Assembly (NCBI RefSeq): GCF_013249015.1
Contig: NZ_JABRPL010000001.1
Location: 916,318 to 980,317 of the forward strand
DNA: 64,000 nt
Source of the DNA: Rathayibacter agropyri
Lineage (GTDB): Bacteria; Actinomycetota; Actinomycetes; Actinomycetales; Microbacteriaceae
Reading direction: 5' to 3'
The notes beneath the pieces were generated by a model that worked only from the letters and a program-made list of their open reading frames with translations, searched no databases and had not been told where the DNA came from. A program made the translations under genes and the position numbers. Position 1 is the stretch's first letter; every line of letters begins with the position of its first letter. Positions 1-64,000 of the stretch are shown here, one piece after another.

Positions 1-1
1 C

Positions 2-292
2 ATCGCCGCCTACTGGCGAAGCCTCGGCATGACCGTCACCATCCTCAGCACCGACGCACGGTACCCCACCGTCTACGCCGACGGCGGACCAGTCCACCGA
101 GCGAGCTTCGCAACCGACGGGCCGGACGACTCGTACATGGTCGGGGTGACGTCCTACTGCCAACCGGGCGACGTCAGGAGCATCATGGACGACGACGCGC
201 AGCGGGCAGCAAGCGTCGTGCTCCCCGGCGACGAAGGCACCATCGACCGGAATGACCCGCGATGGTCCGAAATGTCCAGACCGCGACAGTAA
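2..292 (+). CDS. hypothetical protein, C-terminal part only
   Basis: An open frame enters from the left edge of the window and ends at a TAA at 290-292. The first in-window ATG is at 29, but the frame is open back to base 2 and reads IAAYWRSLG just before it, so the true start is probably outside. The visible 96 or so residues are polar and acidic, with no membrane segment and no motif I recognise. Small actinobacterial lipoproteins can end with this sort of 'YW.sLG' domain, but that is only a guess. It converges on htpX, with about 90 bp between the two stops. Confidence 0.5.
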   Translation: MAAYWRSLGMTVTILSTDARYPTVYADGGPVHRASFATDGPDDSYMVGVTSYCQPGDVRSIMDDDAQRAASVVLPGDEGTIDRNDPRWSEMSRPRQ

Positions 293-381
293 CGAGCCTG
301 AGGAGTCCGGTCGCCCCGCGTTCCGCGCGCAGCCCTGTGACGCGACGACATCGGCCGTGCACCTCCGCTGACACAGCGCAG

Positions 382-1263
382 CTAGAAGCGCGAGCCCATC
401 TCGCTCAGGCGGGAAACACGATCCGCGATCGGCGGGTGGGTCGCGAACATGCGAGCGACGACGCCCGGCCTCGATGGATCCGCGATCCACAGGTGCGCCA
501 TCGAGCTGTTCTGGCGGCGCATCGGCCGGCCCGCGGACTCCAGCTTCACCAGGGCGCGAGCCAGCGCATCAGGGTGGCGGGTCGTGAGCGCGCTCGTCGC
601 GTCGGCTAGGTACTCGCGCTGGCGGGAGATGGAGAGCTGCACGACGGTCGCAACGACCGGGGCGATCAGCATCGCGACCAGGCCGACGATCAGCAAAGCG
701 GGGTTGCCGCCTCCGCCGTTATTGCCACGGCCCCCGAAGAACGCCAGCCGCAAGAAGGCGTCCGAGAGAAAGCCCACCGCGACGACGAGACCGAAGACGA
801 TCATCGAGACTCGGATGTCGTAGTTGCGGATGTGCCCGAGTTCGTGAGCCATCACGCCTTCCAATTCCGCGTCGTCCATGATCGCGAGGAGCCCGGTCGT
901 TGCGGCGACGACTGCGTGTTCCGGGTCACGACCGGTCGCGAAAGCGTTGGGTGCCGGATCGTCAATGATGTAGACCTTCGGCATCGGTGTTCCGGTGGCG
1001 ATCGAGAGGTTCTCGACGGTGCGGTACAACCGCGGCTCGTCGGACTTCTCGACCGCAATTCCCCCACTCAGGGCTACGGCCTGTCGCGCGGCGAAGAAGT
1101 ACTGGAAGAAAGCGTAGGCGGCGGCCACGACGAGGACCACCACGACGATGATCGTGCTGTGGTACACGGCAGCCGCCAGGGCACCGAGCCCGCCGATGAT
1201 CACCAGGAAGAGCACGAGGATGAGCACCGTGTTGCGCTTGTTGCGAGCGATCGCGCTGTACAC
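382..1263 (-). CDS. htpX: HtpX-like membrane zinc metalloprotease (M48)
   Basis: This is a 293-residue membrane protease of the M48/HtpX family, expected to help quality control of membrane proteins. Two hydrophobic segments lie at about residues 13-58. The zinc motif HELGH is at 140-144, and the likely third ligand is the glutamate of REYLAD near 217. A further hydrophobic pair flanks residues 155-210, with a glycine/asparagine-rich loop near 178-187. The start is a GTG. It lies 9 bp downstream of lemA on the same strand, and the lemA-htpX pairing is common in bacteria. The assignment is firm; the substrates are unknown. Confidence 0.93.
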   Translation of the reverse strand: MYSAIARNKRNTVLILVLFLVIIGGLGALAAAVYHSTIIVVVVLVVAAAYAFFQYFFAARQAVALSGGIAVEKSDEPRLYRTVENLSIATGTPMPKVYIIDDPAPNAFATGRDPEHAVVAATTGLLAIMDDAELEGVMAHELGHIRNYDIRVSMIVFGLVVAVGFLSDAFLRLAFFGGRGNNGGGGNPALLIVGLVAMLIAPVVATVVQLSISRQREYLADATSALTTRHPDALARALVKLESAGRPMRRQNSSMAHLWIADPSRPGVVARMFATHPPIADRVSRLSEMGSRF

Positions 1264-1272
1264 GGTGGCTAC

Positions 1273-1839
1273 CTAGAACTGCACGCGAGGGGGCTCTGAG
1301 ATCGCGGCGAGATCGACAACCTCGAAGAACTCGCGCTCCGAAAAGCCGAGCCGACGCGAGAACAGAGTGTTCGGGAAGACCTTCACCTTGGTGTTCATCT
1401 CGCGCACGCCGCCATTGTAGAAGCGGCGCGCCGCCTGGATCTTGTCCTCCGTGTCGACCAATTCGCCCTGCAACTGAAGGAAGTTCTGGCTCGCCTGCAA
1501 CTGCGGATACGCCTCCGCGACAGCGAAGATCGACTTGAGCGCCTTCTGCATGTGATCCTCGGCAACGGAGGCTTCAGCGGGGCCCTGTGCCTGGAGAGTC
1601 TCGGCGCGCGCCTGCGTCACCGACTCGAACACCTGCCGCTCGTGCGAAGCGTAACCCTTCACCGAATCGATCACGTTGGGGATCAGGTCGGCCCGCCGCT
1701 TGAGTTGAACAGTGATGTCGCTCCACGCCTCATCGACGCGAACGTTGAGCGTCACGAGAGAGTTGTAGGTCGCCCAGAGGTAGACCCCGAAGATGACGAC
1801 GAGCACCACGACGACGATGAGGGGGACAAGCCATTCCAT
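1273..1839 (-). CDS. lemA: LemA family protein
   Basis: A 188-residue LemA-family protein. It has one N-terminal membrane segment (about residues 3-24) followed by a long helical domain. The family signature is clear: YNSLVTL after the membrane helix, then RRADLIPN near 48-55 and RRFYN near 139-143. The function of the family is poorly known; the extracytoplasmic helices are thought to scaffold or regulate membrane proteins. The gene is the first of a lemA-htpX pair with a 9-bp spacer, so the two are probably cotranscribed. The length is typical. Confidence 0.92.
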   Translation of the reverse strand: MEWLVPLIVVVVLVVIFGVYLWATYNSLVTLNVRVDEAWSDITVQLKRRADLIPNVIDSVKGYASHERQVFESVTQARAETLQAQGPAEASVAEDHMQKALKSIFAVAEAYPQLQASQNFLQLQGELVDTEDKIQAARRFYNGGVREMNTKVKVFPNTLFSRRLGFSEREFFEVVDLAAISEPPRVQF

Positions 1840-1989
1840 GGCGTCCAGTGTAAGGAGAGGACGCTTCCCGACGCCTGTCGATGAGGCGCATTCGCAGGAG
1901 GCGGCAGCGCGGCACGAGGGGCGGAAGGCGTGTCTCGATGCGGGCTCCTCGTTCAGCGGGGCGACGAGGCAGTCGAGAAAGGCGGAGCG

Positions 1990-2568
1990 CTACTTGAGTG
2001 TCTTCTGCAAGAGGACCGTGCTGAGCCAGCGCTCGAACTTGAAGCCCACGCGGCCCATGCGGCCCACCTCAACGAAGCCGAACTGCGCGTGCATCGCGAG
2101 CGACGCCTCCGCGCCCTTATCGGCGATGACGGCCATGACCTGCCGAATGCCGACAGCTTTGGCGCGCTCCAGCAGCTCCGTCATGAGCACCCTGCCGAGC
2201 CCCTTGCCCGTGGCCGCCGCGCGCAGGTAGATCGAGTTCTCGACCGTGAAGCGGTAGGCGCGCTTGGACGACCACGGCGACACCATCGCGTAGCCGAGGA
2301 TCTGACCGGACGGTGACACGGCGACGATGAAGGGCAGCCCGAGCTTGTGGCTGCGAGCGAATTTGGTGCGCCACTCCTTGAGCGTCGAGTCGTCCTCGTC
2401 GAAGGTGACGACGGTGTTACGCACGTAGTGGTTGTAGATCTCGCGGATGTCCGGCAGGTCAACCTCGCGGGCCTCCCGGATCTCGAACGAAAAGTCCGGC
2501 TCGGGCGGCGGGGCCTTCCGCAGGTGCGGCGGTAGCACGCGCCGCTGCTCGTACTCTTCCTCAAGCAT
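1990..2568 (-). CDS. GNAT family N-acetyltransferase, phosphinothricin acetyltransferase-like
   Basis: A 192-residue GNAT acetyltransferase. After a charged N-terminal tail of about 28 residues, the fold runs to the end. The acetyl-CoA binding motif is seen as AATGKGLGRVLM near residues 118-129, and the block around IYNHYVRNT near 45-53 resembles phosphinothricin/amino-acid acetyltransferases of the Pat/MnaT group. The natural substrate cannot be told from sequence; methionine sulfoximine or sulfone detoxification is one known role of relatives. It lies about 60 bp downstream of ung on the same strand. Confidence 0.8.
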   Translation of the reverse strand: MLEEEYEQRRVLPPHLRKAPPPEPDFSFEIREAREVDLPDIREIYNHYVRNTVVTFDEDDSTLKEWRTKFARSHKLGLPFIVAVSPSGQILGYAMVSPWSSKRAYRFTVENSIYLRAAATGKGLGRVLMTELLERAKAVGIRQVMAVIADKGAEASLAMHAQFGFVEVGRMGRVGFKFERWLSTVLLQKTLK

Positions 2569-2631
2569 GCGTCTCCTCGTCGACTCCGCCCACCGATCCG
2601 AGCCAGCGTAACCGCCCGGACGGCGACCCGC

Positions 2632-3318
2632 TCATGCGAGTGCACTCCAGTCGACCGGCTCCGCCCCGCGCTCGATCAGTAGCTCGTTCGCGCGGCTGAA
2701 CGGGCGGGAGCCGAAGAAGCCGCGCGACGCAGACAGCGGGCTCGGGTGCGCGCTCTCGATCACACCGGCGTCGCCGAGCATCGGGCGCAGGGACGCGGCG
2801 TCTCGGCCCCAGAGCACAGCGACCAGAGGGGTCTCCCGCGCAGCAAGGGTACGGATCGCATGCTCGGTGACCTTCTCCCAGCCCTTACCCCGATGCGAGG
2901 CGGGAGCGCCGGGCGCCACAGTCAGAACGCGGTTGAGCAGCATGACTCCGCTCGTCGTCCAGCCGCTGAGGTCGCCGTGCTCAGGAGCGGGGACACCGAG
3001 GTCGTCGCGCAGCTCGCGGTAGATGTTCTGCAGGCTCCGGGGCAGCGGGCGTACGTGGCGCTCGACGGCGAACGAGAGGCCGATGGGGTGCCCGGGCGTC
3101 GGGTACGGATCCTGCCCGACGATGAGCACGCGCACGTCCGTGAGCGGCGCGGCGAACGCGCGAAGAACGTCGCGGCCTGCGGGGAGGTACCGTCGCCCCT
3201 CTGCCACCTCCTTGCGGAGGAAGTCGCCCATCGCAGCGATGTCGGGGCCGACGGGAGCGAGCGCGCGCGCCCAGCCCTCATCGATGAAACCGGCGGCGGC
3301 AAGTTGCGTGAGGTTCAT
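2632..3318 (-). CDS. ung: uracil-DNA glycosylase, family 1
   Basis: A 228-residue enzyme that removes uracil from DNA, starting base-excision repair. Both active-site motifs are intact: [13 protein letters not shown] with the catalytic Asp at residue 70, and [11 protein letters not shown] with the catalytic His at 191. The length fits family 1 UDGs. The ATG start at 3318 is three bases from the stop of the upstream S51-like gene, so ung is the third gene of a tight run (phosphoribosyltransferase, S51-like protein, ung). The assignment is firm. Confidence 0.96.
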
Positions 3319-3321
3319 GGG

Positions 3322-4047
3322 TCAACTCGCCGCGAGAGTGGCGACGACCACTCCCGCGTCGCTCCCGCTCACGCGCCATGCCGATCCGGCGCCACCGACG
3401 CGGAGGGCTCCTGTGCCAACGATCAGCACGGTCGACTCGTCGAGCGCGACTCCGCCGTCGACCAGTCCGGCCTCGACGGCGGCAACGAGGCGCCCGAGCG
3501 TGCCCCACTGGGCGGCGTGCACGTCGACCGAAACGTCGATCAGGCCGATGCCCTCGAGCACGGTGACCTCGTCCAGCTCCTCGGCCGCCGCCTCCGGAGC
3601 CACGGCCACGCCGCCGATGCGGTGGCCACCGACGATCGCCCGGTCGGCAGCAACAGCCGCTCCTGCGGAGTAGCCCGCGTAGGGCACACCGGAGGAGACG
3701 AGATCGCGCAGGCGGGGAAAGCAGGCTTCGAGGGAGTCGCGGTAGGCGGTAGTGAGCCCTCCACCGACGAAGATCCCGTCGACGCCGTCGAACACCGAGG
3801 GGTCGATCCGACCACCCTCCGGCTTCATCACGGCGACCGGCTCCAGCGACCCGACCGAGGCGAGCAGCGCAGCGTAGGCGGAGTAAGCCTCGAGGCCGAG
3901 GCCGTCGTGCACGACGACGATCGCGATGTGGGGGCCCTCGATGCGGCCGGCGTCAACAGCACGGGCACGCGCCTCCGCCAGGAACGCCCCGTACAACTGC
4001 TGATCGTGCTCGGCGCCGCCTCCGCCGCCGATCAGGTGGACGCTCAT
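3322..4047 (-). CDS. type 1 glutamine amidotransferase-like / peptidase S51-type protein
   Basis: A 241-residue protein of the cyanophycinase/peptidase S51 superfamily. The nucleophile elbow GYSAGAAV puts the candidate catalytic serine at residue 127, preceded by GIFVGGG near 91-97 as in the family. A histidine and acid for a triad are not obvious from sequence alone. Relatives cleave aspartyl dipeptides or cyanophycin; the substrate here is unknown. Its start overlaps the stop of the phosphoribosyltransferase gene by 4 bp, which suggests translational coupling. Confidence 0.75.
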   Translation of the reverse strand: MSVHLIGGGGGAEHDQQLYGAFLAEARARAVDAGRIEGPHIAIVVVHDGLGLEAYSAYAALLASVGSLEPVAVMKPEGGRIDPSVFDGVDGIFVGGGLTTAYRDSLEACFPRLRDLVSSGVPYAGYSAGAAVAADRAIVGGHRIGGVAVAPEAAAEELDEVTVLEGIGLIDVSVDVHAAQWGTLGRLVAAVEAGLVDGGVALDESTVLIVGTGALRVGGAGSAWRVSGSDAGVVVATLAAS

Positions 4048-4574
4048 TCGTCGTCCTCGGCGAGGGCTCCGTCCACCGGGGGCAGAGCCGACCAGGGGAA
4101 AACGATCCAGCGCGGAGTGCGGCGCCAGAAGAAGTCGGGCTCGAGGACCGTCCGCGGCTTCGTGTAGAGGGTGACGGTGCGCACCTCAGCGCCCATCGCG
4201 CGGATGAGCTTCACCGAGAGGGCCAGGGTGTGCCCGGAGTCGGACACGTCGTCAACGAGAAGGATGCGCTTGCCGCGGACCGAGGCCTCGTCGAGCAGGG
4301 GCGGGAGCACGACGGGCTCGGCCAGGCGGGCCTCGACACCGGTGTAGAATTCGACGTTCAGCGCTCCACAGCTCTTGATCCCGAGGGCATAGGCGACCGC
4401 GCCAGCGAGCAGGAGTCCGCCGCGCGCGATGGCGACGACCAACTCCGGACGATAGCCCGAGGCGACCACGTCGTCGGCCAGGTGCCGGGCGGCGTCACCG
4501 AACTCAAGCCAGCCAAGCACCTCTTTCTCCGTAGCGGCGAGGAGGGCGGCGGAGTCGTCGGCGTCAGAAACCAT
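4044..4574 (-). CDS. phosphoribosyltransferase
   Basis: A 176-residue type I phosphoribosyltransferase. The PRPP-binding loop ILLVDDVSDSGHTL lies at 104-117 and is preceded by the conserved ARGG near 50-53. The fold is of the Gpt/HPRT-like small group, often annotated as a xanthine-guanine or hypoxanthine phosphoribosyltransferase; the base specificity is not visible. The last 15 residues are acidic and probably disordered. The stop overlaps the downstream S51-like start by 4 bp. Confidence 0.85.
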   Translation of the reverse strand: MVSDADDSAALLAATEKEVLGWLEFGDAARHLADDVVASGYRPELVVAIARGGLLLAGAVAYALGIKSCGALNVEFYTGVEARLAEPVVLPPLLDEASVRGKRILLVDDVSDSGHTLALSVKLIRAMGAEVRTVTLYTKPRTVLEPDFFWRRTPRWIVFPWSALPPVDGALAEDDE

Positions 4575-4616
4575 GTGGGACAGGCTAGGGCGTTGCAGCC
4601 TTCCGCGTCACATCGG

Positions 4617-5393
4617 TCAGGCCCGGGGCGCGAGGGGGTGCTTCACCACCTTGTGCGGGGCCGCCTGGGCGAGCGGCTTGATGGTGACGAGGTCGAGGTT
4701 GACGTGCGCGGGCAGCTCCACGGCGGAGACGATCGCAGCGGCGACGTCCTCGGCGATCAGGGGGCCGGGCACCTCGGCGTAGACGGCGTCGGCGCGAGCG
4801 CGGTCGCCGCCGAAGCGCACGAGCGAGAACTCGTCGGTGCGCACCATCCCGGGGGCGATCTCGATCACGCGGATGGGCTCGCCGGCGAGTTCGAGGCGGA
4901 GCACCGCCACCAGCGCGTGCGCGGCGAACTTCGCGGCGTTGTAGCCGCCTCCGCCCTCGTAGGCGATGTGGCCCGCGATCGAGGTGACGGTCACGATGTC
5001 GGCGGAGGAGCGGGAGTCGCCGATCCCGGCACGCAGCAGCGGCAGCAGAGCGCTGGTGACGAGCTTGACCGAGAGCACGTTGATCTCGAACATCCGGCGC
5101 CAGTCCTCCGCATCGGACGCTTCGACCGAGTCGAGCCCGAGCGCTCCCCCGGCGTTGTTGATCAGCGCGTGCACGGGGCCGGAGGCGGCGAGGTGCTCTC
5201 GCAGTGCGGTGACCTGCGACGAGTCGGTCAGGTCGGCGACGAAGAACTCCGCGCCCGTCTCTGCGGCGAGCGCCTCGAGTCGCTCCTGTCGGCGCGCCAC
5301 GGCCACGACCATCCAGCCGTGCTTGCGGAACAGGCGGACTGTTGCCGCCCCTATCCCTGAACTCGCTCCTGTCACGACAACGCGTCGATCCAT
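4617..5393 (-). CDS. short-chain dehydrogenase/reductase (SDR)
   Basis: A 258-residue classical SDR. The nucleotide-binding TGASSGIG is at 8-15, NNAGG near 79-83, and the catalytic residues are Asn104, Ser138, Tyr151 and Lys155. The basic residues ARRQ after strand 2 (about 33-36) favour NADP(H). Relatives of this type are often called serine 3-dehydrogenase-like or YdfG-like, but the substrate cannot be assigned. The gene stands alone between the phosphoribosyltransferase run and the divergent acyltransferase gene. Confidence 0.88.
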   Translation of the reverse strand: MDRRVVVTGASSGIGAATVRLFRKHGWMVVAVARRQERLEALAAETGAEFFVADLTDSSQVTALREHLAASGPVHALINNAGGALGLDSVEASDAEDWRRMFEINVLSVKLVTSALLPLLRAGIGDSRSSADIVTVTSIAGHIAYEGGGGYNAAKFAAHALVAVLRLELAGEPIRVIEIAPGMVRTDEFSLVRFGGDRARADAVYAEVPGPLIAEDVAAAIVSAVELPAHVNLDLVTIKPLAQAAPHKVVKHPLAPRA

Positions 5394-5463
5394 GCCCGTC
5401 CCCTTCCGTCAAGCCTCGGACACCATCGACTCCGTCGTCGCAGCCCCACGCTAGTCTGGCCGC

Positions 5464-6621
5464 GTGCCGCCAGCCGACTCGGCTCCCGGGACCATCGGGA
5501 CGACCGTTCCCTCCCAGCGCCGCGTACCTCTCTGGGACACTGCGCGCTTCGTCTGCGTGACGCTGGTCGTCATCGGCCACGGGATCCAGCGGCTTACCGC
5601 GAACTCGGACACCTCGCTGATCGTCTACCTCACGATCTACGCCTTCCACATGCCGGCGTTTGCCATCATCTCGGGCTACTTCTCGAAGGGCGGGCCGCCG
5701 AACGCACAGATGATGCGCCGGGTGCTGACGGACATCCTGCTGCCGTACCTGATCATGGAGACGGTCTGGACGCTGGTGCAGTTCCTGGTCGAGGGCAAGC
5801 AGGAGTTCAACCCGACGAAACCAAGCTGGACGCTGTGGTTCCTGCTCGCGCTGGGCATCTTCCGGGTCGTCTTGCCCTACCTCGCCCTGCTGCGCTGGCC
5901 GCTGCTGATCAGCGTTGCCCTCGCGGTCGGCGTCAGCTACTACGACAACATCGACTCCACCTTTTCGCTCGCCCGCGCGATAGGGATCCTGCCGTTCTTC
6001 GTGTTCGGCTGGCGGCTTCGCAGCTTCGCGCCGGGTGGGCGTGGGCTGGCTGACCGGTGGCTGGAGCAGCCGCCCTCGCGGGTGGTTGCGGCGCGGATCG
6101 CCGCACTCCTCCTCTTCGCGGTCACCGTGCTCGTCATGACCGTGAACATCGAAGCCTTCCGTACCGCAGACCTGCGGTACTGGTTCTTCTATGACAGGCC
6201 GTACGACGCCCTCGGCGAGACGCAGTGGTGGGCAGGGCTTGTGCGGCTAGCGCTGATGGCCGCGGCGGTCGTCCTCTCCCTCGCGCTGTTCGTGCTCGTG
6301 CCGCGGCGGCGCACTCCCCCGAACGAGTGGGGCAAGTCGACGATGTACGTCTACCTGCTGCACAGCTTCGTCCTCTACCCGCTCCGGGAGTCGGGAATGC
6401 TCTCGCAGACCGACAGCACGCTCGCGCTGGTGCTGATGAGTGTGTTCTGCATCGGCGTCTCCATCGGGCTCTCGCTGGGCTGGACCCGCACGCTGTTCCA
6501 CCGCCTCATCGAGCCGCGGGCGGCCTGGCTGTTCGCGCCGGTCGTCACTGGACGGCGGCGGCGGACCGACCGCGCTGACCCGACCGGAGCGAAGCGCGAC
6601 AGACAGCCGGGGCGGAACTGA
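5464..6621 (+). CDS. acyltransferase 3 family membrane protein
   Basis: A 385-residue polytopic membrane protein of the acyltransferase-3 family. The N-terminal signature is present: WDTARFVCVTLVVIGH near residues 24-39, with the family's characteristic histidine in helix 1, then about nine more hydrophobic segments. Members O-acylate extracytoplasmic sugars, lipids or cell-wall glycans; the acceptor is unknown here. The start is a GTG at 5464, about 70 bp from the divergent SDR gene. The C-terminal 25 residues are arginine-rich and cytoplasmic. Confidence 0.83.
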   Translation: MPPADSAPGTIGTTVPSQRRVPLWDTARFVCVTLVVIGHGIQRLTANSDTSLIVYLTIYAFHMPAFAIISGYFSKGGPPNAQMMRRVLTDILLPYLIMETVWTLVQFLVEGKQEFNPTKPSWTLWFLLALGIFRVVLPYLALLRWPLLISVALAVGVSYYDNIDSTFSLARAIGILPFFVFGWRLRSFAPGGRGLADRWLEQPPSRVVAARIAALLLFAVTVLVMTVNIEAFRTADLRYWFFYDRPYDALGETQWWAGLVRLALMAAAVVLSLALFVLVPRRRTPPNEWGKSTMYVYLLHSFVLYPLRESGMLSQTDSTLALVLMSVFCIGVSIGLSLGWTRTLFHRLIEPRAAWLFAPVVTGRRRRTDRADPTGAKRDRQPGRN

Positions 6622-6683
6622 CGGGATTACCCCGTGTGTCGGGCGTCCTGGCCACCAGAACGGGCCGCGCGTACGCTCATCGC

Positions 6684-6703
6684 GACGGAGAACGGCTTCC
6701 GTC
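6684..6703 (+). promoter_or_regulatory. small hairpin in the metY leader
   Basis: A perfect 6-bp stem (GACGGA / TCCGTC) with an 8-base loop lies 30 bases before the metY start codon. It could shape the metY leader, but the surrounding 110 bases show nothing I can match to a SAM riboswitch class. Its role is unproven. Confidence 0.25.
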
Positions 6704-6733
6704 CCCGACCACGACGATCCGATGGGATGCATC

Positions 6734-8062
6734 ATGACCGACCCCGAGCAGTGGCAGTTCGAGACTCAGCAGATTCACTCGGGCGCCGCTCCGGACCCGG
6801 TGACCAAGGCCCGCGCGACCCCGATCTACCAGACGACTTCCTACGTCTTCGACAACGCCGAGCACGCGCAGAACCTGTTCGCGCTGGCCGAGCCTGGCAA
6901 CATCTACACGCGCATCCAGAATCCGACCCAGGCTGTCGTGGAGGAGCGCCTCACCGCTCTCGAGGGTGGCTCCGGCGCCCTGCTGCTCGCCTCGGGGCAG
7001 GCGGCTGAGACCGCGGCCGTACTCAACATCGCGCAGGCCGGCGACCACATCGTCTCGTCGACCTCGATCTACGGCGGCACCTACAACCTCTTCAAATACA
7101 CCCTCGCGAAGCTGGGCATCGAGACAACCTTTGTCGAGGACCAGGACGACCGGGAGGAGTGGCGCCGTGCGGTCCGCCCGAACACGAAGCTGTTCTTCGC
7201 CGAGACCATCGGCAATCCCAAGATCAACATCCTCGACATCCGCACCGTCGCCGACGTGGCGCACGAGGCGGGCGTGCCGTTGATTGTCGACAACACCATC
7301 GCGACGCCGTACCTGATCCGCCCGTTCGAACACGGCGCCGACATCATCGTGCACTCCGCGACCAAGTTCCTCGGCGGGCACGGGACCGTTATCGGCGGCG
7401 CAATCATCGACGGTGGCCGCTTCTCCTGGAGCGACAACGCCGAGCGCTTCCCCGGTCTGACGACCCCGGACGAGTCCTACCACGGTGCGGTCTATACCGC
7501 GGCGGTCGGCGACTCCCTCGCCTACATCATCAAGGCCCGCGTGCAGCTGCTGCGCGATCTCGGCGCCTCCATCGCCCCGGCGAGCGCCTGGCAGCTGATC
7601 CAGGGCATCGAGACCCTGTCCCTGCGGATTGAGCGCCACGTGCAGAACGCGCAGGAGATCGCGGAGTACCTCGAGAACCATCCCGACATCGCGTCGGTCA
7701 ACTACTCCGGCCTGCCGACCTCGCCGTGGTACGCGGCGGCAAACCGCTACGCCCCAAAGGGCGTCGGCGCGGTCCTCTCGTTCGAACTCACGGGCGGAGT
7801 GGACGCCGGGCGCGCCTTCGTGGACTCGCTCACGCTGTTCTCACACCTCGCGAACATCGGTGACGTGCGCTCGCTGGTCATCCACCCCGCGTCGACCACG
7901 CACTCGCAGCTCTCGCCCGAGCAGCAGCTGACCGCCGGTGTCACCCCCGGCCTGGTGCGCCTGTCGGTCGGCCTCGAGAGCATCGATGACCTGCGTGCCG
8001 ACCTCGACCAGGCCCTCCGCGCCGCACGTACGGTCGTTGAAGCGTCACGGGCCAGCGCCTGA
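6734..8062 (+). CDS. metY: O-acetylhomoserine aminocarboxypropyltransferase (sulfhydrylase)
   Basis: A 442-residue PLP enzyme of the Cys/Met metabolism family. It makes homocysteine from O-acetylhomoserine and sulfide. The PLP lysine is Lys211 in HSATKFLGGHG; YTRIQNPT near 58-65 and GSGALLLASGQ near 79-89 are family landmarks. The length of about 440 residues and the insertions fit MetY rather than the shorter MetB. The start was placed at 6734 (MTDPEQW); an in-frame ATG at 6722 would add four residues. metX follows 116 bp downstream, so the pair supplies substrate and enzyme for direct sulfhydrylation. Confidence 0.95.
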   Translation: MTDPEQWQFETQQIHSGAAPDPVTKARATPIYQTTSYVFDNAEHAQNLFALAEPGNIYTRIQNPTQAVVEERLTALEGGSGALLLASGQAAETAAVLNIAQAGDHIVSSTSIYGGTYNLFKYTLAKLGIETTFVEDQDDREEWRRAVRPNTKLFFAETIGNPKINILDIRTVADVAHEAGVPLIVDNTIATPYLIRPFEHGADIIVHSATKFLGGHGTVIGGAIIDGGRFSWSDNAERFPGLTTPDESYHGAVYTAAVGDSLAYIIKARVQLLRDLGASIAPASAWQLIQGIETLSLRIERHVQNAQEIAEYLENHPDIASVNYSGLPTSPWYAAANRYAPKGVGAVLSFELTGGVDAGRAFVDSLTLFSHLANIGDVRSLVIHPASTTHSQLSPEQQLTAGVTPGLVRLSVGLESIDDLRADLDQALRAARTVVEASRASA

Positions 8063-8178
8063 CCCGTCCGTCACCTCTGACGAGATCGCCAGGATCGGGC
8101 GCGGGCTCCCGTCCGTTCTGCCCTTTCTCGTGAGATGACGAAGGAAGAAGGCGGCCGAGGCCACCGGGGTCTGGGACG

Positions 8179-9420
8179 ATGGACACCGCTATGGACTGGC
8201 AGCAGACACTCGAGGACACTGTCCCGTCGGCGTTCGTCACCGAGCGCCAGCTCCGCTCGGTGCTGGGGAAGCCCCCCGCCACCGGTGCGTGGCGCGACGG
8301 CGACCATCCCGGCGGCCGACGCTTCGTGGACCTCGGTCCTTTCGATTTCGAGGCCGGCGGGCATGTCCCGCATGCGCGGATCGCCTACGAGAGTTGGGGC
8401 GAACTCTCGCCAGAACGCGACAACGCGGTCCTGGTCCTGCACGCCCTGACCGGCGACTCCCACCTCATCGGCCGCGACGATCCCGGCCACGCGACCGACG
8501 GCTGGTGGTCGGGTCTCGTCGGACCGGGCCGCATCCTCGACACGGACCGCTGGTTCGTCGTCGCCCCGAACATGCTGGGCGGCTGCCAGGGGTCGACCGG
8601 GCCGGCGTCCCTCGCCCCCGACGGGCACGAGTGGGGGGCGCGGTTCCCGTACACGAGTATCCGCGATCAGGTCCGAGCGCAGGTGCTGTTCAGCGACCTC
8701 CTCGGCATCGAGCGCTGGCACACCGTCGTCGGCGGGTCGATGGGCGGGATGCAGGCGCTGGAGTGGGGGATCGACCATCCGGAGCGTCTCGCTCGCCTCG
8801 CCGTGCTCGCCGCCCCACCGCGCGCTACCGCCGACCAGATCGCCCTGAACTTCGTGCAGCTCGAGGCGATCCGGAACGATGCAGCCTTCGCGGGCGGTGC
8901 CTACTACGACGCCGGCGACGGGAAGGGTCCTTATCACGGCCTGGCCCTGGCGCGACGGATGGCGCTGCTGAACTACCGCAGCCCCTCCGAGCTCAACGAC
9001 CGCTTCGAGCGCAGCTGGCAGTCGGGGCTCAGCCCCCTCGGCGGCGGCGGCCGATTCGCTGTCGAGTCGTATCTCGACTTCCACGGCAACAAGTTCACCC
9101 GCCGCTTCGACGCCAATAGCTACATCACGCTCGTCGAGGCGATGAACTCGCACGACGTCGGCCGCGGGCGCGGCGGTGAGGCGGAGGCGCTGCGCCGCAT
9201 CACCAGCCCCATGCTCGTGCTTGGCATCGACAGCGACCGCCTGTTCCCCGTCGAGGGCCAGCGGATCATCGCCGCGCACGCCCCCGGCGCCCTCGACGGC
9301 GGCACCGTCGCTGTGATCGCCTCCACCTTCGGGCACGACGGATTCTTGATCGAAGACGACGCCGTCGGGGCTCACCTCGCGCGCCTGCTCGCCTATCCCG
9401 ACACGAGCGCGCGTCGCTGA
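8179..9420 (+). CDS. metX: homoserine O-acetyltransferase
   Basis: A 413-residue alpha/beta-hydrolase-fold enzyme that acetylates homoserine, the first committed step to methionine. The nucleophile elbow GGSMGG has Ser187. The acid is in GIDSDRLFP near 350-358, and the histidine is in FGHDGF near 384-389. NMLGGCQGSTGP near 131-142 is the typical substrate-loop signature of MetX. An ATG five codons in (MDWQQ) is an alternative start. It follows metY on the same strand. Confidence 0.96.
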   Translation: MDTAMDWQQTLEDTVPSAFVTERQLRSVLGKPPATGAWRDGDHPGGRRFVDLGPFDFEAGGHVPHARIAYESWGELSPERDNAVLVLHALTGDSHLIGRDDPGHATDGWWSGLVGPGRILDTDRWFVVAPNMLGGCQGSTGPASLAPDGHEWGARFPYTSIRDQVRAQVLFSDLLGIERWHTVVGGSMGGMQALEWGIDHPERLARLAVLAAPPRATADQIALNFVQLEAIRNDAAFAGGAYYDAGDGKGPYHGLALARRMALLNYRSPSELNDRFERSWQSGLSPLGGGGRFAVESYLDFHGNKFTRRFDANSYITLVEAMNSHDVGRGRGGEAEALRRITSPMLVLGIDSDRLFPVEGQRIIAAHAPGALDGGTVAVIASTFGHDGFLIEDDAVGAHLARLLAYPDTSARR

Positions 9421-9524
9421 AGCTGGCGCGCTTCGGCTGCCTCTTCAGATCCTTCGCACCTGTCCAGTGGCTATCGTGAGAAGGGGAGTCAACCCCGCGT
9501 CGACGACCGGAGGGGAGCCAGAGC

Positions 9525-10688
9525 GTGCCGATGATCCGCAGCGCACGCGAGCGCGACCGGCTCCTGCGTCACTCCGCGTGTGGGATCGGCGTGATCATCG
9601 ACGGCGCGGCACTCGCGATGGCGCTCGTGCCCGGCACACTGCGGCCCGCCGCTGTCCCGTTCGCCGTACTGCTGCTCCTGGGCCTAGCCGCCGCGCACGT
9701 CGAACTCGCCCGCACCGGCCGCCCGAGCAGCCTCCTCGCCGTGGCCGTCGGCGGTCTCCTGCTGGGGGCGGGTCTCGCCCTGGGCATCGCGCCCGACAGC
9801 GGTTTCGACGGGTTCGTGCTGGTCAACACGGCGAACGCCGTCACCGCCACCATCGCCATGGTCGTGACAACCTCTGTGCGCCGCCTCGCCCTGCTGCTGC
9901 CCGTGCTGATCCTGAGCATCATCCCCTCGGTCCTCGCCTCGAGCGGAACAACGATTCCCACCGTCGTCCTGCAGAGCCTTCTGCCGTGGGGCACTCTCAG
10001 TGGCTTTGCGCTCTGGATCAGCACAGCGGTCCCCCGCGTCATCCGCCGGATCGACAGCATCGGCAATGCTCACCGCGTCGAGCGGCAGGCCAGCGAGACG
10101 GAGGCGCGGCGGCGGCAGGGCGCGCGACTCCTGCACGACACGGTGCTCGCGACGCTCACCCTCCTGGCGCATTCCGGCTTCGGCGTCTCCAGTGAGGCGC
10201 TCCGCCAACAAGCCGCTCAAGACGCGCAGCTCCTGCGCCAGCTGCGGCTGGGCGGCACCCCGACGCCCAGCGCCTCCGGCTCGTACCAGCTCACGAGCGT
10301 CACGAGTGCGCCCGCCGCCAACACGCTCGAGACCGTCCGCAGCCGCTTCGGCCGGATGGGCCTTGAGGTGATCTGGCACGGATCCGGTCAGGTGGCGCTC
10401 TCCGGGGTGGCACTCGACTCCTTCGTGCTCGCCCTGGCCGAATGCCTCGAGAACGTGCGACGGCACTCCGGTGTCTCCACGGCCGACGTCACCATCACCG
10501 AGGACGAAACGACCGTGCGCGCGATGGTCACTGACGCCGGGTCGGGCTTCGACGTCACCACGGTGCCGCCCTCGAAGCTGGGCTTCAGGGAGTCGGTCGT
10601 CGCCCGGCTCGGCGACGTCGGCGGTCGGACGCGACTGTTCAGCTCTGCGGGTTCGGGGACGACAGTGGTGCTCGAGGTGCCCAAGTGA
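9525..10688 (+). CDS. membrane histidine kinase, HisKA_3-like
   Basis: A 387-residue sensor kinase. Residues 20-175 hold five or six membrane helices with little between them, so sensing is probably within or at the membrane. The H-box RLLHDTVLATL puts the phospho-accepting histidine at about 204. The ATPase domain has the N-box AECLENVRRHSG (Asn310) and the G1 box DAGSGFD (Asp337). The GTG start at 9525 has a GGAGGGG site about 8 bases upstream; an ATG at 9531 is the alternative. The stop overlaps the next gene by 4 bp, and the regulator of the same operon is its likely partner. Confidence 0.82.
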   Translation: MPMIRSARERDRLLRHSACGIGVIIDGAALAMALVPGTLRPAAVPFAVLLLLGLAAAHVELARTGRPSSLLAVAVGGLLLGAGLALGIAPDSGFDGFVLVNTANAVTATIAMVVTTSVRRLALLLPVLILSIIPSVLASSGTTIPTVVLQSLLPWGTLSGFALWISTAVPRVIRRIDSIGNAHRVERQASETEARRRQGARLLHDTVLATLTLLAHSGFGVSSEALRQQAAQDAQLLRQLRLGGTPTPSASGSYQLTSVTSAPAANTLETVRSRFGRMGLEVIWHGSGQVALSGVALDSFVLALAECLENVRRHSGVSTADVTITEDETTVRAMVTDAGSGFDVTTVPPSKLGFRESVVARLGDVGGRTRLFSSAGSGTTVVLEVPK

Positions 10689-11920
10689 GCGACGCCCTAC
10701 CGGACTCCTCCGCCCCGCTGCTCACTGGAGGCACCGACGCGGCGGGTCGTCCCTCGCGGGCCGCCCGGTCGCTGCGCCGACGGCAGGAGGGGCTCGGCAC
10801 CAACTACCTCGGCAGCGGACTGAACGGCATCGCGGTGGCCATCATGGCCTACGAGCTGCTGATCTTCCTCGCTACATCGAGCCGATACACTCAGCCCGGC
10901 CTCACCGTTATCGCCTGGCTGTTCGTGGTCATCGCCTTCACCACGACCATCGCCATTGTGCACCTGCCCGGACGACACCTCCCGGTCGGCGTGTACGTGG
11001 GCTTCCTCCTCCTCGCCGCAGCGGCCGTTGCGCTCGACCTGCTCGCCGTCACGGGATCCGGCTCCGCCCGCACCGTCCCCACGGCGGCGGTGGCCGCGGT
11101 CGTCGCGCACTCCGCCCTCATCGTGCACCGACGCGGTGTCGAAATCCTCGCCGTCGGGATCCTCGTCGCGGCCGCCGAACTCATCGTCTTCTGCACAATG
11201 GGCTCTGGAGAGGCAGACATCCTCTCGGTCCGGATCGGCGCGCTCGTGGTCACCATCGCTCCCGCCGTCGTCGTGGTGGTGACGATGCGGGGCTTCCGTC
11301 GGATGGTGCAACTCGAGATCGATCGCGCCCTCGTGCAGAGCACCACTCTCGGGCCGCGCTACGCGGTGGGAATGCTCGCCTCCGAGGAGCTAGCCCGCCT
11401 CGATCTCGCCGCCGAGCGTCTCCTCACCGATGTCGGCGACGGCTCGATCGACCTTCCACTCAACGCACAACGCGCCGCCCACGCGGCGTCCCTCGCCACG
11501 CAACTCCGCCTGCACCTGATCGACGGGCGCCACGAGACCTGGCTGCACCACGCCGTTCTTGAGTCCGAACTGCTCGCGCCCCTCATCGACCTGGACGACC
11601 CCGACGGAAACGCCGGTCTGCTCAACCACCGCCAGCGCGACGGGCTGCTCTCGGCGGTCTGGCTGATCGCCGACAGAGCCACCGGCCTCGCCATCGAACT
11701 GCACGTCGAGGCTGGCAGGCCCCGCGACCCGGGCAGCGACGCGGCCGGACGCCATCTACTGGTCCCGATCACCCTCCGGTCCTCGGGCGCGCCTTTGCGC
11801 GGAGTCGATCCTGCGACGTGGGAAGCTATCGGCCAGGTCGGCGTCTTCCGTGACACATCGCGGGATGGAGAGCTGCGGATCGAGATCGACTGCCTCGTCG
11901 AGAATCCTGCCGACCGGTGA
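10685..11920 (+). CDS. membrane sensor-like protein without recognisable kinase motifs
   Basis: A 411-residue protein translationally coupled to the kinase upstream (4-bp overlap) and abutting the response regulator. After a charged 40-residue N-terminus, residues 45-205 form about five or six membrane helices. The roughly 205-residue cytoplasmic part has a helical stretch (about 210-290), then a domain ending in a beta-rich section. It has the size and placement of a kinase output module, but I see no H-box histidine in context, no N-box and no glycine-rich G box. I therefore read it as an accessory or degenerate sensor. The family is not recognised. Confidence 0.7.
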   Translation: MSDALPDSSAPLLTGGTDAAGRPSRAARSLRRRQEGLGTNYLGSGLNGIAVAIMAYELLIFLATSSRYTQPGLTVIAWLFVVIAFTTTIAIVHLPGRHLPVGVYVGFLLLAAAAVALDLLAVTGSGSARTVPTAAVAAVVAHSALIVHRRGVEILAVGILVAAAELIVFCTMGSGEADILSVRIGALVVTIAPAVVVVVTMRGFRRMVQLEIDRALVQSTTLGPRYAVGMLASEELARLDLAAERLLTDVGDGSIDLPLNAQRAAHAASLATQLRLHLIDGRHETWLHHAVLESELLAPLIDLDDPDGNAGLLNHRQRDGLLSAVWLIADRATGLAIELHVEAGRPRDPGSDAAGRHLLVPITLRSSGAPLRGVDPATWEAIGQVGVFRDTSRDGELRIEIDCLVENPADR

Positions 11921-11962
11921 GTGGCCGACATCCCGCAGACGACAGCCGACCGAAGGACACCG

Positions 11963-12622
11963 ATGACCCACACCCCTGACTCAAAGATCACCCTCGCGGT
12001 CGTCGACGACCACAAGATGCTCCTCGGTGCGTTGACCGAGTGGATCCGCGGAGCCGCATCCGACATTCAACTGGTCGCGGCCGTCGCCTCCTGGCCCGAG
12101 CTGCTCACGCACCCCGAGTTCCCCGTCGATGTCGTGCTGCTCGACCTCGATCTCAAGGACAACATCCCGATCTCGGTGAAGCTGTCGACCCTCAAAACGA
12201 CCGGCGTGAAGACGGTGTTGATGAGCACCTACTCCGAACCGGCCGTGGTGCGCGAGGCCCTCGCCTCCGGCGCCCTCGGGTACCTCGTGAAGACCGAGGA
12301 CGCGGACATGATCGTGGAGGCGATCCGCGCGGCGAAGGACGGCCACTCCTACATCTCGCACGAACTCGACATGGCCCTGTCGACCGGCGACTCAGACGGC
12401 GCCCCGAAGCTCAGCGCGCAGGAGCGCCGCGTGATGGCCCTCTACGGAGGCGGCGAGCCCGTAAAGTCCGTCGCGTTCGAGCTCGGCATCTCGGAAGAGA
12501 CCGCGAAGTCCTACCTCAAGCGCATCCGCGAGAAGTACCGTGTGGTCGGCATCGACGTGGGCACCAAGGTGGCGCTGCGCAAGCGAGCCATCCACGATGG
12601 GATCCTGATCGAAACGGATTGA
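11963..12622 (+). CDS. response regulator, receiver plus LuxR-type HTH
   Basis: A 219-residue regulator. The receiver domain has the acidic pair Asp15-Asp16, the phospho-acceptor in VLLDLDL (Asp61) and the conserved Lys110 in YLVKTED. The C-terminal part, from KLSAQERRVM, is a LuxR/FixJ-type HTH with GISEETAKSYLKRIREKY as the recognition region. The start is set at the ATG at 11963 because AAGGA lies 5 bases upstream; a GTG at 11921, abutting the previous stop, would add 14 residues. It closes a three-gene signalling operon and is followed by strong hairpins. Confidence 0.88.
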   Translation: MTHTPDSKITLAVVDDHKMLLGALTEWIRGAASDIQLVAAVASWPELLTHPEFPVDVVLLDLDLKDNIPISVKLSTLKTTGVKTVLMSTYSEPAVVREALASGALGYLVKTEDADMIVEAIRAAKDGHSYISHELDMALSTGDSDGAPKLSAQERRVMALYGGGEPVKSVAFELGISEETAKSYLKRIREKYRVVGIDVGTKVALRKRAIHDGILIETD

Positions 12623-12709
12623 GTTGTTGTGCGCGGCGGTTCTCCCCAGCCGCGCCGCGGTTGGCTTCTCGAGAGGGGCGCGCTGGGAGGAGCGGGGTAC
12701 GGCGCCCTG

Positions 12710-12737
12710 CAGAAATCCGCTCACACGCGGATTTCTG
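12710..12737. terminator. hairpin terminator between convergent genes
   Basis: A perfect 11-bp stem (CAGAAATCCGC / GCGGATTTCTG) closes a 6-base loop between the response regulator and the alcohol dehydrogenase, which converge here. It has no T-tract, as is usual for high-GC terminators. Confidence 0.7.
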
Positions 12738-12756
12738 TCGCGGGGCTAACAGAGTG

Positions 12757-12773
12757 CCGGAGCGCGGCTCCGG
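12757..12773. terminator. second hairpin, likely for the alcohol dehydrogenase gene
   Basis: A 7-bp stem (CCGGAGC / GCTCCGG) with a 3-base loop lies 25 bp beyond the dehydrogenase stop codon. With the hairpin at 12710-12737 it makes a tandem terminator for convergent transcription. Confidence 0.5.
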
Positions 12774-12798
12774 AGAGCGCGTTCGGAGGCACAGCGGG

Positions 12799-13842
12799 TC
12801 AGGCGGGGGTGGGGGTGACCGCGACGGTCATGCCGGCGGAGGCGGACGGGCCGTCCATTTCGACCAGGGCGGCGGGGAGGTCCTCGAAGGGGATGACACG
12901 CCCCACGGAGTCGCCGAGGCGTATCCGCCCCGCGACGATCTCGTCGAGTAGCGCCGCGTACTCACTGCGAGCGATCCCGTGGCTGCCTAGCAGCTCGAGT
13001 TCCTGGGCGATGACCCGGCCGAGCGGGATCGCCGGCGCCGCCTCCGCGTCGAGCAAGAGACCCACCTGGACATGTCGCCCGCGCGGTCGCAGGACAGCGA
13101 TCGACGCCTCCGAGGTGGCCCTGCTCCCGACGGCGTCGATCCCGAGGTGCGCTCCGCCGCCGGTCGCCGTCAGGATCGCTTCGACGGCGCCCTCACCGGC
13201 CACGACGGTGACCGCTCCGAGTGCCGCGACCACCTCGAGTGCCCGAGCGGAGACGTCGGTGGCGATCACCTGCGCCCCCGCCGCCAGTGCGACAAGCACG
13301 GTCGACAGGCCCACTCCTCCGCAACCGAAGACGGCAACCCACTCGCCACGGGCGACGCGACCCCGGGCGTGTACTGCGTGGTAGGCCGTCCCGAAGCGGC
13401 AGCCGAGCCCGGCGGCCTCGATGAAACCGACGGCGTCGGGGAGCGCCACCAGATTCAGGTCGGCGCGGGGGACGACGAGCGCCTCGGCGTGCGACCCGTC
13501 GAGCGTGAATCCCGGCTGCTGTTGGCGGAGACAGACCTGCGTCGCTCCCTCGCGGCACTGATCGCAGTCGCCGCACGCGAAGATGAAGGGCGCCGTGACC
13601 CGGTCACCGACGGCGAAGTCCACCACCTCGGCACCAACCTCGGCGACCGTCCCGGCGAATTCGTGCCCCGGGATCTGCGGCGGCACGACCGAGTCGTCGT
13701 GGCCCTTCCAGGCGTGCCAGTCGCTCCGGCAGACCCCGGTCGCGGCCACGCGAACCACTACCCCGTCGTTCGGGCAGACCGGATCAGGGACCTCGACGAT
13801 CTCGGGACGGGCTTCGAAATCCACGTATCTGACGGCGCGCAT
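12799..13842 (-). CDS. zinc-dependent alcohol dehydrogenase
   Basis: A 347-residue medium-chain dehydrogenase. The catalytic zinc site is read from CRSDWH near residue 33 and GHEF near 61. The structural zinc site is the cluster CGDCDQCREGATQVC. The Rossmann glycine run FGCGGVGLS is in the NAD domain. The start is the ATG at 13842 (MRAVRY), preceded by GGAAG at about 10 bases; the longer upstream frame reads into the neighbouring transporter gene and is not coding. The substrate is unknown; a general alcohol or butanediol-type enzyme is possible. Confidence 0.88.
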   Translation of the reverse strand: MRAVRYVDFEARPEIVEVPDPVCPNDGVVVRVAATGVCRSDWHAWKGHDDSVVPPQIPGHEFAGTVAEVGAEVVDFAVGDRVTAPFIFACGDCDQCREGATQVCLRQQQPGFTLDGSHAEALVVPRADLNLVALPDAVGFIEAAGLGCRFGTAYHAVHARGRVARGEWVAVFGCGGVGLSTVLVALAAGAQVIATDVSARALEVVAALGAVTVVAGEGAVEAILTATGGGAHLGIDAVGSRATSEASIAVLRPRGRHVQVGLLLDAEAAPAIPLGRVIAQELELLGSHGIARSEYAALLDEIVAGRIRLGDSVGRVIPFEDLPAALVEMDGPSASAGMTVAVTPTPA

Positions 13843-13906
13843 GATGCGAGTCTTCCAGAGCACGGACCCGACCCGTTGACCGCGTCGCAGTCCGAGCCGT
13901 GCGGCA

Positions 13907-15169
13907 TTACACCACGGTGGCGGGGATCTCGCGGGTGCCGGACTCCGTCGATTCGCTGGGCACCGGGTACAGGGTGCCGCGAGCGCGGTCGATCGCGATG
14001 CTGGCGAGAGTGAGGGCGACGCCCGCGGCTGTGAGGCCCACTCCGACCCAGATCGGCGAGAGGTAGCCCAGGCTCGCGGCGATGGTGGCGCCTCCGAGGG
14101 CGGCGCCGACCGAGTTGCCGATGTTGAGGGCGGAGTGGTTGAGTGCGGCAGCGATGGTCTGACTGTCACGTGCCACATCCATCAGCCTGGTCTGAATCGC
14201 AGGAGATGCCGCTGCCGAGAATCCCGCGGCAAGGAAGGTGAAGGCGAGGAGTCCCGCGAGGGTTGTGGCGGTCAGCGCCAGGCCGATCAGCGAGGCGCCG
14301 ACTCCCACGAAGAAGACGACCAACGCGCGCCGCACGTTCCGGTCGGCCGCCCACCCGCCCACGAGGTTGCCGACGGTCATCCCCAGGCCGATCACGACCA
14401 GGATCCACGGCACCGCGCCCAGCGGCAACCCGGTCACCTCGGTCGACAACGGGGAGATGTAGGTGTACATCGCGAAGAGGCCGCCGAAGCCGATCGCGCC
14501 GACCAGCAGAGTCATCCACACTTGAAGTCGGCCGAAAGCCCGCAACTCGTTGCGCATCGTGGCAGCCGGGTTCCCCGGCTGGTGGGGAACGAGCAGCTGC
14601 ACTGCGACGACGGTCACAGCGAAGAGCGCGGCAACAACCGCGTAGGCGCTGCGCCAGCCGGCCACCTGACCGATCCAGGTGATCGCCGGGACGCCCACCA
14701 CATTGGCGATGGTCAGACCGGAGAGGACGAACGCCACGCCCTTCCCGCGCTTGCCCGGACCCATCAGATCAGCGGCGACAAGGGAGGCAATGCCGAAGTA
14801 GGCGCCGTGCGGCAACGCTGCAACGAATCGCGCCACGAGGACGAGCGGGAAGCTTGGCAGCAGCGCTGACCCCATCGTCCCCACGGTGAAGGCGACGAGC
14901 AGCGTGAGGAGGAGCCGCTTGCGCGGCCAGCGCGCCGCTGCGGCCGCGATCGTGGGAGCACCGACGACCACGCCGAGCGCGTAGGCCGAGATCAGCATCC
15001 CGGCCTGCGACACAGCCTGCTCCGAACTCACGGCGTAGACGTCGGGCAGAAGGTCGGCAGCCAGCTGCGGCAGGAGTCCCATCGCGACGAACTCGGTACA
15101 GCCGATGCCGAATCCACCCATCGCGAGGGCGAGTAGGGCGAGCCGGGTGCGGGCTGGGGAGAGTGTCAC
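13907..15169 (-). CDS. MFS transporter, DHA1/drug-efflux type
   Basis: A 420-residue, 12-helix major-facilitator protein. GGFGIGCTEFVAMGLLPQ in helix 1 is typical of the AraJ/YdhP-like sugar- or drug-efflux group, and WPRKRLLL between helices 2 and 3 is the motif A region. It probably exports small molecules; the substrate is unknown. The frame begins with a GTG at 15169 inside the first copy of a 125-bp tandem duplication. That GTG overlaps the TGA of a 42-residue leader frame made by the second copy, so synthesis of the full protein may depend on reinitiation at GTGA. Confidence 0.87.
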   Translation of the reverse strand: MTLSPARTRLALLALAMGGFGIGCTEFVAMGLLPQLAADLLPDVYAVSSEQAVSQAGMLISAYALGVVVGAPTIAAAAARWPRKRLLLTLLVAFTVGTMGSALLPSFPLVLVARFVAALPHGAYFGIASLVAADLMGPGKRGKGVAFVLSGLTIANVVGVPAITWIGQVAGWRSAYAVVAALFAVTVVAVQLLVPHQPGNPAATMRNELRAFGRLQVWMTLLVGAIGFGGLFAMYTYISPLSTEVTGLPLGAVPWILVVIGLGMTVGNLVGGWAADRNVRRALVVFFVGVGASLIGLALTATTLAGLLAFTFLAAGFSAAASPAIQTRLMDVARDSQTIAAALNHSALNIGNSVGAALGGATIAASLGYLSPIWVGVGLTAAGVALTLASIAIDRARGTLYPVPSESTESGTREIPATVV

Positions 15170-15174
15170 CGGAC
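15050..15174. repeat. tandem duplication, unit 1 (125 bp)
   Basis: This unit contains the first 40 codons of the MFS transporter plus five bases before its GTG. It appears identical by eye to the unit at 15175-15299. The length is not a multiple of three, so the two copies are out of frame with each other. Confidence 0.93.
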
Positions 15175-15294
15175 AAGGTCGGCAGCCAGCTGCGGCAGGA
15201 GTCCCATCGCGACGAACTCGGTACAGCCGATGCCGAATCCACCCATCGCGAGGGCGAGTAGGGCGAGCCGGGTGCGGGCTGGGGAGAGTGTCAC
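15166..15294 (-). CDS. 42-residue leader frame created by the duplication
   Basis: From the GTG at 15294 the upstream copy encodes the same first 40 residues as the MFS transporter, then VR and a TGA. The TGA shares bases with the transporter GTG (GTGA at 15166-15169). The copy ends exactly where the duplicated unit ends. A TACCCT hexamer 6 bases before this GTG suggests that it, not the inner GTG, was the original leaderless start. It has no independent function that I can see. Confidence 0.55.
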   Translation of the reverse strand: MTLSPARTRLALLALAMGGFGIGCTEFVAMGLLPQLAADLVR

Positions 15295-15299
15295 CGGAC
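15175..15299. repeat. tandem duplication, unit 2 (125 bp)
   Basis: Direct copy of 15050-15174, on the promoter side of the MFS gene. The match stops cleanly at both ends (15049/15174 differ; 15175/15300 differ). The near-perfect identity implies a recent event or an assembly artefact. Confidence 0.93.
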
Positions 15300-15300
15300 T

Positions 15301-15306
15301 AGGGTA
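15301..15306 (-). promoter_or_regulatory. candidate -10 element for the MFS gene
   Basis: TACCCT on the minus strand lies 6 bases before the outer GTG at 15294, the spacing expected of a leaderless transcript. It lies outside the duplicated unit, so only the outer start has it. Confidence 0.35.
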
Positions 15307-15373
15307 CCGACGATCAGCCCAATGTCGAATCGATTCGAGCTCGAGCGCAGAGCAGCGGCTTCCTCGAGCGCGG

Positions 15374-15676
15374 CTACTCCCCCAGCGCCCGGTTCAGCCG
15401 CTCAAGCTTCCCGTCGATCTCGCCCGAGTAGCCGGGTCGGATGTCGGCCTTCAGCACCAGCGACACCCGCGTTCCGTAGGCGCCGACGGCCTCCGTCGCC
15501 CGCCTCACGACGTCGAATACCTCGTCCCACTCGCCCTCGATCTCGGTGAACATGGACGTGGTGCGGTGCGCAAGCCCGCTCTCGCGAACAATACGGACAG
15601 CCGCGGCGACAGCATCGTGCACGGACGCGTCGGGCGCCTCACCCCCGGACGGAGCGACGGAGAAAGCAACAAGCAT
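15374..15676 (-). CDS. thiamine-binding / MTH1187-family protein
   Basis: A 100-residue protein of the MTH1187/YkoF-type (DUF77) family. MLVAFSVAP at the start, a Val-Arg-rich helix, then SMFTEIEGEWDEVFDVV in the middle match the family's ferredoxin-like fold. Members are thought to bind thiamine or thiamine-like ligands in the cytoplasm. The start at 15676 is fixed by GGGAGG six bases upstream; earlier in-frame codons lack a site. The gene lies between the GT87-like gene and the MFS exporter on the same strand. Confidence 0.83.
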   Translation of the reverse strand: MLVAFSVAPSGGEAPDASVHDAVAAAVRIVRESGLAHRTTSMFTEIEGEWDEVFDVVRRATEAVGAYGTRVSLVLKADIRPGYSGEIDGKLERLNRALGE

Positions 15677-15739
15677 GAGAGCCTCCCATAGAGCAGCCGC
15701 GTCTCGGCCGCGCACTGCGAGCCTACGAGGCCCCCGTCG

Positions 15740-17035
15740 TCAGGCCGAGTGCGCGGCGAGGGCCACCGCGGGCAGGCCGGTTTCGCTCTCCACACCCCGA
15801 GGGGATCCCACTCGCCAGAGCTCGCGCAGGAGCCAACCGAGGAGCACCACCAGCAGTGCGTTGCGCGCGGTGAGCACGAGGACCATCCACCAGTGCGACC
15901 AGAGAAGGAGAAGGTACAGATACGGGTAAATGACCTGAGTCATCGCCGCCGTCACGAGGGTCAGCGCGGCGGGACGGTCGAAGGAACCGTCGCGGCACGC
16001 GATGAGGCCCGCGATCACCGGCGGGGCGAGCCAGACGATGTACTGCGGAGACAGCACCTTGTTCGTGTCGATGAAGACGACGACGAAGGTCAGGGCGAGC
16101 AGCGGGAAGAGCCGCGTGGGCTCCGCCTTGCGCGCGAGGGCTCGCACACCGAGCAGCGCCACGCCGAGCATCGCCACGGCGAGCAGTGGAGTCATGAGGC
16201 TCGCTGCCCACTCGGTGCCAGGCCCGTGCATCTCGAAGGTGTTGATGTCGGCGGCGTAGTAGACGTAGCTGCCCGTGCCGGGGAGGACAGACAGCCACAT
16301 CCACGGCGTGCTGACGACCGCCTCGATCTGGAGCCCCCGGTCGGTCTGGTCGGTGACAAAGCTGAAGACCTGGTCGCCGCCGCCGATCAGGACGACGCCG
16401 AGCACGATCAGGACGGAGCTGATGGCGGGGACGAGCACCGTCCGAACGCGCCCGCGAAGAACCAGAACGGCGGCGGCGAGAATCGCGGCCGGCCAGACCT
16501 TGATCCAGGTTCCGATGGTGAGCAGGAACGCGGCGGCGCCTGGCCGCGTCGCGGCCCAGAGCATTCCCGCGATCGCGGGCGGTGCGGTGAAGGCGTCGAT
16601 CCGGCCAACCGCAACGGGACCGAGCAGGACGAGAAAGAGGAGCCACCAGCGCGCGCTGGCGAGACGTGCCGCCGTGCGCCCGCGCAGCAAGAGAGCGAAC
16701 ACGGCCGCGTCAGCGAGAGCCACGAGCACGAGCCACATCAGGTCGTAGCCATTGGCACCGAAGAGCCAGGAGGAGCCGATCGGGACCCAGGCCAGGATCG
16801 GGTACACCCAGCCGGTGTCGATCCCCGCGACACTGCCTCCCTCCGCGGCGGTCCTCATCCACTCCTTGTAGACGACGCTGACGTCGCCCAGCGGCTGTCC
16901 CGGCGCGAACAGCGCCAGGAGCGAGAGCAGCACGTGCACGAGCGCGAACCCGCCCCAGAGGACTCCGGCGGAGTCGCGGTTCTCACGCAGCCAGACGAGG
17001 GGGCGGGAAGACGCGCGGGGAGGGGAGGACGGCAC
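15740..17035 (-). CDS. GT87-like polytopic glycosyltransferase (DUF2029)
   Basis: A 431-residue GT-C-type membrane protein with about ten membrane segments. The family landmarks are GDVSVVYKEW after helix 1 (the acidic residue of the first loop), GTWIKVWPA near the middle, and LSPQYIVWLAP near residue 340. Relatives are polyprenyl-phosphate-mannose-dependent mannosyltransferases acting on cell-envelope glycolipids, but the acceptor here is unknown. The start is the GTG at 17035, which follows a TACACT hexamer by 6 bases and has no ribosome-binding site. Confidence 0.82.
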   Translation of the reverse strand: MPSSPPRASSRPLVWLRENRDSAGVLWGGFALVHVLLSLLALFAPGQPLGDVSVVYKEWMRTAAEGGSVAGIDTGWVYPILAWVPIGSSWLFGANGYDLMWLVLVALADAAVFALLLRGRTAARLASARWWLLFLVLLGPVAVGRIDAFTAPPAIAGMLWAATRPGAAAFLLTIGTWIKVWPAAILAAAVLVLRGRVRTVLVPAISSVLIVLGVVLIGGGDQVFSFVTDQTDRGLQIEAVVSTPWMWLSVLPGTGSYVYYAADINTFEMHGPGTEWAASLMTPLLAVAMLGVALLGVRALARKAEPTRLFPLLALTFVVVFIDTNKVLSPQYIVWLAPPVIAGLIACRDGSFDRPAALTLVTAAMTQVIYPYLYLLLLWSHWWMVLVLTARNALLVVLLGWLLRELWRVGSPRGVESETGLPAVALAAHSA

Positions 17036-17041
17036 CGCGAC

Positions 17042-17047
17042 AGTGTA
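17042..17047 (-). promoter_or_regulatory. candidate -10 element, leaderless GT87 gene
   Basis: TACACT on the minus strand ends 6 bases before the GTG at 17035. With no purine-rich site between them, the transcript probably starts at the initiation codon. Confidence 0.4.
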
Positions 17048-17150
17048 GACGGCCAGCCGATCAAAATCCTGTCAACCCACCCCCCGAGCGGGCGTCAGTC
17101 CGCCGACGGACGGGCAGGCACCACGCGCTGGTCAGTACCCCGCGGGAGCA

Positions 17151-18653
17151 TCAGTACCCGGCGAAGGCATCAGTGCGGATCCGCTCCGCACCCGCGCTGC
17201 GGAGGGACCCGCGAACGGAATCGACGAAGGACGGCGATCCCGAGACGTAGCCAACGCGGCGGCCGGCGTCCGGTACCGCGCCCGTCAGCAGCGCGCTGGT
17301 GAGCCGACCCGACACGTGCGACCAGCCCGTCGGCAGCGCTACAGGCGCCTCCGGAGAGCAGAGCACGACGCGGGCACCCGATTCCTGCAGCAGATCGCGG
17401 TAGGCGACATGCCCGAGACTCGGCGCGGCCACCACGACCACCACGTCCCGCTCCTGGCCGTCGGCGAGGGAACGCAGATGACTGGCGAACGGGGTGATGC
17501 CGATGCCTCCCGCGACGAACAAGAGGGGCACGGAAGAGTCGGCCGGGAGCACGAAGTCGCCACCGACACTCGTTGCACGGATTGTGCCACCGGGCTCGAG
17601 AGCGGCGAGAGCGCGCTTGAAGCTGCTCGCGCGCTCCGGCATCCGCAGAGCGATCGTGATCTCGCCGTCACCGGGCGCAGAGGAGACGGAGAAGGTGCGC
17701 CTGCTCCCCCGTCGGTCCGCACGGTGCGGCAGGTCGAGCTCGAGCCACTGCCCCGCCTCGAAGTGCAGCGGTGAGCGCGTCCGGAACCGATACTCCGCGA
17801 TGCCGGGGGCCAAGGCCCTGGTCGAGGTGAGTTCGAGGGCGAGGTGCCGGCGCTGACGGAAGGCGGAGACGAAGGCGAGCGCGTTGCCGACGACGAGGCC
17901 GAGCTCGGGAGTGGCGTAGAAGACGCCGAATCGGAACGGGACACTGGCCAGCAACGCGGCGACGACGGCGACGATCAGTTGCTGCGAGCGGCGCGGCGCG
18001 AGCGTCAGCGGCTCGGTCAGCATGAAGGCGCCGGCGAACACGAAGGGGTAGGCCGTGACGACCTGTGCGAGAGCCGCTCCCGGCTCCTGGCCGTTGTGCA
18101 GGGCCTGCTGCACCGAGACTCCGCCCGCGACGAGGACGAACACGGCGAAGACCGCCCATCGGCGCACGCGCGCCACGACCAGCAGGGAGCCGAGCACCAC
18201 CCAGGGCCAGATCGCGCCACTCGCGATCCACCAGACGCCCGCGTTCAGACCGGTGAAGCCGATGATGAGCACAGCGACGGCCGCGGGGTTGAAGAGGTGG
18301 CGTCCGCGCCAGGCGAGGACGTACTTGGAGGCGGCAGCGATCGCGCCGACGAGGGCGATGATGGCGAGCCCGCGTAGATCCGCCGTGGGGAAGAGCAGGC
18401 ACGCAATGAGCAGGCCCGTCACAAGCGACGACTCAAGATGCGCGCGCCTGCGGAAGACCCGTGCGAGCCCGGCGCTGACGAGGGCGGTCGAGCCGACCGC
18501 AACCGCGCTGCTAGCGACGATCTCGAGCGGAGTCGAGAAGACCAGCCCTGCGGCGGCGTAGCCGACGGCGACCACCAGGAGGGCGGCTAGCGTCATCCAG
18601 ACCAGTCGATAGGTGGTGACTCGCCCGAGGGCGCGGTCGAGAGTGCCGATCAT
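17151..18653 (-). CDS. membrane-domain/ferredoxin-reductase fusion oxidoreductase
   Basis: A 500-residue fusion. Residues 1-270 form about nine membrane helices resembling the RnfD/NqrB family, including the landmark GRHLFNPAAVAVL near 117-129. Residues 275-500 are an FNR-type domain with RTFSVSSAPG (FAD) and FVAGGIGITPF (NAD(P)H). It is the last gene of a run with apbE (4-bp overlap) and an FMN-binding lipoprotein. The simplest reading is that it takes electrons from NAD(P)H through FAD and passes them across the membrane to the flavinylated lipoprotein. The final acceptor is unknown. Confidence 0.82.
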   Translation of the reverse strand: MIGTLDRALGRVTTYRLVWMTLAALLVVAVGYAAAGLVFSTPLEIVASSAVAVGSTALVSAGLARVFRRRAHLESSLVTGLLIACLLFPTADLRGLAIIALVGAIAAASKYVLAWRGRHLFNPAAVAVLIIGFTGLNAGVWWIASGAIWPWVVLGSLLVVARVRRWAVFAVFVLVAGGVSVQQALHNGQEPGAALAQVVTAYPFVFAGAFMLTEPLTLAPRRSQQLIVAVVAALLASVPFRFGVFYATPELGLVVGNALAFVSAFRQRRHLALELTSTRALAPGIAEYRFRTRSPLHFEAGQWLELDLPHRADRRGSRRTFSVSSAPGDGEITIALRMPERASSFKRALAALEPGGTIRATSVGGDFVLPADSSVPLLFVAGGIGITPFASHLRSLADGQERDVVVVVAAPSLGHVAYRDLLQESGARVVLCSPEAPVALPTGWSHVSGRLTSALLTGAVPDAGRRVGYVSGSPSFVDSVRGSLRSAGAERIRTDAFAGY

Positions 18654-19534
18654 CGGAAGACCTCTCCGGGGAAGGAGGATGAGTAGTGGAGGGTGCCGTC
18701 GCTGCGGACACGGACGAACTCGAAGTCGAAGCGCTCGGCGAGGACCTCGGGTGGGCAGACGAACAGCGCGGTCGCGAGGGCGTCAGCGAGCAGGGCGCTG
18801 TCCGCGACGGCCCACGTCGCCACTATCGTCTCGACAGGGGTGCCCGTCCGGCCGTCGAGGACGTGGTGCAGCCCGTCGCCCCAGGCCCGGCGGTTGCTCG
18901 CCGAGCCGCAGAGCGCTCGCTCGCCGGGGACCGCCACACCCAGGGCGAGGGTGGGGTCCCACGGGTGTTCGAGTCCGACCCGGTACGCACCCGCTCCGAC
19001 TCCGCGCATGTCGCCGCTCGCGTCGACAAGGGCGTGCTTCACTCCTGCCGCCGTGAGTTCGGCGAGCACGAGGTCAACGAGCTGTCCCTTACCTGCGGCG
19101 CCGACGTCGAGCACCGTGCCCGGCTCGACGCGAAGCTCGTCCGGGTCGCCGCCGCGGGCCGCGCTCCACGAGGGGGTGGGAGCGGCAGGCCCGCGGGGGA
19201 CGAAGGTGTAGGCGGGGTCGTAGCCGAGCTGCTCGAGCGCGGCCCCGACGAACGGAGTGACGGCTCCGCCGGTCAGCTCCTCGAGCGCGTCGTAGACGGC
19301 AAAAAGCTCACCGGCCTCAGCCGGGAACACGTGCGTGCCGCCGGAACGCGCGAGTGAGACCGCGGAATCGTCGCGGAAACGCGACCAGGTGCGGTCGTAG
19401 TCCTCGATGCGCGCCGACACCGTGGAGCGCCGGGCATCATCGAGCGGCTCGGCCGTGTCGATCTGCCAGACGGTCCCAATCGCGTCGAACCGCCAGGCGT
19501 GCTCGAGGGCGGGCGAGGCATCACGCCGTGGCAT
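18650..19534 (-). CDS. apbE: FAD:protein FMN transferase
   Basis: A 294-residue ApbE-family enzyme. It moves FMN from FAD to a threonine of a target protein. The family marks are DVGAAGKGQLVD near residues 142-153, HHVLDGRTGTP near 226-236, and the metal-site run ADSALLADALATALF near 246-260. No clear signal peptide is visible in the first 20 residues, so its location is uncertain. It overlaps both neighbours (14 bp with the FMN-binding lipoprotein, 4 bp with the fusion oxidoreductase), and the lipoprotein carries a plausible flavinylation site. Confidence 0.93.
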   Translation of the reverse strand: MPRRDASPALEHAWRFDAIGTVWQIDTAEPLDDARRSTVSARIEDYDRTWSRFRDDSAVSLARSGGTHVFPAEAGELFAVYDALEELTGGAVTPFVGAALEQLGYDPAYTFVPRGPAAPTPSWSAARGGDPDELRVEPGTVLDVGAAGKGQLVDLVLAELTAAGVKHALVDASGDMRGVGAGAYRVGLEHPWDPTLALGVAVPGERALCGSASNRRAWGDGLHHVLDGRTGTPVETIVATWAVADSALLADALATALFVCPPEVLAERFDFEFVRVRSDGTLHYSSSFPGEVFR

Positions 19535-19982
19535 CGGCCTTGATCGCGTCGACGGCGTCGTTGAAGCCGCCCGAGGTGAGCGAGGAGCCGGAGACCTTCG
19601 ACACCTTCAGCTCGTTGAGCTGCTTGCCCACGACCTCACCCGAGATGCCATCGGCGAAGCGCCCCTGGTACTGCTGCCCGGTCGGGTTCTCGGATTCGGG
19701 GGTGACGGTGACCGCCGTGACGACTCCGCCGGCGAGGGTCAGCGAGACGCCGACCTTCTCGTTGCCGCCGGGCGAGGTGTACGAACCCTCGGCCTGGTAT
19801 GTGCCGTCCTTGTAGCTGCCGCTCGCGGCACCGGTCGCGGCGGCCGCAGGACTGGAAGTGGTGGTGGGCGCGGTCGAAGTATCGGTGGTCGTGCTCGTGC
19901 AGGCGGCCAGAGCCGCCAGCGTTCCTGCTCCGGCGAGGAGGGTCAGGGCGTAGCGGGCGGGTGTCGTGGTCTTCACAGTCAT
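19521..19982 (-). CDS. FMN-binding domain lipoprotein (ApbE target)
   Basis: A 153-residue secreted lipoprotein. The signal peptide ends in the lipobox LAAC near residue 30, followed by a Ser/Thr/Ala linker to about 60. The rest is an FMN-binding domain (YKDGTYQAEGSY, then GVSLTLAGGVVTAVTVTP) ending in SGSSLTSGGFNDAV. That last motif matches the S/T-rich flavinylation site of the family, with the threonine before SGGF as the probable FMN anchor. The start at 19982 has AGGAG 7 bases upstream. It heads the operon with apbE and the membrane reductase. Confidence 0.88.
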   Translation of the reverse strand: MTVKTTTPARYALTLLAGAGTLAALAACTSTTTDTSTAPTTTSSPAAAATGAASGSYKDGTYQAEGSYTSPGGNEKVGVSLTLAGGVVTAVTVTPESENPTGQQYQGRFADGISGEVVGKQLNELKVSKVSGSSLTSGGFNDAVDAIKADATA

Positions 19983-20159
19983 GTCTGTACTCCTGGTTCG
20001 GGGCGGACGCGGCGGATCCGACAGTAGGGGCGCGCTCGTCGAGCACGTGATGAAACGACACGGCAACCGGGGAGCCGGCTCGCGCGTCGCGATACTCCCT
20101 GGACAACGGCACCGAGAACATTTCGGTTCAGTCGCTCAGCTGAGCAATGGCTGGGAGCA

Positions 20160-21008
20160 TCAGCGCAGCAGCCGCGCGACGACTCCGGGGAGATGCTCCG
20201 CGATGTCGAGAGCGGCGATCGGACCACCCTGCGAAGCGGCTCGTCCCGCTTCGGCGTGCAGGACCGCGGCCGCGGCGGCGACCGGAGCGAGGTCCTCCGC
20301 GGTCAGGTCGGCGTCGGTCGCCTCCGCCTCGGCCGCGCGGCCTGCGAGCAGCGCGCCGAGGATTCCGCCGAGCACGTCACCGCTGCCGGCCGTCGCCAGC
20401 CAGGGCGTCGAGCCGGTGACCGCGAAGGATGCGCCTCCCGCCACGACATGTGTCGTGCTGCCTTTCAGCAGCACGCAGACCCCGAAGCGGTCAGCGGCCC
20501 GCCGTGCCCATTCCCCCGGCTGGGCGGCGATCGCGGAGGCATCGACATCGACGCCCGCGCGACGGAGCATGCCCGCCAGCTCGCGGTAGTGCGGGGTGAC
20601 GACGACCGCGCCGGCGATCTCGACGACCAGGTCAAGAGCTCCCGCATCGAGCACCGCGGGCACTCCCGAGTGCAGCTGGTCGAGCAGCGTTCGCCGCCCC
20701 CCGTCGCCACGGTCGTCGGCACTCGTCCCGGATCCGAGGAGCCAGGCCTGCACGCGCCCCTCCGCCGTCACGACCTCCGGCCGTCGGGCGAGCACCATGC
20801 CAGACGGCTTCTCCGGACCGAGGTAGCGGACCATGCCGACCCCCGTGCGCACCGCGGCCTCAACCCCGAGCACGGCTGCACCCGGGTACCGCGTCGATCC
20901 GGTGGCCACGCCGAGCACCCCTCGCGCGTACTTGTCGTCGTCCTCTCGCGGAACGCGGATGCTCCGCACCGCCTCCGTCGCCCCCACCAGCTCGATTCCG
21001 TCTGTCAT
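20160..21008 (-). CDS. nnrD: ADP-dependent (S)-NAD(P)H-hydrate dehydratase
   Basis: A 282-residue carbohydrate-kinase-like dehydratase that repairs hydrated NAD(P)H. The marks are VVVTPHYREL near residues 134-143, LLKGSTTHV near 178-186, and ATAGSGDVLGGILGALL near 204-220, which holds the catalytic aspartate. There is no fused YjeF N-terminal epimerase domain, so NnrE must be encoded elsewhere. The start follows a TAGGGT hexamer by 6 bases and has no ribosome-binding site. Confidence 0.92.
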   Translation of the reverse strand: MTDGIELVGATEAVRSIRVPREDDDKYARGVLGVATGSTRYPGAAVLGVEAAVRTGVGMVRYLGPEKPSGMVLARRPEVVTAEGRVQAWLLGSGTSADDRGDGGRRTLLDQLHSGVPAVLDAGALDLVVEIAGAVVVTPHYRELAGMLRRAGVDVDASAIAAQPGEWARRAADRFGVCVLLKGSTTHVVAGGASFAVTGSTPWLATAGSGDVLGGILGALLAGRAAEAEATDADLTAEDLAPVAAAAAVLHAEAGRAASQGGPIAALDIAEHLPGVVARLLR

Positions 21009-21014
21009 CCCGCC

Positions 21015-21020
21015 ACCCTA
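21015..21020 (-). promoter_or_regulatory. candidate -10 element, leaderless nnrD
   Basis: TAGGGT on the minus strand lies 6 bases before the nnrD ATG, at the leaderless spacing. Confidence 0.4.
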
Positions 21021-21228
21021 CGACCGGCGCGACCACTCCCCCCTCGCCTCATCGCCCCCTCTAACTCCCCCGACCGGCCCCTCCGGCACCATCTCATCCC
21101 ACAAGCCACTCGCGACCACCGTCTCCACACAACCACCGTCCCTGAAATCGCCGCACCCCCTCCCGTGCCGGCGCAGCCGCACCCCTCGCGTCGGTGCAGC
21201 CGCGCCCACCCCTCCCCCCGACGGTGGA

Positions 21229-21332
21229 GGCGCGGGTCGCGGAGGGGTCGTCTGCAAGGCGGAGGAGGAAGCGATACCGGCGGTATCGCGCCCGACGACA
21301 ACGCCGCAGCCGGCCCCTCCGCGACCCGCGCC
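21229..21332. repeat. nested inverted repeat in a 325-bp gene-free stretch
   Basis: The stretch 21009-21333 has no convincing gene; its first 200 bases are C-rich on the plus strand. At its right end, 21229-21247 and 21314-21332 form a perfect 19-bp inverted repeat. The interval between them holds a second palindrome at 21271-21289, 9-bp arms around one base (GCGATACCG / CGGTATCGC). The outer arm begins one base after the stop codon of the CNNM gene, so the element may be its terminator, but the two-level layout is unusual for a simple one. Confidence 0.8.
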
Positions 21333-21333
21333 G

Positions 21334-22380
21334 CTAGCGACGGGTGGCGTCGTCGACTTCGCCAACCAACTCCTCGATGATGTCCTCGAGGAACAGCACG
21401 CCTGTCGCGCGTCCGTGCTCGTCGAAGGCTCGGGCGAGGTGGGCGCCGGTGCGGCGCATGATCGCGAGGGCGTCCTCGAGGTCGGTGGCTTCGAAGATGG
21501 AGGCGAGCTGGCGGATCCTCTTCGCGGGCACCGGGAGGCGGAATTTCGCGCCTTCGGTGTCGCCGTCGAGGTCGAGGACGTCCTTGAGGTGGATGTAGCC
21601 CTCGGGGGTGCCGTCGTCGCCGAGGATCACGTAGCGCGAGAAGCCGTGCTTGGCGACGGCGCGCTCGACGTCGGCGGGCGTTGCTCCGCTGGGGAGACTG
21701 ACGATGCCGCCGAGGGGCAGTGCGACGTCGCGGACCTTCTTCTCGGTGAACTCGAACGCGGCGAGGAGGGTGCCGGTGGAGTCGCGGAGGGTGCCCTCGC
21801 GGGTCGACTGGTCGACGATCGTCTGCACCTCCTCGAGCGTGAAGGTGCTGTTTGCCTCGTCCTTGGGCTCGACCTTGAAGAGCCGGAGCACGCCGTTCGA
21901 GATCGCGTTGAGGGCGACGATGAGCGGGCGGAGTACGCGGGCGATCGCGACGAGCGGAGGCGCGAGGAGCAGCACTGCGCGGTCGGGCATCGAGAAGGAG
22001 ATGTTCTTGGGCACCATCTCGCCGAGCACCACGTGCAGGAACGACACGATCAGCAGCGTGATGACGAAGGCGACCGTGCCCGAGAGTTCGTCCGGGATTC
22101 CGACGGCGTGCAGAGGTACCTCGAGCAGGTGGTGGATGGCCGGCTCGCTCACGTTCAGGATCAGCAGCGAGCAGACCGTGATGCCCAACTGAGTGGTGGC
22201 GAGCATCAGCGTCGCATGCTCCATCGCGGCGAGCGCGGTGATGGCGCTGCGGCGTCCGCTCTCGGCGAGGGGCTCGATTTGGGAGCGGCGCGCGGAGATG
22301 ACCGCGAATTCCGCTCCGACAAAGAAGGCGTTCGCGGCGAGGAGCACCACGAGCCAGGCGATTCCGGCCCAGTCACTCAT
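21334..22380 (-). CDS. CNNM/CBS-domain transporter (CorC/TlyC-like), second of pair
   Basis: A 348-residue membrane protein: a DUF21/CNNM domain with four hydrophobic segments (about residues 1-170) followed by a CBS pair (about 200-340). VLGEMVPKN near the end of the membrane part is a family mark. There is no CorC C-terminal domain, in contrast to its neighbour. CNNM/CorC proteins are linked to Mg2+ or Co2+ export and homeostasis. The start at 22380 overlaps the upstream paralogue by 8 bp; the two probably work as a heteromer. Confidence 0.87.
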   Translation of the reverse strand: MSDWAGIAWLVVLLAANAFFVGAEFAVISARRSQIEPLAESGRRSAITALAAMEHATLMLATTQLGITVCSLLILNVSEPAIHHLLEVPLHAVGIPDELSGTVAFVITLLIVSFLHVVLGEMVPKNISFSMPDRAVLLLAPPLVAIARVLRPLIVALNAISNGVLRLFKVEPKDEANSTFTLEEVQTIVDQSTREGTLRDSTGTLLAAFEFTEKKVRDVALPLGGIVSLPSGATPADVERAVAKHGFSRYVILGDDGTPEGYIHLKDVLDLDGDTEGAKFRLPVPAKRIRQLASIFEATDLEDALAIMRRTGAHLARAFDEHGRATGVLFLEDIIEELVGEVDDATRR

Positions 22381-23749
22381 CGTCGGACTCCTTCCGTCCG
22401 CGGTGGCCGCGGGCGACGTCGGCGAGGGGGTCGGGGATGCCCTCCGGGGCGACCTCGGGGTCGGGAGTGAAGCGGAGGCGATCGATGCGGCGTCCGTCGA
22501 GGCGCTCGACGCGGAGCGATCCGCCCTCGACCTCCACCTCATCGCCGATGGTGGGGAGGCGGCCGAGTTCTCTCATCACGAAGCCCGCGACCGTCTCGTA
22601 CGGGCCGTCCTCGGGGATGTGCACGCCTGCGCGATCGAGGACCTCATCAGGCCGGAGCATTCCGGGGAAGGTCGTCGACCCTGGCAGTTTCACGACATCG
22701 GCCCGCGAGCGGTCGTGTTCGTCTGCGACCTCGCCCACGAGCTCCTCGACAAGGTCTTCGAGGGTCGCGACGCCGGCCGTCCCGCCGTACTCGTCGATGA
22801 CGACGGCGAGCTGGAAGCCCCGGCCGCGCAGCTCCGTGAGCAGCACGTCGAGCTTCATCGTCTCGGGGACGCGGAGCGGCTCGGAGCGCAGCGCCGTCAC
22901 CGGCACCTCCGAGCGCTTACCGCGCGGCACCGCGACCGCCTGCTTGACGTGCACGACTCCGACGATGTCGTCGATGTCGTCGTCGGTGATCGGGAAGCGC
23001 GAGAGCCCGGTGGTGCGGGCGAGTTCGAGCACGTCCTGCGCGGTGCTCGCCCGCTCGACGGTCGACAGGCGCAGGCGCGGCGTCATCACGTCGCCCGCGG
23101 TGAGGGCGGAGAAGCGGAGGGTGCGCCCGAGCAGGTCGGCGGTGTCCTCCTCGAGCAGGCCGGCGCTGGCGGAGTGGCGCACCAGGCTCGAAAGCTCCTC
23201 AGCGCTGCGGGCTCCCGACAGCTCCTCCTTCGGCTCGATCCCGACGAGGCGCAGCAGCGCGTTGGCACTGCCGTTGAGCAGGGCGACGGCCGGTCGGAAG
23301 ACGGTCGTGAACGCGGTTTGGAGGGGGACGACGAGCTTCGCGGTCGCCCGCGGCAGCGCCAGAGCGAAGTTCTTCGGGACGAGCTCGCCGAGGATCATCG
23401 AGAGCAGCGTCGCGATGACGATCGCGACCACCGTCATGACCGGCGCGAGCGCCTCCTCCGGAATGCCGAGCCCGCTGAAGGGGACCTCAAGCAGCGTCGA
23501 GAGCGCCGGCTCCATCGTGTACCCGGTGAGCAGCGTCGTCAGGGTGATGCCGAGCTGCGCGCTCGAGAGGTGTGTCGAGGTGACCCGCAGCGCGGCAATC
23601 GTCATGCCAAGGCGCGTCTCGCCGCGGTCGCGCCGGGCCTCGAGATCGGCGCGATCGAGGTTGACCAGCGCGAACTCGCTGGCCACGAACACACCAGTGC
23701 CGAGCGTCAGCAGTAGGCCGACTCCGAGGAGGAGCCACTCAGTTCCCAC
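22373..23749 (-). CDS. CNNM/CBS/CorC-domain transporter, first of pair
   Basis: A 458-residue paralogue with the full domain set: CNNM membrane domain (about 1-175, with ILGELVPKN), CBS pair (about 200-330) and a C-terminal CorC/transporter-associated domain (about 345-430). VIDEYGGTAGVATLEDLVEELVGE near 325-348 is the conserved end of the second CBS domain. The probable role is divalent-cation (Mg2+) transport or homeostasis. It is cotranscribed with the shorter paralogue that follows. Confidence 0.9.
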   Translation of the reverse strand: MGTEWLLLGVGLLLTLGTGVFVASEFALVNLDRADLEARRDRGETRLGMTIAALRVTSTHLSSAQLGITLTTLLTGYTMEPALSTLLEVPFSGLGIPEEALAPVMTVVAIVIATLLSMILGELVPKNFALALPRATAKLVVPLQTAFTTVFRPAVALLNGSANALLRLVGIEPKEELSGARSAEELSSLVRHSASAGLLEEDTADLLGRTLRFSALTAGDVMTPRLRLSTVERASTAQDVLELARTTGLSRFPITDDDIDDIVGVVHVKQAVAVPRGKRSEVPVTALRSEPLRVPETMKLDVLLTELRGRGFQLAVVIDEYGGTAGVATLEDLVEELVGEVADEHDRSRADVVKLPGSTTFPGMLRPDEVLDRAGVHIPEDGPYETVAGFVMRELGRLPTIGDEVEVEGGSLRVERLDGRRIDRLRFTPDPEVAPEGIPDPLADVARGHRGRKESDDE

Positions 23750-23809
23750 CGCGGTCGCCCCCGTTCACCAAGGGGAGGTCCGACGAGTACCGGACGGGAC
23801 GGTCCTCGT

Positions 23810-23863
23810 GGGCATGAGCACCGGGCTGGGCATGAGCACAGGACTGGACAGGAGCACAGCGCG
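23810..23863. repeat. three imperfect 18-bp tandem repeats
   Basis: GGGCATGAGCAC occurs at 23810-23821 and 23828-23839, and a degenerate third unit follows at the same 18-bp period. It lies in the 180-bp gap between the CNNM pair and corA, upstream of the CNNM start. The effect is unknown. Confidence 0.6.
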
Positions 23864-23930
23864 GATGGGCAGAGGGAGGGTCGTCCATTATGCCGGCGAG
23901 TCTATCGGGACCGCGCGGTCCAGGAGACGC

Positions 23931-24947
23931 TTAGAGCCACTTCTTGCGCTTGAAAGCCGCGTAAAGTCCACAGCCGAACAGCACCATCAGACCGAGCGCC
24001 CAGGGATAGCCGAGGCGCCAGTGCAGCTCGGGCATGTCATCGAAGTTCATCCCGTAGATGCCGGCGACCAGAGTCGGCGCGAACAGGATTGCCGCCCACG
24101 ACGAGATCTTGCGGACCACGTCGTTTTGCGCGAGCCCGGTCTCGGTCTGCCGCCGCGAGACGAGCGTCGAGTGCACAGTGAGCGCCTTGTCGAGGATCGC
24201 TCGCAACGAGTCGACACCCTCCGTCACCCGAATGGTGTGGTCGAGCACATCCCGCAGCGAGCGGCGCAGCTCGACGCGCTCGGGTACGGGCTCAGCCTCG
24301 CCGGCCGTCGCCTCCTCGAGGAGGCTCTGCAGCAGCGCGGTGAGCGGCTGAACCGCGCGCTGGAAGTGGATGACCTCGCGGGAGAGCCGGTAAATGCGCT
24401 CGGACAGGCCGTCGTCGGTGTCCTCACCGAAGAGCTGGTCCTCGATCTCATCGACATCGCCCTGCACGCCGAAGACCACGGGCGCGTATTCATCGACGAC
24501 CTGATCGAGGATCGCGTACAGCACAGCCTCCGGTCCGCGAGCGAGAAGGTCGGGGTCCTTCTCGAGCCGGCGCCGTACGCGGGCGAGGTCGGGCGAGTCG
24601 GCGTGACGGATGGTCACCACGAAGTCCGGGCCGACGAACACGTGCAGCTCGCCGAAGACCACCGTCTCGGCCGTGTCCACGTAGCGCGCGGGCCGCAGCA
24701 CCACGAAGAGCCCGTCGTCGTAGCGCTCGAGCTTGGCCCGCTGGTGCCCGCTCAGCGCATCCTCGACGGCCAGCCGGTGCAGACCGAACTCCTCCGCAAC
24801 CGCCTCCACCTCCTCGCGGGTCGGGCGGTAGAGGCCGATCCACGCCATGCCACGCTCGTCCCGCATCAGCTCGAAGGTGTCCTCGAGCGAATCCGGCTTG
24901 CGGATGCGGTGGCCGCCGACATACACGGCGTTGTCGACGATGGTCAT
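23931..24947 (-). CDS. corA: CorA-type magnesium/cobalt channel
   Basis: A 338-residue CorA-family channel. A long cytoplasmic alpha/beta and coiled-coil part (residues 1-275) leads to two C-terminal membrane helices. The selectivity signature YGMN is present, followed by FDDMPEL; a basic tail (KRKKWL) ends the protein. The start is the ATG at 24947; the in-frame extension upstream overlaps guaB1 and lacks any start signal. A TAGAAC hexamer lies 7 bases before the ATG. It sits beside the two CNNM-type transporters, which gives a small Mg2+-related cluster. Confidence 0.94.
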   Translation of the reverse strand: MTIVDNAVYVGGHRIRKPDSLEDTFELMRDERGMAWIGLYRPTREEVEAVAEEFGLHRLAVEDALSGHQRAKLERYDDGLFVVLRPARYVDTAETVVFGELHVFVGPDFVVTIRHADSPDLARVRRRLEKDPDLLARGPEAVLYAILDQVVDEYAPVVFGVQGDVDEIEDQLFGEDTDDGLSERIYRLSREVIHFQRAVQPLTALLQSLLEEATAGEAEPVPERVELRRSLRDVLDHTIRVTEGVDSLRAILDKALTVHSTLVSRRQTETGLAQNDVVRKISSWAAILFAPTLVAGIYGMNFDDMPELHWRLGYPWALGLMVLFGCGLYAAFKRKKWL

Positions 24948-24954
24948 GGGCTCG

Positions 24955-24960
24955 GTTCTA
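24955..24960 (-). promoter_or_regulatory. candidate -10 element, leaderless corA
   Basis: TAGAAC on the minus strand lies 7 bases before the corA ATG, with no ribosome-binding site between them. Confidence 0.4.
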
Positions 24961-24975
24961 GCACGCGAGGGCCGG

Positions 24976-26415
24976 TCACCAGCTGACCGGGAGCGCTTTG
25001 CCCTCCTCGTAGCCCGCGGCCGACTGGAGGCCCACGACCGCGCGCTCATGGAAGTCGGGCACGCTACGCGCCCCCGCGTACGTGAAGGAGGAGCGGACGC
25101 CGGAGGTAATCATGTCGAGCAGATCCTCGACAGAGGGACGCAGCGGGTCGAGGTAGATGGTGGAGGAGGAGATGCCCTCGGCGAAGAGGCGCTTGCGGGC
25201 CAGCTCGTACGCGTCGAGCCGGTCGAAGCGCTCCTGCACTGCCTTGGCCGACGCCATGCCCCAGCTCTCCTTATAAACCCGGCCGGCCGCGTCGCTTCGC
25301 AGCTCTCCCGGGGCCTCGATCGTGCCCGCGAACCAGGAGCCGATCATGACGGAGGCGGCGCCCGCCGCGAGCGCGAGGGCCACGTCCCGCGGATAGCGGA
25401 CCCCACCGTCGGCCCAGACATGGGCGCCAAGCTCGTGCGCGCGGTCGGCCGTTTCGAGGACCGCTGAGAACTGCGGCCGCCCGACCGCCGTCATCATCCG
25501 GGTCGTACACATCGCGCCCGGTCCCACGCCGACCTTGAGAATGTCCGCCCCCGCGTCGACGAGGTCGTGCACCGCATCGGCCGTGACGATGTTGCCCGCG
25601 GCGATCGGCACTCCGAGATCGAGTGCCGAGACGATCCGCAGCGCCCGGAGCATCCCCTCCTGGTGGCCGTGGGCCGTGTCGAGCACCAGCACGTCGACGC
25701 CGGCGGCGACCAGCGCGCGGGCCTTGCTTTCGACATCACCATTGATGCCGATCGCCGCCGCAACATGGAGACGCCCCTCGGCGTCCAGGGCCGGATCGTA
25801 GATGGTCGCACGCAGCGCACCGGTGCGCGAGAGCGTGCCGACCAGCGCGCCGTGGTGCAGCACTGGAGCGAAGTCAAGGTCGGCCGCGACCATCAGGTCG
25901 AAGGCCGCACGGGCCGTCTGGACGTCGTCGGCGTCGATCGACGCGGTCGCCCCGTGCACGAGGTCGCCCAGAGACGCATCGGGGAGCGCGGTTGCGAGGC
26001 GCGACGCCGGGACGCAGCCGAGGATCGTGCCGTCGGCCTCCTGGACCACAAAGCCGTGGCCGGCGACCGCGGGAAGGATAGCCAGCGCCTCCTCGACGGT
26101 CGTTGCGGGAGTGGCGGTGAGGGCTCCCGAGAAGGCCACCGGCTGGCGCTTCACCCAGCGAATCGCGGCGTCGAGGGCCTGAAGCGGCATGTCCTGCGGC
26201 AGTACTCCGAGGCCGCCACGGCGAGCGAGAGCGGCGGCCAGTCGCGGTCCCGTCACCGAGTTCATGTTCGAGGAGACGATCGGGATCGTGGCTCCCGTGC
26301 CGTCACCGGGGGCGAGCGACACGTCGAGCCGACTCGTTACCGACGAGCGGCCGGGGACGAGAAAAACGTCCGAGTAGGTGAGGTCGCCTGAGGGTGATCC
26401 GCCAGAGAAATGCAT
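24976..26415 (-). CDS. guaB1: GuaB1-family IMP dehydrogenase-related protein (GMP reductase)
   Basis: A 479-residue (beta/alpha)8 enzyme with an inserted CBS pair (about residues 95-210). The active-site loop GVGPGAMCTTR contains the nucleophilic cysteine, and VLDTAHGH and GNIVTADA are strand-end motifs. GuaB1 proteins of actinobacteria have been described as GMP reductases in purine salvage rather than true IMP dehydrogenases; the split is by family, not by anything I can read as decisive here. The start at 26415 (MHFSGG) follows TAGCGT by 7 bases. It is divergent from kgd. Confidence 0.9.
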   Translation of the reverse strand: MHFSGGSPSGDLTYSDVFLVPGRSSVTSRLDVSLAPGDGTGATIPIVSSNMNSVTGPRLAAALARRGGLGVLPQDMPLQALDAAIRWVKRQPVAFSGALTATPATTVEEALAILPAVAGHGFVVQEADGTILGCVPASRLATALPDASLGDLVHGATASIDADDVQTARAAFDLMVAADLDFAPVLHHGALVGTLSRTGALRATIYDPALDAEGRLHVAAAIGINGDVESKARALVAAGVDVLVLDTAHGHQEGMLRALRIVSALDLGVPIAAGNIVTADAVHDLVDAGADILKVGVGPGAMCTTRMMTAVGRPQFSAVLETADRAHELGAHVWADGGVRYPRDVALALAAGAASVMIGSWFAGTIEAPGELRSDAAGRVYKESWGMASAKAVQERFDRLDAYELARKRLFAEGISSSTIYLDPLRPSVEDLLDMITSGVRSSFTYAGARSVPDFHERAVVGLQSAAGYEEGKALPVSW

Positions 26416-26422
26416 ACGGGAA

Positions 26423-26428
26423 ACGCTA
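26423..26428 (-). promoter_or_regulatory. candidate -10 element, leaderless guaB1
   Basis: TAGCGT on the minus strand lies 7 bases before the guaB1 ATG. The 200-bp gap to kgd must hold promoters for both genes. Confidence 0.4.
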
Positions 26429-26619
26429 CTCCGGCGCGGCCCCCGGTCAGCCCTTCGGGGATCGGCGCTAGGCTGGGCGACCGGGACGGGACCAGGTGAT
26501 GGCACCGGTTCCCGCGGTTCGAGGACGACTTCCTCATCCGCGGTGGCAGGCGCCGGGGGGTGCGGCGGGCCCGTCCGGATGATCGAGGACGAATCAACGG
26601 AGAGAGTGGGCGATCGGCT

Positions 26620-29600
26620 GTGTCGAGCCAGTTGACCGGAGTGGGAACAGACCAGGGCGCGGAGGACTTCGGGGCCAACGAGTGGCTCGTGGAGGAGTTG
26701 TACGAGCAGTACAGCGCCGATCGTGCCTCCGTGGACGAGTCCTGGTGGCCGATCCTGGAGCGCTACGGAGCCCAGCTCGCGCGCACCGGCCCGACGGCGT
26801 CGGCGGAGGACACGAAGCCCGCGCAGGCCGCCGCCGCCGAGCGGATCTCGACGAGCGCGGGAGGCGCGGTGACCCATCCCGTCACCCTCCCGTCCGACAC
26901 GGCACCCACCGCGCGCACGACATCGAAGCAGCCCAAGGCGCAGCCCATCCCCGCCGACGCGCCGGTGAGCAAGCCCTCGGCCGACGACTCCACCCCGGAC
27001 GAGGACGTCGTCACTCCGCTGCGCGGCATGGCGAAGAGCCTCGCCACCAACATGGACGCCAGCCTCACCATCCCGACCGCCACGAGTGTGCGCACGATCC
27101 CGGCGAAGCTGATGATCGACAACCGCATTGTGATCAACAACCACCTGCGCCGCACGCGCGGCGGCAAGGTGTCGTTCACGCATCTGATCGGCTGGGCGCT
27201 AATCCGTGCCCTTAAGGACTTCCCCAGCCAGAACGTCTTCTACGACGAGGTCGACGGCAAACCCGCCGTCGTCGCGCCGGCACACGTGAATCTCGGCATC
27301 GCGATCGACATGCCCAAGCCCGATGGCACCCGTGCCCTGCTCGTCCCGAGCATCAAGCGCGCTGACACACTGAGCTTTACGGCCTACCTCTCCGCCTACG
27401 AAGACCTGGTGAAGCGGGCCCGCGGCAACAAGCTTGTGGCCGGCGACTTCGCCGGGACCACGCTGTCGCTGACGAATCCCGGAGGCATCGGCACCGTCCA
27501 CTCCGTACCCCGCTTGATGAAGGGACAGGGCTGCATCATCGGCGCCGGAGCCCTCGAGTACCCGGCGGAGTTCCAGGGCTCGTCCGAGAAGACGCTTGTC
27601 GAGCTCGGTATCGGCAAGACCATTACTCTCACCTCGACCTACGACCACCGCGTGATCCAGGGCGCGGGGTCAGGCGAGTTCCTCAAGATCGTGCACGAAC
27701 TTCTGCTCGGCGGTCGCGGCTTTTACGAGGACATCTTCGCCGCCCTGCGCATCCCGTACGACCCGATCCACTGGTCGACCGACATCGCCGTCGACCTCGC
27801 CGAGCGCGTCTCCAAGACCGCCCGAGTGCAGGAACTCATCAACTCGTTCCGCGTGCGCGGCCACCTGATGGCCGACGTCGATCCGCTCGAGTACGTGCAG
27901 CGCTCGCACCCAGACCTTGCGATCGAGAGCCACGGTCTCACGTTCTGGGACCTCGATCGCGAGTTCGTTACGGACGGCTTCGGCGGCAAGCGCCAGCTCA
28001 AGCTGCGCGAGATCCTCGGAATCCTCCGCGACTCCTACTGCCGCACCGTCGGCATCGAGTACATGCACATTCAGGATCCGGAGCAGCGCGCCTGGGTGCA
28101 GCAGAAGCTGGAGCGCGGTTACGAGAAGCCCGGCCACGACGAGCAGCTGCGCATCCTCGGCAAGCTGAACCAGGCGGAGGCCTTCGAGACGTTCCTGCAG
28201 ACGAAATACGTCGGTCAGAAGCGCTTCTCCCTCGAGGGCGGGGAGTCGCTGATCGCGCTCCTCGACGCCATCCTGCAGGGCGCAGCCGACGAGCACCTCG
28301 ACGAGGTCGCGATCGGCATGGCGCACCGCGGGCGCCTCAACGTGCTGACGAACATCGCAGGAAAGACCTACGGACAGATCTTCCGCGAGTTCGAGGGCAC
28401 CCAGGATCCGCGCACGGTCCAGGGCTCCGGCGACGTGAAGTACCACCTCGGCACGGAGGGAACCTTCCGCGGTGCCGGTGGCGAGGAGATCCCCGTGTAC
28501 CTCGCGGCGAACCCCTCGCACCTCGAAGCGGTAAACGGAGTGCTCGAGGGCATCGTCCGAGCCAAGCAGGACCGCAAGCCGATCGGCACGTTCACCACGC
28601 TGCCGATCCTCGTCCACGGCGACGCCGCGATGGCGGGCCAGGGCGTCGTCGTCGAGACCTTGCAGATGTCTCAACTGCGTGCCTACCGCACCGGCGGGAC
28701 GATCCACGTCAACATCAACAACCAGGTCGGCTTCACGACCCCGCCGCACGAGGCGCGCACCTCGATCTACTCCACCGACGGCGCAAAGACCATCCAGGCG
28801 CCGATCTTCCACGTCAACGGCGACGACCCCGAGGCCGTCGTCCACGTCGCCCAGATCGCATTCGAGTACCGCCAGCGGTTCCACCGCGACGTGGTGATCG
28901 ACCTCATCTGCTACCGCCGCCGCGGGCACAACGAGGGAGACGACCCCTCGATGACCCAGCCGCTGATGTACAGCCTGATCGAGGCGAAGCGCTCGGTGCG
29001 CAAGCTTTACACCGAGGCGCTCGTCGGACGCGGCGACATCACCGAGGAGGAGTACGACCGCGCCCACCAGGACTTCCAGGACCGTCTGGAGCGCGCCTTC
29101 GCCGAGACCCACGCGGCACAGACCGGCGCGATCCCGGTGATCTCCGGCGACGGCTCGGTGGCCGATCTTGAGCTGCCCGATGCGCAGCGGGGCGAGGACT
29201 ACCCGGGCGAACCCGAAGTGACCGGAGTGAAGACCGAGGTGATCACCCGCATCGGCGACGCGTTCATGACGCCGCCCGAGGGCTTCACGGTGCACCCGAA
29301 ACTCCAGCAGCTCCTCGCGAAGCGTCAGGAGATGAGCCGGTCGGGCTCGATCGACTGGGCGTTCGGCGAGCTGCTCGCGCTCGGTTCGCTCCTGCTCGAG
29401 GGCACTCCGGTGCGCCTCGTCGGGCAGGACACCCGTCGCGGCACCTTCGTCCAGCGCCACGCTGTGCTGCACGACCGCGAGAACGGCCAGGAGTGGCTGC
29501 CGCTGATGAACCTCTCCGAGCAGCAGGCGCGGCTCTGGATCTACGACTCCCTGCTCTCCGAGTACGCCGCGATGGCGTTCGAGTACGGCTACTCGGTCGA

Positions 29601-30369
29601 GCGTCCCGACTCGCTGGTGCTGTGGGAGGCGCAGTTCGGCGACTTCGCGAACGGCGCGCAGATCGTGATCGACGAGTTCATCTCGTCGGCCGAGCAGAAA
29701 TGGGGCCAGCGCTCGTCGCTCGTGCTCCTGCTCCCGCACGGCTACGAGGGCCAGGGCCCCGACCACTCCTCCGCCCGGATCGAGCGCTACCTGCAGATGT
29801 GCGCCGAGCGGAACATGACCGTCGCGCGCCCGTCGACGCCGGCGTCGTACTTCCACCTGCTGCGTCGCCAGGCGTACTCGCGGCCGCGGCGTCCGCTCAT
29901 CGTCTTCACCCCGAAGGCGATGCTCCGCCTACGCGGCGCGTCGAGCCCCGTCGAGGACTTCACCTCGGGACGCTTCGAGCTCGTGATTGATGATGCCCGC
30001 ATCCAGGATGCGTCGGCCGTGAAGCGCGTGCTGCTGCACGCAGGCAAGGTGCACTACGACCTGAAGGCCGAACTCGAGAAGAAGCCCGACGACGGTATTG
30101 CGCTTGTCCGGGTTGAGCAGTACTACCCGGCGCCGATTGACGAGCTGCGGGGCATCGCCGAACGCTACCCAGACGCCGAGCTGGTCTGGGTGCAGGACGA
30201 GCCGGAGAACCAGGGGGCGTGGCCGTTCATCGCGCTCGAGGTGGCGCCGATGCTCGGTCGCCCGATCCGCGTGGTTTCGCGCGCGGCGGCGGCTTCTCCT
30301 GCGGCAGGCTCCGCGAAGCGCCACGCTTCTGAACAGGCCGATCTCCTGTCCCGAGCACTCACCCGCTAG
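26620..30369 (+). CDS. kgd: multifunctional 2-oxoglutarate metabolism enzyme (Kgd)
   Basis: A 1249-residue fused enzyme typical of actinobacteria. The N-terminal segment FGANEWLVEELYEQY is the E1-type leader. A Pro/Ala-rich linker follows, then an E2-like succinyltransferase core without a lipoyl domain (about 120-360; DHRVIQG near 342-348), then a thiamine-diphosphate E1 domain (MAHRGRLNVL near 566). It feeds the TCA cycle from 2-oxoglutarate; relatives also show decarboxylase and carboligase activity and are inhibited by the FHA protein GarA. The start is the GTG at 26620 (VSSQLTG). A strong hairpin follows the stop. Confidence 0.95.
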   Translation: MSSQLTGVGTDQGAEDFGANEWLVEELYEQYSADRASVDESWWPILERYGAQLARTGPTASAEDTKPAQAAAAERISTSAGGAVTHPVTLPSDTAPTARTTSKQPKAQPIPADAPVSKPSADDSTPDEDVVTPLRGMAKSLATNMDASLTIPTATSVRTIPAKLMIDNRIVINNHLRRTRGGKVSFTHLIGWALIRALKDFPSQNVFYDEVDGKPAVVAPAHVNLGIAIDMPKPDGTRALLVPSIKRADTLSFTAYLSAYEDLVKRARGNKLVAGDFAGTTLSLTNPGGIGTVHSVPRLMKGQGCIIGAGALEYPAEFQGSSEKTLVELGIGKTITLTSTYDHRVIQGAGSGEFLKIVHELLLGGRGFYEDIFAALRIPYDPIHWSTDIAVDLAERVSKTARVQELINSFRVRGHLMADVDPLEYVQRSHPDLAIESHGLTFWDLDREFVTDGFGGKRQLKLREILGILRDSYCRTVGIEYMHIQDPEQRAWVQQKLERGYEKPGHDEQLRILGKLNQAEAFETFLQTKYVGQKRFSLEGGESLIALLDAILQGAADEHLDEVAIGMAHRGRLNVLTNIAGKTYGQIFREFEGTQDPRTVQGSGDVKYHLGTEGTFRGAGGEEIPVYLAANPSHLEAVNGVLEGIVRAKQDRKPIGTFTTLPILVHGDAAMAGQGVVVETLQMSQLRAYRTGGTIHVNINNQVGFTTPPHEARTSIYSTDGAKTIQAPIFHVNGDDPEAVVHVAQIAFEYRQRFHRDVVIDLICYRRRGHNEGDDPSMTQPLMYSLIEAKRSVRKLYTEALVGRGDITEEEYDRAHQDFQDRLERAFAETHAAQTGAIPVISGDGSVADLELPDAQRGEDYPGEPEVTGVKTEVITRIGDAFMTPPEGFTVHPKLQQLLAKRQEMSRSGSIDWAFGELLALGSLLLEGTPVRLVGQDTRRGTFVQRHAVLHDRENGQEWLPLMNLSEQQARLWIYDSLLSEYAAMAFEYGYSVERPDSLVLWEAQFGDFANGAQIVIDEFISSAEQKWGQRSSLVLLLPHGYEGQGPDHSSARIERYLQMCAERNMTVARPSTPASYFHLLRRQAYSRPRRPLIVFTPKAMLRLRGASSPVEDFTSGRFELVIDDARIQDASAVKRVLLHAGKVHYDLKAELEKKPDDGIALVRVEQYYPAPIDELRGIAERYPDAELVWVQDEPENQGAWPFIALEVAPMLGRPIRVVSRAAAASPAAGSAKRHASEQADLLSRALTR

Positions 30370-30376
30370 CGGCACC

Positions 30377-30440
30377 GGGAGGGCCCCGGACCGTCGAGGG
30401 AGCCCGTTACCGCGGGCCGTCTCGACGGTTCGGGGCTCCC
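30377..30440. terminator. bidirectional hairpin between kgd and rsrA
   Basis: Arms 30377-30398 and 30421-30440 pair over about 20 bases with small mismatches (CCGTCGAG / CTCGACGG at the inner end). The loop can form its own short stem. The two genes converge, so one hairpin can serve both. Confidence 0.7.
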
Positions 30441-30453
30441 TCGGCGAGCTGAC

Positions 30454-30705
30454 CTACACGCTGGCGTGGGCTGCGTGCTCGTCGCGGAGCATTCCAAGCA
30501 CCTGGGCGCGGAGGTCCTCCGGTGCGGTCTCGTTGCAGGCGCGTTGAACGGCAACAGTCAGTACGACACCGACCCTCGCTTCGTTGGTGCACTCGACGCA
30601 CCCCGCGATGTGCTCACGAATGTCGGCGGCATCCTCTTTGCACAGTTCGTTGTGCAGGTACTCCTCGAGTTCAGCTTTCGCCTTCGTGCAACCGCTGTCG
30701 GTCAT
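30454..30705 (-). CDS. rsrA: mycothiol-system zinc anti-sigma factor
   Basis: An 83-residue ZAS-family anti-sigma factor. The zinc/redox motif is HIAGCVEC near residues 32-39, with further cysteines at Cys6 and Cys22 and near residue 57. In relatives (RsrA, RshA) oxidation of these cysteines to a disulfide releases zinc and frees the sigma factor. The start overlaps the sigma-factor stop by 4 bp, which fixes a one-to-one pairing. The assignment is by motif, size and neighbour. Confidence 0.9.
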
Positions 30706-31565
30706 TTCGTGCTCCCGGAAGTGAATGCGGCGCGATATCCGCGCTCGCGTGCGTAGTCGGTGAGTCGTTCACGCAGCATGCGGCGTCCGCGGTGCAGCCG
30801 ACTCATGACGGTCCCGACGGGGGTTTTCATAATGTCCGCGATCTCCTGATAGGAGAAGCCTTCGACATCGGCGAAGTAGACGGCGAGCCGGAAATCCTCC
30901 GGGATTGCCTGGAGTGCCTCCTTGACCGCGGTGTCGGGGAGGTGGTCGATTGCCTCCGCCTCCGCCGAGCGACTGGAGGTGGCCGTGGTCGACTCGGCGC
31001 CGCCGAGCTGCCAGTCCTCGAGTTCGTCAATAGCGCTCTGGTAGGGCTCGCGCTGCTTCTTGCGGTACGAGTTGATAAAGGTGTTCGTCAGGATGCGATA
31101 GAGCCACGCCTTGAGGTTCGTGCCCTGCTGGAACTGGCGGAACGCACCGAAGGCCTTCGCGAATGTCTCCTGCACGAGGTCTTGCGCATCGGCGGGATTC
31201 TTCGTCATGCGCAGGCCGGCCGCGTACAGCTGGTCGATGAAGGGCAGAGCCTGCTCCTCGAAAAGCACACGAAGGTCGACAGGAGCGTCGGCGCGGAGAT
31301 CGTCCAACGACTCCTCGACGGTGTCCTCGATTGTCTGCTCCGTCTCGGCGGGCGCGGAGGCCTCATCGGCCGGGCCGGTGCGGGGTACGTCGTCGCGAGT
31401 CATCGGGAGTGATTCTACGGGGGCGCTGCTCGCGGCGGCCGGGGTTGCGAGACAGCGGCGGCTGCGGGATGCGGCTCGCGCGCGGGTCGTCGTCATGACC
31501 GGAGTGGTTGCCACCGGCGTCGCGGCGAGCGACGCCGCCGGGGTCGCCATCGCTGCTACAGCCAT
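30702..31565 (-). CDS. sigR: SigR/SigH-type ECF sigma factor with N-terminal extension
   Basis: An ECF sigma factor for the thiol-oxidative (mycothiol) stress response. Region 2 runs from about residue 105 ([13 protein letters not shown], then [22 protein letters not shown]), and region 4 is near 215-270 ([24 protein letters not shown]). The ATG at 31565 has GGGAGG six bases upstream and gives 287 residues. An in-frame ATG at 31403 gives 233 residues, close to the length of M. tuberculosis SigH, but has no visible ribosome-binding site. The first 54 residues are an Ala/Thr/Arg-rich, low-complexity tail. rsrA follows with a 4-bp overlap. Confidence 0.9.
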
Positions 31566-31606
31566 GCTCCGCCTCCCACACTTCTGCCGACTCCCTGCTG
31601 GCCGAC

Positions 31607-31612
31607 TATCCT
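31607..31612 (+). promoter_or_regulatory. candidate -10 element, leaderless aroA
   Basis: TATCCT lies 8 bases before the aroA ATG. The sigR start is only 55 bp away on the other strand, so the two promoters must overlap or interlock. Confidence 0.4.
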
Positions 31613-31620
31613 GACAACCG

Positions 31621-32976
31621 ATGGTCTTCTCGCGTTATTCCGCTCCCGAGTTCGATCCGTACGGCGACGCCCGTGCGCTCCCCGGCGACGATGCGTGGCC
31701 CGCACCGCTCGCGGCCGGTGCCGTCGACGCCGAACTCGGGCTGCCAGGCTCCAAGTCGCTCACCAACCGGGAGCTGGTCCTCTCCGCCCTGGCCGAGGGC
31801 CGCTCCACGGTCCGCGCACCCCTGCACTCCCGCGACACCGCACTCATGATCGAGGCCCTGCGCTCGCTCGGCACGACGATCCGCGAATCGGGCGCGACCG
31901 GCGACTTCGGCGCCGACCTCATCGTGGAACCGGCCGAGGAGTTGCTGGGCTCCACCACCATCGACTGCGGCCTCGCGGGAACAGTGATGCGCTTCATGCC
32001 TCCGCTCGCCGGGCTCGCGCTCGGACCGACCACCTTCGACGGCGACGCGTATGCGGCGAAGCGGCCGATGGGTGCGACCATCGCGTCCCTCCGCTCGCTC
32101 GGCGTCGATGTGGCGGATGACGGCCGGGGCGGTCTTCCTTTTACTGTGCACGGCTCCGGCTCGGTCCGCGGCGGCGAAGCGATTATCGACGCCTCTCGTT
32201 CGAGCCAGTTCGTCTCGGCCCTGCTCCTGGCGGGTGCCCGCTTCGACGATGGGCTGCGCCTGCGCCACGAAGGCGGTCAGCTCCCCAGCCAGCCGCACAT
32301 CGACATGACCATCGCCGCGCTGGCGGCCCGCGGAGTCACGGTCGGCACTCCCGCTCAGGGCGAGTGGACGCTCGATCCGCAGGCCATCGCGGGAGCCGAT
32401 GTCCTCATCGAGCCCGACCTCTCCAACGCTGCCCCGTTTCTGGCCGCGGCGCTGGTCACCGGGGGCCGGGTCCGGCTGCGCCACTGGCCAGCCTCGACGA
32501 CCCAGGTCGGTGCGCACCTCGAGCGGATCCTCCCGCTCTTCGGCGCCACCGTCGAGCGGGACGGCGACGCCCTCGTGGTGACCGGCGGCGACGAGATCCT
32601 CGGAGTCGACCTCGACCTGTCCGAGGGTGGCGAGCTCGCACCGGCCTTGGCCGCGCTTGCCGCGCTCGCGAGCACGCCGAGCACACTCACCGGCATTGGC
32701 CACATCCGGCACCACGAGACCGACCGCCTCGCCGCCCTCGCCGCCGAGATCACGGGGCTGGGCGGGATCGTGACCGAGCTCGAGGATGGGCTGCGGATCG
32801 AGCCGGCTGAGTTGCACGGCGGACGTTGGCGCACCTATTCCGACCACCGGATGGCGCACGCTGGCGCCCTGATCGGGCTGGTCGTGCCCGGCGTCGTCAT
32901 CGAGGACATCGCTACGACCGCGAAGACGCTTCCGCAGTTCCCTGCGCTGTGGACCACTCTCGCAGGATCGATCTGA
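31621..32976 (+). CDS. aroA: 3-phosphoshikimate 1-carboxyvinyltransferase (EPSP synthase)
   Basis: A 451-residue EPSP synthase, the sixth step of the shikimate pathway. [14 protein letters not shown] near residues 40-53 binds phosphate and [13 protein letters not shown] near 118-127 replaces the GNAGTA-R-P of the E. coli type, a form seen in actinobacteria. RYSDHRMAH-like YSDHRMAH lies near the C-terminus. An approximately 30-residue N-terminal extension precedes the fold. rsgA begins three bases after the stop codon and bcp follows, so the three are likely one operon. Confidence 0.96.
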
Positions 32977-32979
32977 CCC

Positions 32980-34056
32980 GTGTCGTGGTGGACGGACAGC
33001 GGCCTCGACGCCGACGGCGTACTCGACGACTTCGACGGCTACGACGAATCGGACGCCCGCGTACGACCGAATCCGAAGGGCACCAAACCGCGCACCAAGA
33101 ACCGGCCCGCTTACGAGGACGCTGAGATCGCGATGGTTCTCGGCGTCGACCGCGGCCGCTACACGGTGATGATTGGCGACGGCACTCCCGAGGAGCACGA
33201 ATTCACTGCTGCCAGGGCGCGCGAACTGCGACGCCAGGCGATCGTTGCCGGCGACCGCGTTGATGTGGTCGGCGACTCGAGCGGCGACGACGGAACCCTC
33301 GCGCGCATCGTCCGAATCCGCGAGCGCTCGACCCTCCTGCGCCGCAGCGCGGATGACACTGACGCGATCGAGCGCGTCATCGTGGCGAATGCGGATCAGA
33401 TGCTCTGCGTCGTCGCCGCTGCCGATCCGGAGCCGCGCACCCGCCTGGTGGACCGTTACCTCGTGGCCGCCTTCGACGCCGGGATCACGCCGATGCTCTG
33501 CATCACCAAAACGGACCTCGCCGATCCGGCCCCGTTCCTCCGAAACTTCGATGGCCTGGATCTGCGCGTGTTCCTGTCGAGCCAGGACGAGCCGCCAGTC
33601 GACGAGATCGCGGAGGCGCTGCTCGGGCACGAGACGGTCGTGGTCGGGCACTCGGGGGTGGGCAAGTCGACGCTGGTGAACAAGCTGGTGCCGAACGCGC
33701 ACCGGGCCACGGGGCACGTCAATACGGTGACCGGCCGGGGCCGGCACACGTCCTCGTCCACCGTCTCCTTACGCGTCCAGCGCGATGATCGGCACGGCTG
33801 GGTGATCGACACTCCCGGCGTGCGCTCGTTCGGCCTCGGCCACGTGAATACCGACAACATTCTCGGCGCCTTCACGACCCTCGCCCACAGTGCCGAGGAC
33901 TGCCCGCGGGGCTGCACGCACCTCCCCGACTCCCCCGACTGCGCCATCATCGAGGCGGTCGAGGAGGGCACGCTGGGCGCGAGCGGGCCCGAGCGCCTCG
34001 ACTCGCTCCAGCGCCTCCTGACCACCTTCGCCACGACCGACGGAAGCAAACGATGA
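32980..34056 (+). CDS. rsgA: small ribosomal subunit biogenesis GTPase RsgA
   Basis: A 358-residue circularly permuted GTPase that matures the 30S subunit. An N-terminal OB-fold is followed by G4 (TKTDLADP), then G1 (GHSGVGKSTLVNK near 222-234), then G3 (DTPGVRSFGL). The zinc-finger region CPRGCTHLPDSPDC lies near 308-321. The start is a GTG three bases past the aroA stop. The stop overlaps the bcp start by 4 bp. Confidence 0.95.
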   Translation: MSWWTDSGLDADGVLDDFDGYDESDARVRPNPKGTKPRTKNRPAYEDAEIAMVLGVDRGRYTVMIGDGTPEEHEFTAARARELRRQAIVAGDRVDVVGDSSGDDGTLARIVRIRERSTLLRRSADDTDAIERVIVANADQMLCVVAAADPEPRTRLVDRYLVAAFDAGITPMLCITKTDLADPAPFLRNFDGLDLRVFLSSQDEPPVDEIAEALLGHETVVVGHSGVGKSTLVNKLVPNAHRATGHVNTVTGRGRHTSSSTVSLRVQRDDRHGWVIDTPGVRSFGLGHVNTDNILGAFTTLAHSAEDCPRGCTHLPDSPDCAIIEAVEEGTLGASGPERLDSLQRLLTTFATTDGSKR

Positions 34057-34547
34057 CCGACCTCTCCCCTCTCCCGATCGACGCGCGCCTGGGTTCCGGC
34101 GACGCCGCCCCCGACTTCACGCTCCCCGACCAGGACGGACGTCCCGTCTCGCTCCAGGACTACCGTGGGCGTCGGGTGATCCTCTTCTTCTATCCCGAGG
34201 CCGATACCCCAGGCTGCACTACTGAAGCGTGCGACTTCCGCGATAACGCCGCCTCGCTCCGCGACTCTGGCTACGAGGTGCTCGGGCTCTCCCGCGACAC
34301 TCCCCAGGCACTGCGCCGCTGGGCGGATGCGCAGGGCATCACCTATCCGCTGTTGAGCGACCCCGATATGACGGTGCACCGCGCCTACGCCGTGTGGGGT
34401 GAGAAGAGCCTCTACGGCAAGACCGTCGTCGGCGTCCTGCGCTCGACGTTCGTGGTCGGAGTTGAAGGCGGGCTCGAGTTCGCGCAGTACGGCGTCCGCG
34501 CCACAGGCCACGTCCAGGCTCTGCGGAAGAAGCTCAAGCTGGTCTAA
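34053..34547 (+). CDS. bcp: peroxiredoxin, BCP/PrxQ type
   Basis: A 164-residue thiol peroxidase. The peroxidatic cysteine is Cys55 in TPGCTTEAC, and Cys60, five residues on, is the likely resolving cysteine, as in PrxQ enzymes. It reduces hydrogen peroxide and organic peroxides in the cytoplasm. It is coupled to rsgA by a 4-bp overlap and lies close to the sigR oxidative-stress pair, though on the other strand. Confidence 0.94.
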   Translation: MTDLSPLPIDARLGSGDAAPDFTLPDQDGRPVSLQDYRGRRVILFFYPEADTPGCTTEACDFRDNAASLRDSGYEVLGLSRDTPQALRRWADAQGITYPLLSDPDMTVHRAYAVWGEKSLYGKTVVGVLRSTFVVGVEGGLEFAQYGVRATGHVQALRKKLKLV

Positions 34548-34668
34548 CGCGCGCTGGGACCCGTCGTCCCGCGCCAAATGGTCTCCCTTACCCGTCATTC
34601 CTGCGAGCATCGCTCACAGCTGATGAGTGCGGCGCCGACCGGGCGCCCCGTCGGAACGAGGGGTGGCT

Positions 34669-37431
34669 ATGAAGCGCAGAAGAGCACGGTGTATGCGGGT
34701 GGGTCTGATGGGCGCGGCGAGTGCCCTGATCGTCGGTCTCCTGGCGGGCTGCACCCCCTCACCTCCCCCGCTCCCCTCCTCGCGTGTCCTGCAGTCGGTC
34801 TCCGTCGCGGCGACGACCGACGGCAGCGTGCGAACGATCGACGCCACGGCCGTCGGAGTCGGGTCCGATGTGTCGCAGACCACCACCTCGACGACCTCCT
34901 ACGACCCCGCCGCCGTCGCAGGCGACCTGCCGGTCCGCGTGCGCACCTCGTACCGCACCGCGGACTCAGCGGGGACCAATCTCGCCGATCTTCGCGGCTA
35001 CTCCGGACGCGTCGAAATCTCCTTGGCGGTCGAGAATTTAACGGTCCACGCCGAGGACGTCACATTCGACGTCGCGGGTGGCGCGACGAGCCGATCTGCT
35101 CTCGTGGGAGCGCCGCTCACCCTCGCCGCCTCGACGGTCCTCCCCGGAGTCTCGCCGAGTCGGGTCGTCACCGCCGCTGAGACGGGCGCGGTGACAAACG
35201 GCGTGCTCAGTCGCGACGACGCGGGTGACGCAGTCCTCCAGTGGGCGTCGCTCCTCGCACCGCCCTCGGGAGGAGCGAACGCCACGCTGACACTCGTCGC
35301 CGACGTGTCCGACTTCGCCGTGCCGTCCTTCAACCTGGCGGTGCAGCCGGGGCTTGCGACGGATCCGACGCCCGCGGGCGCCCTCGAGGCGGCGTTCGAC
35401 ACGAGTCCGGCCTCTGCACTCGCGCTCCAGCGGCGCACAATCGACGTGATCACCTCCGTCGATGAGCTCTTGACCCATGCCGGGACGACTGTCGCCGAGG
35501 TGCGCACCGCGCTCGACGCGACGTCCGAGACGCTGGGCGTGCGCACCGCTGAGGAGCTGCGGCAGAGCACCGCCTCGACCGCCGCGTCGATGCAGGGCCT
35601 CTCAGGGCAGCTGACCGCCCTTCGGAGCGAACTCTCGACGACAGTCTCCGGCACGGAGTCGGGGCTGCTGCAGCAGCTCTCGCAGGCGATCGCCGCGGTC
35701 GACGCGATGCTCGGCGACACCTCGGCGTCCGTACCCAAGCCCGTGCTCTCGGGGAACGGCTGCTCCGTGGCGGTCAAGAATCCCAGCGGATCAGGCACGA
35801 TCCACTCCGAGCTGCTGCGGCTGACCGCCGAGCTGGACGCATACGGCACGGCCGCCGACTCCTGCCGCGAGCAGGTCGTCGCATCGCTGCGCAGCGCAGT
35901 CGGACCCGCGTCACCCACGGCTGAGAGCTGCACGACCTCCTCGATGACGTGCTCGCTCGCCGCCTCCGGTACCGCCGTGAACACCGTGCTGATCGGGCTA
36001 CTTCGCCAGGGCGGGGAGCTGGTCGACTCACTGCAGCCCGAGCTGATGGCCGGAGTGGAGTCGGAGTACTCCGTTCTCTCGACCCGGGTGGACGAGGCCA
36101 CAAAGGCCACCGACGCGCTGTCCGCCAGCGCCCCCGACGGCTCCGCTGCGACGACGCTCGCCGGGCTGACCACGACGCTCGACGGGATCGACGGCGAAGT
36201 AGCCACCCTTGAGAAGACCATGACGTCCGTCGGGAGCACCGCGTCAGCGGCACTCGACGAACTCGGCACACCCGACACAGCGGGCTCACTGGCGGCTCAG
36301 AACCAGGAGCTGGCGGACGAACTCTGCACACTGCTCCCCGCCCTCCCGGCACCCGCGGGGACACCCCGAGCCACGACCACACCGACGGCGACACCCGCAC
36401 CCGCCGGTACGCCAACCACCAGCATCGATCGTCTACGCGCCTACCTGACCGGCACCCCCTGCTCCGGCACGGGCCGGCTGGCGACTCCGAAGGGCTACTC
36501 CGCTCCACTAGCCGACCGGATCAACGAGCAGGCGAAGTCCTGGACCACGGTCGCGACGCTTGTCGGCAAGACCGGTGCGGGAGCCGACCTGACCGCGCTG
36601 CGCACATCGCTCGCCTCCCTTCGTACGACCGCGACGGAGACCGCAACTGCCCTGTCAGCCAACGACGGTCACCTCACGGAGCGGATCACCGCACTCCGTA
36701 CCGCCTCCGCCGCCCTCGTCGCGCAACGGGACTCGCTCGGCTCACGCGTCGACGCACTCTCCGTCCAGCAGGAGGCTCTGGCACCGGCGATCCAGGCGGC
36801 ATTCGCGCACGCGGACGCCGCCGCCGCCTCCGCAGTCGCCGCGATTCTCGACGATCAGATCCGCCGCGTCTCCGCGCGTTCCGTCGTCGACACCGAGGCG
36901 GTCACGACAATGTTCGATCGCTCCGTCTCCGGGCTGCACGAGACGGCCAACGACATCCGCGCCGACGGCACAGCGACGGTCGACGCGGAGCACCAAGCGT
37001 TGAGCACGGCAGAGGCCCGGATCGGTAGCGCGGTGTCGGAGCGCACCCGCGACTCGCTGACGAGGATCGCCACGACAATCGATGCGTCCACCCGCGACAC
37101 GGACGCCGCCTCCGCCCTGCTCACGGCCGATCTCCACAAGGTGCTGCTCGACCTGGGCGACCGCTCGGTCGGCGGCTCCGGCCTGCTCGGGTCGATGACC
37201 ACGAGCGCCGCCAAGGTCGGCACCGCCGACGTGCAATTGGCCCTCGCCTCCCAGAGCGCTCAGGGCTACGCCGGAGTGCGCTCCGAGGACGTCTCGGGCA
37301 TCCTCCTCGCTCAGGCGCAGGAGCGGGCCTCGCTCGTCGCCGCGGACACTCTCCCCGCGTTCCATCTCGACGCTCCGGAGGGTGCGCAGACGCAGACCGT
37401 GTACTCCTTCACGATCGGCGACGAACGATGA
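34669..37431 (+). CDS. large secreted lipoprotein of the type VII-like locus
   Basis: A 920-residue lipoprotein, family not recognised. The signal peptide ends in LLAGC (Cys28). Residues 30-270 look beta-rich and Thr/Ser-rich. From about 270 the chain is largely helical, with heptad-like runs (for example near 330-350, 480-540, 640-700), so long coiled coils are likely. A Pro/Thr-rich linker lies near 570-590, and pairs of cysteines near 365-445 suggest disulfides. Size and topology recall the extracellular part of EsaA-type T7SSb proteins, but I see no sequence proof. The start has GAGGGG six bases upstream, and the gene overlaps the next one by 4 bp. Confidence 0.78.
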   Translation: MKRRRARCMRVGLMGAASALIVGLLAGCTPSPPPLPSSRVLQSVSVAATTDGSVRTIDATAVGVGSDVSQTTTSTTSYDPAAVAGDLPVRVRTSYRTADSAGTNLADLRGYSGRVEISLAVENLTVHAEDVTFDVAGGATSRSALVGAPLTLAASTVLPGVSPSRVVTAAETGAVTNGVLSRDDAGDAVLQWASLLAPPSGGANATLTLVADVSDFAVPSFNLAVQPGLATDPTPAGALEAAFDTSPASALALQRRTIDVITSVDELLTHAGTTVAEVRTALDATSETLGVRTAEELRQSTASTAASMQGLSGQLTALRSELSTTVSGTESGLLQQLSQAIAAVDAMLGDTSASVPKPVLSGNGCSVAVKNPSGSGTIHSELLRLTAELDAYGTAADSCREQVVASLRSAVGPASPTAESCTTSSMTCSLAASGTAVNTVLIGLLRQGGELVDSLQPELMAGVESEYSVLSTRVDEATKATDALSASAPDGSAATTLAGLTTTLDGIDGEVATLEKTMTSVGSTASAALDELGTPDTAGSLAAQNQELADELCTLLPALPAPAGTPRATTTPTATPAPAGTPTTSIDRLRAYLTGTPCSGTGRLATPKGYSAPLADRINEQAKSWTTVATLVGKTGAGADLTALRTSLASLRTTATETATALSANDGHLTERITALRTASAALVAQRDSLGSRVDALSVQQEALAPAIQAAFAHADAAAASAVAAILDDQIRRVSARSVVDTEAVTTMFDRSVSGLHETANDIRADGTATVDAEHQALSTAEARIGSAVSERTRDSLTRIATTIDASTRDTDAASALLTADLHKVLLDLGDRSVGGSGLLGSMTTSAAKVGTADVQLALASQSAQGYAGVRSEDVSGILLAQAQERASLVAADTLPAFHLDAPEGAQTQTVYSFTIGDER

Positions 37432-38732
37432 GCCGGCTCGGGAAGCGGACCGCCCCGCGGACCAGGCCGGACCGGCGGCTCGTGCTGACGGGAGGCGCCG
37501 TGCTTGCGGCGCTGCTGATCCTCGGGGGCGTCCTGATCGCACTACTGCCGCCTCGTCCGACTCCGACCACATCGGTCGCCGAGCTGCCGGTCGGGTTCTC
37601 CTGCGCTCGAGTGCCCGAAGGGCTGACCCTCGGGGTCATCGTCTCGCTGAGTTCGGCTCCCGGCGAGGGATCGGAGTGGAAGGACGCCGCGAACGGAGCC
37701 GTGGTGGCCGCACGACGGTTCGCGATGGGCGGCTGCACGGTCCGCGTGGTCGCTGCCGATGACCACGGTACGGCAGACGGTGCGCGCGCGGCCGTGGAAG
37801 AGCTCGCGGGCGAGCAGGTGTCCGGTCTGGTGATCGCCACCGACGGCTCGCACACATCAGCGGCGGTCGACGCAGCGCGCGCGAGCGGGATCGCGGCGCT
37901 CCTCCCCTACGGCGGCGACGCGGCATCAGCCGGCGACGGTGCGTGGCTGACCGCGCCCGACGCCGCACGGATCGACGCCGCCCTGGTCGAGGCTGCCGGA
38001 GCGGGGTCGAGGACTCTCCTCGTCGATGCCGGCGGGACCGCTCCCCAAGCAGTCGCGCCCGAGGCGACCCTCGTCTTCGCCCCCGGCGGTTCGACGGCCG
38101 ACCTCGTCGACGCCGCTCGGCCATACCTCAGTGGGGAGCGCCCCGTGGACCGCGTTCTCGTCTCAGGTCCGGCCGAGACGCAAGCGATTGCCGTCGCTGC
38201 GCTGCAGGCCGCAGGAACCGCGACGCCGATCCTGCTCACGCCTGACGCGCAGAGCCCTCCGTTCGCCTCCGCACTCGTCGATGCCGGCGGGACGCTGTCG
38301 GGCGACCTGACAACGGCCGGAGTCGATTCCGGCGACGCAGTCGCGCTCCGTGGCGACGAGGCAGGACGCGCCATGTCCGCGTACCTCGCCGCCCTGCGAG
38401 TGACGGCCGACGACTCCACGCAGACAGCCCTCCTCGGCGACCGGCCGTTCCGTGACGTTTCAGCGGTCGCCGACACCCCCAGCCACGACGCCGTCGTAGC
38501 ACTCGTGCGTGCAGCTGCGGCGGCGGGTCGCCGAGATCCATCGGCGGTCAGAGCCGCGCTGAGCGGCTCCGTCGTGAGTCCGGCCGACGGCCTCGCCGGG
38601 CCCCGGCTCGATTTCAGTGCGCCGACCGCCCTCGGCGCATCGGTCCTCGCGCTGCACGCCACCCCGCAGGATCTCGGCCTGCGCCCGACCACCGTCCCAC
38701 TGCTCTGGTTCGCCGGACAGCCTCGACCCTGA
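37428..38732 (+). CDS. membrane-anchored periplasmic-binding-type protein
   Basis: A 434-residue protein with a basic N-terminus, one membrane helix (about residues 18-41) and an extracytoplasmic domain resembling type-1 periplasmic binding proteins of the Leu/Ile/Val family (LTLGVIVSLSS at the first strand, then alternating alpha/beta units such as VSGLVIATDGS). There is no transporter gene nearby. It sits between the large lipoprotein (4-bp overlap) and the EssC-like ATPase (9-bp gap), so it probably belongs to the secretion complex or its sensing part. The fold call is moderate; the ligand is unknown. Confidence 0.72.
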   Translation: MSRLGKRTAPRTRPDRRLVLTGGAVLAALLILGGVLIALLPPRPTPTTSVAELPVGFSCARVPEGLTLGVIVSLSSAPGEGSEWKDAANGAVVAARRFAMGGCTVRVVAADDHGTADGARAAVEELAGEQVSGLVIATDGSHTSAAVDAARASGIAALLPYGGDAASAGDGAWLTAPDAARIDAALVEAAGAGSRTLLVDAGGTAPQAVAPEATLVFAPGGSTADLVDAARPYLSGERPVDRVLVSGPAETQAIAVAALQAAGTATPILLTPDAQSPPFASALVDAGGTLSGDLTTAGVDSGDAVALRGDEAGRAMSAYLAALRVTADDSTQTALLGDRPFRDVSAVADTPSHDAVVALVRAAAAAGRRDPSAVRAALSGSVVSPADGLAGPRLDFSAPTALGASVLALHATPQDLGLRPTTVPLLWFAGQPRP

Positions 38733-38741
38733 GGACACACG

Positions 38742-41700
38742 ATGCGACTGCTCCTCGAACTCGACGATTCCCGCCACGATGTCGACCTCGGTCGGCACCG
38801 CTCGTCCGCGACCCTCGGCGACCTCGTGGAGGCCGTTACCGGGCGCCGGCTCGACGCTGGCACCGTGCTTGCCGTCGACTCCGCCCTGCACCCCGTCGAG
38901 ACTCCGATCGACGAAATCCTCCTGCTCGAGGGCACCAGAATCGCCCGCTCGGCCGAGCCACGGCCACGAGCAGTCGGAGGCTGGACCGCCGCGCTCTCGG
39001 GAGGTCTGTCCGCCGGACCCGTGGTCGAGATCCCCAGGAGCCGACCACTGACGGTCGGCCGAGCACCGCAGGCCGATCTCGTCCTCGATACGGCCAGCGC
39101 CTCCTGGGAGCACCTCACGATCGTCCGCGAGGGCGACGGTCTGCGAGTGCGCGACGCCGGAAGCACGAACGGGACTCTGGTCGACGGCGTGCCAGCCGAC
39201 AGTGACGGCACCGTCGTCACCGGGCCCGCTGTCCTGATCGCCGGAGGAGCCGCGGTCCTCCTCCGCCCTACGCAGGACGAACCGCGCGCTCCCGAGCCCG
39301 GCAGCTTGAACAACCTCACTGCAAACGCGACCGTGCCCTTCAACAGGCCGCCGCGTCCTGGCCGGTCCGCCGCCGCCGACCCCGTCGTTCCGCCGACGCG
39401 CGTCTCCGTCGCCTCCGCCACGAAATTCAGCATCATCACGGTCGTCGCACCACTCGTCCTCGCCTTCGCGATGGTGCTCATCATGGGCGACGCGCGTTAC
39501 GCCCTCTTCGCGGCCCTCAGTCCCGTGGCGGGGGTCGGCATGTGGTTCGAGCAGAAGCACCGGCACACCCGCTCCACGCGGTCGGAGGAGCAGCGGTTCG
39601 AGCAGGCGCTCCAGGAGTTCCGAGACGACATCGCTCGGGCAGCACGGGTCGAGCGGACGCGCCTCGAAGAGGAGGCTCCCGACCCGGCGACAGCGCTTCG
39701 CCGCGCCGCGCTGCCCACCACCTCGCTCTGGCAACGCCGCTCGACGGCAGCCGACGTGCTCACTCTCCACGCGGGCGTCGGTGATGTGCCGTGGACGCCG
39801 ACGCTCGATCAGCGCTCAGGGTCGCGGCCGGAGGACACGGTGCGCGAGATCTTGGCGAGCAGCGTGATCCCGAGTGCACCGGTCGCCGTCGACCTCTCCG
39901 ACGCGGGTGTAGTCGGAATCGTCGGCGACCGCGAAGGGGCACTGGCACTCGCCCGGAGCCTGCTCTGTCAGGCGGCGGTGCACTGCGGCCCCGCTGACCT
40001 GACGATCGGCGTCTTCTGTGACCGCGGCCGTGACAATGATTGGAGCTGGGCCTCGTGGCTGCCACACACCCGGCGCCCTGGCGGTGAGCGCTGGCTCTCG
40101 GACCACCGCGAACGCAGCACGGAGATCCTCCGCGGACTGCGCGACGCACTCGCCGAGCAGTCCGGGCCGCGCACGCTCCTCGTCCTCGACTCGGACGTGC
40201 TCACCGAGGGCCGGGACGCTCCCGCGCGCGATCTCCTTGGCTTCGGCCGGGGGCAGCGCGACGCCGGAGCCCGCGTGGCCGGCATCGTCCTCGCCGCCTC
40301 CGAGGAGCAGCTCCCCGCCTCGTGCAACGTGGTCGTGCAGATCGAGCCCGACGCGTCCGCGACGCTCTCCCGACCCGACGAGCGCCTCACCGTGGAGGAT
40401 GTCGTGCTCGCCGGACTCGACCGCACCAGTGCCGAGCGCTGCGCCCGCGACCTCGCCCGCTTCGAGGACCCTGAACTCGTCACCGCGGGGGCCGCGCTCC
40501 CCGGGCTGGTGCGCCTCCCGCCGCTGCTCGGCGTGGATCACCCGACGGTGGCCTCAGTCAGGGAGTGGTGGTCGACGGCGAAAGGAATACGGGCTCCGGT
40601 CGGCACCGGTGAGGGTGGCACGCTCGTCCTCGATCTCGTCGCCGACGGACCGCACGGGCTCGTTGGTGGTACGACGGGCTCGGGCAAGAGCGAATTCCTG
40701 CGCTCCTTCGTCGCGGGTCTCGCGGCACGCAACGATCCGACTCGCCTCAGCTTCGTCCTGATCGACTTCAAGGGCGGTGCGGCCTTCGCCGCGTGCGAAC
40801 GTCTGCCGCACACCATCGGAACGATCAGTAATCTCGACGAGCAACTGGCCGACCGCGCCCTGCGCTCGCTCGAGGCAGAAATGCAGCGGCGACAGCGCGT
40901 GTTTGCGGCCGCGGGCGAAGGCATCGACAACCTTGACGCCTACTGGGCAACATCGCCCTCTGAACCGATGCCACGGCTCCTCCTCGTCGTCGACGAATTC
41001 GCCATGCTCGCGAAGGAGCACCCCGATGTCTTAAAATCCCTGGTCAGCGTCGGCGCCGTCGGACGCACACTCGGCGTGCACATGATCCTCGCGACCCAGC
41101 GCCCCGCCGGCGTCGTCAACGACGACATCCTCGCGAACACCAACCTCCGCGTTGCGCTCCGGGTGCAGAGCCGCGACGACTCCGTGAACGTGATCGGCGT
41201 GCCGAGTGCGGCCGAGATCTCGCGGAGTCAGACTGGGCGCGCCTACGTCAAGCTCGGCCAGAACGACATCACACCCGTGCAGACGGCCCTGGTCACGGGG
41301 CGGGCTGAGGCGGAGGTCATCAACCTGGTCGAGGTCCGGACCGTCGGCTTTTCCGGGGTCCCCACCAGCGAGTCGACCCTCGGCTCGGCGGATGAGACAG
41401 CCCCGACCGACCTTGACCTTCTGATCGACGCGGTGGTCGAGGCGAATGCGGATGCGGGGTTCGCTCCGCCCCGTCCGATCTGGCCGGAACCGCTCGGCGA
41501 GTCCATCCAGCTCGGAGGCTTCGGCGCCGAAGAGTCCGACCTCGGCGACGTCGTCGACGACGTGCTGCGCATCGCGCTCTCGGACGACCCCGACAACCAG
41601 CGCCAGGTCACAAGCGGGTGGGACCTGACCGAGGGCAACCTCCTCCTGCTCGGCATCCCCGGCAGCGGCACCAGCACGGCGCTGGCCTCGGTCGCTCTCA

Positions 41701-42977
41701 CCGCGACCCGTCACTTCTCCCCCGGCGAACTCGACCTCTATGTCCTCGATGCGGCCTCCCGTGACTGCTCAGCGCTCGCGGATCTGCCGCACACCGTCTC
41801 CTATGTCGGAGCGGGAGCGGGAGCGCGGGAGAAGCAGACCCGCTTCCTCCGTCACATCCGCGACGAGGTGAAGAGGCGGCGCGCGTCTCACGGGGAGCGC
41901 CGCCGGACGCTGGTACTGATCGACGGCTTGGCGACGCTCAAGGACGATTTCGAGGATTGGGAGAGCCAGGGTCTGCTGGAGGCGTTGGCGCGGGCCTACG
42001 CCGACGGTCCTGAACTGGGACTGCACTTCGCCGTCACGAGCACCCGCGTCAAGGGCCTGCCGTCGGTGATGGAGGAGGTGACCACGCAGAAGTGGCTGTT
42101 CCGTTTCGCGGATCCACAGGATTACTCGATCGCCGGGGTGAAGCCCCGCTACGCCCCGCCGCCGGTGCCCGGCCGGTGCGTACTCACTTCGTCCCTCCTC
42201 CAGACACAGGTCGCGATACCCGCCGCGGGTCTGCACGCCGCCGTCACCGAGGTGGTCGCCGCCTGGCCCGACACCACCACCAAGACCACAGCGATCGCCA
42301 CATTGCCCGAGCGGGTGGCGATCAGCGCTCTCGGCGTCGAGGCCCGATTCGACGGCGAACCCTGGCGGATCCCCATCGGACTGGGCGAAGCCGATCTGGC
42401 GCCGCTCGCCTTCGAGCTCTATGAGGGCGAGCATGTGTTCATCTGCGGTCCCGCCCGCTCCGGTAAGTCCACGGTGCTGCTCGCGCTCGCCGAGGCCGCC
42501 CGCGCTGCCGGGACCGTCGGGATCTGGGGCGCGTGTGACCGCCGCTCGCCCCTGGTCGGCGCCGGTCTCGACCGGCTCGCCGTCGGTGCCGAGGAGCTTC
42601 GCGCCCTCCTCGCGTCCCTGCTGATGGAGGAGGGGCCGGTGCTGCTGCTGATCGACGATGCCGAACGTTGGGACGACCCCGGCCAGGGCCTGACGACCCT
42701 GATCTCCGGATCCCACCCAGGACGGTGCGTCATTGCCGCCGGACGTTCGGTCGAACTGCGCTCGCAATTCGGGCACTGGACGAAGGCCCTGGGCCGATCC
42801 CGGTCCGGCCTCTTGTTGCAGCCTGACTGGGAGCACGACACCCAGCTGTTCCCCGCGCCGATCCCCCGGCGCCTCCCGGTCCCGGCCACCGTCGGCCGCG
42901 GCTTTGTCAGCCTCGCGGGAGACGTGCACTTCCTCCAGGCGGTGTCGCCGACGCCGGAGCAGGAGGGGGACGGCTAG
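38742..42977 (+). CDS. EssC/EccC-like FtsK/SpoIIIE ATPase with FHA domain
   Basis: A 1411-residue motor of type VII secretion type. In order: an N-terminal region of about 95 residues, an FHA domain (about 100-175; LTVGR, then DAGSTNGT), two membrane helices (about 228-265), and three RecA-like modules. Module 1 has an intact Walker A (GTTGSGKS, 643-650) and Walker B (LLLVVDEFA). Module 2 has GIPGSGTST, with the Walker lysine lost. Module 3 has GPARSGKST (about 1236-1244). The FHA-TM-ATPase order matches EssC of T7SSb, not the mycobacterial EccC. The FHA domain could read phosphothreonines made by the kinase gene opposite. Confidence 0.9.
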   Translation: MRLLLELDDSRHDVDLGRHRSSATLGDLVEAVTGRRLDAGTVLAVDSALHPVETPIDEILLLEGTRIARSAEPRPRAVGGWTAALSGGLSAGPVVEIPRSRPLTVGRAPQADLVLDTASASWEHLTIVREGDGLRVRDAGSTNGTLVDGVPADSDGTVVTGPAVLIAGGAAVLLRPTQDEPRAPEPGSLNNLTANATVPFNRPPRPGRSAAADPVVPPTRVSVASATKFSIITVVAPLVLAFAMVLIMGDARYALFAALSPVAGVGMWFEQKHRHTRSTRSEEQRFEQALQEFRDDIARAARVERTRLEEEAPDPATALRRAALPTTSLWQRRSTAADVLTLHAGVGDVPWTPTLDQRSGSRPEDTVREILASSVIPSAPVAVDLSDAGVVGIVGDREGALALARSLLCQAAVHCGPADLTIGVFCDRGRDNDWSWASWLPHTRRPGGERWLSDHRERSTEILRGLRDALAEQSGPRTLLVLDSDVLTEGRDAPARDLLGFGRGQRDAGARVAGIVLAASEEQLPASCNVVVQIEPDASATLSRPDERLTVEDVVLAGLDRTSAERCARDLARFEDPELVTAGAALPGLVRLPPLLGVDHPTVASVREWWSTAKGIRAPVGTGEGGTLVLDLVADGPHGLVGGTTGSGKSEFLRSFVAGLAARNDPTRLSFVLIDFKGGAAFAACERLPHTIGTISNLDEQLADRALRSLEAEMQRRQRVFAAAGEGIDNLDAYWATSPSEPMPRLLLVVDEFAMLAKEHPDVLKSLVSVGAVGRTLGVHMILATQRPAGVVNDDILANTNLRVALRVQSRDDSVNVIGVPSAAEISRSQTGRAYVKLGQNDITPVQTALVTGRAEAEVINLVEVRTVGFSGVPTSESTLGSADETAPTDLDLLIDAVVEANADAGFAPPRPIWPEPLGESIQLGGFGAEESDLGDVVDDVLRIALSDDPDNQRQVTSGWDLTEGNLLLLGIPGSGTSTALASVALTATRHFSPGELDLYVLDAASRDCSALADLPHTVSYVGAGAGAREKQTRFLRHIRDEVKRRRASHGERRRTLVLIDGLATLKDDFEDWESQGLLEALARAYADGPELGLHFAVTSTRVKGLPSVMEEVTTQKWLFRFADPQDYSIAGVKPRYAPPPVPGRCVLTSSLLQTQVAIPAAGLHAAVTEVVAAWPDTTTKTTAIATLPERVAISALGVEARFDGEPWRIPIGLGEADLAPLAFELYEGEHVFICGPARSGKSTVLLALAEAARAAGTVGIWGACDRRSPLVGAGLDRLAVGAEELRALLASLLMEEGPVLLLIDDAERWDDPGQGLTTLISGSHPGRCVIAAGRSVELRSQFGHWTKALGRSRSGLLLQPDWEHDTQLFPAPIPRRLPVPATVGRGFVSLAGDVHFLQAVSPTPEQEGDG

Positions 42978-43019
42978 GGGCGGAGCCGTTCGGGCGGCGG
43001 CGCGATCGACGACGACCTG

Positions 43020-43342
43020 TCAGAACCACCACCGGAACGACGCGGAGCGTATCCGAACGTACTCGACAGCCTCGTCGAGTCGGGACGTGGCTTCGCGGTC
43101 CAGCGAGCCGTCCTCCTGAACGATTCGGTGGCTGTCGACGCCCCAGTCCTTCACCCGTAGGGCTGTCGCACACGCTTGCAGAGCAGCCGCATGTCTTTCC
43201 GTGTCGTCGCTTCGCGCGCGCGTTGGGCATGTTCGGCGAACAGGCCCGCATGAAAGCTCTTCGGCGGCAGTCGAGCCGCGAGATAGGCTAATGCCTCAGC
43301 GTACTCGTCTCGACGTCGGCCACTCAGGCGGAACAGGTCCAT
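43020..43342 (-). pseudogene. frameshifted candidate immunity protein, copy B
   Basis: From the ATG at 43342 the frame gives 63 residues ending ...RQPYG at a TGA (43151-43153). A neighbouring frame then continues from about 43150 to a TGA at 43020-43022 and ends SFRWWF. Joined, they give about 104 residues that align end to end with copy A at 43654-43977: RRDEYAEAL against RKEQFAETL, FAEHA..R.AT against FAHYA..R.AT, EDGSLD against ADGSID, and the FRWW tail. One missing base near 43153 explains the break. It may be a true pseudogene or a sequencing error. Confidence 0.65.
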
Positions 43343-43653
43343 CACTGCATCTCTTCAAAAAATTTTTGCGAGCCGGCTCAGAAGGCCGCGGTGTTCGAAA
43401 CACGATCCACTTTTCTCTCTCATTCCCCCGGATGTCTGTTCATACGACGATCGGGCTCGGCTGCCAAGATGACGCATTTGCTCGAGCGCCGGCGCCCAGC
43501 GCGCGAACCACGAATAGTTCACTACTTTCGATCATCGGCAGTCTGCGTGCGGACGGGAAAAATCAGCGAGCGCGGCCGCATACTTTTCTCTGCGCCGAGG
43601 AGAACGTCTGTGTTTTTCGAGCTACTCATCGGGCGCCGTGAAACTCGTGGATC
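43343..43653. other. gene-free AT-richer spacer between immunity copies
   Basis: About 310 bases with base composition unlike the flanks, including an A/T palindrome near 43357-43367. Short minus-strand frames (35 residues or fewer) occur, but none is convincing. One of them ends in a TGATG overlap with the copy B start, which could be the worn tail of another toxin gene. Confidence 0.4.
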
Positions 43654-43977
43654 CTAGAGCCACCATAACCACCATCGGAAACGGCGAGATTGTTGTAGAA
43701 CATCAGCTATTGCCTTATCGTACTTTTCCGTCTGCTGCAGATCGATACTCCCATCAGCATGCATAATACATCTGTCGCTTAGACTATTCATTGTACCTAC
43801 AAAATTTCTCGGCACAAGCGATGCAAGGTATCTTACTTGACGAAGTGACGTGGCACTTCTCACGGTGCAGGCATAGTGCGCAAACCGCTGTGACGCTTGC
43901 GGCGCACTCACTTCCAAGAAAGATAATGCACAGTGGTCTAACGTCTCTGCAAATTGCTCTTTTCGCAGTTGAGTCAG
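43654..43977 (-). CDS. candidate immunity protein, copy A
   Basis: A 107-residue frame if read from a CTG at 43977, which overlaps the TGA ending the toxin frame (CTGA, 43974-43977). A conventional TTG at 43917 would give 87 residues but would lose the conserved first helix (RKEQFAETL). It is mostly helical and ends in a tryptophan-rich FRWW tail. Similarity to copy B supports it as a real protein family. Codon use is unlike the rest of the window, with TTA leucines and AT-ending codons, which points to recent transfer. Its place right behind a toxin tail suggests immunity; the family name is unknown. Confidence 0.6.
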   Translation of the reverse strand: MTQLRKEQFAETLDHCALSFLEVSAPQASQRFAHYACTVRSATSLRQVRYLASLVPRNFVGTMNSLSDRCIMHADGSIDLQQTEKYDKAIADVLQQSRRFRWWLWWL

Positions 43978-44964
43978 GGGGCGAGGGACCAGGATTCTAT
44001 TTCCCTTCCGCTCGTCCTACCGTCAGGCAAGAACGTTTGGTTGGTTCCGCCGCGATACAGTTCACCAGTTGCACTACGCTGTCGCGCCGCTTCCAACGTG
44101 GCTTGAAAGGCCAGCCGGGAGTTCAGCAGAGAAACCTGTGTTCAGTATATTGCGATCACCCGTGGACCACACTGGCGGAAGGGCCTTCTCAGCGCGCACC
44201 ACGCTGACACTCAAGGGCGCATCTGTTGACCACCAATTGCCCGTGCGGGAACCATTGACGTCTCCTGCCCGGAACATCACCGTCGGTTCCGTCGTATACC
44301 GAGACCGATAGATCCAGTTATCGAAACACTTCATTTCCTCGACCGATAGCCAGGGAGGCATGTTCGCCGTGATCCCCGCCGTGGCCGCGCCGATCAGCGC
44401 GTTTTCCGTGCCTGCCGCGAGGAGACCCTCAGGCGTATACGGCCCCGGCTCCGCCACATACGCGCGCGCTCCATCAAACGCGCCCTCAGCCGCACCACTC
44501 GCAGCAGCGCCAACCGTCCGCGGCATAATAGTCGACGCCGCGCATTCTGAGACCATCCGCCCGCCGGGGTCGTACGCCCAGGAGGTGACCACGTCGCCGC
44601 GGGCCTCGACGAGCTGGCACGCCTCGCCATAGCGGTACTCCACCGCCCCCTCGTCACTACGGACCCGTGCAAGCCGCCCCTCGCTGTCGCGATCGAGGAC
44701 GGTAACGCGCCCTCGGTCGACGTGTTCGATGAGGAAACCATCGCGGTACCGCCACGTGTGCCGGCCACCGCCGACCGACGACGATGCGATCCGCCCAGCG
44801 GGGTCGTAGGAGAATTCGGCACGGCCGAGAAGCGGGTGTTCGATCGCGACGACTCTGCCCGCGGCGTCCCGTTCGTAGCGCGTCGCGGTGCCGTCGGGCC
44901 CGACGACGGCGGTGCGGACGCCGTCGGCGTCCTACTCCCACGCCAGGTTGTCGCGAACGGGACC
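43974..44964 (-). pseudogene. degraded Rhs/YD-repeat toxin C-terminal fragment
   Basis: A minus-strand frame carries about six YD-type repeats (TRYERDAAGRV, AEFSYDPAGRI, TSWAYDPGGRM and others), a short Ala/Gly-rich segment, then a variable domain from about 44500 down. There is an in-frame TAG at 44932-44934 within LAWE-DADG, where TGG would be expected. At 44074 the frame ends in TAG, but the +1 frame continues with ELYRGGTNQTF to a TGA at 43974, which looks like the natural end. There is no start region and no thousand-residue shell, so this is a remnant or a silent exchange cassette. The variable domain (FRAGD, then GNWWST) could be ADP-ribosyltransferase-like, which is only a guess. Confidence 0.7.
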
Positions 44965-45027
44965 TCCTCCTCGATTGCACCCAGATCCCGTACCGCCACC
45001 TCTCCCTACCGTGAACAGTCAGAAGGC

Positions 45028-45064
45028 GTCCCGCCCCTGCGCAAGGTGAGCGCAGGAGCGGGAC
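45028..45064 (-). terminator. hairpin after the WXG100 gene
   Basis: A 15-bp stem with one mismatch (45028-45042 / 45050-45064) and a 7-base loop begins 6 bases past the WXG100 stop codon. It separates that gene from the toxin remnant downstream. Confidence 0.7.
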
Positions 45065-45070
45065 GGTCGG

Positions 45071-45352
45071 TCAGCTTCCGCCGCCGGCGGCGAAGATGTT
45101 CTGCGAGATCGTCGCCAGCTGACCGCGCAGCTCCTCGAGTTCCTGCTTGGCCTTCTCCAGCGCCGACTTAGTCTCGGGCCAGGTCGAGGACCGGAACTGC
45201 GACGCCAGCGGACCATCCCAAACGTTGGGGTCGGACAGCGTCCGCCCCTGCGCGTCCAGCTGGCTGATCTGATCCGTTAGACCGCCGTTGATGATCGACT
45301 GCATCTGCTGGATCGCCGACTTGGCCTCTTCTGTTGAGAGAACACGAGACAT
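45071..45352 (-). CDS. WXG100-family secretion substrate
   Basis: A 93-residue, all-helical small protein. The central turn NVWDGPLA carries the W-x-G signature between two long helices, and the second helix has regular heptads (ETKSALEKAKQELEELRGQ). The size and layout are those of ESAT-6-like proteins exported by type VII systems. The start at 45352 has a purine-rich AAGAAGGG site about 9 bases upstream. It lies behind the kinase gene and 2 kb from the EssC-like ATPase. No partner WXG100 gene is adjacent, so it may form a homodimer. Confidence 0.85.
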   Translation of the reverse strand: MSRVLSTEEAKSAIQQMQSIINGGLTDQISQLDAQGRTLSDPNVWDGPLASQFRSSTWPETKSALEKAKQELEELRGQLATISQNIFAAGGGS

Positions 45353-45374
45353 GAACCACACCCTTCTTCCCAGT

Positions 45375-45420
45375 GCGGACGGGACCATCCCGTCCGCTCC
45401 CCCGCGGGTGAATCACCCGC
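45375..45420 (-). promoter_or_regulatory. twin hairpins before the WXG100 gene
   Basis: Two perfect inverted repeats lie head to tail: 45375-45384 / 45388-45397 (10-bp arms) and 45404-45411 / 45413-45420 (8-bp arms). The nearer one ends about 23 bases before the WXG100 ATG. They could terminate the kinase transcript or set the 5' structure of the WXG100 message. Confidence 0.55.
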
Positions 45421-45508
45421 TGAGAATGTCTCGTAAGCGTATGGCCCGAAATTGCTCAACCGTCGTTTTGCGCCAGCCATCCCGCGCCAGTGGCGCACGA
45501 CGAGGGTC

Positions 45509-47452
45509 TCAGTCGCGCGTCGTGATCGCGAAAGGACTGCTCGTGAGGTCGGAGAAGGCGCCCACCCGCGCTCGTAGCTCACAGGAGGGGGTGACCGACA
45601 GGGCAGTCACGGTCAGGCCGTCGGAGGACACGGCGACGGCGCCACCGCACCCGTCACTGAGCCGAACTCCGCTCACGCCACCGGCGACCGCGTCGAGCAT
45701 GCTGCTGGCGCGGCCCGCGGAGGGAGCGACGAGCAGCGGGTTCACAGGGTCCGCTCCATTTGGCCACACGGGCACAAGCGTCACCGGCAGCGGGGTCTGG
45801 CTGACCGTACGGGCCGGGGTCTCGATGCGGATATCGCGGAGGCGCTGCACTGGGTAGGCCGTCCCCGCGACGGCAGGATCGGAGACGGCCGTCGACGTCG
45901 CTGCTGACGCACGGCGAAGCCAGGCGTCCAGAGCGGCCTTGTCGCCCACGGGCACCGCGACAGTGGCGGTCACCACGACGGTCCCCTGCGCCGGGATGTC
46001 GAGCCCGGTCAGGTTCCAGCCGCAGGCGACTCCGACCCCCGTCACGCTCGGCTGGTTGCGCACACCCACCGCTCCGGACCAGGTAACGGCGGGGCAGGTC
46101 GCAGCGTCGTCGATGCCCGGCAGGACCTCGAGGAATGCCCCGCTGAGGGGTGCACTCTGCGCGGAGTAGGAGAGCTCGACGACGAGCGACTGCCTCTGCG
46201 GATCCCAGGACGCCGAGCGCGAGATCCCGAGGCCGGTGGGGAGCGGTCTGTCCTGCTGCTGCGCCGAGAACGCGGCCATCGATGATCCGCTCGGTAGGTC
46301 CTCTCCCCGCGGGAGGATCGCCACGACGACGGCCCCCACGAGGAGGGCCGCAGCGCCGACAGCGGCGGCGATCATTCGCGGGTCGAACCGCCGCCGAGTC
46401 GCAGCCACGGGCACAGGCGCCGCCGCTGCACGCAGCTCGCGCCGCGGCCGTGAGCGTAGGACCGTCGCCTGGGCGGACGGACCCAGCTCAGGCGCGGGCC
46501 CCTCCTCGGCGACCGGGACCGACTCGACCTCCGGTCCGGGGTGTGCGCCGCGCAGCACCGTCGCGGGACGCGCCACCTCCTCGAAGGTCGGCACATCAGC
46601 AGCGCGGGTGAGCGCGGGAACGCCTGCGAGTCCGGCGACGAGACCGCGCAGGATCCCGGACGCCTCCGCCGCGGTGGGCCGTCCCGAGGGGTCCTTTGCG
46701 AGCATGCGGTTGAGGATGGCCCCGACGCTGGGCGGGACGTCGATCGGAGGCGGCAGCATCGAGACGTGCCGGTATGCCACCGCGAAGTCGTTGCCGATCC
46801 CGGCGAACGGCGTGCGTCCAGAGAGCAGCTCGTAGAGCAGGATGCCGGTGGAGTACACATCGCTGGGCGGACCGGTCTCGCCCGTCGCGAGCATCTCGGG
46901 CGACAGATACTCGGGCGTGCCGATGATGCCCGTCGTCGCCCGAGGGCCTTCTGCGACGACGTGCGCGATACCGAAGTCGGAGACGCGGACTGCCTCGCCG
47001 AGGTCGGGCACCTCCCGCGCGAGCAGGACGTTGTCGGGCTTCACGTCGCGATGCACCGTGCCAATGGCATGAGCGGCGGCAAGAGCATCGAGGATGGAAG
47101 CGGTCGCCGCGACGGCTCGGCCGGCGGCGAGCGGCCCTTCAGCGTTCAGCAGGTCGCGGAGCGAGCCCCCACCGACCAATTCCATCACGATCGCGAGCGT
47201 GTCGCCCTCGACGACCAGGTCGCGAACCGCGACCACCCGCGGATGCCGCAGCCGCGTCAGGACCGAGCGCTCGCGGACGAACCGCTCGACGAGCCCGGTG
47301 TCTTGGGTGTGCTCACGCCGGAGGAGCTTCGCGGCGAGCTCGGACCCCTCGCGCACGTCGCGTACACGCCACACCTCGCCGGCCGCTCCGGCTCCGAGCC
47401 GATCGAGCAGTCGGTATCGCGCACCGAGGGCGTCCCCCACGTCCTCAGCCAC
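45509..47452 (-). CDS. membrane serine/threonine protein kinase
   Basis: A 647-residue PknB-type kinase. The catalytic domain (residues 12-275) is complete: glycine loop LGAGAAGEV, Lys42, HRDVKPDN with Asp136, DFG at 159-161, GTPEYLSPE. A Pro/Arg-rich linker leads to one membrane helix (about 355-378), and a 265-residue extracytoplasmic domain of unknown family follows, without PASTA repeats. It lies upstream of the WXG100 gene and faces the EssC-like operon; the FHA domain there is a plausible target. In T7SSb the kinase-fold subunit EssB is catalytically dead, whereas this one has all active residues. Confidence 0.9.
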   Translation of the reverse strand: MAEDVGDALGARYRLLDRLGAGAAGEVWRVRDVREGSELAAKLLRREHTQDTGLVERFVRERSVLTRLRHPRVVAVRDLVVEGDTLAIVMELVGGGSLRDLLNAEGPLAAGRAVAATASILDALAAAHAIGTVHRDVKPDNVLLAREVPDLGEAVRVSDFGIAHVVAEGPRATTGIIGTPEYLSPEMLATGETGPPSDVYSTGILLYELLSGRTPFAGIGNDFAVAYRHVSMLPPPIDVPPSVGAILNRMLAKDPSGRPTAAEASGILRGLVAGLAGVPALTRAADVPTFEEVARPATVLRGAHPGPEVESVPVAEEGPAPELGPSAQATVLRSRPRRELRAAAAPVPVAATRRRFDPRMIAAAVGAAALLVGAVVVAILPRGEDLPSGSSMAAFSAQQQDRPLPTGLGISRSASWDPQRQSLVVELSYSAQSAPLSGAFLEVLPGIDDAATCPAVTWSGAVGVRNQPSVTGVGVACGWNLTGLDIPAQGTVVVTATVAVPVGDKAALDAWLRRASAATSTAVSDPAVAGTAYPVQRLRDIRIETPARTVSQTPLPVTLVPVWPNGADPVNPLLVAPSAGRASSMLDAVAGGVSGVRLSDGCGGAVAVSSDGLTVTALSVTPSCELRARVGAFSDLTSSPFAITTRD

Positions 47453-47529
47453 GCCATCCTCCGATCCGAGATTCCATCGATTTCGAAGGAGATCGTATCG
47501 GGTGCGGGCGCCAAAAATGCTGCGCAGGC

Positions 47530-47772
47530 GCGGCGCTGTGAGAAGCCCTCCGGGAAGCGCGGCGCATGATCAGCGCTCAGCGCCTCCAGCTCGTCCTCGC
47601 CGAGCGTGGGAGTGACCGAGGCCACGGCGTCCTCCAGACGCTCCATCCTGGTGGCGCCCGCGAGGGGCGCGGTGACCGCCTCCTGCTGCCGCACCCAGGC
47701 AAGTGCCACCTGCGCGCGGGAGACACCGTGCTGGCCGGCGACCCGCGCCACGACCCGAGCAGGAGGAGTCGC
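47530..47772 (-). pseudogene. aldo/keto reductase C-terminal fragment
   Basis: The frame reads ARVVARVAGQHGVSRAQVALAW, then TAPLAGATRMERLEDAVASV and TLGEDELEALS, which is the last 80 residues of an aldo/keto reductase. There is no N-terminal barrel: the similarity begins right at the stop codon of the upstream membrane gene and runs on towards the kinase start. It is therefore a 5'-deleted remnant, at the edge of the secretion locus. Confidence 0.75.
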
Positions 47773-48212
47773 TAGCTGAGGTCGGGATCGCGGCGGGTCA
47801 CCGCGACGACGCTCGGGAGGAAGAGCGTCACGGCCGCGACGAGCGCAGGCGCCAGCAGCGCCCAGCCGATGTCGGGCACCGCGTACTGTCCCTGGAAGGC
47901 GCCGAGGGCGACGGCCATCACCACCAGTTGCATCGTGAGCGCCGACCCGCGCATCCAGCCGCGGCGCCGCACTGCACCGAGAGTGGTGGCGGCCGCCCAG
48001 CCGAGCGCAATCAGAGCGAGCACGACGATGGCGATCCCACCACCGATCGTGTCCGCCGCGGTCGTCAGCAACTCGATCAGGAGCCAGGCCGCGAGCGCGG
48101 CGACGGCAAGCGTTTCGAGCACGAGGACCGCGATCAGGACGAGGAGCCCGACCGGTCTGGATCCGGTGGAGCGAGGTCCGCGCGATCTGTTTGCCTCAGC
48201 GGTCACAGCCAC
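47772..48212 (-). CDS. small four-helix membrane protein
   Basis: A 146-residue protein with a basic 20-residue N-terminus and four membrane helices (about 22-50, 58-80, 92-112, 117-138). No family recognised. The start is a GTG at 48212. The stop codon touches the aldo/keto reductase remnant. It is divergent from whiB1, with a 380-bp gap. Confidence 0.65.
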   Translation of the reverse strand: MAVTAEANRSRGPRSTGSRPVGLLVLIAVLVLETLAVAALAAWLLIELLTTAADTIGGGIAIVVLALIALGWAAATTLGAVRRRGWMRGSALTMQLVVMAVALGAFQGQYAVPDIGWALLAPALVAAVTLFLPSVVAVTRRDPDLS

Positions 48213-48593
48213 ATCCCATGCAAATCTCTTGATTCGGACTCATCCTCGTGACAGGCTAGTCCAGTTCGTTTCACCGCTCACAGGGTCGTGGGTTTCCGTC
48301 AATGTGAGCATCCGATCCCCACCGTGTCGAGAGGCACGGGGCGCGTCGGATGGCCAACTCTGGAACCGGTGGCCGGCGCAGTGCTTCGCACCGTGCCGTG
48401 CGCACCGGGCTTGAACCGATCGCCGACCCGACCACCACCCCGAAACACTCCGCGCCCTCGCGTGGAGTCTCGTGGCGTGCGCCGGTGAAGGCGTGAGGTC
48501 CAGATACAGGTCGTGATCGTCGGCGTGAATCGATCATCCCACCCGAACACTGCGTGGTTCCTCCACGCACGCCTGCACACAAGGAGCACCCGC
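48213..48593. promoter_or_regulatory. divergent intergenic region before whiB1
   Basis: About 380 bases without a gene, between the small membrane-protein gene and whiB1. It must hold both promoters. A 6-bp hairpin (GCGTGG / CCACGC, 48552-48568) lies in the whiB1 leader, and TTGAAC near 48411 could be a -35 element, but I cannot pair it with a confident -10. M. tuberculosis whiB1 is controlled by the cAMP receptor protein; I see no clear TGTGA-TCACA site here. Confidence 0.4.
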
Positions 48594-48842
48594 ATGGACT
48601 GGCGCGACAAAGCCGCTTGCCTCACCGCAGACCCCGAGCTCTTCTTTCCGGTCGGCAACACCGGACCGGCGGTCGACCAGATCGAGAAGGCGAAGTCGGT
48701 GTGTGCTCGCTGCACCGTCACTGAGGTCTGTCTCCAGTACGCCCTTGAAACCGGCCAGGATTCGGGCGTGTGGGGTGGGCTCAGCGAGGACGAGCGCCGC
48801 GCCCTGAAGCGTCGTGCCGCGCGCGCCCGCCGCGCCTCTTAG
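48594..48842 (+). CDS. whiB1: WhiB1-type iron-sulfur regulator
   Basis: An 82-residue WhiB-family protein. The four cluster cysteines are Cys9, Cys37, Cys40 and Cys46, which fits a [4Fe-4S] site. GVWGG is at 58-62, and the basic tail RRALKRRAARARR follows. MDWRDKAAC and DPELFFPVGN match WhiB1 closely. WhiB1 is an essential nitric-oxide-responsive regulator in mycobacteria that binds the primary sigma factor. The start at 48594 has AAGGAG 7 bases upstream. It neighbours pdtaS, as in M. tuberculosis. Confidence 0.95.
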   Translation: MDWRDKAACLTADPELFFPVGNTGPAVDQIEKAKSVCARCTVTEVCLQYALETGQDSGVWGGLSEDERRALKRRAARARRAS

Positions 48843-48957
48843 TCACTCGCGGCCGCTCGGCAGTCCGACGATCCGGCCCCCGTCCGCCTCCTGGCGACGG
48901 GGGTCTCGTCGTCCCGAGGGGCCTGCGTCGGCCGCTCCCCCGCGCGTCGCGGCGCCC

Positions 48958-50457
48958 TCAGGAGCGGTCACGCTCCAGCCAGCGCAGCGGCATCTCGATG
49001 GTGACCTCGGTGCCCCGACCGACCAGCGTGTGCCAGTCGATCGTGCCGCCCAGCTCGCCCTGGATCAGGGTGCGGACGATCTGCGTCCCGAGACCGGAAC
49101 CGACTTTGCCCTCGGGCAGTCCGACTCCGGTATCGCGCACCTTCACCGTCAGCTCGTCGTCGCCGCGCGTCGCGACGATCTCGACATCGCCCTCGCGGCC
49201 GGCCAAACCGTGCTCGACGGCGTTAGTGACGAGTTCGGTCAGGGCCAGGGCGAGCGGAGTCGCGTATTCGCTGGGCAAGTTGCCGAAGCTCCCGCTCAGC
49301 TTGGGGTGCACCGTCGTGTTGTGCGTCGAAGCGACTTCGGCGATCAGCAGCAGGACCCGATCGAACACCTGGTCGAAGTCAACGTCCTGATTGAGGCCCT
49401 CTGAAAGCGTGTCGTGCACGACCGCGATGGCGGCGACACGGCGCATTGCCTGCGTCAGCGCTTCGCGGGCGAGGTCTGAGTGGGTGCGACGCGCCTGAAT
49501 CCGCAGTAGCGACGCCACGGTTTGCAGGTTGTTCTTCACGCGGTGGTGAATCTCGCGAATCGTCGCGTCTTTCGTAATCAGCTCGCGCTCCTGGTGCCGC
49601 AGCTCGGTCACGTCCCGGCAGAGCACGACGGCGCCAACGCGCTCGCCCCGGTCGCGAATCGGGATCGCGCGCAGTGAGATTGTCACACCGCGGGTCTCGA
49701 TGTCGGTACGCCAGGGCGCCCGCCCGGTGACCACGAGCGGAAGTGACTCGTCGATGACGAGCTTGCCGGTGAGGAGCGCCGTGGTGACCTCGGCGAGCGA
49801 CTCGCCCTCGAGTTCGTCCGCGAAACCGATGCGGTTGAACGCCGACAGGGCGTTGGGGCTGGCGAAGGTGGTGATGCCGTCGACGTCGAGGCGGATCAGC
49901 CCGTCCGAAGCACGGGGAGCCCCGCGACGAGGGCCGGTTGGGGCGCCGAGATCAGGGAAATCGCCCGACGCAATCATGGAAAAAAGATCGTTCGCGCAAT
50001 CGTTGAAAGTCAGCTCCTGGCGACTCGGAGTGCGGGTCTCGCTGAGATTGGTGTGTCGCGTGACGACGGCGATTGGCCGATCGGTGGTCGCGCCGTCGGT
50101 GGCGCCGAGCCGGCGCAGGACCGGTACGGCACGCACGCGGGTGGGCGTCTCCTCGAACCAGTCGGGTGCGGAGGTGTCGACAATGCGCGCGGTCTCATAT
50201 GCCTCGACCACCTGGGCGCGCCACTCCGACTTGATCCGCTGCCCCACGAAGTCGCGGTAAAAGAGGGTCGCCGCGCTGGACGGGCGAGCGTGCGCGACAG
50301 CCACGAAACTCTCGTCGGCCGTCGGTACCCACAGCACGATGTCGGCGAATGCGAGGTCGGCGAGAAGCTGCAGATCGCCGACCAGCAGGTGCAGCCATTC
50401 CACATCCGCTTCGTCGGAGCGGCCGTGGGAGAGGACGAGATCGCTGAGGGTCGACAC
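48958..50457 (-). CDS. pdtaS: PdtaS-type cytosolic histidine kinase
   Basis: A 499-residue soluble sensor kinase with GAF (about 1-150), PAS (about 185-285), HisKA_2 and HATPase domains. The phospho-acceptor region IREIHHRVKNNLQTVASLLR has the His near 303, ELVTNAVEHG is the N-box, and DTGVGLP is the G1 box. The matching M. tuberculosis PdtaS is 501 residues and signals to the antiterminator PdtaR. No pdtaR-like ANTAR gene is in this window. There is no membrane segment. The start is a GTG. Confidence 0.93.
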   Translation of the reverse strand: MSTLSDLVLSHGRSDEADVEWLHLLVGDLQLLADLAFADIVLWVPTADESFVAVAHARPSSAATLFYRDFVGQRIKSEWRAQVVEAYETARIVDTSAPDWFEETPTRVRAVPVLRRLGATDGATTDRPIAVVTRHTNLSETRTPSRQELTFNDCANDLFSMIASGDFPDLGAPTGPRRGAPRASDGLIRLDVDGITTFASPNALSAFNRIGFADELEGESLAEVTTALLTGKLVIDESLPLVVTGRAPWRTDIETRGVTISLRAIPIRDRGERVGAVVLCRDVTELRHQERELITKDATIREIHHRVKNNLQTVASLLRIQARRTHSDLAREALTQAMRRVAAIAVVHDTLSEGLNQDVDFDQVFDRVLLLIAEVASTHNTTVHPKLSGSFGNLPSEYATPLALALTELVTNAVEHGLAGREGDVEIVATRGDDELTVKVRDTGVGLPEGKVGSGLGTQIVRTLIQGELGGTIDWHTLVGRGTEVTIEMPLRWLERDRS

Positions 50458-50683
50458 CCGACAAGCCTAGGCCGCTGCTTGACGACCAGACGCGGCCGGG
50501 CACACCGCACTGGTGCGCAGCGTGCCGGGTTATCCACAGACTGGCGCCGAGACCCCTTTGAGCTTACCTCGACTGCTTCGATGGGGCCATCCCTGCGCGC
50601 TTGGCCCGAGCGCGCTCCACCCTGTCGAGCCGAGAGGTGACCCGAACCCATGAGTCGCTCGCCCTGCCACTGGATCACACCGA

Positions 50684-51139
50684 ATGAGCCTCCCACTCCA
50701 CGCCTTCGACTACCGCACCCTGCCGTTCGACCCGGCCCCGCCCGACGAAAAAGCCCCGGTGGAGGCCTTTTTCGCGGCGCAGCCTGCGACCCGGGACCAA
50801 CTGCCCGACCCAGAGCCGCTCCTCGCTCGGCTCACCCTGGTCGTGCTCGAGATCCTCGAGGGCTCGCGCGAGATCGACCAGATCGCCCGCTGGCTGACCG
50901 ACGAGGTGTACCACCATCTGCAGAAGCGTGTCGTGCTCTCGGCGCGCTCACGGAGCCTGAAGCGCCGCACAGGGCAGCGGATCCCCTTCACGGTCGGCCG
51001 CGTGGTGATCACCGAGCCCCGAGACGGCGTCGTCGAAGGAGTGGTGATGGTGCACACCCGCGTGCGCACACGAGCCGTTGCCATCCGCCTCGAGGGCATG
51101 GACGCCCGCTGGCGCGCGACCGCGATCAACGTGCTGTGA
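50684..51139 (+). CDS. Rv3235-family protein
   Basis: A 151-residue protein of unknown function of the Rv3235 family, normally found near secA in actinobacteria. An N-terminal Pro/Asp-rich tail (1-40) precedes a mixed alpha/beta domain with LARLTLVVLEILEGSRE, then RIPFTVGRVVITEP and GVVMVHTRVRTRAVAIRLEG. There is no catalytic motif or membrane helix. It converges on secA, and a long palindrome lies between them. Confidence 0.75.
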   Translation: MSLPLHAFDYRTLPFDPAPPDEKAPVEAFFAAQPATRDQLPDPEPLLARLTLVVLEILEGSREIDQIARWLTDEVYHHLQKRVVLSARSRSLKRRTGQRIPFTVGRVVITEPRDGVVEGVVMVHTRVRTRAVAIRLEGMDARWRATAINVL

Positions 51140-51189
51140 ACGCGGGCATAACGGCGCGCGTGCGCGAGCAGCACTAACGGGCACCAGCG

Positions 51190-51239
51190 CACGACGACAC
51201 CCTGGCTCCCGCGGCCGCGGGAGCCAGGGTGTCGTCGTG
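51190..51239. terminator. 50-bp perfect palindrome between convergent genes
   Basis: Bases 51190-51239 read the same on both strands around a central GCGGCCGC: arms of 25 bp with no mismatch and no spacer. It sits between the Rv3235-like gene and secA, which converge. In RNA it would form an extremely stable hairpin from either direction, hence a bidirectional terminator. Confidence 0.8.
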
Positions 51240-51247
51240 GCGGAATG

Positions 51248-54049
<2,802 letters not shown>

Positions 54050-54193
54050 GGGGTACTCCAAATAAGTAGAAGACTGAAGCCGCGCGCCGGAGCGCGGACC
54101 GCGACCAGCCTAGCCGGGGCCGGCTGTGGTCGGCCCGGGCATCGTGTCCGCCCTGGGCGGACTCCCGGCCTGCTCAGAGAACGCAGACGCGCA

Positions 54194-54224
54194 GGGGCCC
54201 CGATGCTCGCAGCACCGGGGCCCC
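54194..54224 (-). terminator. hairpin after hpf
   Basis: A stem of about 14 bp (GGGGCCCCG / CGGGGCCCC plus inner pairs) around a 3-base loop lies 14 bases past the hpf stop codon, before secA. Confidence 0.75.
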
Positions 54225-54237
54225 TTGTGCGCGTCGA

Positions 54238-54924
54238 TCAGCCGGCGGCCTGCTCGGCCACCTCGTCCGCCTCGTCGCCCAGCCCGATCACGCCGTAATC
54301 CCAGCCTTTGCGGCGGTAGACGACGCTCGGTCGACCCGTCTCGGAGTCGATGAAGAGGTAGAAGTCGTGCCCCACGAGTTCCATGTAGTCGACGGCATCG
54401 TCGACCGTCATCGACACCGAGGCGAAGACCTTCTTGCGGATGACGACGGGGCAGTACGGCTCCTCGACTTCGTCCTCCACCGGCTCCGGCTCTGCCGCCT
54501 GTACGGGGACGACACCGGCGCTGAGCTGCTCGAGCACCGCGGCATCGGCGGGCTGAATGGCAACGACGCTGAAGTCGTCGGCGGCAGCGTCGCGGAGCGA
54601 GGTCGGCCGATGCTGGCCGCGATGGACCTTCCTCCGGTCTTTGGCTCGTCGCACACGTTCGAGGAGACGTCCGATGGCGATGTCGAATGCGGCGTACTTA
54701 TCGGCTCCGCTTGCCTCGGCCCGTACGACGGGCCCCTTCCCGATCAGCGTGAGCTCCACTCGGTCGCCGCCGCTTGCGCCCTTGCCCTCGGCATGGCGAC
54801 TCGCCTTGATCTCGAGTGCGAGAGCACGATCGGCGAGGTGCGCCACCTTGTCCGACTTCTCCGTCGCGTACGCGCGGAAGCGATCGGTGATGTCGATGTT
54901 GCGTCCTGTGATGTCGATGTCCAT
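54238..54924 (-). CDS. hpf: ribosome hibernation promoting factor, long form
   Basis: A 228-residue long-form HPF. The N-terminal domain (1-100) binds the 30S decoding region (MDIDITGRNIDIT, then LALEIKASRHAEG). A linker near 100-165 leads to the dimerisation domain (VIRKKVFASVSMTVDDAVDYMELVGHDFYLF, about 171-201), which forms 100S ribosomes. GGAGG before the ATG fixes the start. It lies between comF and secA, the usual actinobacterial order. Confidence 0.95.
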   Translation of the reverse strand: MDIDITGRNIDITDRFRAYATEKSDKVAHLADRALALEIKASRHAEGKGASGGDRVELTLIGKGPVVRAEASGADKYAAFDIAIGRLLERVRRAKDRRKVHRGQHRPTSLRDAAADDFSVVAIQPADAAVLEQLSAGVVPVQAAEPEPVEDEVEEPYCPVVIRKKVFASVSMTVDDAVDYMELVGHDFYLFIDSETGRPSVVYRRKGWDYGVIGLGDEADEVAEQAAG

Positions 54925-55026
54925 GACAACCTCCCAGTCGAGTCCGGCGTGCCGCCTTGCTCCGGGGCGGACCGTTCACGCCGTGCCCCCACCGTAGACC
55001 CCGGGCACCGGATCGTCACCGGGTGT

Positions 55027-55698
55027 TCATCGAGACGCGCCTACTAGCGGCTCCGATCGCAGCGGAGTACCAGCCAGCGCGACCGCGCCGCGCACCGTTC
55101 CGCCCGCCAGACGCACGGCCCGCCGCAGCTCCAGCAGGGTCGCCCCCGAAGTGACGACGTCATCGACGAGCACGACCGGCGGCACCCGTGCGAGCGAGCG
55201 GCGGGCGCGAAAAGCGCCGTCGAGGTTGCCGTGGCGATCGACGCGACCCAACCCGACCTGGTCGTGGACGGTGCGCGTGCGGCGCAGCACATTCTCCACG
55301 CGCCCGCCGGCGCTCGCCACGAGGAGCGCGACCGGGTCGATGCCGCGGCGCACGCGGCTCGCGTACGAGCCCGGTGGAGCAACCAGCGGCGCGGGACTTC
55401 CGCGGAGGACGCCACGGAGCGCCGGTCGCAACAGGCCGGCAAGCGGGCGGACGGCGGCCGTGCGGCCCTCCTCCTTGAGCGCGAGGACGAGCCGGCGGAC
55501 CACTCCCGCGTAGGGCGCGCCCGTGACCACCTCGAGCGGATCGTCCGGCGGGCCGAGCGAACGCCGCGTCATCACCGCCGACTCGGCCAGCTCCCGTGCG
55601 CAGGGGACGCAGGGCGCCCGGGAGACGGCGACACCGCAGGCGGGGCAGTCGAGCGGGAGGAGGACGGCGAGGGCCTCGAGGAGGTGGTCAGTCAGCAT
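55027..55698 (-). CDS. comF: ComF-family phosphoribosyltransferase-like protein
   Basis: A 223-residue ComF protein. The N-terminal zinc finger has CPACG near residue 18 and CVPC near 30. The phosphoribosyltransferase fold ends with the PRPP loop VVLVDDVVTSGATL near 175-188. In competent bacteria ComF aids DNA uptake; in actinobacteria its role is unclear. The start was placed at 55698 (MLTDHL), next to a GGGGGA stretch; the longer frame reaches into lpqB. Confidence 0.87.
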   Translation of the reverse strand: MLTDHLLEALAVLLPLDCPACGVAVSRAPCVPCARELAESAVMTRRSLGPPDDPLEVVTGAPYAGVVRRLVLALKEEGRTAAVRPLAGLLRPALRGVLRGSPAPLVAPPGSYASRVRRGIDPVALLVASAGGRVENVLRRTRTVHDQVGLGRVDRHGNLDGAFRARRSLARVPPVVLVDDVVTSGATLLELRRAVRLAGGTVRGAVALAGTPLRSEPLVGASR

Positions 55699-55789
55699 TC
55701 CCCCACACTGCCGAGGCGGCGAGCCGAGCGGCACAGGAAATTGCCCGTTCGGGACAATCCGCGGGTGTGATGGACCTGGGGAGGAGCGT

Positions 55790-57496
55790 TCAGGATCCGA
55801 TGCCGGTCTGCGCCGCAAGCAGGCGGATGTCGGTCGCGATGGTCTGCCACGCCGATCCGCGCTGCTGCCGCAGCTCGCCGCCCTCGGCGAGGAGGCGGAT
55901 CTGCGTGGACGCGTTGCCGGCCGCGATCTGCACGGTGCCGGTCGTGGTGCCGAGCGGAGTGGCCCCTCCGCCGAGAAGATTCATGGTGACGGTGTCCTCC
56001 CCCGTCGATGCGCGGACGACCGCGACCACATCGACCTCATCGGCCCAGGCGGCGGTGATGGCGGTGCCGAGCATGGATCGGAGGACGACCGGCTCGCCGA
56101 CCGCGACCGGATCGCCGTCCCGCGAGCGGGTGATACCGGCAACAAGCACCGTCGCCTGAGGCCCGTCCTGCGCCAGCGCGAGCATCCGTGTGCCGTCGCG
56201 CGAGACGGCGATCGACGCGAGCGACTCGATTTCGCTCCACGCGGTCGCGACCTGCATGGAGCGGGAGCCGTCGGCCGTGTAGGCGACCAGCTGCCCGGGC
56301 GAGCCGGCGGGCACCGACCAGACGTAGCCGGACGGGTCGATCGTCGGCGCGATCAGCCCCGAGCGCGCGTCGAGCAGTACGTCGCCCCGCTCGGGATCGA
56401 GCAGACTCACTCCGGCGTCTGAGAGCACCGCAGCGGAGGCGTCGGAGTCGGCACCGCGCTGCGCCCCGAGCACGGCGGCCCGCGGATCAAGGTTCTGGAT
56501 CCGCTCCGACACGCCGGTCCGAGCGAGGCCGGACGAGCCGAGAAAGCCGAACGCGTCGTCCGTCAGCACCAGGGGCCGGGTGTCGACCCGTGGCGAAACC
56601 GGCAGACCACCGACCTCGGGGGAGACGTCGATCGGGTTCTGCTCGACCGAGAGAGCGACTCCGGTCACGTTGGAGACGTTCGCCAGGCTGCGGTTGAGCT
56701 GGAGGGCCATCAATCGCCACTGGCGCTGGTCGGCCTCGAGCGCGGCCGGGTTGAGGTTGACCAGGGCGCGCTGCGACTCGACGGGGACGGTCTCGGCGGC
56801 GAGCGCCGTCCCCGTGGGGAACGCTGAGACGACCGCGGCAGAGTCGCGCAACCAGGGCGTGGGTCCGCGCAGCAGTTCCGTGACGATGGTCGTGCTGGTC
56901 GAGCTGTCAGCGCGGGAGGCGAACCAGCGCAGGTCGGGCACGAGATAGCGATAGCTCGGGTCGAAGAAGTACAGCGCATGGGTCGAGAAGACCTGCTCGA
57001 AAGTGGTGCGATCGATCACGACGCCGCTCGGCGGTGCGCTGATGCGCCACTGGCCGTTCTCCTGGACGAAGCCATAGTCGAGGGTCAGCGCGGCTGTGGT
57101 GGCGACGTCGGTGTAGACCCCCGTCGCGTCCACTTCGGCCACGGGCGTGATCGTGAGGGAAAGCGTCGACGCCGACTGGGAGGCGGAGGAGCGCTGGCCT
57201 TCGTCGACCGTCACGTGCTCGCCCGGCGTCCAGACGGCGCCGGTGGAGAGGAACTCGCGGGCGATCTTGTAGTTGCTCTGCGGACTCGACGCGGCATCGA
57301 TGAAGCCGGCGAGGATGTCGCGCTGCGATGCACCGGCGGCGGGGCCAGACGGGAGGAAGTCGTACTGCAGGTCCTGTGGCGCCGGGTCCGGCCGTCCGAC
57401 TCCGACGTCACCGGAACGCGGGATGCCCGCACAGCCGGCCAGGCCGAGAGCCAGGAGCGCGGCGACAGCCGCTGCCCGGAGCGCGCCGCGCCTCAC
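55790..57496 (-). CDS. lpqB: LpqB lipoprotein, MtrAB accessory
   Basis: A 568-residue lipoprotein. The signal peptide ends in the lipobox LGLAGC (Cys22). A GerMN domain lies at about 190-310, and a beta-propeller-like LpqB C-terminal domain follows (about 320-560). LpqB interacts with the extracytoplasmic part of MtrB and tunes MtrA phosphorylation in mycobacteria and Streptomyces. The GTG start overlaps the mtrB stop by 4 bp (GTGA). Confidence 0.95.
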   Translation of the reverse strand: MRRGALRAAAVAALLALGLAGCAGIPRSGDVGVGRPDPAPQDLQYDFLPSGPAAGASQRDILAGFIDAASSPQSNYKIAREFLSTGAVWTPGEHVTVDEGQRSSASQSASTLSLTITPVAEVDATGVYTDVATTAALTLDYGFVQENGQWRISAPPSGVVIDRTTFEQVFSTHALYFFDPSYRYLVPDLRWFASRADSSTSTTIVTELLRGPTPWLRDSAAVVSAFPTGTALAAETVPVESQRALVNLNPAALEADQRQWRLMALQLNRSLANVSNVTGVALSVEQNPIDVSPEVGGLPVSPRVDTRPLVLTDDAFGFLGSSGLARTGVSERIQNLDPRAAVLGAQRGADSDASAAVLSDAGVSLLDPERGDVLLDARSGLIAPTIDPSGYVWSVPAGSPGQLVAYTADGSRSMQVATAWSEIESLASIAVSRDGTRMLALAQDGPQATVLVAGITRSRDGDPVAVGEPVVLRSMLGTAITAAWADEVDVVAVVRASTGEDTVTMNLLGGGATPLGTTTGTVQIAAGNASTQIRLLAEGGELRQQRGSAWQTIATDIRLLAAQTGIGS

Positions 57497-59145
57497 GGGA
57501 GGACCCCCGCGACGGGCGCCGTCTGCACCGGCGGCACAACGACCGGCCCGCTGTAGGCCTGCTCCCCCGCGTCGACCGGGGGCAGCGGGAGCGGCGAGGA
57601 GTCGATCCGCTCGCCGCGGTGCCTCGGGAGAGTGAGGCGGAAGCAGGCGCCGCGGCCGGGCATCGACCAGACCTGGAGCCAGCCGTGGTGCAGGGCCGTG
57701 TCCTCCTGCGCGATCGACAGGCCGAGGCCCGTGCCGCCCAGGGTGCGGCGGCGGGAAGGATCGGCCCGCCAGAAGCGGTCAAACACCCGCGCCACCTCCT
57801 CGGAGTTCATGCCGTGACCGTAATCGCGGACGGCAAGGGCCACCGCGCACGCGTTGCTGTCGACGGTGACGACGATCTCACGGCCGTCGCCGTGCTCGAT
57901 CGCATTGCCGAGCAGGTTGCGCACGATCCGGCGGATACGACGCGGATCGAGCTCGGCATCGAAGTAGCCGCCGGGTGCTGACAGCGTGAGCCGGGAGCCG
58001 TTGGCCTCGGCGATTCCGCGCATCGCCTCGATTTCGTCCCCCGCGAGACGCACCAGGTTGACCGGCTCCAGCTCGAGTTCGGCCGAGCCCGCGTCGTGGC
58101 GCGAGATCTCGAGCAGGTCAGCCAGGAGGCTCTCGAACCGGCCGATCTGGCCGTGCAGCAGCTCGACGGTGCGCTCAGCAACCGGAGGGAAGCCCTCGCG
58201 CTGGTCGTAGAGGACGTCGCCGGCCAGCTTCATCGTGGTGAGCGGAGTGCGCAGCTCGTGCGACACGTCCGAGACGAAGCGCTGCTGTACCTGACTGAGC
58301 GTAGCCAGCTCACTGATCCTGTCTTGCAGGCTGTCGGCCATGCCGTTGAAGGAGCGGGCGAGGGTCGCGATCACGTCCTGCCCGCGCTCAGGGATGCGCA
58401 CGTCGAAATCGCCGGCGGCTAGTCGCTGGCTGGTGTCTGCGGCGACCCGCACGGGCGCGACGACGATCCGCACGACGACCCAGCTGACGGCACCGATGAG
58501 CAGGATGAGCAGGATGCCGGCGATGGTGAGCACCTGCTGCACGAATTGGAGGGTGCGCTCGGCGTCGGCGAGGGAGTAACCGATGTACAGCTCGTAGCGC
58601 CCTGCCGAACCCGGCAGATCAAGGGTCGAACCCACGAGGATCCCCGGCTGCTGCCGTCCGGAGGCGTCGAGCGTGACCGACTGCCAGTACTGACCCTCGG
58701 CGCCGGCCTGCACCCTCTCGCGCAGCGCGTCACTGATGACACGGTTTTGCAGTTCGCGGTTGTAGACGTCCTGCGGAGCGAGCGAGGACGCGTCCTGATC
58801 AGGCGAGCGGACGACGGCGATGAGGGCGGAGGAGGAGGCGTCGCGGACCGCGGTGCGTACCGAACTCATGACCTCCTCCATGTCCTGCCTGGTCGAGACG
58901 GTCGCCGCGTTCAGATAGCCCTGAGCGGCCCGGGTCGCGCGCGCGGTATCGCCGGTCACCTGCGTGAGGCGCGACTGGAAGAGGTTGTCACTGATGCTGT
59001 ACGAGAGGTAGATCCCCGTCGAGCCGATGGCGAGGCCGCTGAGAAGCACCGTGATCGCGACCGCGCGAAACTGCAACGACGTGCGCCACACCCGCAGCAC
59101 ATGGCCAAGCCAGCGGCGCAGAGCGTGAGCGGAGGGTCGGGGCAC
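57493..59145 (-). CDS. mtrB: MtrB sensor histidine kinase
   Basis: A 550-residue membrane kinase. Helix 1 is at about 27-50, with an extracytoplasmic domain (51-203), helix 2 (204-230), HAMP (to about 285), the H-box VSDVSHELRTPLTTMK (His296) and an ATPase domain with NLLGNAIEHG, DYGHGM and GGTGLGLSIA. It controls MtrA, the regulator of cell-wall and division genes. The C-terminal 35 residues are a Pro/Val-rich tail. The gene starts 2 bp after the mtrA stop. Confidence 0.96.
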   Translation of the reverse strand: MPRPSAHALRRWLGHVLRVWRTSLQFRAVAITVLLSGLAIGSTGIYLSYSISDNLFQSRLTQVTGDTARATRAAQGYLNAATVSTRQDMEEVMSSVRTAVRDASSSALIAVVRSPDQDASSLAPQDVYNRELQNRVISDALRERVQAGAEGQYWQSVTLDASGRQQPGILVGSTLDLPGSAGRYELYIGYSLADAERTLQFVQQVLTIAGILLILLIGAVSWVVVRIVVAPVRVAADTSQRLAAGDFDVRIPERGQDVIATLARSFNGMADSLQDRISELATLSQVQQRFVSDVSHELRTPLTTMKLAGDVLYDQREGFPPVAERTVELLHGQIGRFESLLADLLEISRHDAGSAELELEPVNLVRLAGDEIEAMRGIAEANGSRLTLSAPGGYFDAELDPRRIRRIVRNLLGNAIEHGDGREIVVTVDSNACAVALAVRDYGHGMNSEEVARVFDRFWRADPSRRRTLGGTGLGLSIAQEDTALHHGWLQVWSMPGRGACFRLTLPRHRGERIDSSPLPLPPVDAGEQAYSGPVVVPPVQTAPVAGVLP

Positions 59146-59147
59146 GG

Positions 59148-59834
59148 TCAGCTCGGCTGGATGGCGCCGGCGCGGTAGCCGACTCCGCGCACGGTCGTCA
59201 CGATCCGGGGGTCGTCCGGATCCTTCTCGACCTTCGCGCGCAGCCGCTGAACATGCACGTTGACGAGCCGGGTGTCGGCCTTGTAGTGGTAACCCCAGAC
59301 CTGCTCAAGCAGCATCTCGCGGGTGAACACCTGCTGCGGTTTGGAGGCGAGGGCGAGGAGCAGGTCGAACTCGAGCGGAGTGAGACCGATGCGGGTGTCA
59401 CCGCGACGCACCTCGTGCCCGGCGACGTCCAGGCTCAGATCCCCCACCTGCAGCACCGCGTTGGCCGCGGCCGATGCGGGACGCAGCCGGGTCTTGATCC
59501 GCGCAACCAGCTCCTTGGGGTCGAAGGGCTTGGCCACGTAGTCGTCGGCGCCGGACTCGAGGCCCTGCACCACATCCGCGGTGTCCGACTTGGCGGTCAG
59601 CATGATGACCGGGACGCCGGACTCCGCTCGGATCGAGCGGCAGACCTCGATGCCGTCGATGCCGGGCAGCATGAGATCGAGCAGGACGAGGTCGGGGCGG
59701 GACCGCCGGAAGGCGTCGAGTGCACCGGTTCCGTCGGCGCAGAAGGACACGTCGTAGTCCTCCGCCCGCAGGACGATGCCGATCATCTCGGCGAGAGCGG
59801 CGTCATCGTCGACCACCAGGATGCTCGCGCTCAT
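59148..59834 (-). CDS. mtrA: MtrA response regulator (OmpR type)
   Basis: A 228-residue OmpR/PhoB-type regulator. The receiver has the Asp10-Asp11 pair, Asp53 (LLDLMLPG) as phospho-acceptor and Lys102 (AKPFDP). The winged helix covers about 130-225 (GLTPLEFDLLLALA, then VQRLRAKVEKDP). MtrA is essential in mycobacteria and controls cell-envelope and replication-linked genes. It is first in the mtrA-mtrB-lpqB operon; a pair of direct repeats lies about 90 bp upstream. Confidence 0.97.
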   Translation of the reverse strand: MSASILVVDDDAALAEMIGIVLRAEDYDVSFCADGTGALDAFRRSRPDLVLLDLMLPGIDGIEVCRSIRAESGVPVIMLTAKSDTADVVQGLESGADDYVAKPFDPKELVARIKTRLRPASAAANAVLQVGDLSLDVAGHEVRRGDTRIGLTPLEFDLLLALASKPQQVFTREMLLEQVWGYHYKADTRLVNVHVQRLRAKVEKDPDDPRIVTTVRGVGYRAGAIQPS

Positions 59835-59919
59835 CGTCCTCGTCCTCGTCTCGGTGGCGTGCCCTGCGCTGAGTGCGCGGGGTCCGTCTCACATCGCATT
59901 CCCTGATGGGTGCACGCGG

Positions 59920-59941
59920 TAACCGACTCAGGCTAACCGAC
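59920..59941. promoter_or_regulatory. direct repeats upstream of mtrA
   Basis: TAACCGAC occurs at 59920-59927 and 59934-59941, start-to-start distance 14 bp. The site lies in the 195-bp gap between mtrA and the divergent membrane-protein gene. Tandem GTAAC-like half sites are known for MtrA in other actinobacteria, so autoregulation is possible, though spacing and bases are not an exact match. Confidence 0.35.
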
Positions 59942-60029
59942 GCAGGACGGGGAAGGGCCGAGAACCCGTACCCCGCTGCGAAGGACGGGCCGCGACGGGA
60001 AAGGAGCGCTCGGGTGAGCCTGTGACAGC

Positions 60030-61265
60030 ATGGGAGAGATGACCGACGCAGCTCCGTGGCCACCGCCCGCAAGCCGCCCCGACGACGCGGATCCTTCTGC
60101 CCAGGAGGCGGCTCGACATTCTCCTGCCGCTCCCGCTCCGAGACCCCCCGCTCCAGTGACACCAGCCTGGTCGCCGGCGTCGTCCGCCGGAGCGTGGTCA
60201 ACCGATCCTCGGCAGGGCTCTGCCCCCGCTCTGGGGTGGACACCCCCGCCTCGGCCGGGCCTCGTGCCGCTGCGTCCCCTCGGCTTCGGCACACTCCTGA
60301 GTGCGCCCTTCCAGGTGCTTCGCCGGAGCCCCCGAACCACGCTCGGAGTCGCGCTGCTTGTGCAGGGGCTCGGCTCGGTCCTCGCGCTGGCCGTGTACGG
60401 GCTGATCGCCCTGCTGGCGGTCGGGCGCATCGCCCAGGCGGAGGCGGACGACCGCGACGCTGTGAGCGCCGGCTCCCTCGCCATCGTCATCCTCGCGGCA
60501 CTGATCCCCCTCGCCGTCTCGCTCGCGACCGGCGCGCTCGTGCAGGGCGTCGTCGTCCTCGAAGTCTCGCGCGGGGTTCTCGGTGAGCGCGCGACGCTCC
60601 GGCAGCTGCTCAGACGCCTTCGCGGCCGCTTCTGGGCGTTGATCGCCTGGACCGTACTGCAGGGGCTGGGCTATCTGCTCCTCGTCGTGCTGGTGGCCGC
60701 TCTCGCAGTGCCGCTGTTCCTCCTGGGTGCGCAGGAGGGCAGCTCGGGCGCGATCATCGGCGGCGTCCTGGTGCTGATCGGGGCCGCGAGTGCCGCCACC
60801 GTCCTCGGCGCGTGGCTGAGCACGCAGCTCGCCCTCGTGCCGAGCCTGATCATGCTCGAACGGCTGGGTCTGCGGCGCGCCGTCGCCCGCTCGTGGCAGC
60901 TGGTCCGCGGCGGATTCTGGCGGACCTTCGGCGCGCTCGCCCTGATGCTGGTCATCATTCAGGTAGCGGGGCAGGTCGTGGCGATTCCGTTCAGCCTCCT
61001 GATCCCGCTCGCCGGGGCACTGATCGCGCCCACCGACCCCAACGCCCAGGTCGTCACCTCCGTCGTCGTCACGCTCCTCTCGGTCGCCATCGGCCTTGTG
61101 ATCGGCGCGGTCGGCACGGTGCTGCAGTCGGCCGTCACGGGGCTGCTGTACCTGGATCGGCGGATGCGCCGTGAGGGCTTCGACCTGGTGCTGATGCGGC
61201 ACGTCGAGGAGCGTGCCGCCGGTCGTCCCTCCCCCGATCCGTTCCCCGTGCCGGAGCGCTCGTGA
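60030..61265 (+). CDS. polytopic membrane protein, GDPD-membrane-domain-like
   Basis: A 411-residue protein. The first 85 residues are a Pro/Ala-rich cytoplasmic tail. The remaining part has about six membrane helices, with VLRRSPRTTLG at the first boundary and the conserved SLIMLERLGLRRAVARSWQLVRG block near 275-297, typical of actinobacterial 'glycerophosphoryl diester phosphodiesterase membrane domain' proteins, which lack the phosphodiesterase itself. An ATG at 60039 is an alternative start. It overlaps the next gene by 4 bp. Confidence 0.72.
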   Translation: MGEMTDAAPWPPPASRPDDADPSAQEAARHSPAAPAPRPPAPVTPAWSPASSAGAWSTDPRQGSAPALGWTPPPRPGLVPLRPLGFGTLLSAPFQVLRRSPRTTLGVALLVQGLGSVLALAVYGLIALLAVGRIAQAEADDRDAVSAGSLAIVILAALIPLAVSLATGALVQGVVVLEVSRGVLGERATLRQLLRRLRGRFWALIAWTVLQGLGYLLLVVLVAALAVPLFLLGAQEGSSGAIIGGVLVLIGAASAATVLGAWLSTQLALVPSLIMLERLGLRRAVARSWQLVRGGFWRTFGALALMLVIIQVAGQVVAIPFSLLIPLAGALIAPTDPNAQVVTSVVVTLLSVAIGLVIGAVGTVLQSAVTGLLYLDRRMRREGFDLVLMRHVEERAAGRPSPDPFPVPERS

Positions 61266-61906
61266 TCCTGCCGGTGGCACCGCTTGACCCGGATGCGGAG
61301 CAGGCGCGGCGCCTCCTCCTCGAGGAGCTCGCCGATCCCCGCTACCGCGCGGCCGAGCCGAGCCTGTTCGACCGCGCGGTCCAGGCGATCCGCGAGTGGT
61401 TCGCCTCCCTGACTCTGCAGGGCGACGGGCCGCCGGTGCCGGTCGCCGCGGTGATCGGGGTACTCGTGCTCGTCGCGCTCGTCGTAGCGGCGCTGATGAT
61501 CGCGGGGCGGCCGCGGACCGCACGGCGCAGCACCGTCACGGGCGCGGTCCTGGCGGCGGACGACACCCGCTCCGCCACGACCCTGCGCTTGCTCGCGGAC
61601 GCGGCAGCCGCGCGAGGCGCGTGGGACGAGGCGCTCGTGGAGCGGTTCCGTGCGCTCGTGCGCTCACTCGATGAGCGGACGGTCCTGCGTGTGTCGCCGG
61701 GCACCACAGCGCGCGGCCTGGCCGTGCGCGCCTCCTCCGCCTTCCCCGCCTCCGCCTCCGCACTGAAGCGGACCGCGGACGACTTCGACCGCGTCCGCTA
61801 CCTCGGATTCCCCTGCGGCCCCGCGGAATACGAGCGGGTCGCCGCACTCGATCGCGAACTGGCGGCGACGGCGCCCGTCTTCGATCCGCTCGGCGCCGCT
61901 CAATGA
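61262..61906 (+). CDS. DUF4129 domain protein
   Basis: A 214-residue protein with an N-terminal amphipathic segment, one membrane helix (about 62-82) and a C-terminal helical DUF4129 domain (about 110-190: RFRALVRSLDERTVL, then VRYLGFPCGPAEYERV). It begins with a GTG and overlaps both neighbours by 4 bp. DUF4129 proteins travel with MoxR ATPases and DUF4350/DUF58 proteins in envelope-related clusters; the function is unknown. Confidence 0.82.
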   Translation: MILPVAPLDPDAEQARRLLLEELADPRYRAAEPSLFDRAVQAIREWFASLTLQGDGPPVPVAAVIGVLVLVALVVAALMIAGRPRTARRSTVTGAVLAADDTRSATTLRLLADAAAARGAWDEALVERFRALVRSLDERTVLRVSPGTTARGLAVRASSAFPASASALKRTADDFDRVRYLGFPCGPAEYERVAALDRELAATAPVFDPLGAAQ

Positions 61907-63102
61907 GCGTCGGCGCTGTCTCCACGCCCGGCCTCGGTGCACTACTGCGCCGGGGACGCGTCTGGCTCGTGCTGATCGTTCTCGTGGCCGTCGGCACGCT
62001 GCTGTTGACCGTCGCCACGGGGGCGCGAGTGCCCGCTCCCGACCTCGATATCGACAGCGCCGCACCGGACGGCGCCCGCGCCCTCACCCAGGTCCTCCGC
62101 CAGCAGGGCGTGGAGGTGGTGCGGGCGGATGACCTTGACTCCGCTCTCACCGCCCTCGCCCCCGGTGCGACACTGCTCATCGACGATCCGGATGTGGCCC
62201 TTGACGAGGCGCAGTATCGCCGGCTCGCCCGCGCGTCCGCCTCCGTGCTCCTCGTTCGGCCCGGCGGCGCCGCGGTCGACTCACTGCTGCCCGGGATCCG
62301 CTTCGCCGGCTCCCCAGCCGACACGGGCGTCCTCCGTGCCGACTGCGCGCTGCCCGCGGCCGAGCGCGCCGGCACCATCCCCTCGGGCGGCAGCACCTAC
62401 CGCATCCTCGACACCGGCGTACAGGGCTGCTTCCCCTCGGGCGACGACGCGTTCGCCCTGGTGAGCGCTGAGGGCCCGGGAGGCGCGCGCGTCACGGCGA
62501 TCGGCGACGCCGATCTGCTGCGCAACAGCACGATCGCCGAGGAGGGCCGGGCCGCCCTGGCGCTCGGCCTACTCGGCGGCGAGGACCGTCTGGTGTGGTA
62601 CCGCGCCGGCGCCGCCGACTCCCCCCACACCGCGGTGCGCCCCTCCGACCTCGCGCCCGGCTGGGTCACTCCGGCGCTGCTCCTGCTGGTCGCCGTCTTC
62701 GTCGCATCCGCCGTGTGGCGCGGTCGCCGCTTCGGGCCGCTCGCCGTCGAGCCGCTGCCCGTCATCGTGCACGCCAGCGAGACCGCCCGTGGCCGCGCCC
62801 GGCTCTACGCCCGCGGAGCGCTGCGCCTGCGCGCGCTGGACGCCCTACGCATCGGCACGTTGCACCGCACCGCGTCACTGCTGGGCCTGGCTCCGGCGAC
62901 AGGAGTCGACGAGATCGTCGCCGTCGCCGCTGCCCGTCTCGAGCGTGACCCAGCCGCGCTCCGCCGCCTCCTCATCGAGGATGAGCCGGCCGACGACGAT
63001 GCGCTGGTGGCGGCCTCCGACGAACTCCTCCGCTTCGAAAGCGCGCTGCACAGCGCCCTCTCGCCCACTCCCGCCCGACGACCGGAAGGCCCCCTCCGAT
63101 GA
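61903..63102 (+). CDS. DUF4350 domain membrane protein
   Basis: A 399-residue protein. Membrane helix 1 (about 20-42) is followed by a roughly 200-residue domain of the DUF4350 type (DGARALTQVLRQQGVEVVRADDLDSA, an alpha/beta fold resembling Rossmann-like GATase folds), then helix 2 (about 255-272) and a cytoplasmic helical tail. It is coupled by 4-bp overlaps to the DUF4129 gene before it and the moxR gene after it. Confidence 0.83.
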   Translation: MSVGAVSTPGLGALLRRGRVWLVLIVLVAVGTLLLTVATGARVPAPDLDIDSAAPDGARALTQVLRQQGVEVVRADDLDSALTALAPGATLLIDDPDVALDEAQYRRLARASASVLLVRPGGAAVDSLLPGIRFAGSPADTGVLRADCALPAAERAGTIPSGGSTYRILDTGVQGCFPSGDDAFALVSAEGPGGARVTAIGDADLLRNSTIAEEGRAALALGLLGGEDRLVWYRAGAADSPHTAVRPSDLAPGWVTPALLLLVAVFVASAVWRGRRFGPLAVEPLPVIVHASETARGRARLYARGALRLRALDALRIGTLHRTASLLGLAPATGVDEIVAVAAARLERDPAALRRLLIEDEPADDDALVAASDELLRFESALHSALSPTPARRPEGPLR

Positions 63103-64000
63103 GCGATCCCACCCTCTCTGCGCGCCAGCACGCGCCGATCCCGGACGACGACCTGCGCGCCGAGTTGGACCGCGTCCGCGCCGAGGTCGGCCGGGCCGTC
63201 GTCGGCCAAGACGGAGCCGTATCGGGCCTCCTCATCGCCCTGCTCGCCGGCGGCCACGTCCTGCTCGAGGGCGTTCCCGGAGTCGCGAAGACGCTCCTCG
63301 TGCGCGCCCTCTCGGTCTCGCTCGGGCTCGACACGCGGCGGGTGCAGTTCACGCCAGACCTCATGCCCGGCGACATCACGGGCTCGCTGGTCTACGACGC
63401 GTCGACCTCCGACTTCGCCTTCCGCGAAGGTCCAGTGTTCACCAATCTCCTGCTTGCCGATGAGATCAATCGGACCCCGCCCAAGACGCAGGCGGCGCTG
63501 CTCGAGGCGATGGAGGAGCGGCAGGTCAGCGTCGACGGACGCACCCTCGCCCTCCCCGATCCCTTCCTCGTCGCCGCCACCCAGAACCCCGTCGAGTACG
63601 AGGGCACCTACGTGCTCCCGGAGGCGCAGCTGGACCGGTTCCTGCTCAAGCTAGTGCTGGAGGTACCCCCGCGCGACGTCGAGGTCGAGGTGCTCTCGCG
63701 CCATGCCGCGGGCTTCGACCCGCGCGACCTCGGTGCCGCAGGCGTGCGGCCCGTGCTCGACGCCGGGCGCCTACGCGCGGCCCAGGAGTCGATGCGCCGC
63801 GTCGGAGCCGGCCCGGACGTGCTGGGCTACATCGTCGACCTAGCCCGTGCCACTCGCGAGAGCCCGAGCGTGAAGCTCGGCGCGAGCCCCCGCGGATCGA
63901 CCGCGCTGCTCGCCGCCGCGCGCGCCTGGGCATGGCTGAACGGCTACGGCTCGATCACCCCCGACCACGTCCAGGCGATGGTCCTGCCAGTGCTGCGCCA
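63099..64000 (+). CDS. MoxR-family AAA+ ATPase, truncated by window end
   Basis: The ATG at 63099 overlaps the DUF4350 stop (ATGA), and the frame stays open to the window end, giving about 300 residues. Walker A GVPGVAKT, then FTPDLMPGDITGS, Walker B NLLLADEINRTPPKTQAALLEAMEERQV, sensor 1 VAATQNPVEYEGTY and PEAQLDRFLL are all present. MoxR proteins are chaperone-like ATPases that act with von Willebrand-type and DUF58 proteins, probably encoded just downstream. Confidence 0.95.
   Translation, partial: MSDPTLSARQHAPIPDDDLRAELDRVRAEVGRAVVGQDGAVSGLLIALLAGGHVLLEGVPGVAKTLLVRALSVSLGLDTRRVQFTPDLMPGDITGSLVYDASTSDFAFREGPVFTNLLLADEINRTPPKTQAALLEAMEERQVSVDGRTLALPDPFLVAATQNPVEYEGTYVLPEAQLDRFLLKLVLEVPPRDVEVEVLSRHAAGFDPRDLGAAGVRPVLDAGRLRAAQESMRRVGAGPDVLGYIVDLARATRESPSVKLGASPRGSTALLAAARAWAWLNGYGSITPDHVQAMVLPVLR

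What the first reader, a model, noticed from the sequence alone, without database searches (positions are those of the whole stretch)
34669..47452. Compact type VII secretion-like locus with EssC-type motor and no EccB/D/E
The sequence shows an FHA-TM-triple-ATPase protein, a WXG100 protein, a large coiled-coil lipoprotein, a membrane-anchored binding-protein-like subunit and a kinase, all in one 13-kb block. Known actinobacterial ESX systems use EccB, EccC, EccD, EccE and mycosin; none of the other four is seen. The motor has the FHA-first order of Firmicutes EssC, yet the classic EsaA/EssA/EssB/EsaB set is not recognisable either. The lipoprotein and the binding-protein-like gene, coupled by a 4-bp overlap to each other and 9 bp from the motor, may be new structural subunits.
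Basis: partly seen in the sequence, partly recalled or inferred. Interest (0 to 1): 0.75.

Follow-up and report, generated by a model that had tools for sequence, protein, structure and literature searches.

The report
Compact type VII secretion variant
A Rathayibacter-like bacterium carries a small, apparently unnamed version of the type VII protein-export machine, built around one fused motor and two unfamiliar surface proteins, which probably ships large toxins to rival bacteria.

Summary
In detail: a 13-kb block encodes a coiled-coil lipoprotein (LPP), an anchored binding-protein-like protein (SBP), an EssC/EccC-related motor with an FHA domain, a WXG100 protein and a membrane kinase. They travel together: LPP and SBP precede the motor in 26 of 27 related loci, WXG100 is in 27 of 27 of those genomes, and SBP, WXG100 and LPP queries each hit the same 2 of 72,556 plasmids, where the whole set forms one locus. 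EccB is absent from 13 of 14 genomes tested.

The motor starts not with FHA but with a ubiquitin-like domain, then one canonical FHA. The kinase keeps its catalytic motifs. The window's own Rhs gene is a decayed remnant. Three of those 7 lack LPP, so LPP and SBP are clade-specific.

Best filed as a new type VII variant, like T7SSd/T7SSc in plan but with its own envelope parts. Secretion is inferred.

The parts
34669..37431 (+). LPP: 920-aa lipoprotein; lipobox cysteine, beta domain formed by both ends (residues ~39-227 and 907-916) and a mostly helical stretch of about 600 residues between
37428..38732 (+). SBP: 434-aa protein with N-terminal hydrophobic anchor and a HAAT-type periplasmic binding-protein domain
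   Evidence: profile A2 matches 4nqr E 8.2e-6 and 4obb E 8.5e-6; in 26 of 27 loci
38742..42977 (+). Motor, 1411 aa: ubiquitin-like domain, FHA, TM hairpin, then FtsK/SpoIIIE ATPase domains (D1 and D3 Walker A intact, D2 reads GSGTST)
38742..38957 (+). Ubiquitin-like (beta-grasp) domain fused to the motor's N-terminus
   Evidence: 20 of 23 PDB hits of profile A6 are ubiquitin-like by name, two of them with E below 0.01 (redesigned ubiquitin 4.4e-4, Hydra-1ubq 2.3e-3); predicted beta-beta-alpha-beta-beta-beta, block pLDDT 84-94 for residues 1-70; seen in 5 of 7 other-clade motors not used to build A6
38976..39275 (+). FHA domain with the phosphothreonine-binding residues G106/R107, S121, H124, N143/G144 invariant
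40665..40691 (+). D1 Walker A GGTTGSGKS
43151..43345 (-). Truncated relative of the small repeated immunity-type genes seen beside the R. tanaceti Rhs gene
   Evidence: cluster 29
43654..43917 (-). Second fragment of the same small immunity-type family (53% identical to R. tanaceti copies)
44074..45000 (-). Decayed Rhs toxin: first residues of the targeting domain, then only C-terminal Rhs/toxin sequence, with stops and frame breaks; described only, not mended
   Evidence: (no targeting-domain hit in the window)
45071..45352 (-). WXG100 protein, 93 aa (ORF from 45388)
   Evidence: 27 of 27 genomes, best match 77-100% identical, G023 only by partial matches
45509..47452 (-). Ser/Thr kinase, one hydrophobic segment and an extracytoplasmic C-terminal part; Lys42, HRD, DFG invariant
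   Evidence: a single TM segment is computed for its relatives in L088 and L089

Best explanation
A compact type VII secretion system of a variant not described in the papers searched. The motor, a hexamer by analogy, sits in the membrane by its TM hairpin. A WXG100 protein pairs with, or travels with, toxins that carry a ~250-residue N-terminal targeting domain, mainly Rhs proteins of about 1,800-1,900 residues and shorter alpha/beta-hydrolase proteins, and engages the motor's ATPase domains. The ubiquitin-like domain, separate as EsaB/YukD in T7SSb and part of EccD in T7SSa, is fused to the motor. The membrane kinase senses the envelope through its outer part; the motor's FHA binds a phosphothreonine that the kinase makes, on itself or a partner, and so licenses assembly. 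LPP, lipid-anchored with a long helical stretch, spans the wall in the role that EsaA or TsdI is thought to play elsewhere. SBP, anchored beside it, binds a ligand or gates the outer part. Shown: sequence, domains, conservation, linkage. Inferred: secretion, phosphorylation, the roles of LPP and SBP. The confidence given is for a type VII variant with this cargo; for LPP as a structural part I would say about 0.55.
For: Motor homologous to YukB (9qks, 1.6e-72) and EccC5 (7b9f, 7.8e-53), D1 and D3 intact. LPP-SBP-motor in conserved order in 26 of 27 loci; kinase in 25 of 27 loci (partial at contig ends in L002, L014, L018) and within 5 kb of WXG100 genes in the other two genomes. WXG100 in 27 of 27 genomes; outside Rathayibacter it is 77-82% identical against 58-61% for the motor and 41-45% for LPP. 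WXG100-LPP-SBP-motor-kinase in one block in G061 and G184 and on Rothia terrae plasmids p1 and p2, the only 2 of 72,556 plasmid records hit by each of three queries. Rhs targeting domain downstream of WXG100 in 27 of 30 loci, one partial; two such genes scanned have Rhs repeats and DUF6531. WXG100 and targeting domain in the same 7 of 199 genomes. Kinase and FHA key residues invariant. Purifying selection. LPP-positive motors form one group, support 89/96.
Against: No secretion experiment exists. WXG100 and the targeting domain also occur in G077, G147 and G152 without an LPP match, so LPP and SBP are not needed for this cargo type in every lineage. In G013 and G024 the WXG100 gene lies far inside another large contig, so it is not always linked to the motor. 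The LPP model is weak (mean pLDDT 60) and has no Foldseek match at E 0.001 or better (best 1.4e-3). The ubiquitin-like domain was not tested alone by fold search, since FHA filled the list; only two of its profile hits have E below 0.01, and 2 of 7 independent motors did not show it (L105, L111). The nearby Rhs gene of the window is broken; R. iranicus has 8 targeting domains elsewhere, but the window's own genome is not held. Rothia LPP as annotated lacks the signal region.
Confidence: 0.8

Rival explanations
1. The core system is just motor + WXG100 + toxin, and LPP, SBP and kinase are a sensing/regulatory module that decides when to fire rather than parts of the channel. (Not exclusive of the type VII reading.)
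For: Sister motors in G077 and G147, and WXG100-linked motors in G602 and G594, stand without LPP, SBP or kinase recognised nearby. SBP has a ligand-binding fold, and kinase plus FHA is a signalling pair.
Against: LPP is large, lipid-anchored and elongated in its (weak) model, unlike a usual regulator, and is strictly linked to the motor in its clade.
Confidence: 0.3
2. It is a divergent member of the described T7SSd (WXG100, FHA motor, kinase, TsdH, TsdI).
For: Same phylum, one WXG100, FHA motor with conserved phosphothreonine site, membrane kinase, Rhs cargo, as described in PMC11217815.
Against: T7SSd is reported to lack any ubiquitin-like protein and to have TsdH and an Ig-like TsdI; here the motor carries a ubiquitin-like domain, LPP is beta + helical, and an SBP is added.
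Confidence: 0.12
3. Not a secretion system: an envelope-sensing kinase with a DNA-translocase-like motor, or a defence locus.
For: FtsK-like motor; kinase resembles PADLOC PD-T4-6 kinases and the motor mad8/SspH/HerA models; SBP fold.
Against: Motor resembles type VII motors from about residue 200 to its end in overlapping matches; WXG100 and toxin linkage. LPP, SBP and WXG100 have no PADLOC match at E 0.001; that the kinase hits are generic to Hanks kinases is my judgement.
Confidence: 0.05

Closest known systems
T7SSd (Olsenella, Bifidobacterium; Garrett, Higginson and Palmer 2024, PMC11217815)
   Same: Actinomycetota; single WXG100; FHA motor with conserved phosphothreonine residues; membrane Ser/Thr kinase; Rhs cargo nearby
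   Different: T7SSd is reported without ubiquitin-like component and with TsdH and a large Ig-like TsdI; here the ubiquitin-like domain is fused to the motor and the envelope parts are LPP and SBP
T7SSb (B. subtilis Yuk / S. aureus Ess)
   Same: FHA-bearing motor, ubiquitin-like component, single-TM (pseudo)kinase-fold partner, large extracellular component, Rhs example in Listeria EssC8 (PMC10327511)
   Different: Kinase keeps its catalytic residues, FHA keeps its phosphothreonine site, ubiquitin-like domain fused; motor under the EssC cut-off; no EsaA or EssA recognised (not searched with their sequences)
T7SSc (B. anthracis, Paenibacillus; PMC11217815)
   Same: Active-site kinase with EssB-like topology, WXG100, Rhs cargo
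   Different: TscC is reported to lack FHA; no TscE/F/G recognised here (not searched with their sequences); LPP and SBP not reported there
T7SSa / ESX
   Same: Homologous motor core; WXG100; ubiquitin-like domain (in EccD)
   Different: No EccB in 13 of 14 genomes tested (11 with the system, 3 with the sister cargo); Klugiella has both systems as separate loci

Membership tests
Type VII secretion (any variant) | FtsK-related membrane motor of the EccC/EssC kind | tested here: met
   TIGR03928 1.1e-149, TIGR03924 2.5e-114; YukB 1.6e-72; neither subtype cut-off reached
Type VII secretion (any variant) | WXG100 protein encoded with the motor | tested here: met
   27 of 27 genomes; in one block in G061, G184 and on Rothia plasmids; unlinked in G013 and G024
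Type VII secretion (any variant) | Motor-dependent export of WXG100 and effectors | not testable with these tools
   Needs an experiment
T7SSa (ESX) | EccB | tested here: not met
   1 of 14 genomes, Klugiella, on another contig
T7SSa (ESX) | EccD, EccE, mycosin | tested here: inconclusive
   No such match among 30 of 46 window ORFs; not searched in whole genomes
T7SSb | Motor over the EssC family cut-off | tested here: not met
   500.4 vs 778.4 bits in the window; 0 of 14 genomes tested over cut-off
T7SSb | EsaA, EssA, EssB | tested here: inconclusive
   No match in the window scans; LPP fold search listed no EsaA, which excludes nothing
T7SSd | WXG100 + FHA motor with phosphothreonine site + membrane kinase | tested here: met
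T7SSd | No ubiquitin-like component | tested here: not met
T7SSd | TsdH and Ig-like TsdI; motor in the TsdC clade | not tested
   No named T7SSd sequence was at hand
EsaA/YueB/Pip family (LPP) | Homologous wall-spanning ectodomain with membrane-spanning C-terminus | tested here: inconclusive
   LPP profile positions 66-235 resemble two exported proteins, one with xxxLxxG heptads; fold search inconclusive; no C-terminal TM run seen by eye

The most novel reading that the evidence does not exclude
A distinct type VII subtype of Actinomycetota, sometimes plasmid-borne, in which an active kinase, a phosphothreonine-reading FHA and an extracytoplasmic ligand-binding protein form a firing circuit: the SBP/LPP spike senses a neighbour or envelope ligand, the kinase marks a threonine, and the Ubl-FHA motor then exports Rhs and hydrolase toxins through the LPP conduit. 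The Ubl-FHA motor plus WXG100 pair would be the ancestral minimal system.
Probability: 0.3. Interest if true: 0.82.

Novelty: new variant of a known kind. Interest (0 to 1): 0.64.

Why it matters
The 2024 survey names only T7SSa and T7SSd in Actinomycetota (PMC11217815). This adds a third arrangement, with a ubiquitin-like domain fused to the motor and a kinase with intact catalytic residues paired with a competent-looking FHA, so the proposed phospho-control of type VII motors becomes directly testable in harmless species. The survey left open whether variants other than plasmid ESX-4 ride on plasmids; Rothia terrae p1 and p2 (both typed non-mobilizable) show that this one does. Public annotation there calls LPP and SBP 'hypothetical protein' and the WXG100 'pyrophosphorylase', so the system is easily overlooked. 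The targeting domain gives a handle on many unannotated interbacterial toxins.

Tried and rejected
EccB outside the window: not found in R. iranicus and 12 others of the 14 genomes tested. The only positive control of that search was the Klugiella hit; none of the tool's 14 named control genomes rang.

Distant LPP, SBP or kinase beside the G077/G147 motors: none by profile at E 1e-3 within the 20 kb fetched; SBP and kinase were not searched genome-wide there. Genome searches with LPP scored at most 4 candidates per genome or 2, so absences are not absolute. One of five LPP matches (G104, E 8.2e-4, a stop inside) was dropped as chance. The first two motor trees used too strict a motif and kept 10 and 11 of 25 motors; one search keeps all 25.

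Defence system: PADLOC matches are to kinases and to mad8, SspH and HerA motors. PDB coiled-coil hits for LPP are read as low-complexity matches. Cluster 22 and the ORF at 31606-33747 (-) are, in my judgement, shadow frames opposite real genes.

Not in print: searches listed no description of this system (listings and, for four papers, passages or sections seen). The library lacks most subscription papers and bioRxiv.
Full report
WHAT IS THERE. The window very likely comes from a Rathayibacter close to R. iranicus (motor 96% identical; LPP 92%). Between prxQ (34053-34547) and the genes for a small membrane protein, WhiB, PdtaS and SecA lie LPP (34669-37431), SBP (37428-38732) and the motor (38742-42977) on the + strand, then on the - strand a decayed stretch (43.0-45.0 kb), the WXG100 gene (45071-45352) and a kinase (45509-47452) (WhiB and SecA are named by eye, PdtaS). 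LPP and SBP overlap by 4 bp; SBP and motor are 9 bp apart. Pfam gives nothing for LPP and SBP, NCBIfam nothing useful.

THE KINASE. Lys42, HRD 134-136, Asn141 and DFG 159-161 are invariant in 10 of 10 aligned kinases, in contrast to the pseudokinase EssB/YukC, whose cytoplasmic domain binds the FHA region of YukB (PMC9600267, passages). G106/R107, S121, H124 and N143/G144 of the motor's FHA are invariant in 12 of 12 motors (that these are the binding residues is recalled). That the kinase makes the phosphothreonine which the FHA reads is inference. TscD of T7SSc and TsdD of T7SSd are membrane kinases of similar plan (PMC11217815).

CO-OCCURRENCE. One scan of genome contigs with the motor gave 27 loci. 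LPP and SBP are in 26 of 27; the miss, L002, starts inside the motor. The kinase lies in 25 of 27 (partial at contig ends in L002, L014 and L018), and in the genomes of the other two (L001, L026) it lies within 5 kb of WXG100 genes. WXG100 is in 27 of 27 genomes, best match 77-100% identical, though G023 has only partial matches. Of 26 genomes checked (G023 left out) it is on the motor's contig in 21, within about 12 kb of LPP (the LPP position is only nominal for L002), and on another contig in 5; in two of these, G013 and G024, it lies far inside a large contig and is truly unlinked. In 199 genomes drawn from the family, LPP is in 4 (a fifth, weak match dropped), the motor at 1,241 bits or more in 6, WXG100 in 7, and the Rhs targeting domain in exactly those 7; 134 of 199 have some motor match at E 1e-60 or better, mostly other motors by score. 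If independent, two sets of 7 in 199 coincide with odds of about 1 in 2.2e12 (hand arithmetic; relatedness and adjacency of the two genes make the true figure less extreme). Among 396 genomes of the phylum, LPP is found only in G003 apart from two short matches to other exported proteins, and WXG100 in 4. On plasmids, SBP, WXG100 and LPP each hit Rothia terrae p1 and p2 and no other of 72,556 records at E 1e-5; p2 holds Rhs, WXG100, kinase, LPP, SBP, motor, an Rhs-core gene and small genes in 22 kb, with profile scores of 718 (LPP), 325 (SBP), 2128 (motor), 772 (kinase) and 151 bits (WXG100); p1 has the same block.

CARGO. The WXG100 gene is followed on the same strand by an Rhs targeting domain in 27 of the 30 loci L028-L057 (misses: R. 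iranicus L028, L039, and the contig-end L054; L032 is partial). Two Rhs genes scanned carry DUF6531 and Rhs repeats. Small repeated genes, immunity genes by position only, sit beside them (no Pfam family in the two scanned). The targeting domain also heads shorter proteins, mostly in open frames of 580-850 residues, elsewhere in the genomes; 4 of 5 scanned carry Abhydrolase_8, and in L127, L129 and L130 duplicated small genes, lipoprotein-like in part, follow. In the window only the first residues of the targeting domain and C-terminal pieces remain. R. iranicus aligns to the same stretch in pieces (its frames were not examined) and has 8 targeting domains elsewhere. LPP, SBP, motor and WXG100 are under purifying selection (dN/dS 0.14, 0.19, 0.09, and no amino-acid change), so the machinery is likely still used, with cargo encoded elsewhere. 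Rhs cargo for type VII systems has precedents: LrhA with EssC8 in Listeria (PMC10327511, passages) and the T7SSc and T7SSd loci (PMC11217815).

AGAINST MY READING. G077 and G147 have a sister motor, the WXG100 and the targeting domain without LPP, and G152 has a motor of another group (473 bits) next to the same kind of WXG100 and Rhs genes. So the cargo does not require LPP and SBP in every lineage. The LPP-positive motors form one group with moderate support (89/96), inside a larger group with the G077/G147 pair (100/100) and then L122 and L123 (100/100), far from the Klugiella ESX motor. No experiment shows secretion.

WHERE IT FITS. The 2024 survey defines T7SSa to T7SSj by motor clade and neighbours (PMC11217815; abstract, text parts 2-4 of 7 and Discussion read). 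I therefore call it a new variant of a known kind, not a T7SSd member. The R. toxicus genome paper mentions T7SS proteins and YD/RHS proteins in passing (PMC5552033, one passage). Searches listed no description of this system.

Noticed in passing
L114 (G001:C29, 9.4 kb contig of the R. iranicus draft): A second, T7SSb-like set: EssB-like protein by eye (8178-9317 -), EssC-like motor in two ORFs (5860-8181 and 3702-5858 -; TIGR03928 625 and 692 bits) and a WXG100-like gene by eye (2564-2920 -). T7SSb is reported from Bacillota; contamination of a small contig is not excluded.
   Followed up: partly
L122 (G602:C7:258000-268000): A ubiquitin-like+FHA motor and a WXG100 gene sit between pup and the proteasome beta/alpha genes, inside what looks like a Pup-proteasome cluster (gene names by eye).
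   Followed up: no
L123 (G594) and L120 (G602): Motor + WXG100 pairs next to groEL (by eye); no LPP, SBP or kinase recognised by eye beside the L123 pair.
   Followed up: no
L121 (Klugiella G026:C4:71000-90900): A separate ESX/T7SSa locus (EccB by PF05108, plus mycosin-, EccD- and EccC-like ORFs by eye) in a genome that also has the new system.
   Followed up: partly
L104 (Curtobacterium G003:C15:158000-177900): A second ubiquitin-like+FHA motor (1473 aa) with two small WXG100-like genes and a 628-aa protein with a WXG-like start, by eye: another compact type VII-like locus.
   Followed up: no
L125-L130: Shorter putative substrates: targeting domain + Abhydrolase_8 in 4 of 5 scanned, with duplicated small genes of immunity type after three of them.
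   Followed up: partly
Rothia terrae plasmids NZ_CP062961.1 and NZ_CP062960.1: WXG100 gene annotated 'pyrophosphorylase', LPP and SBP 'hypothetical protein'; the same system on two plasmids of one strain, with multicopper oxidase and CueP genes nearby.
   Followed up: yes
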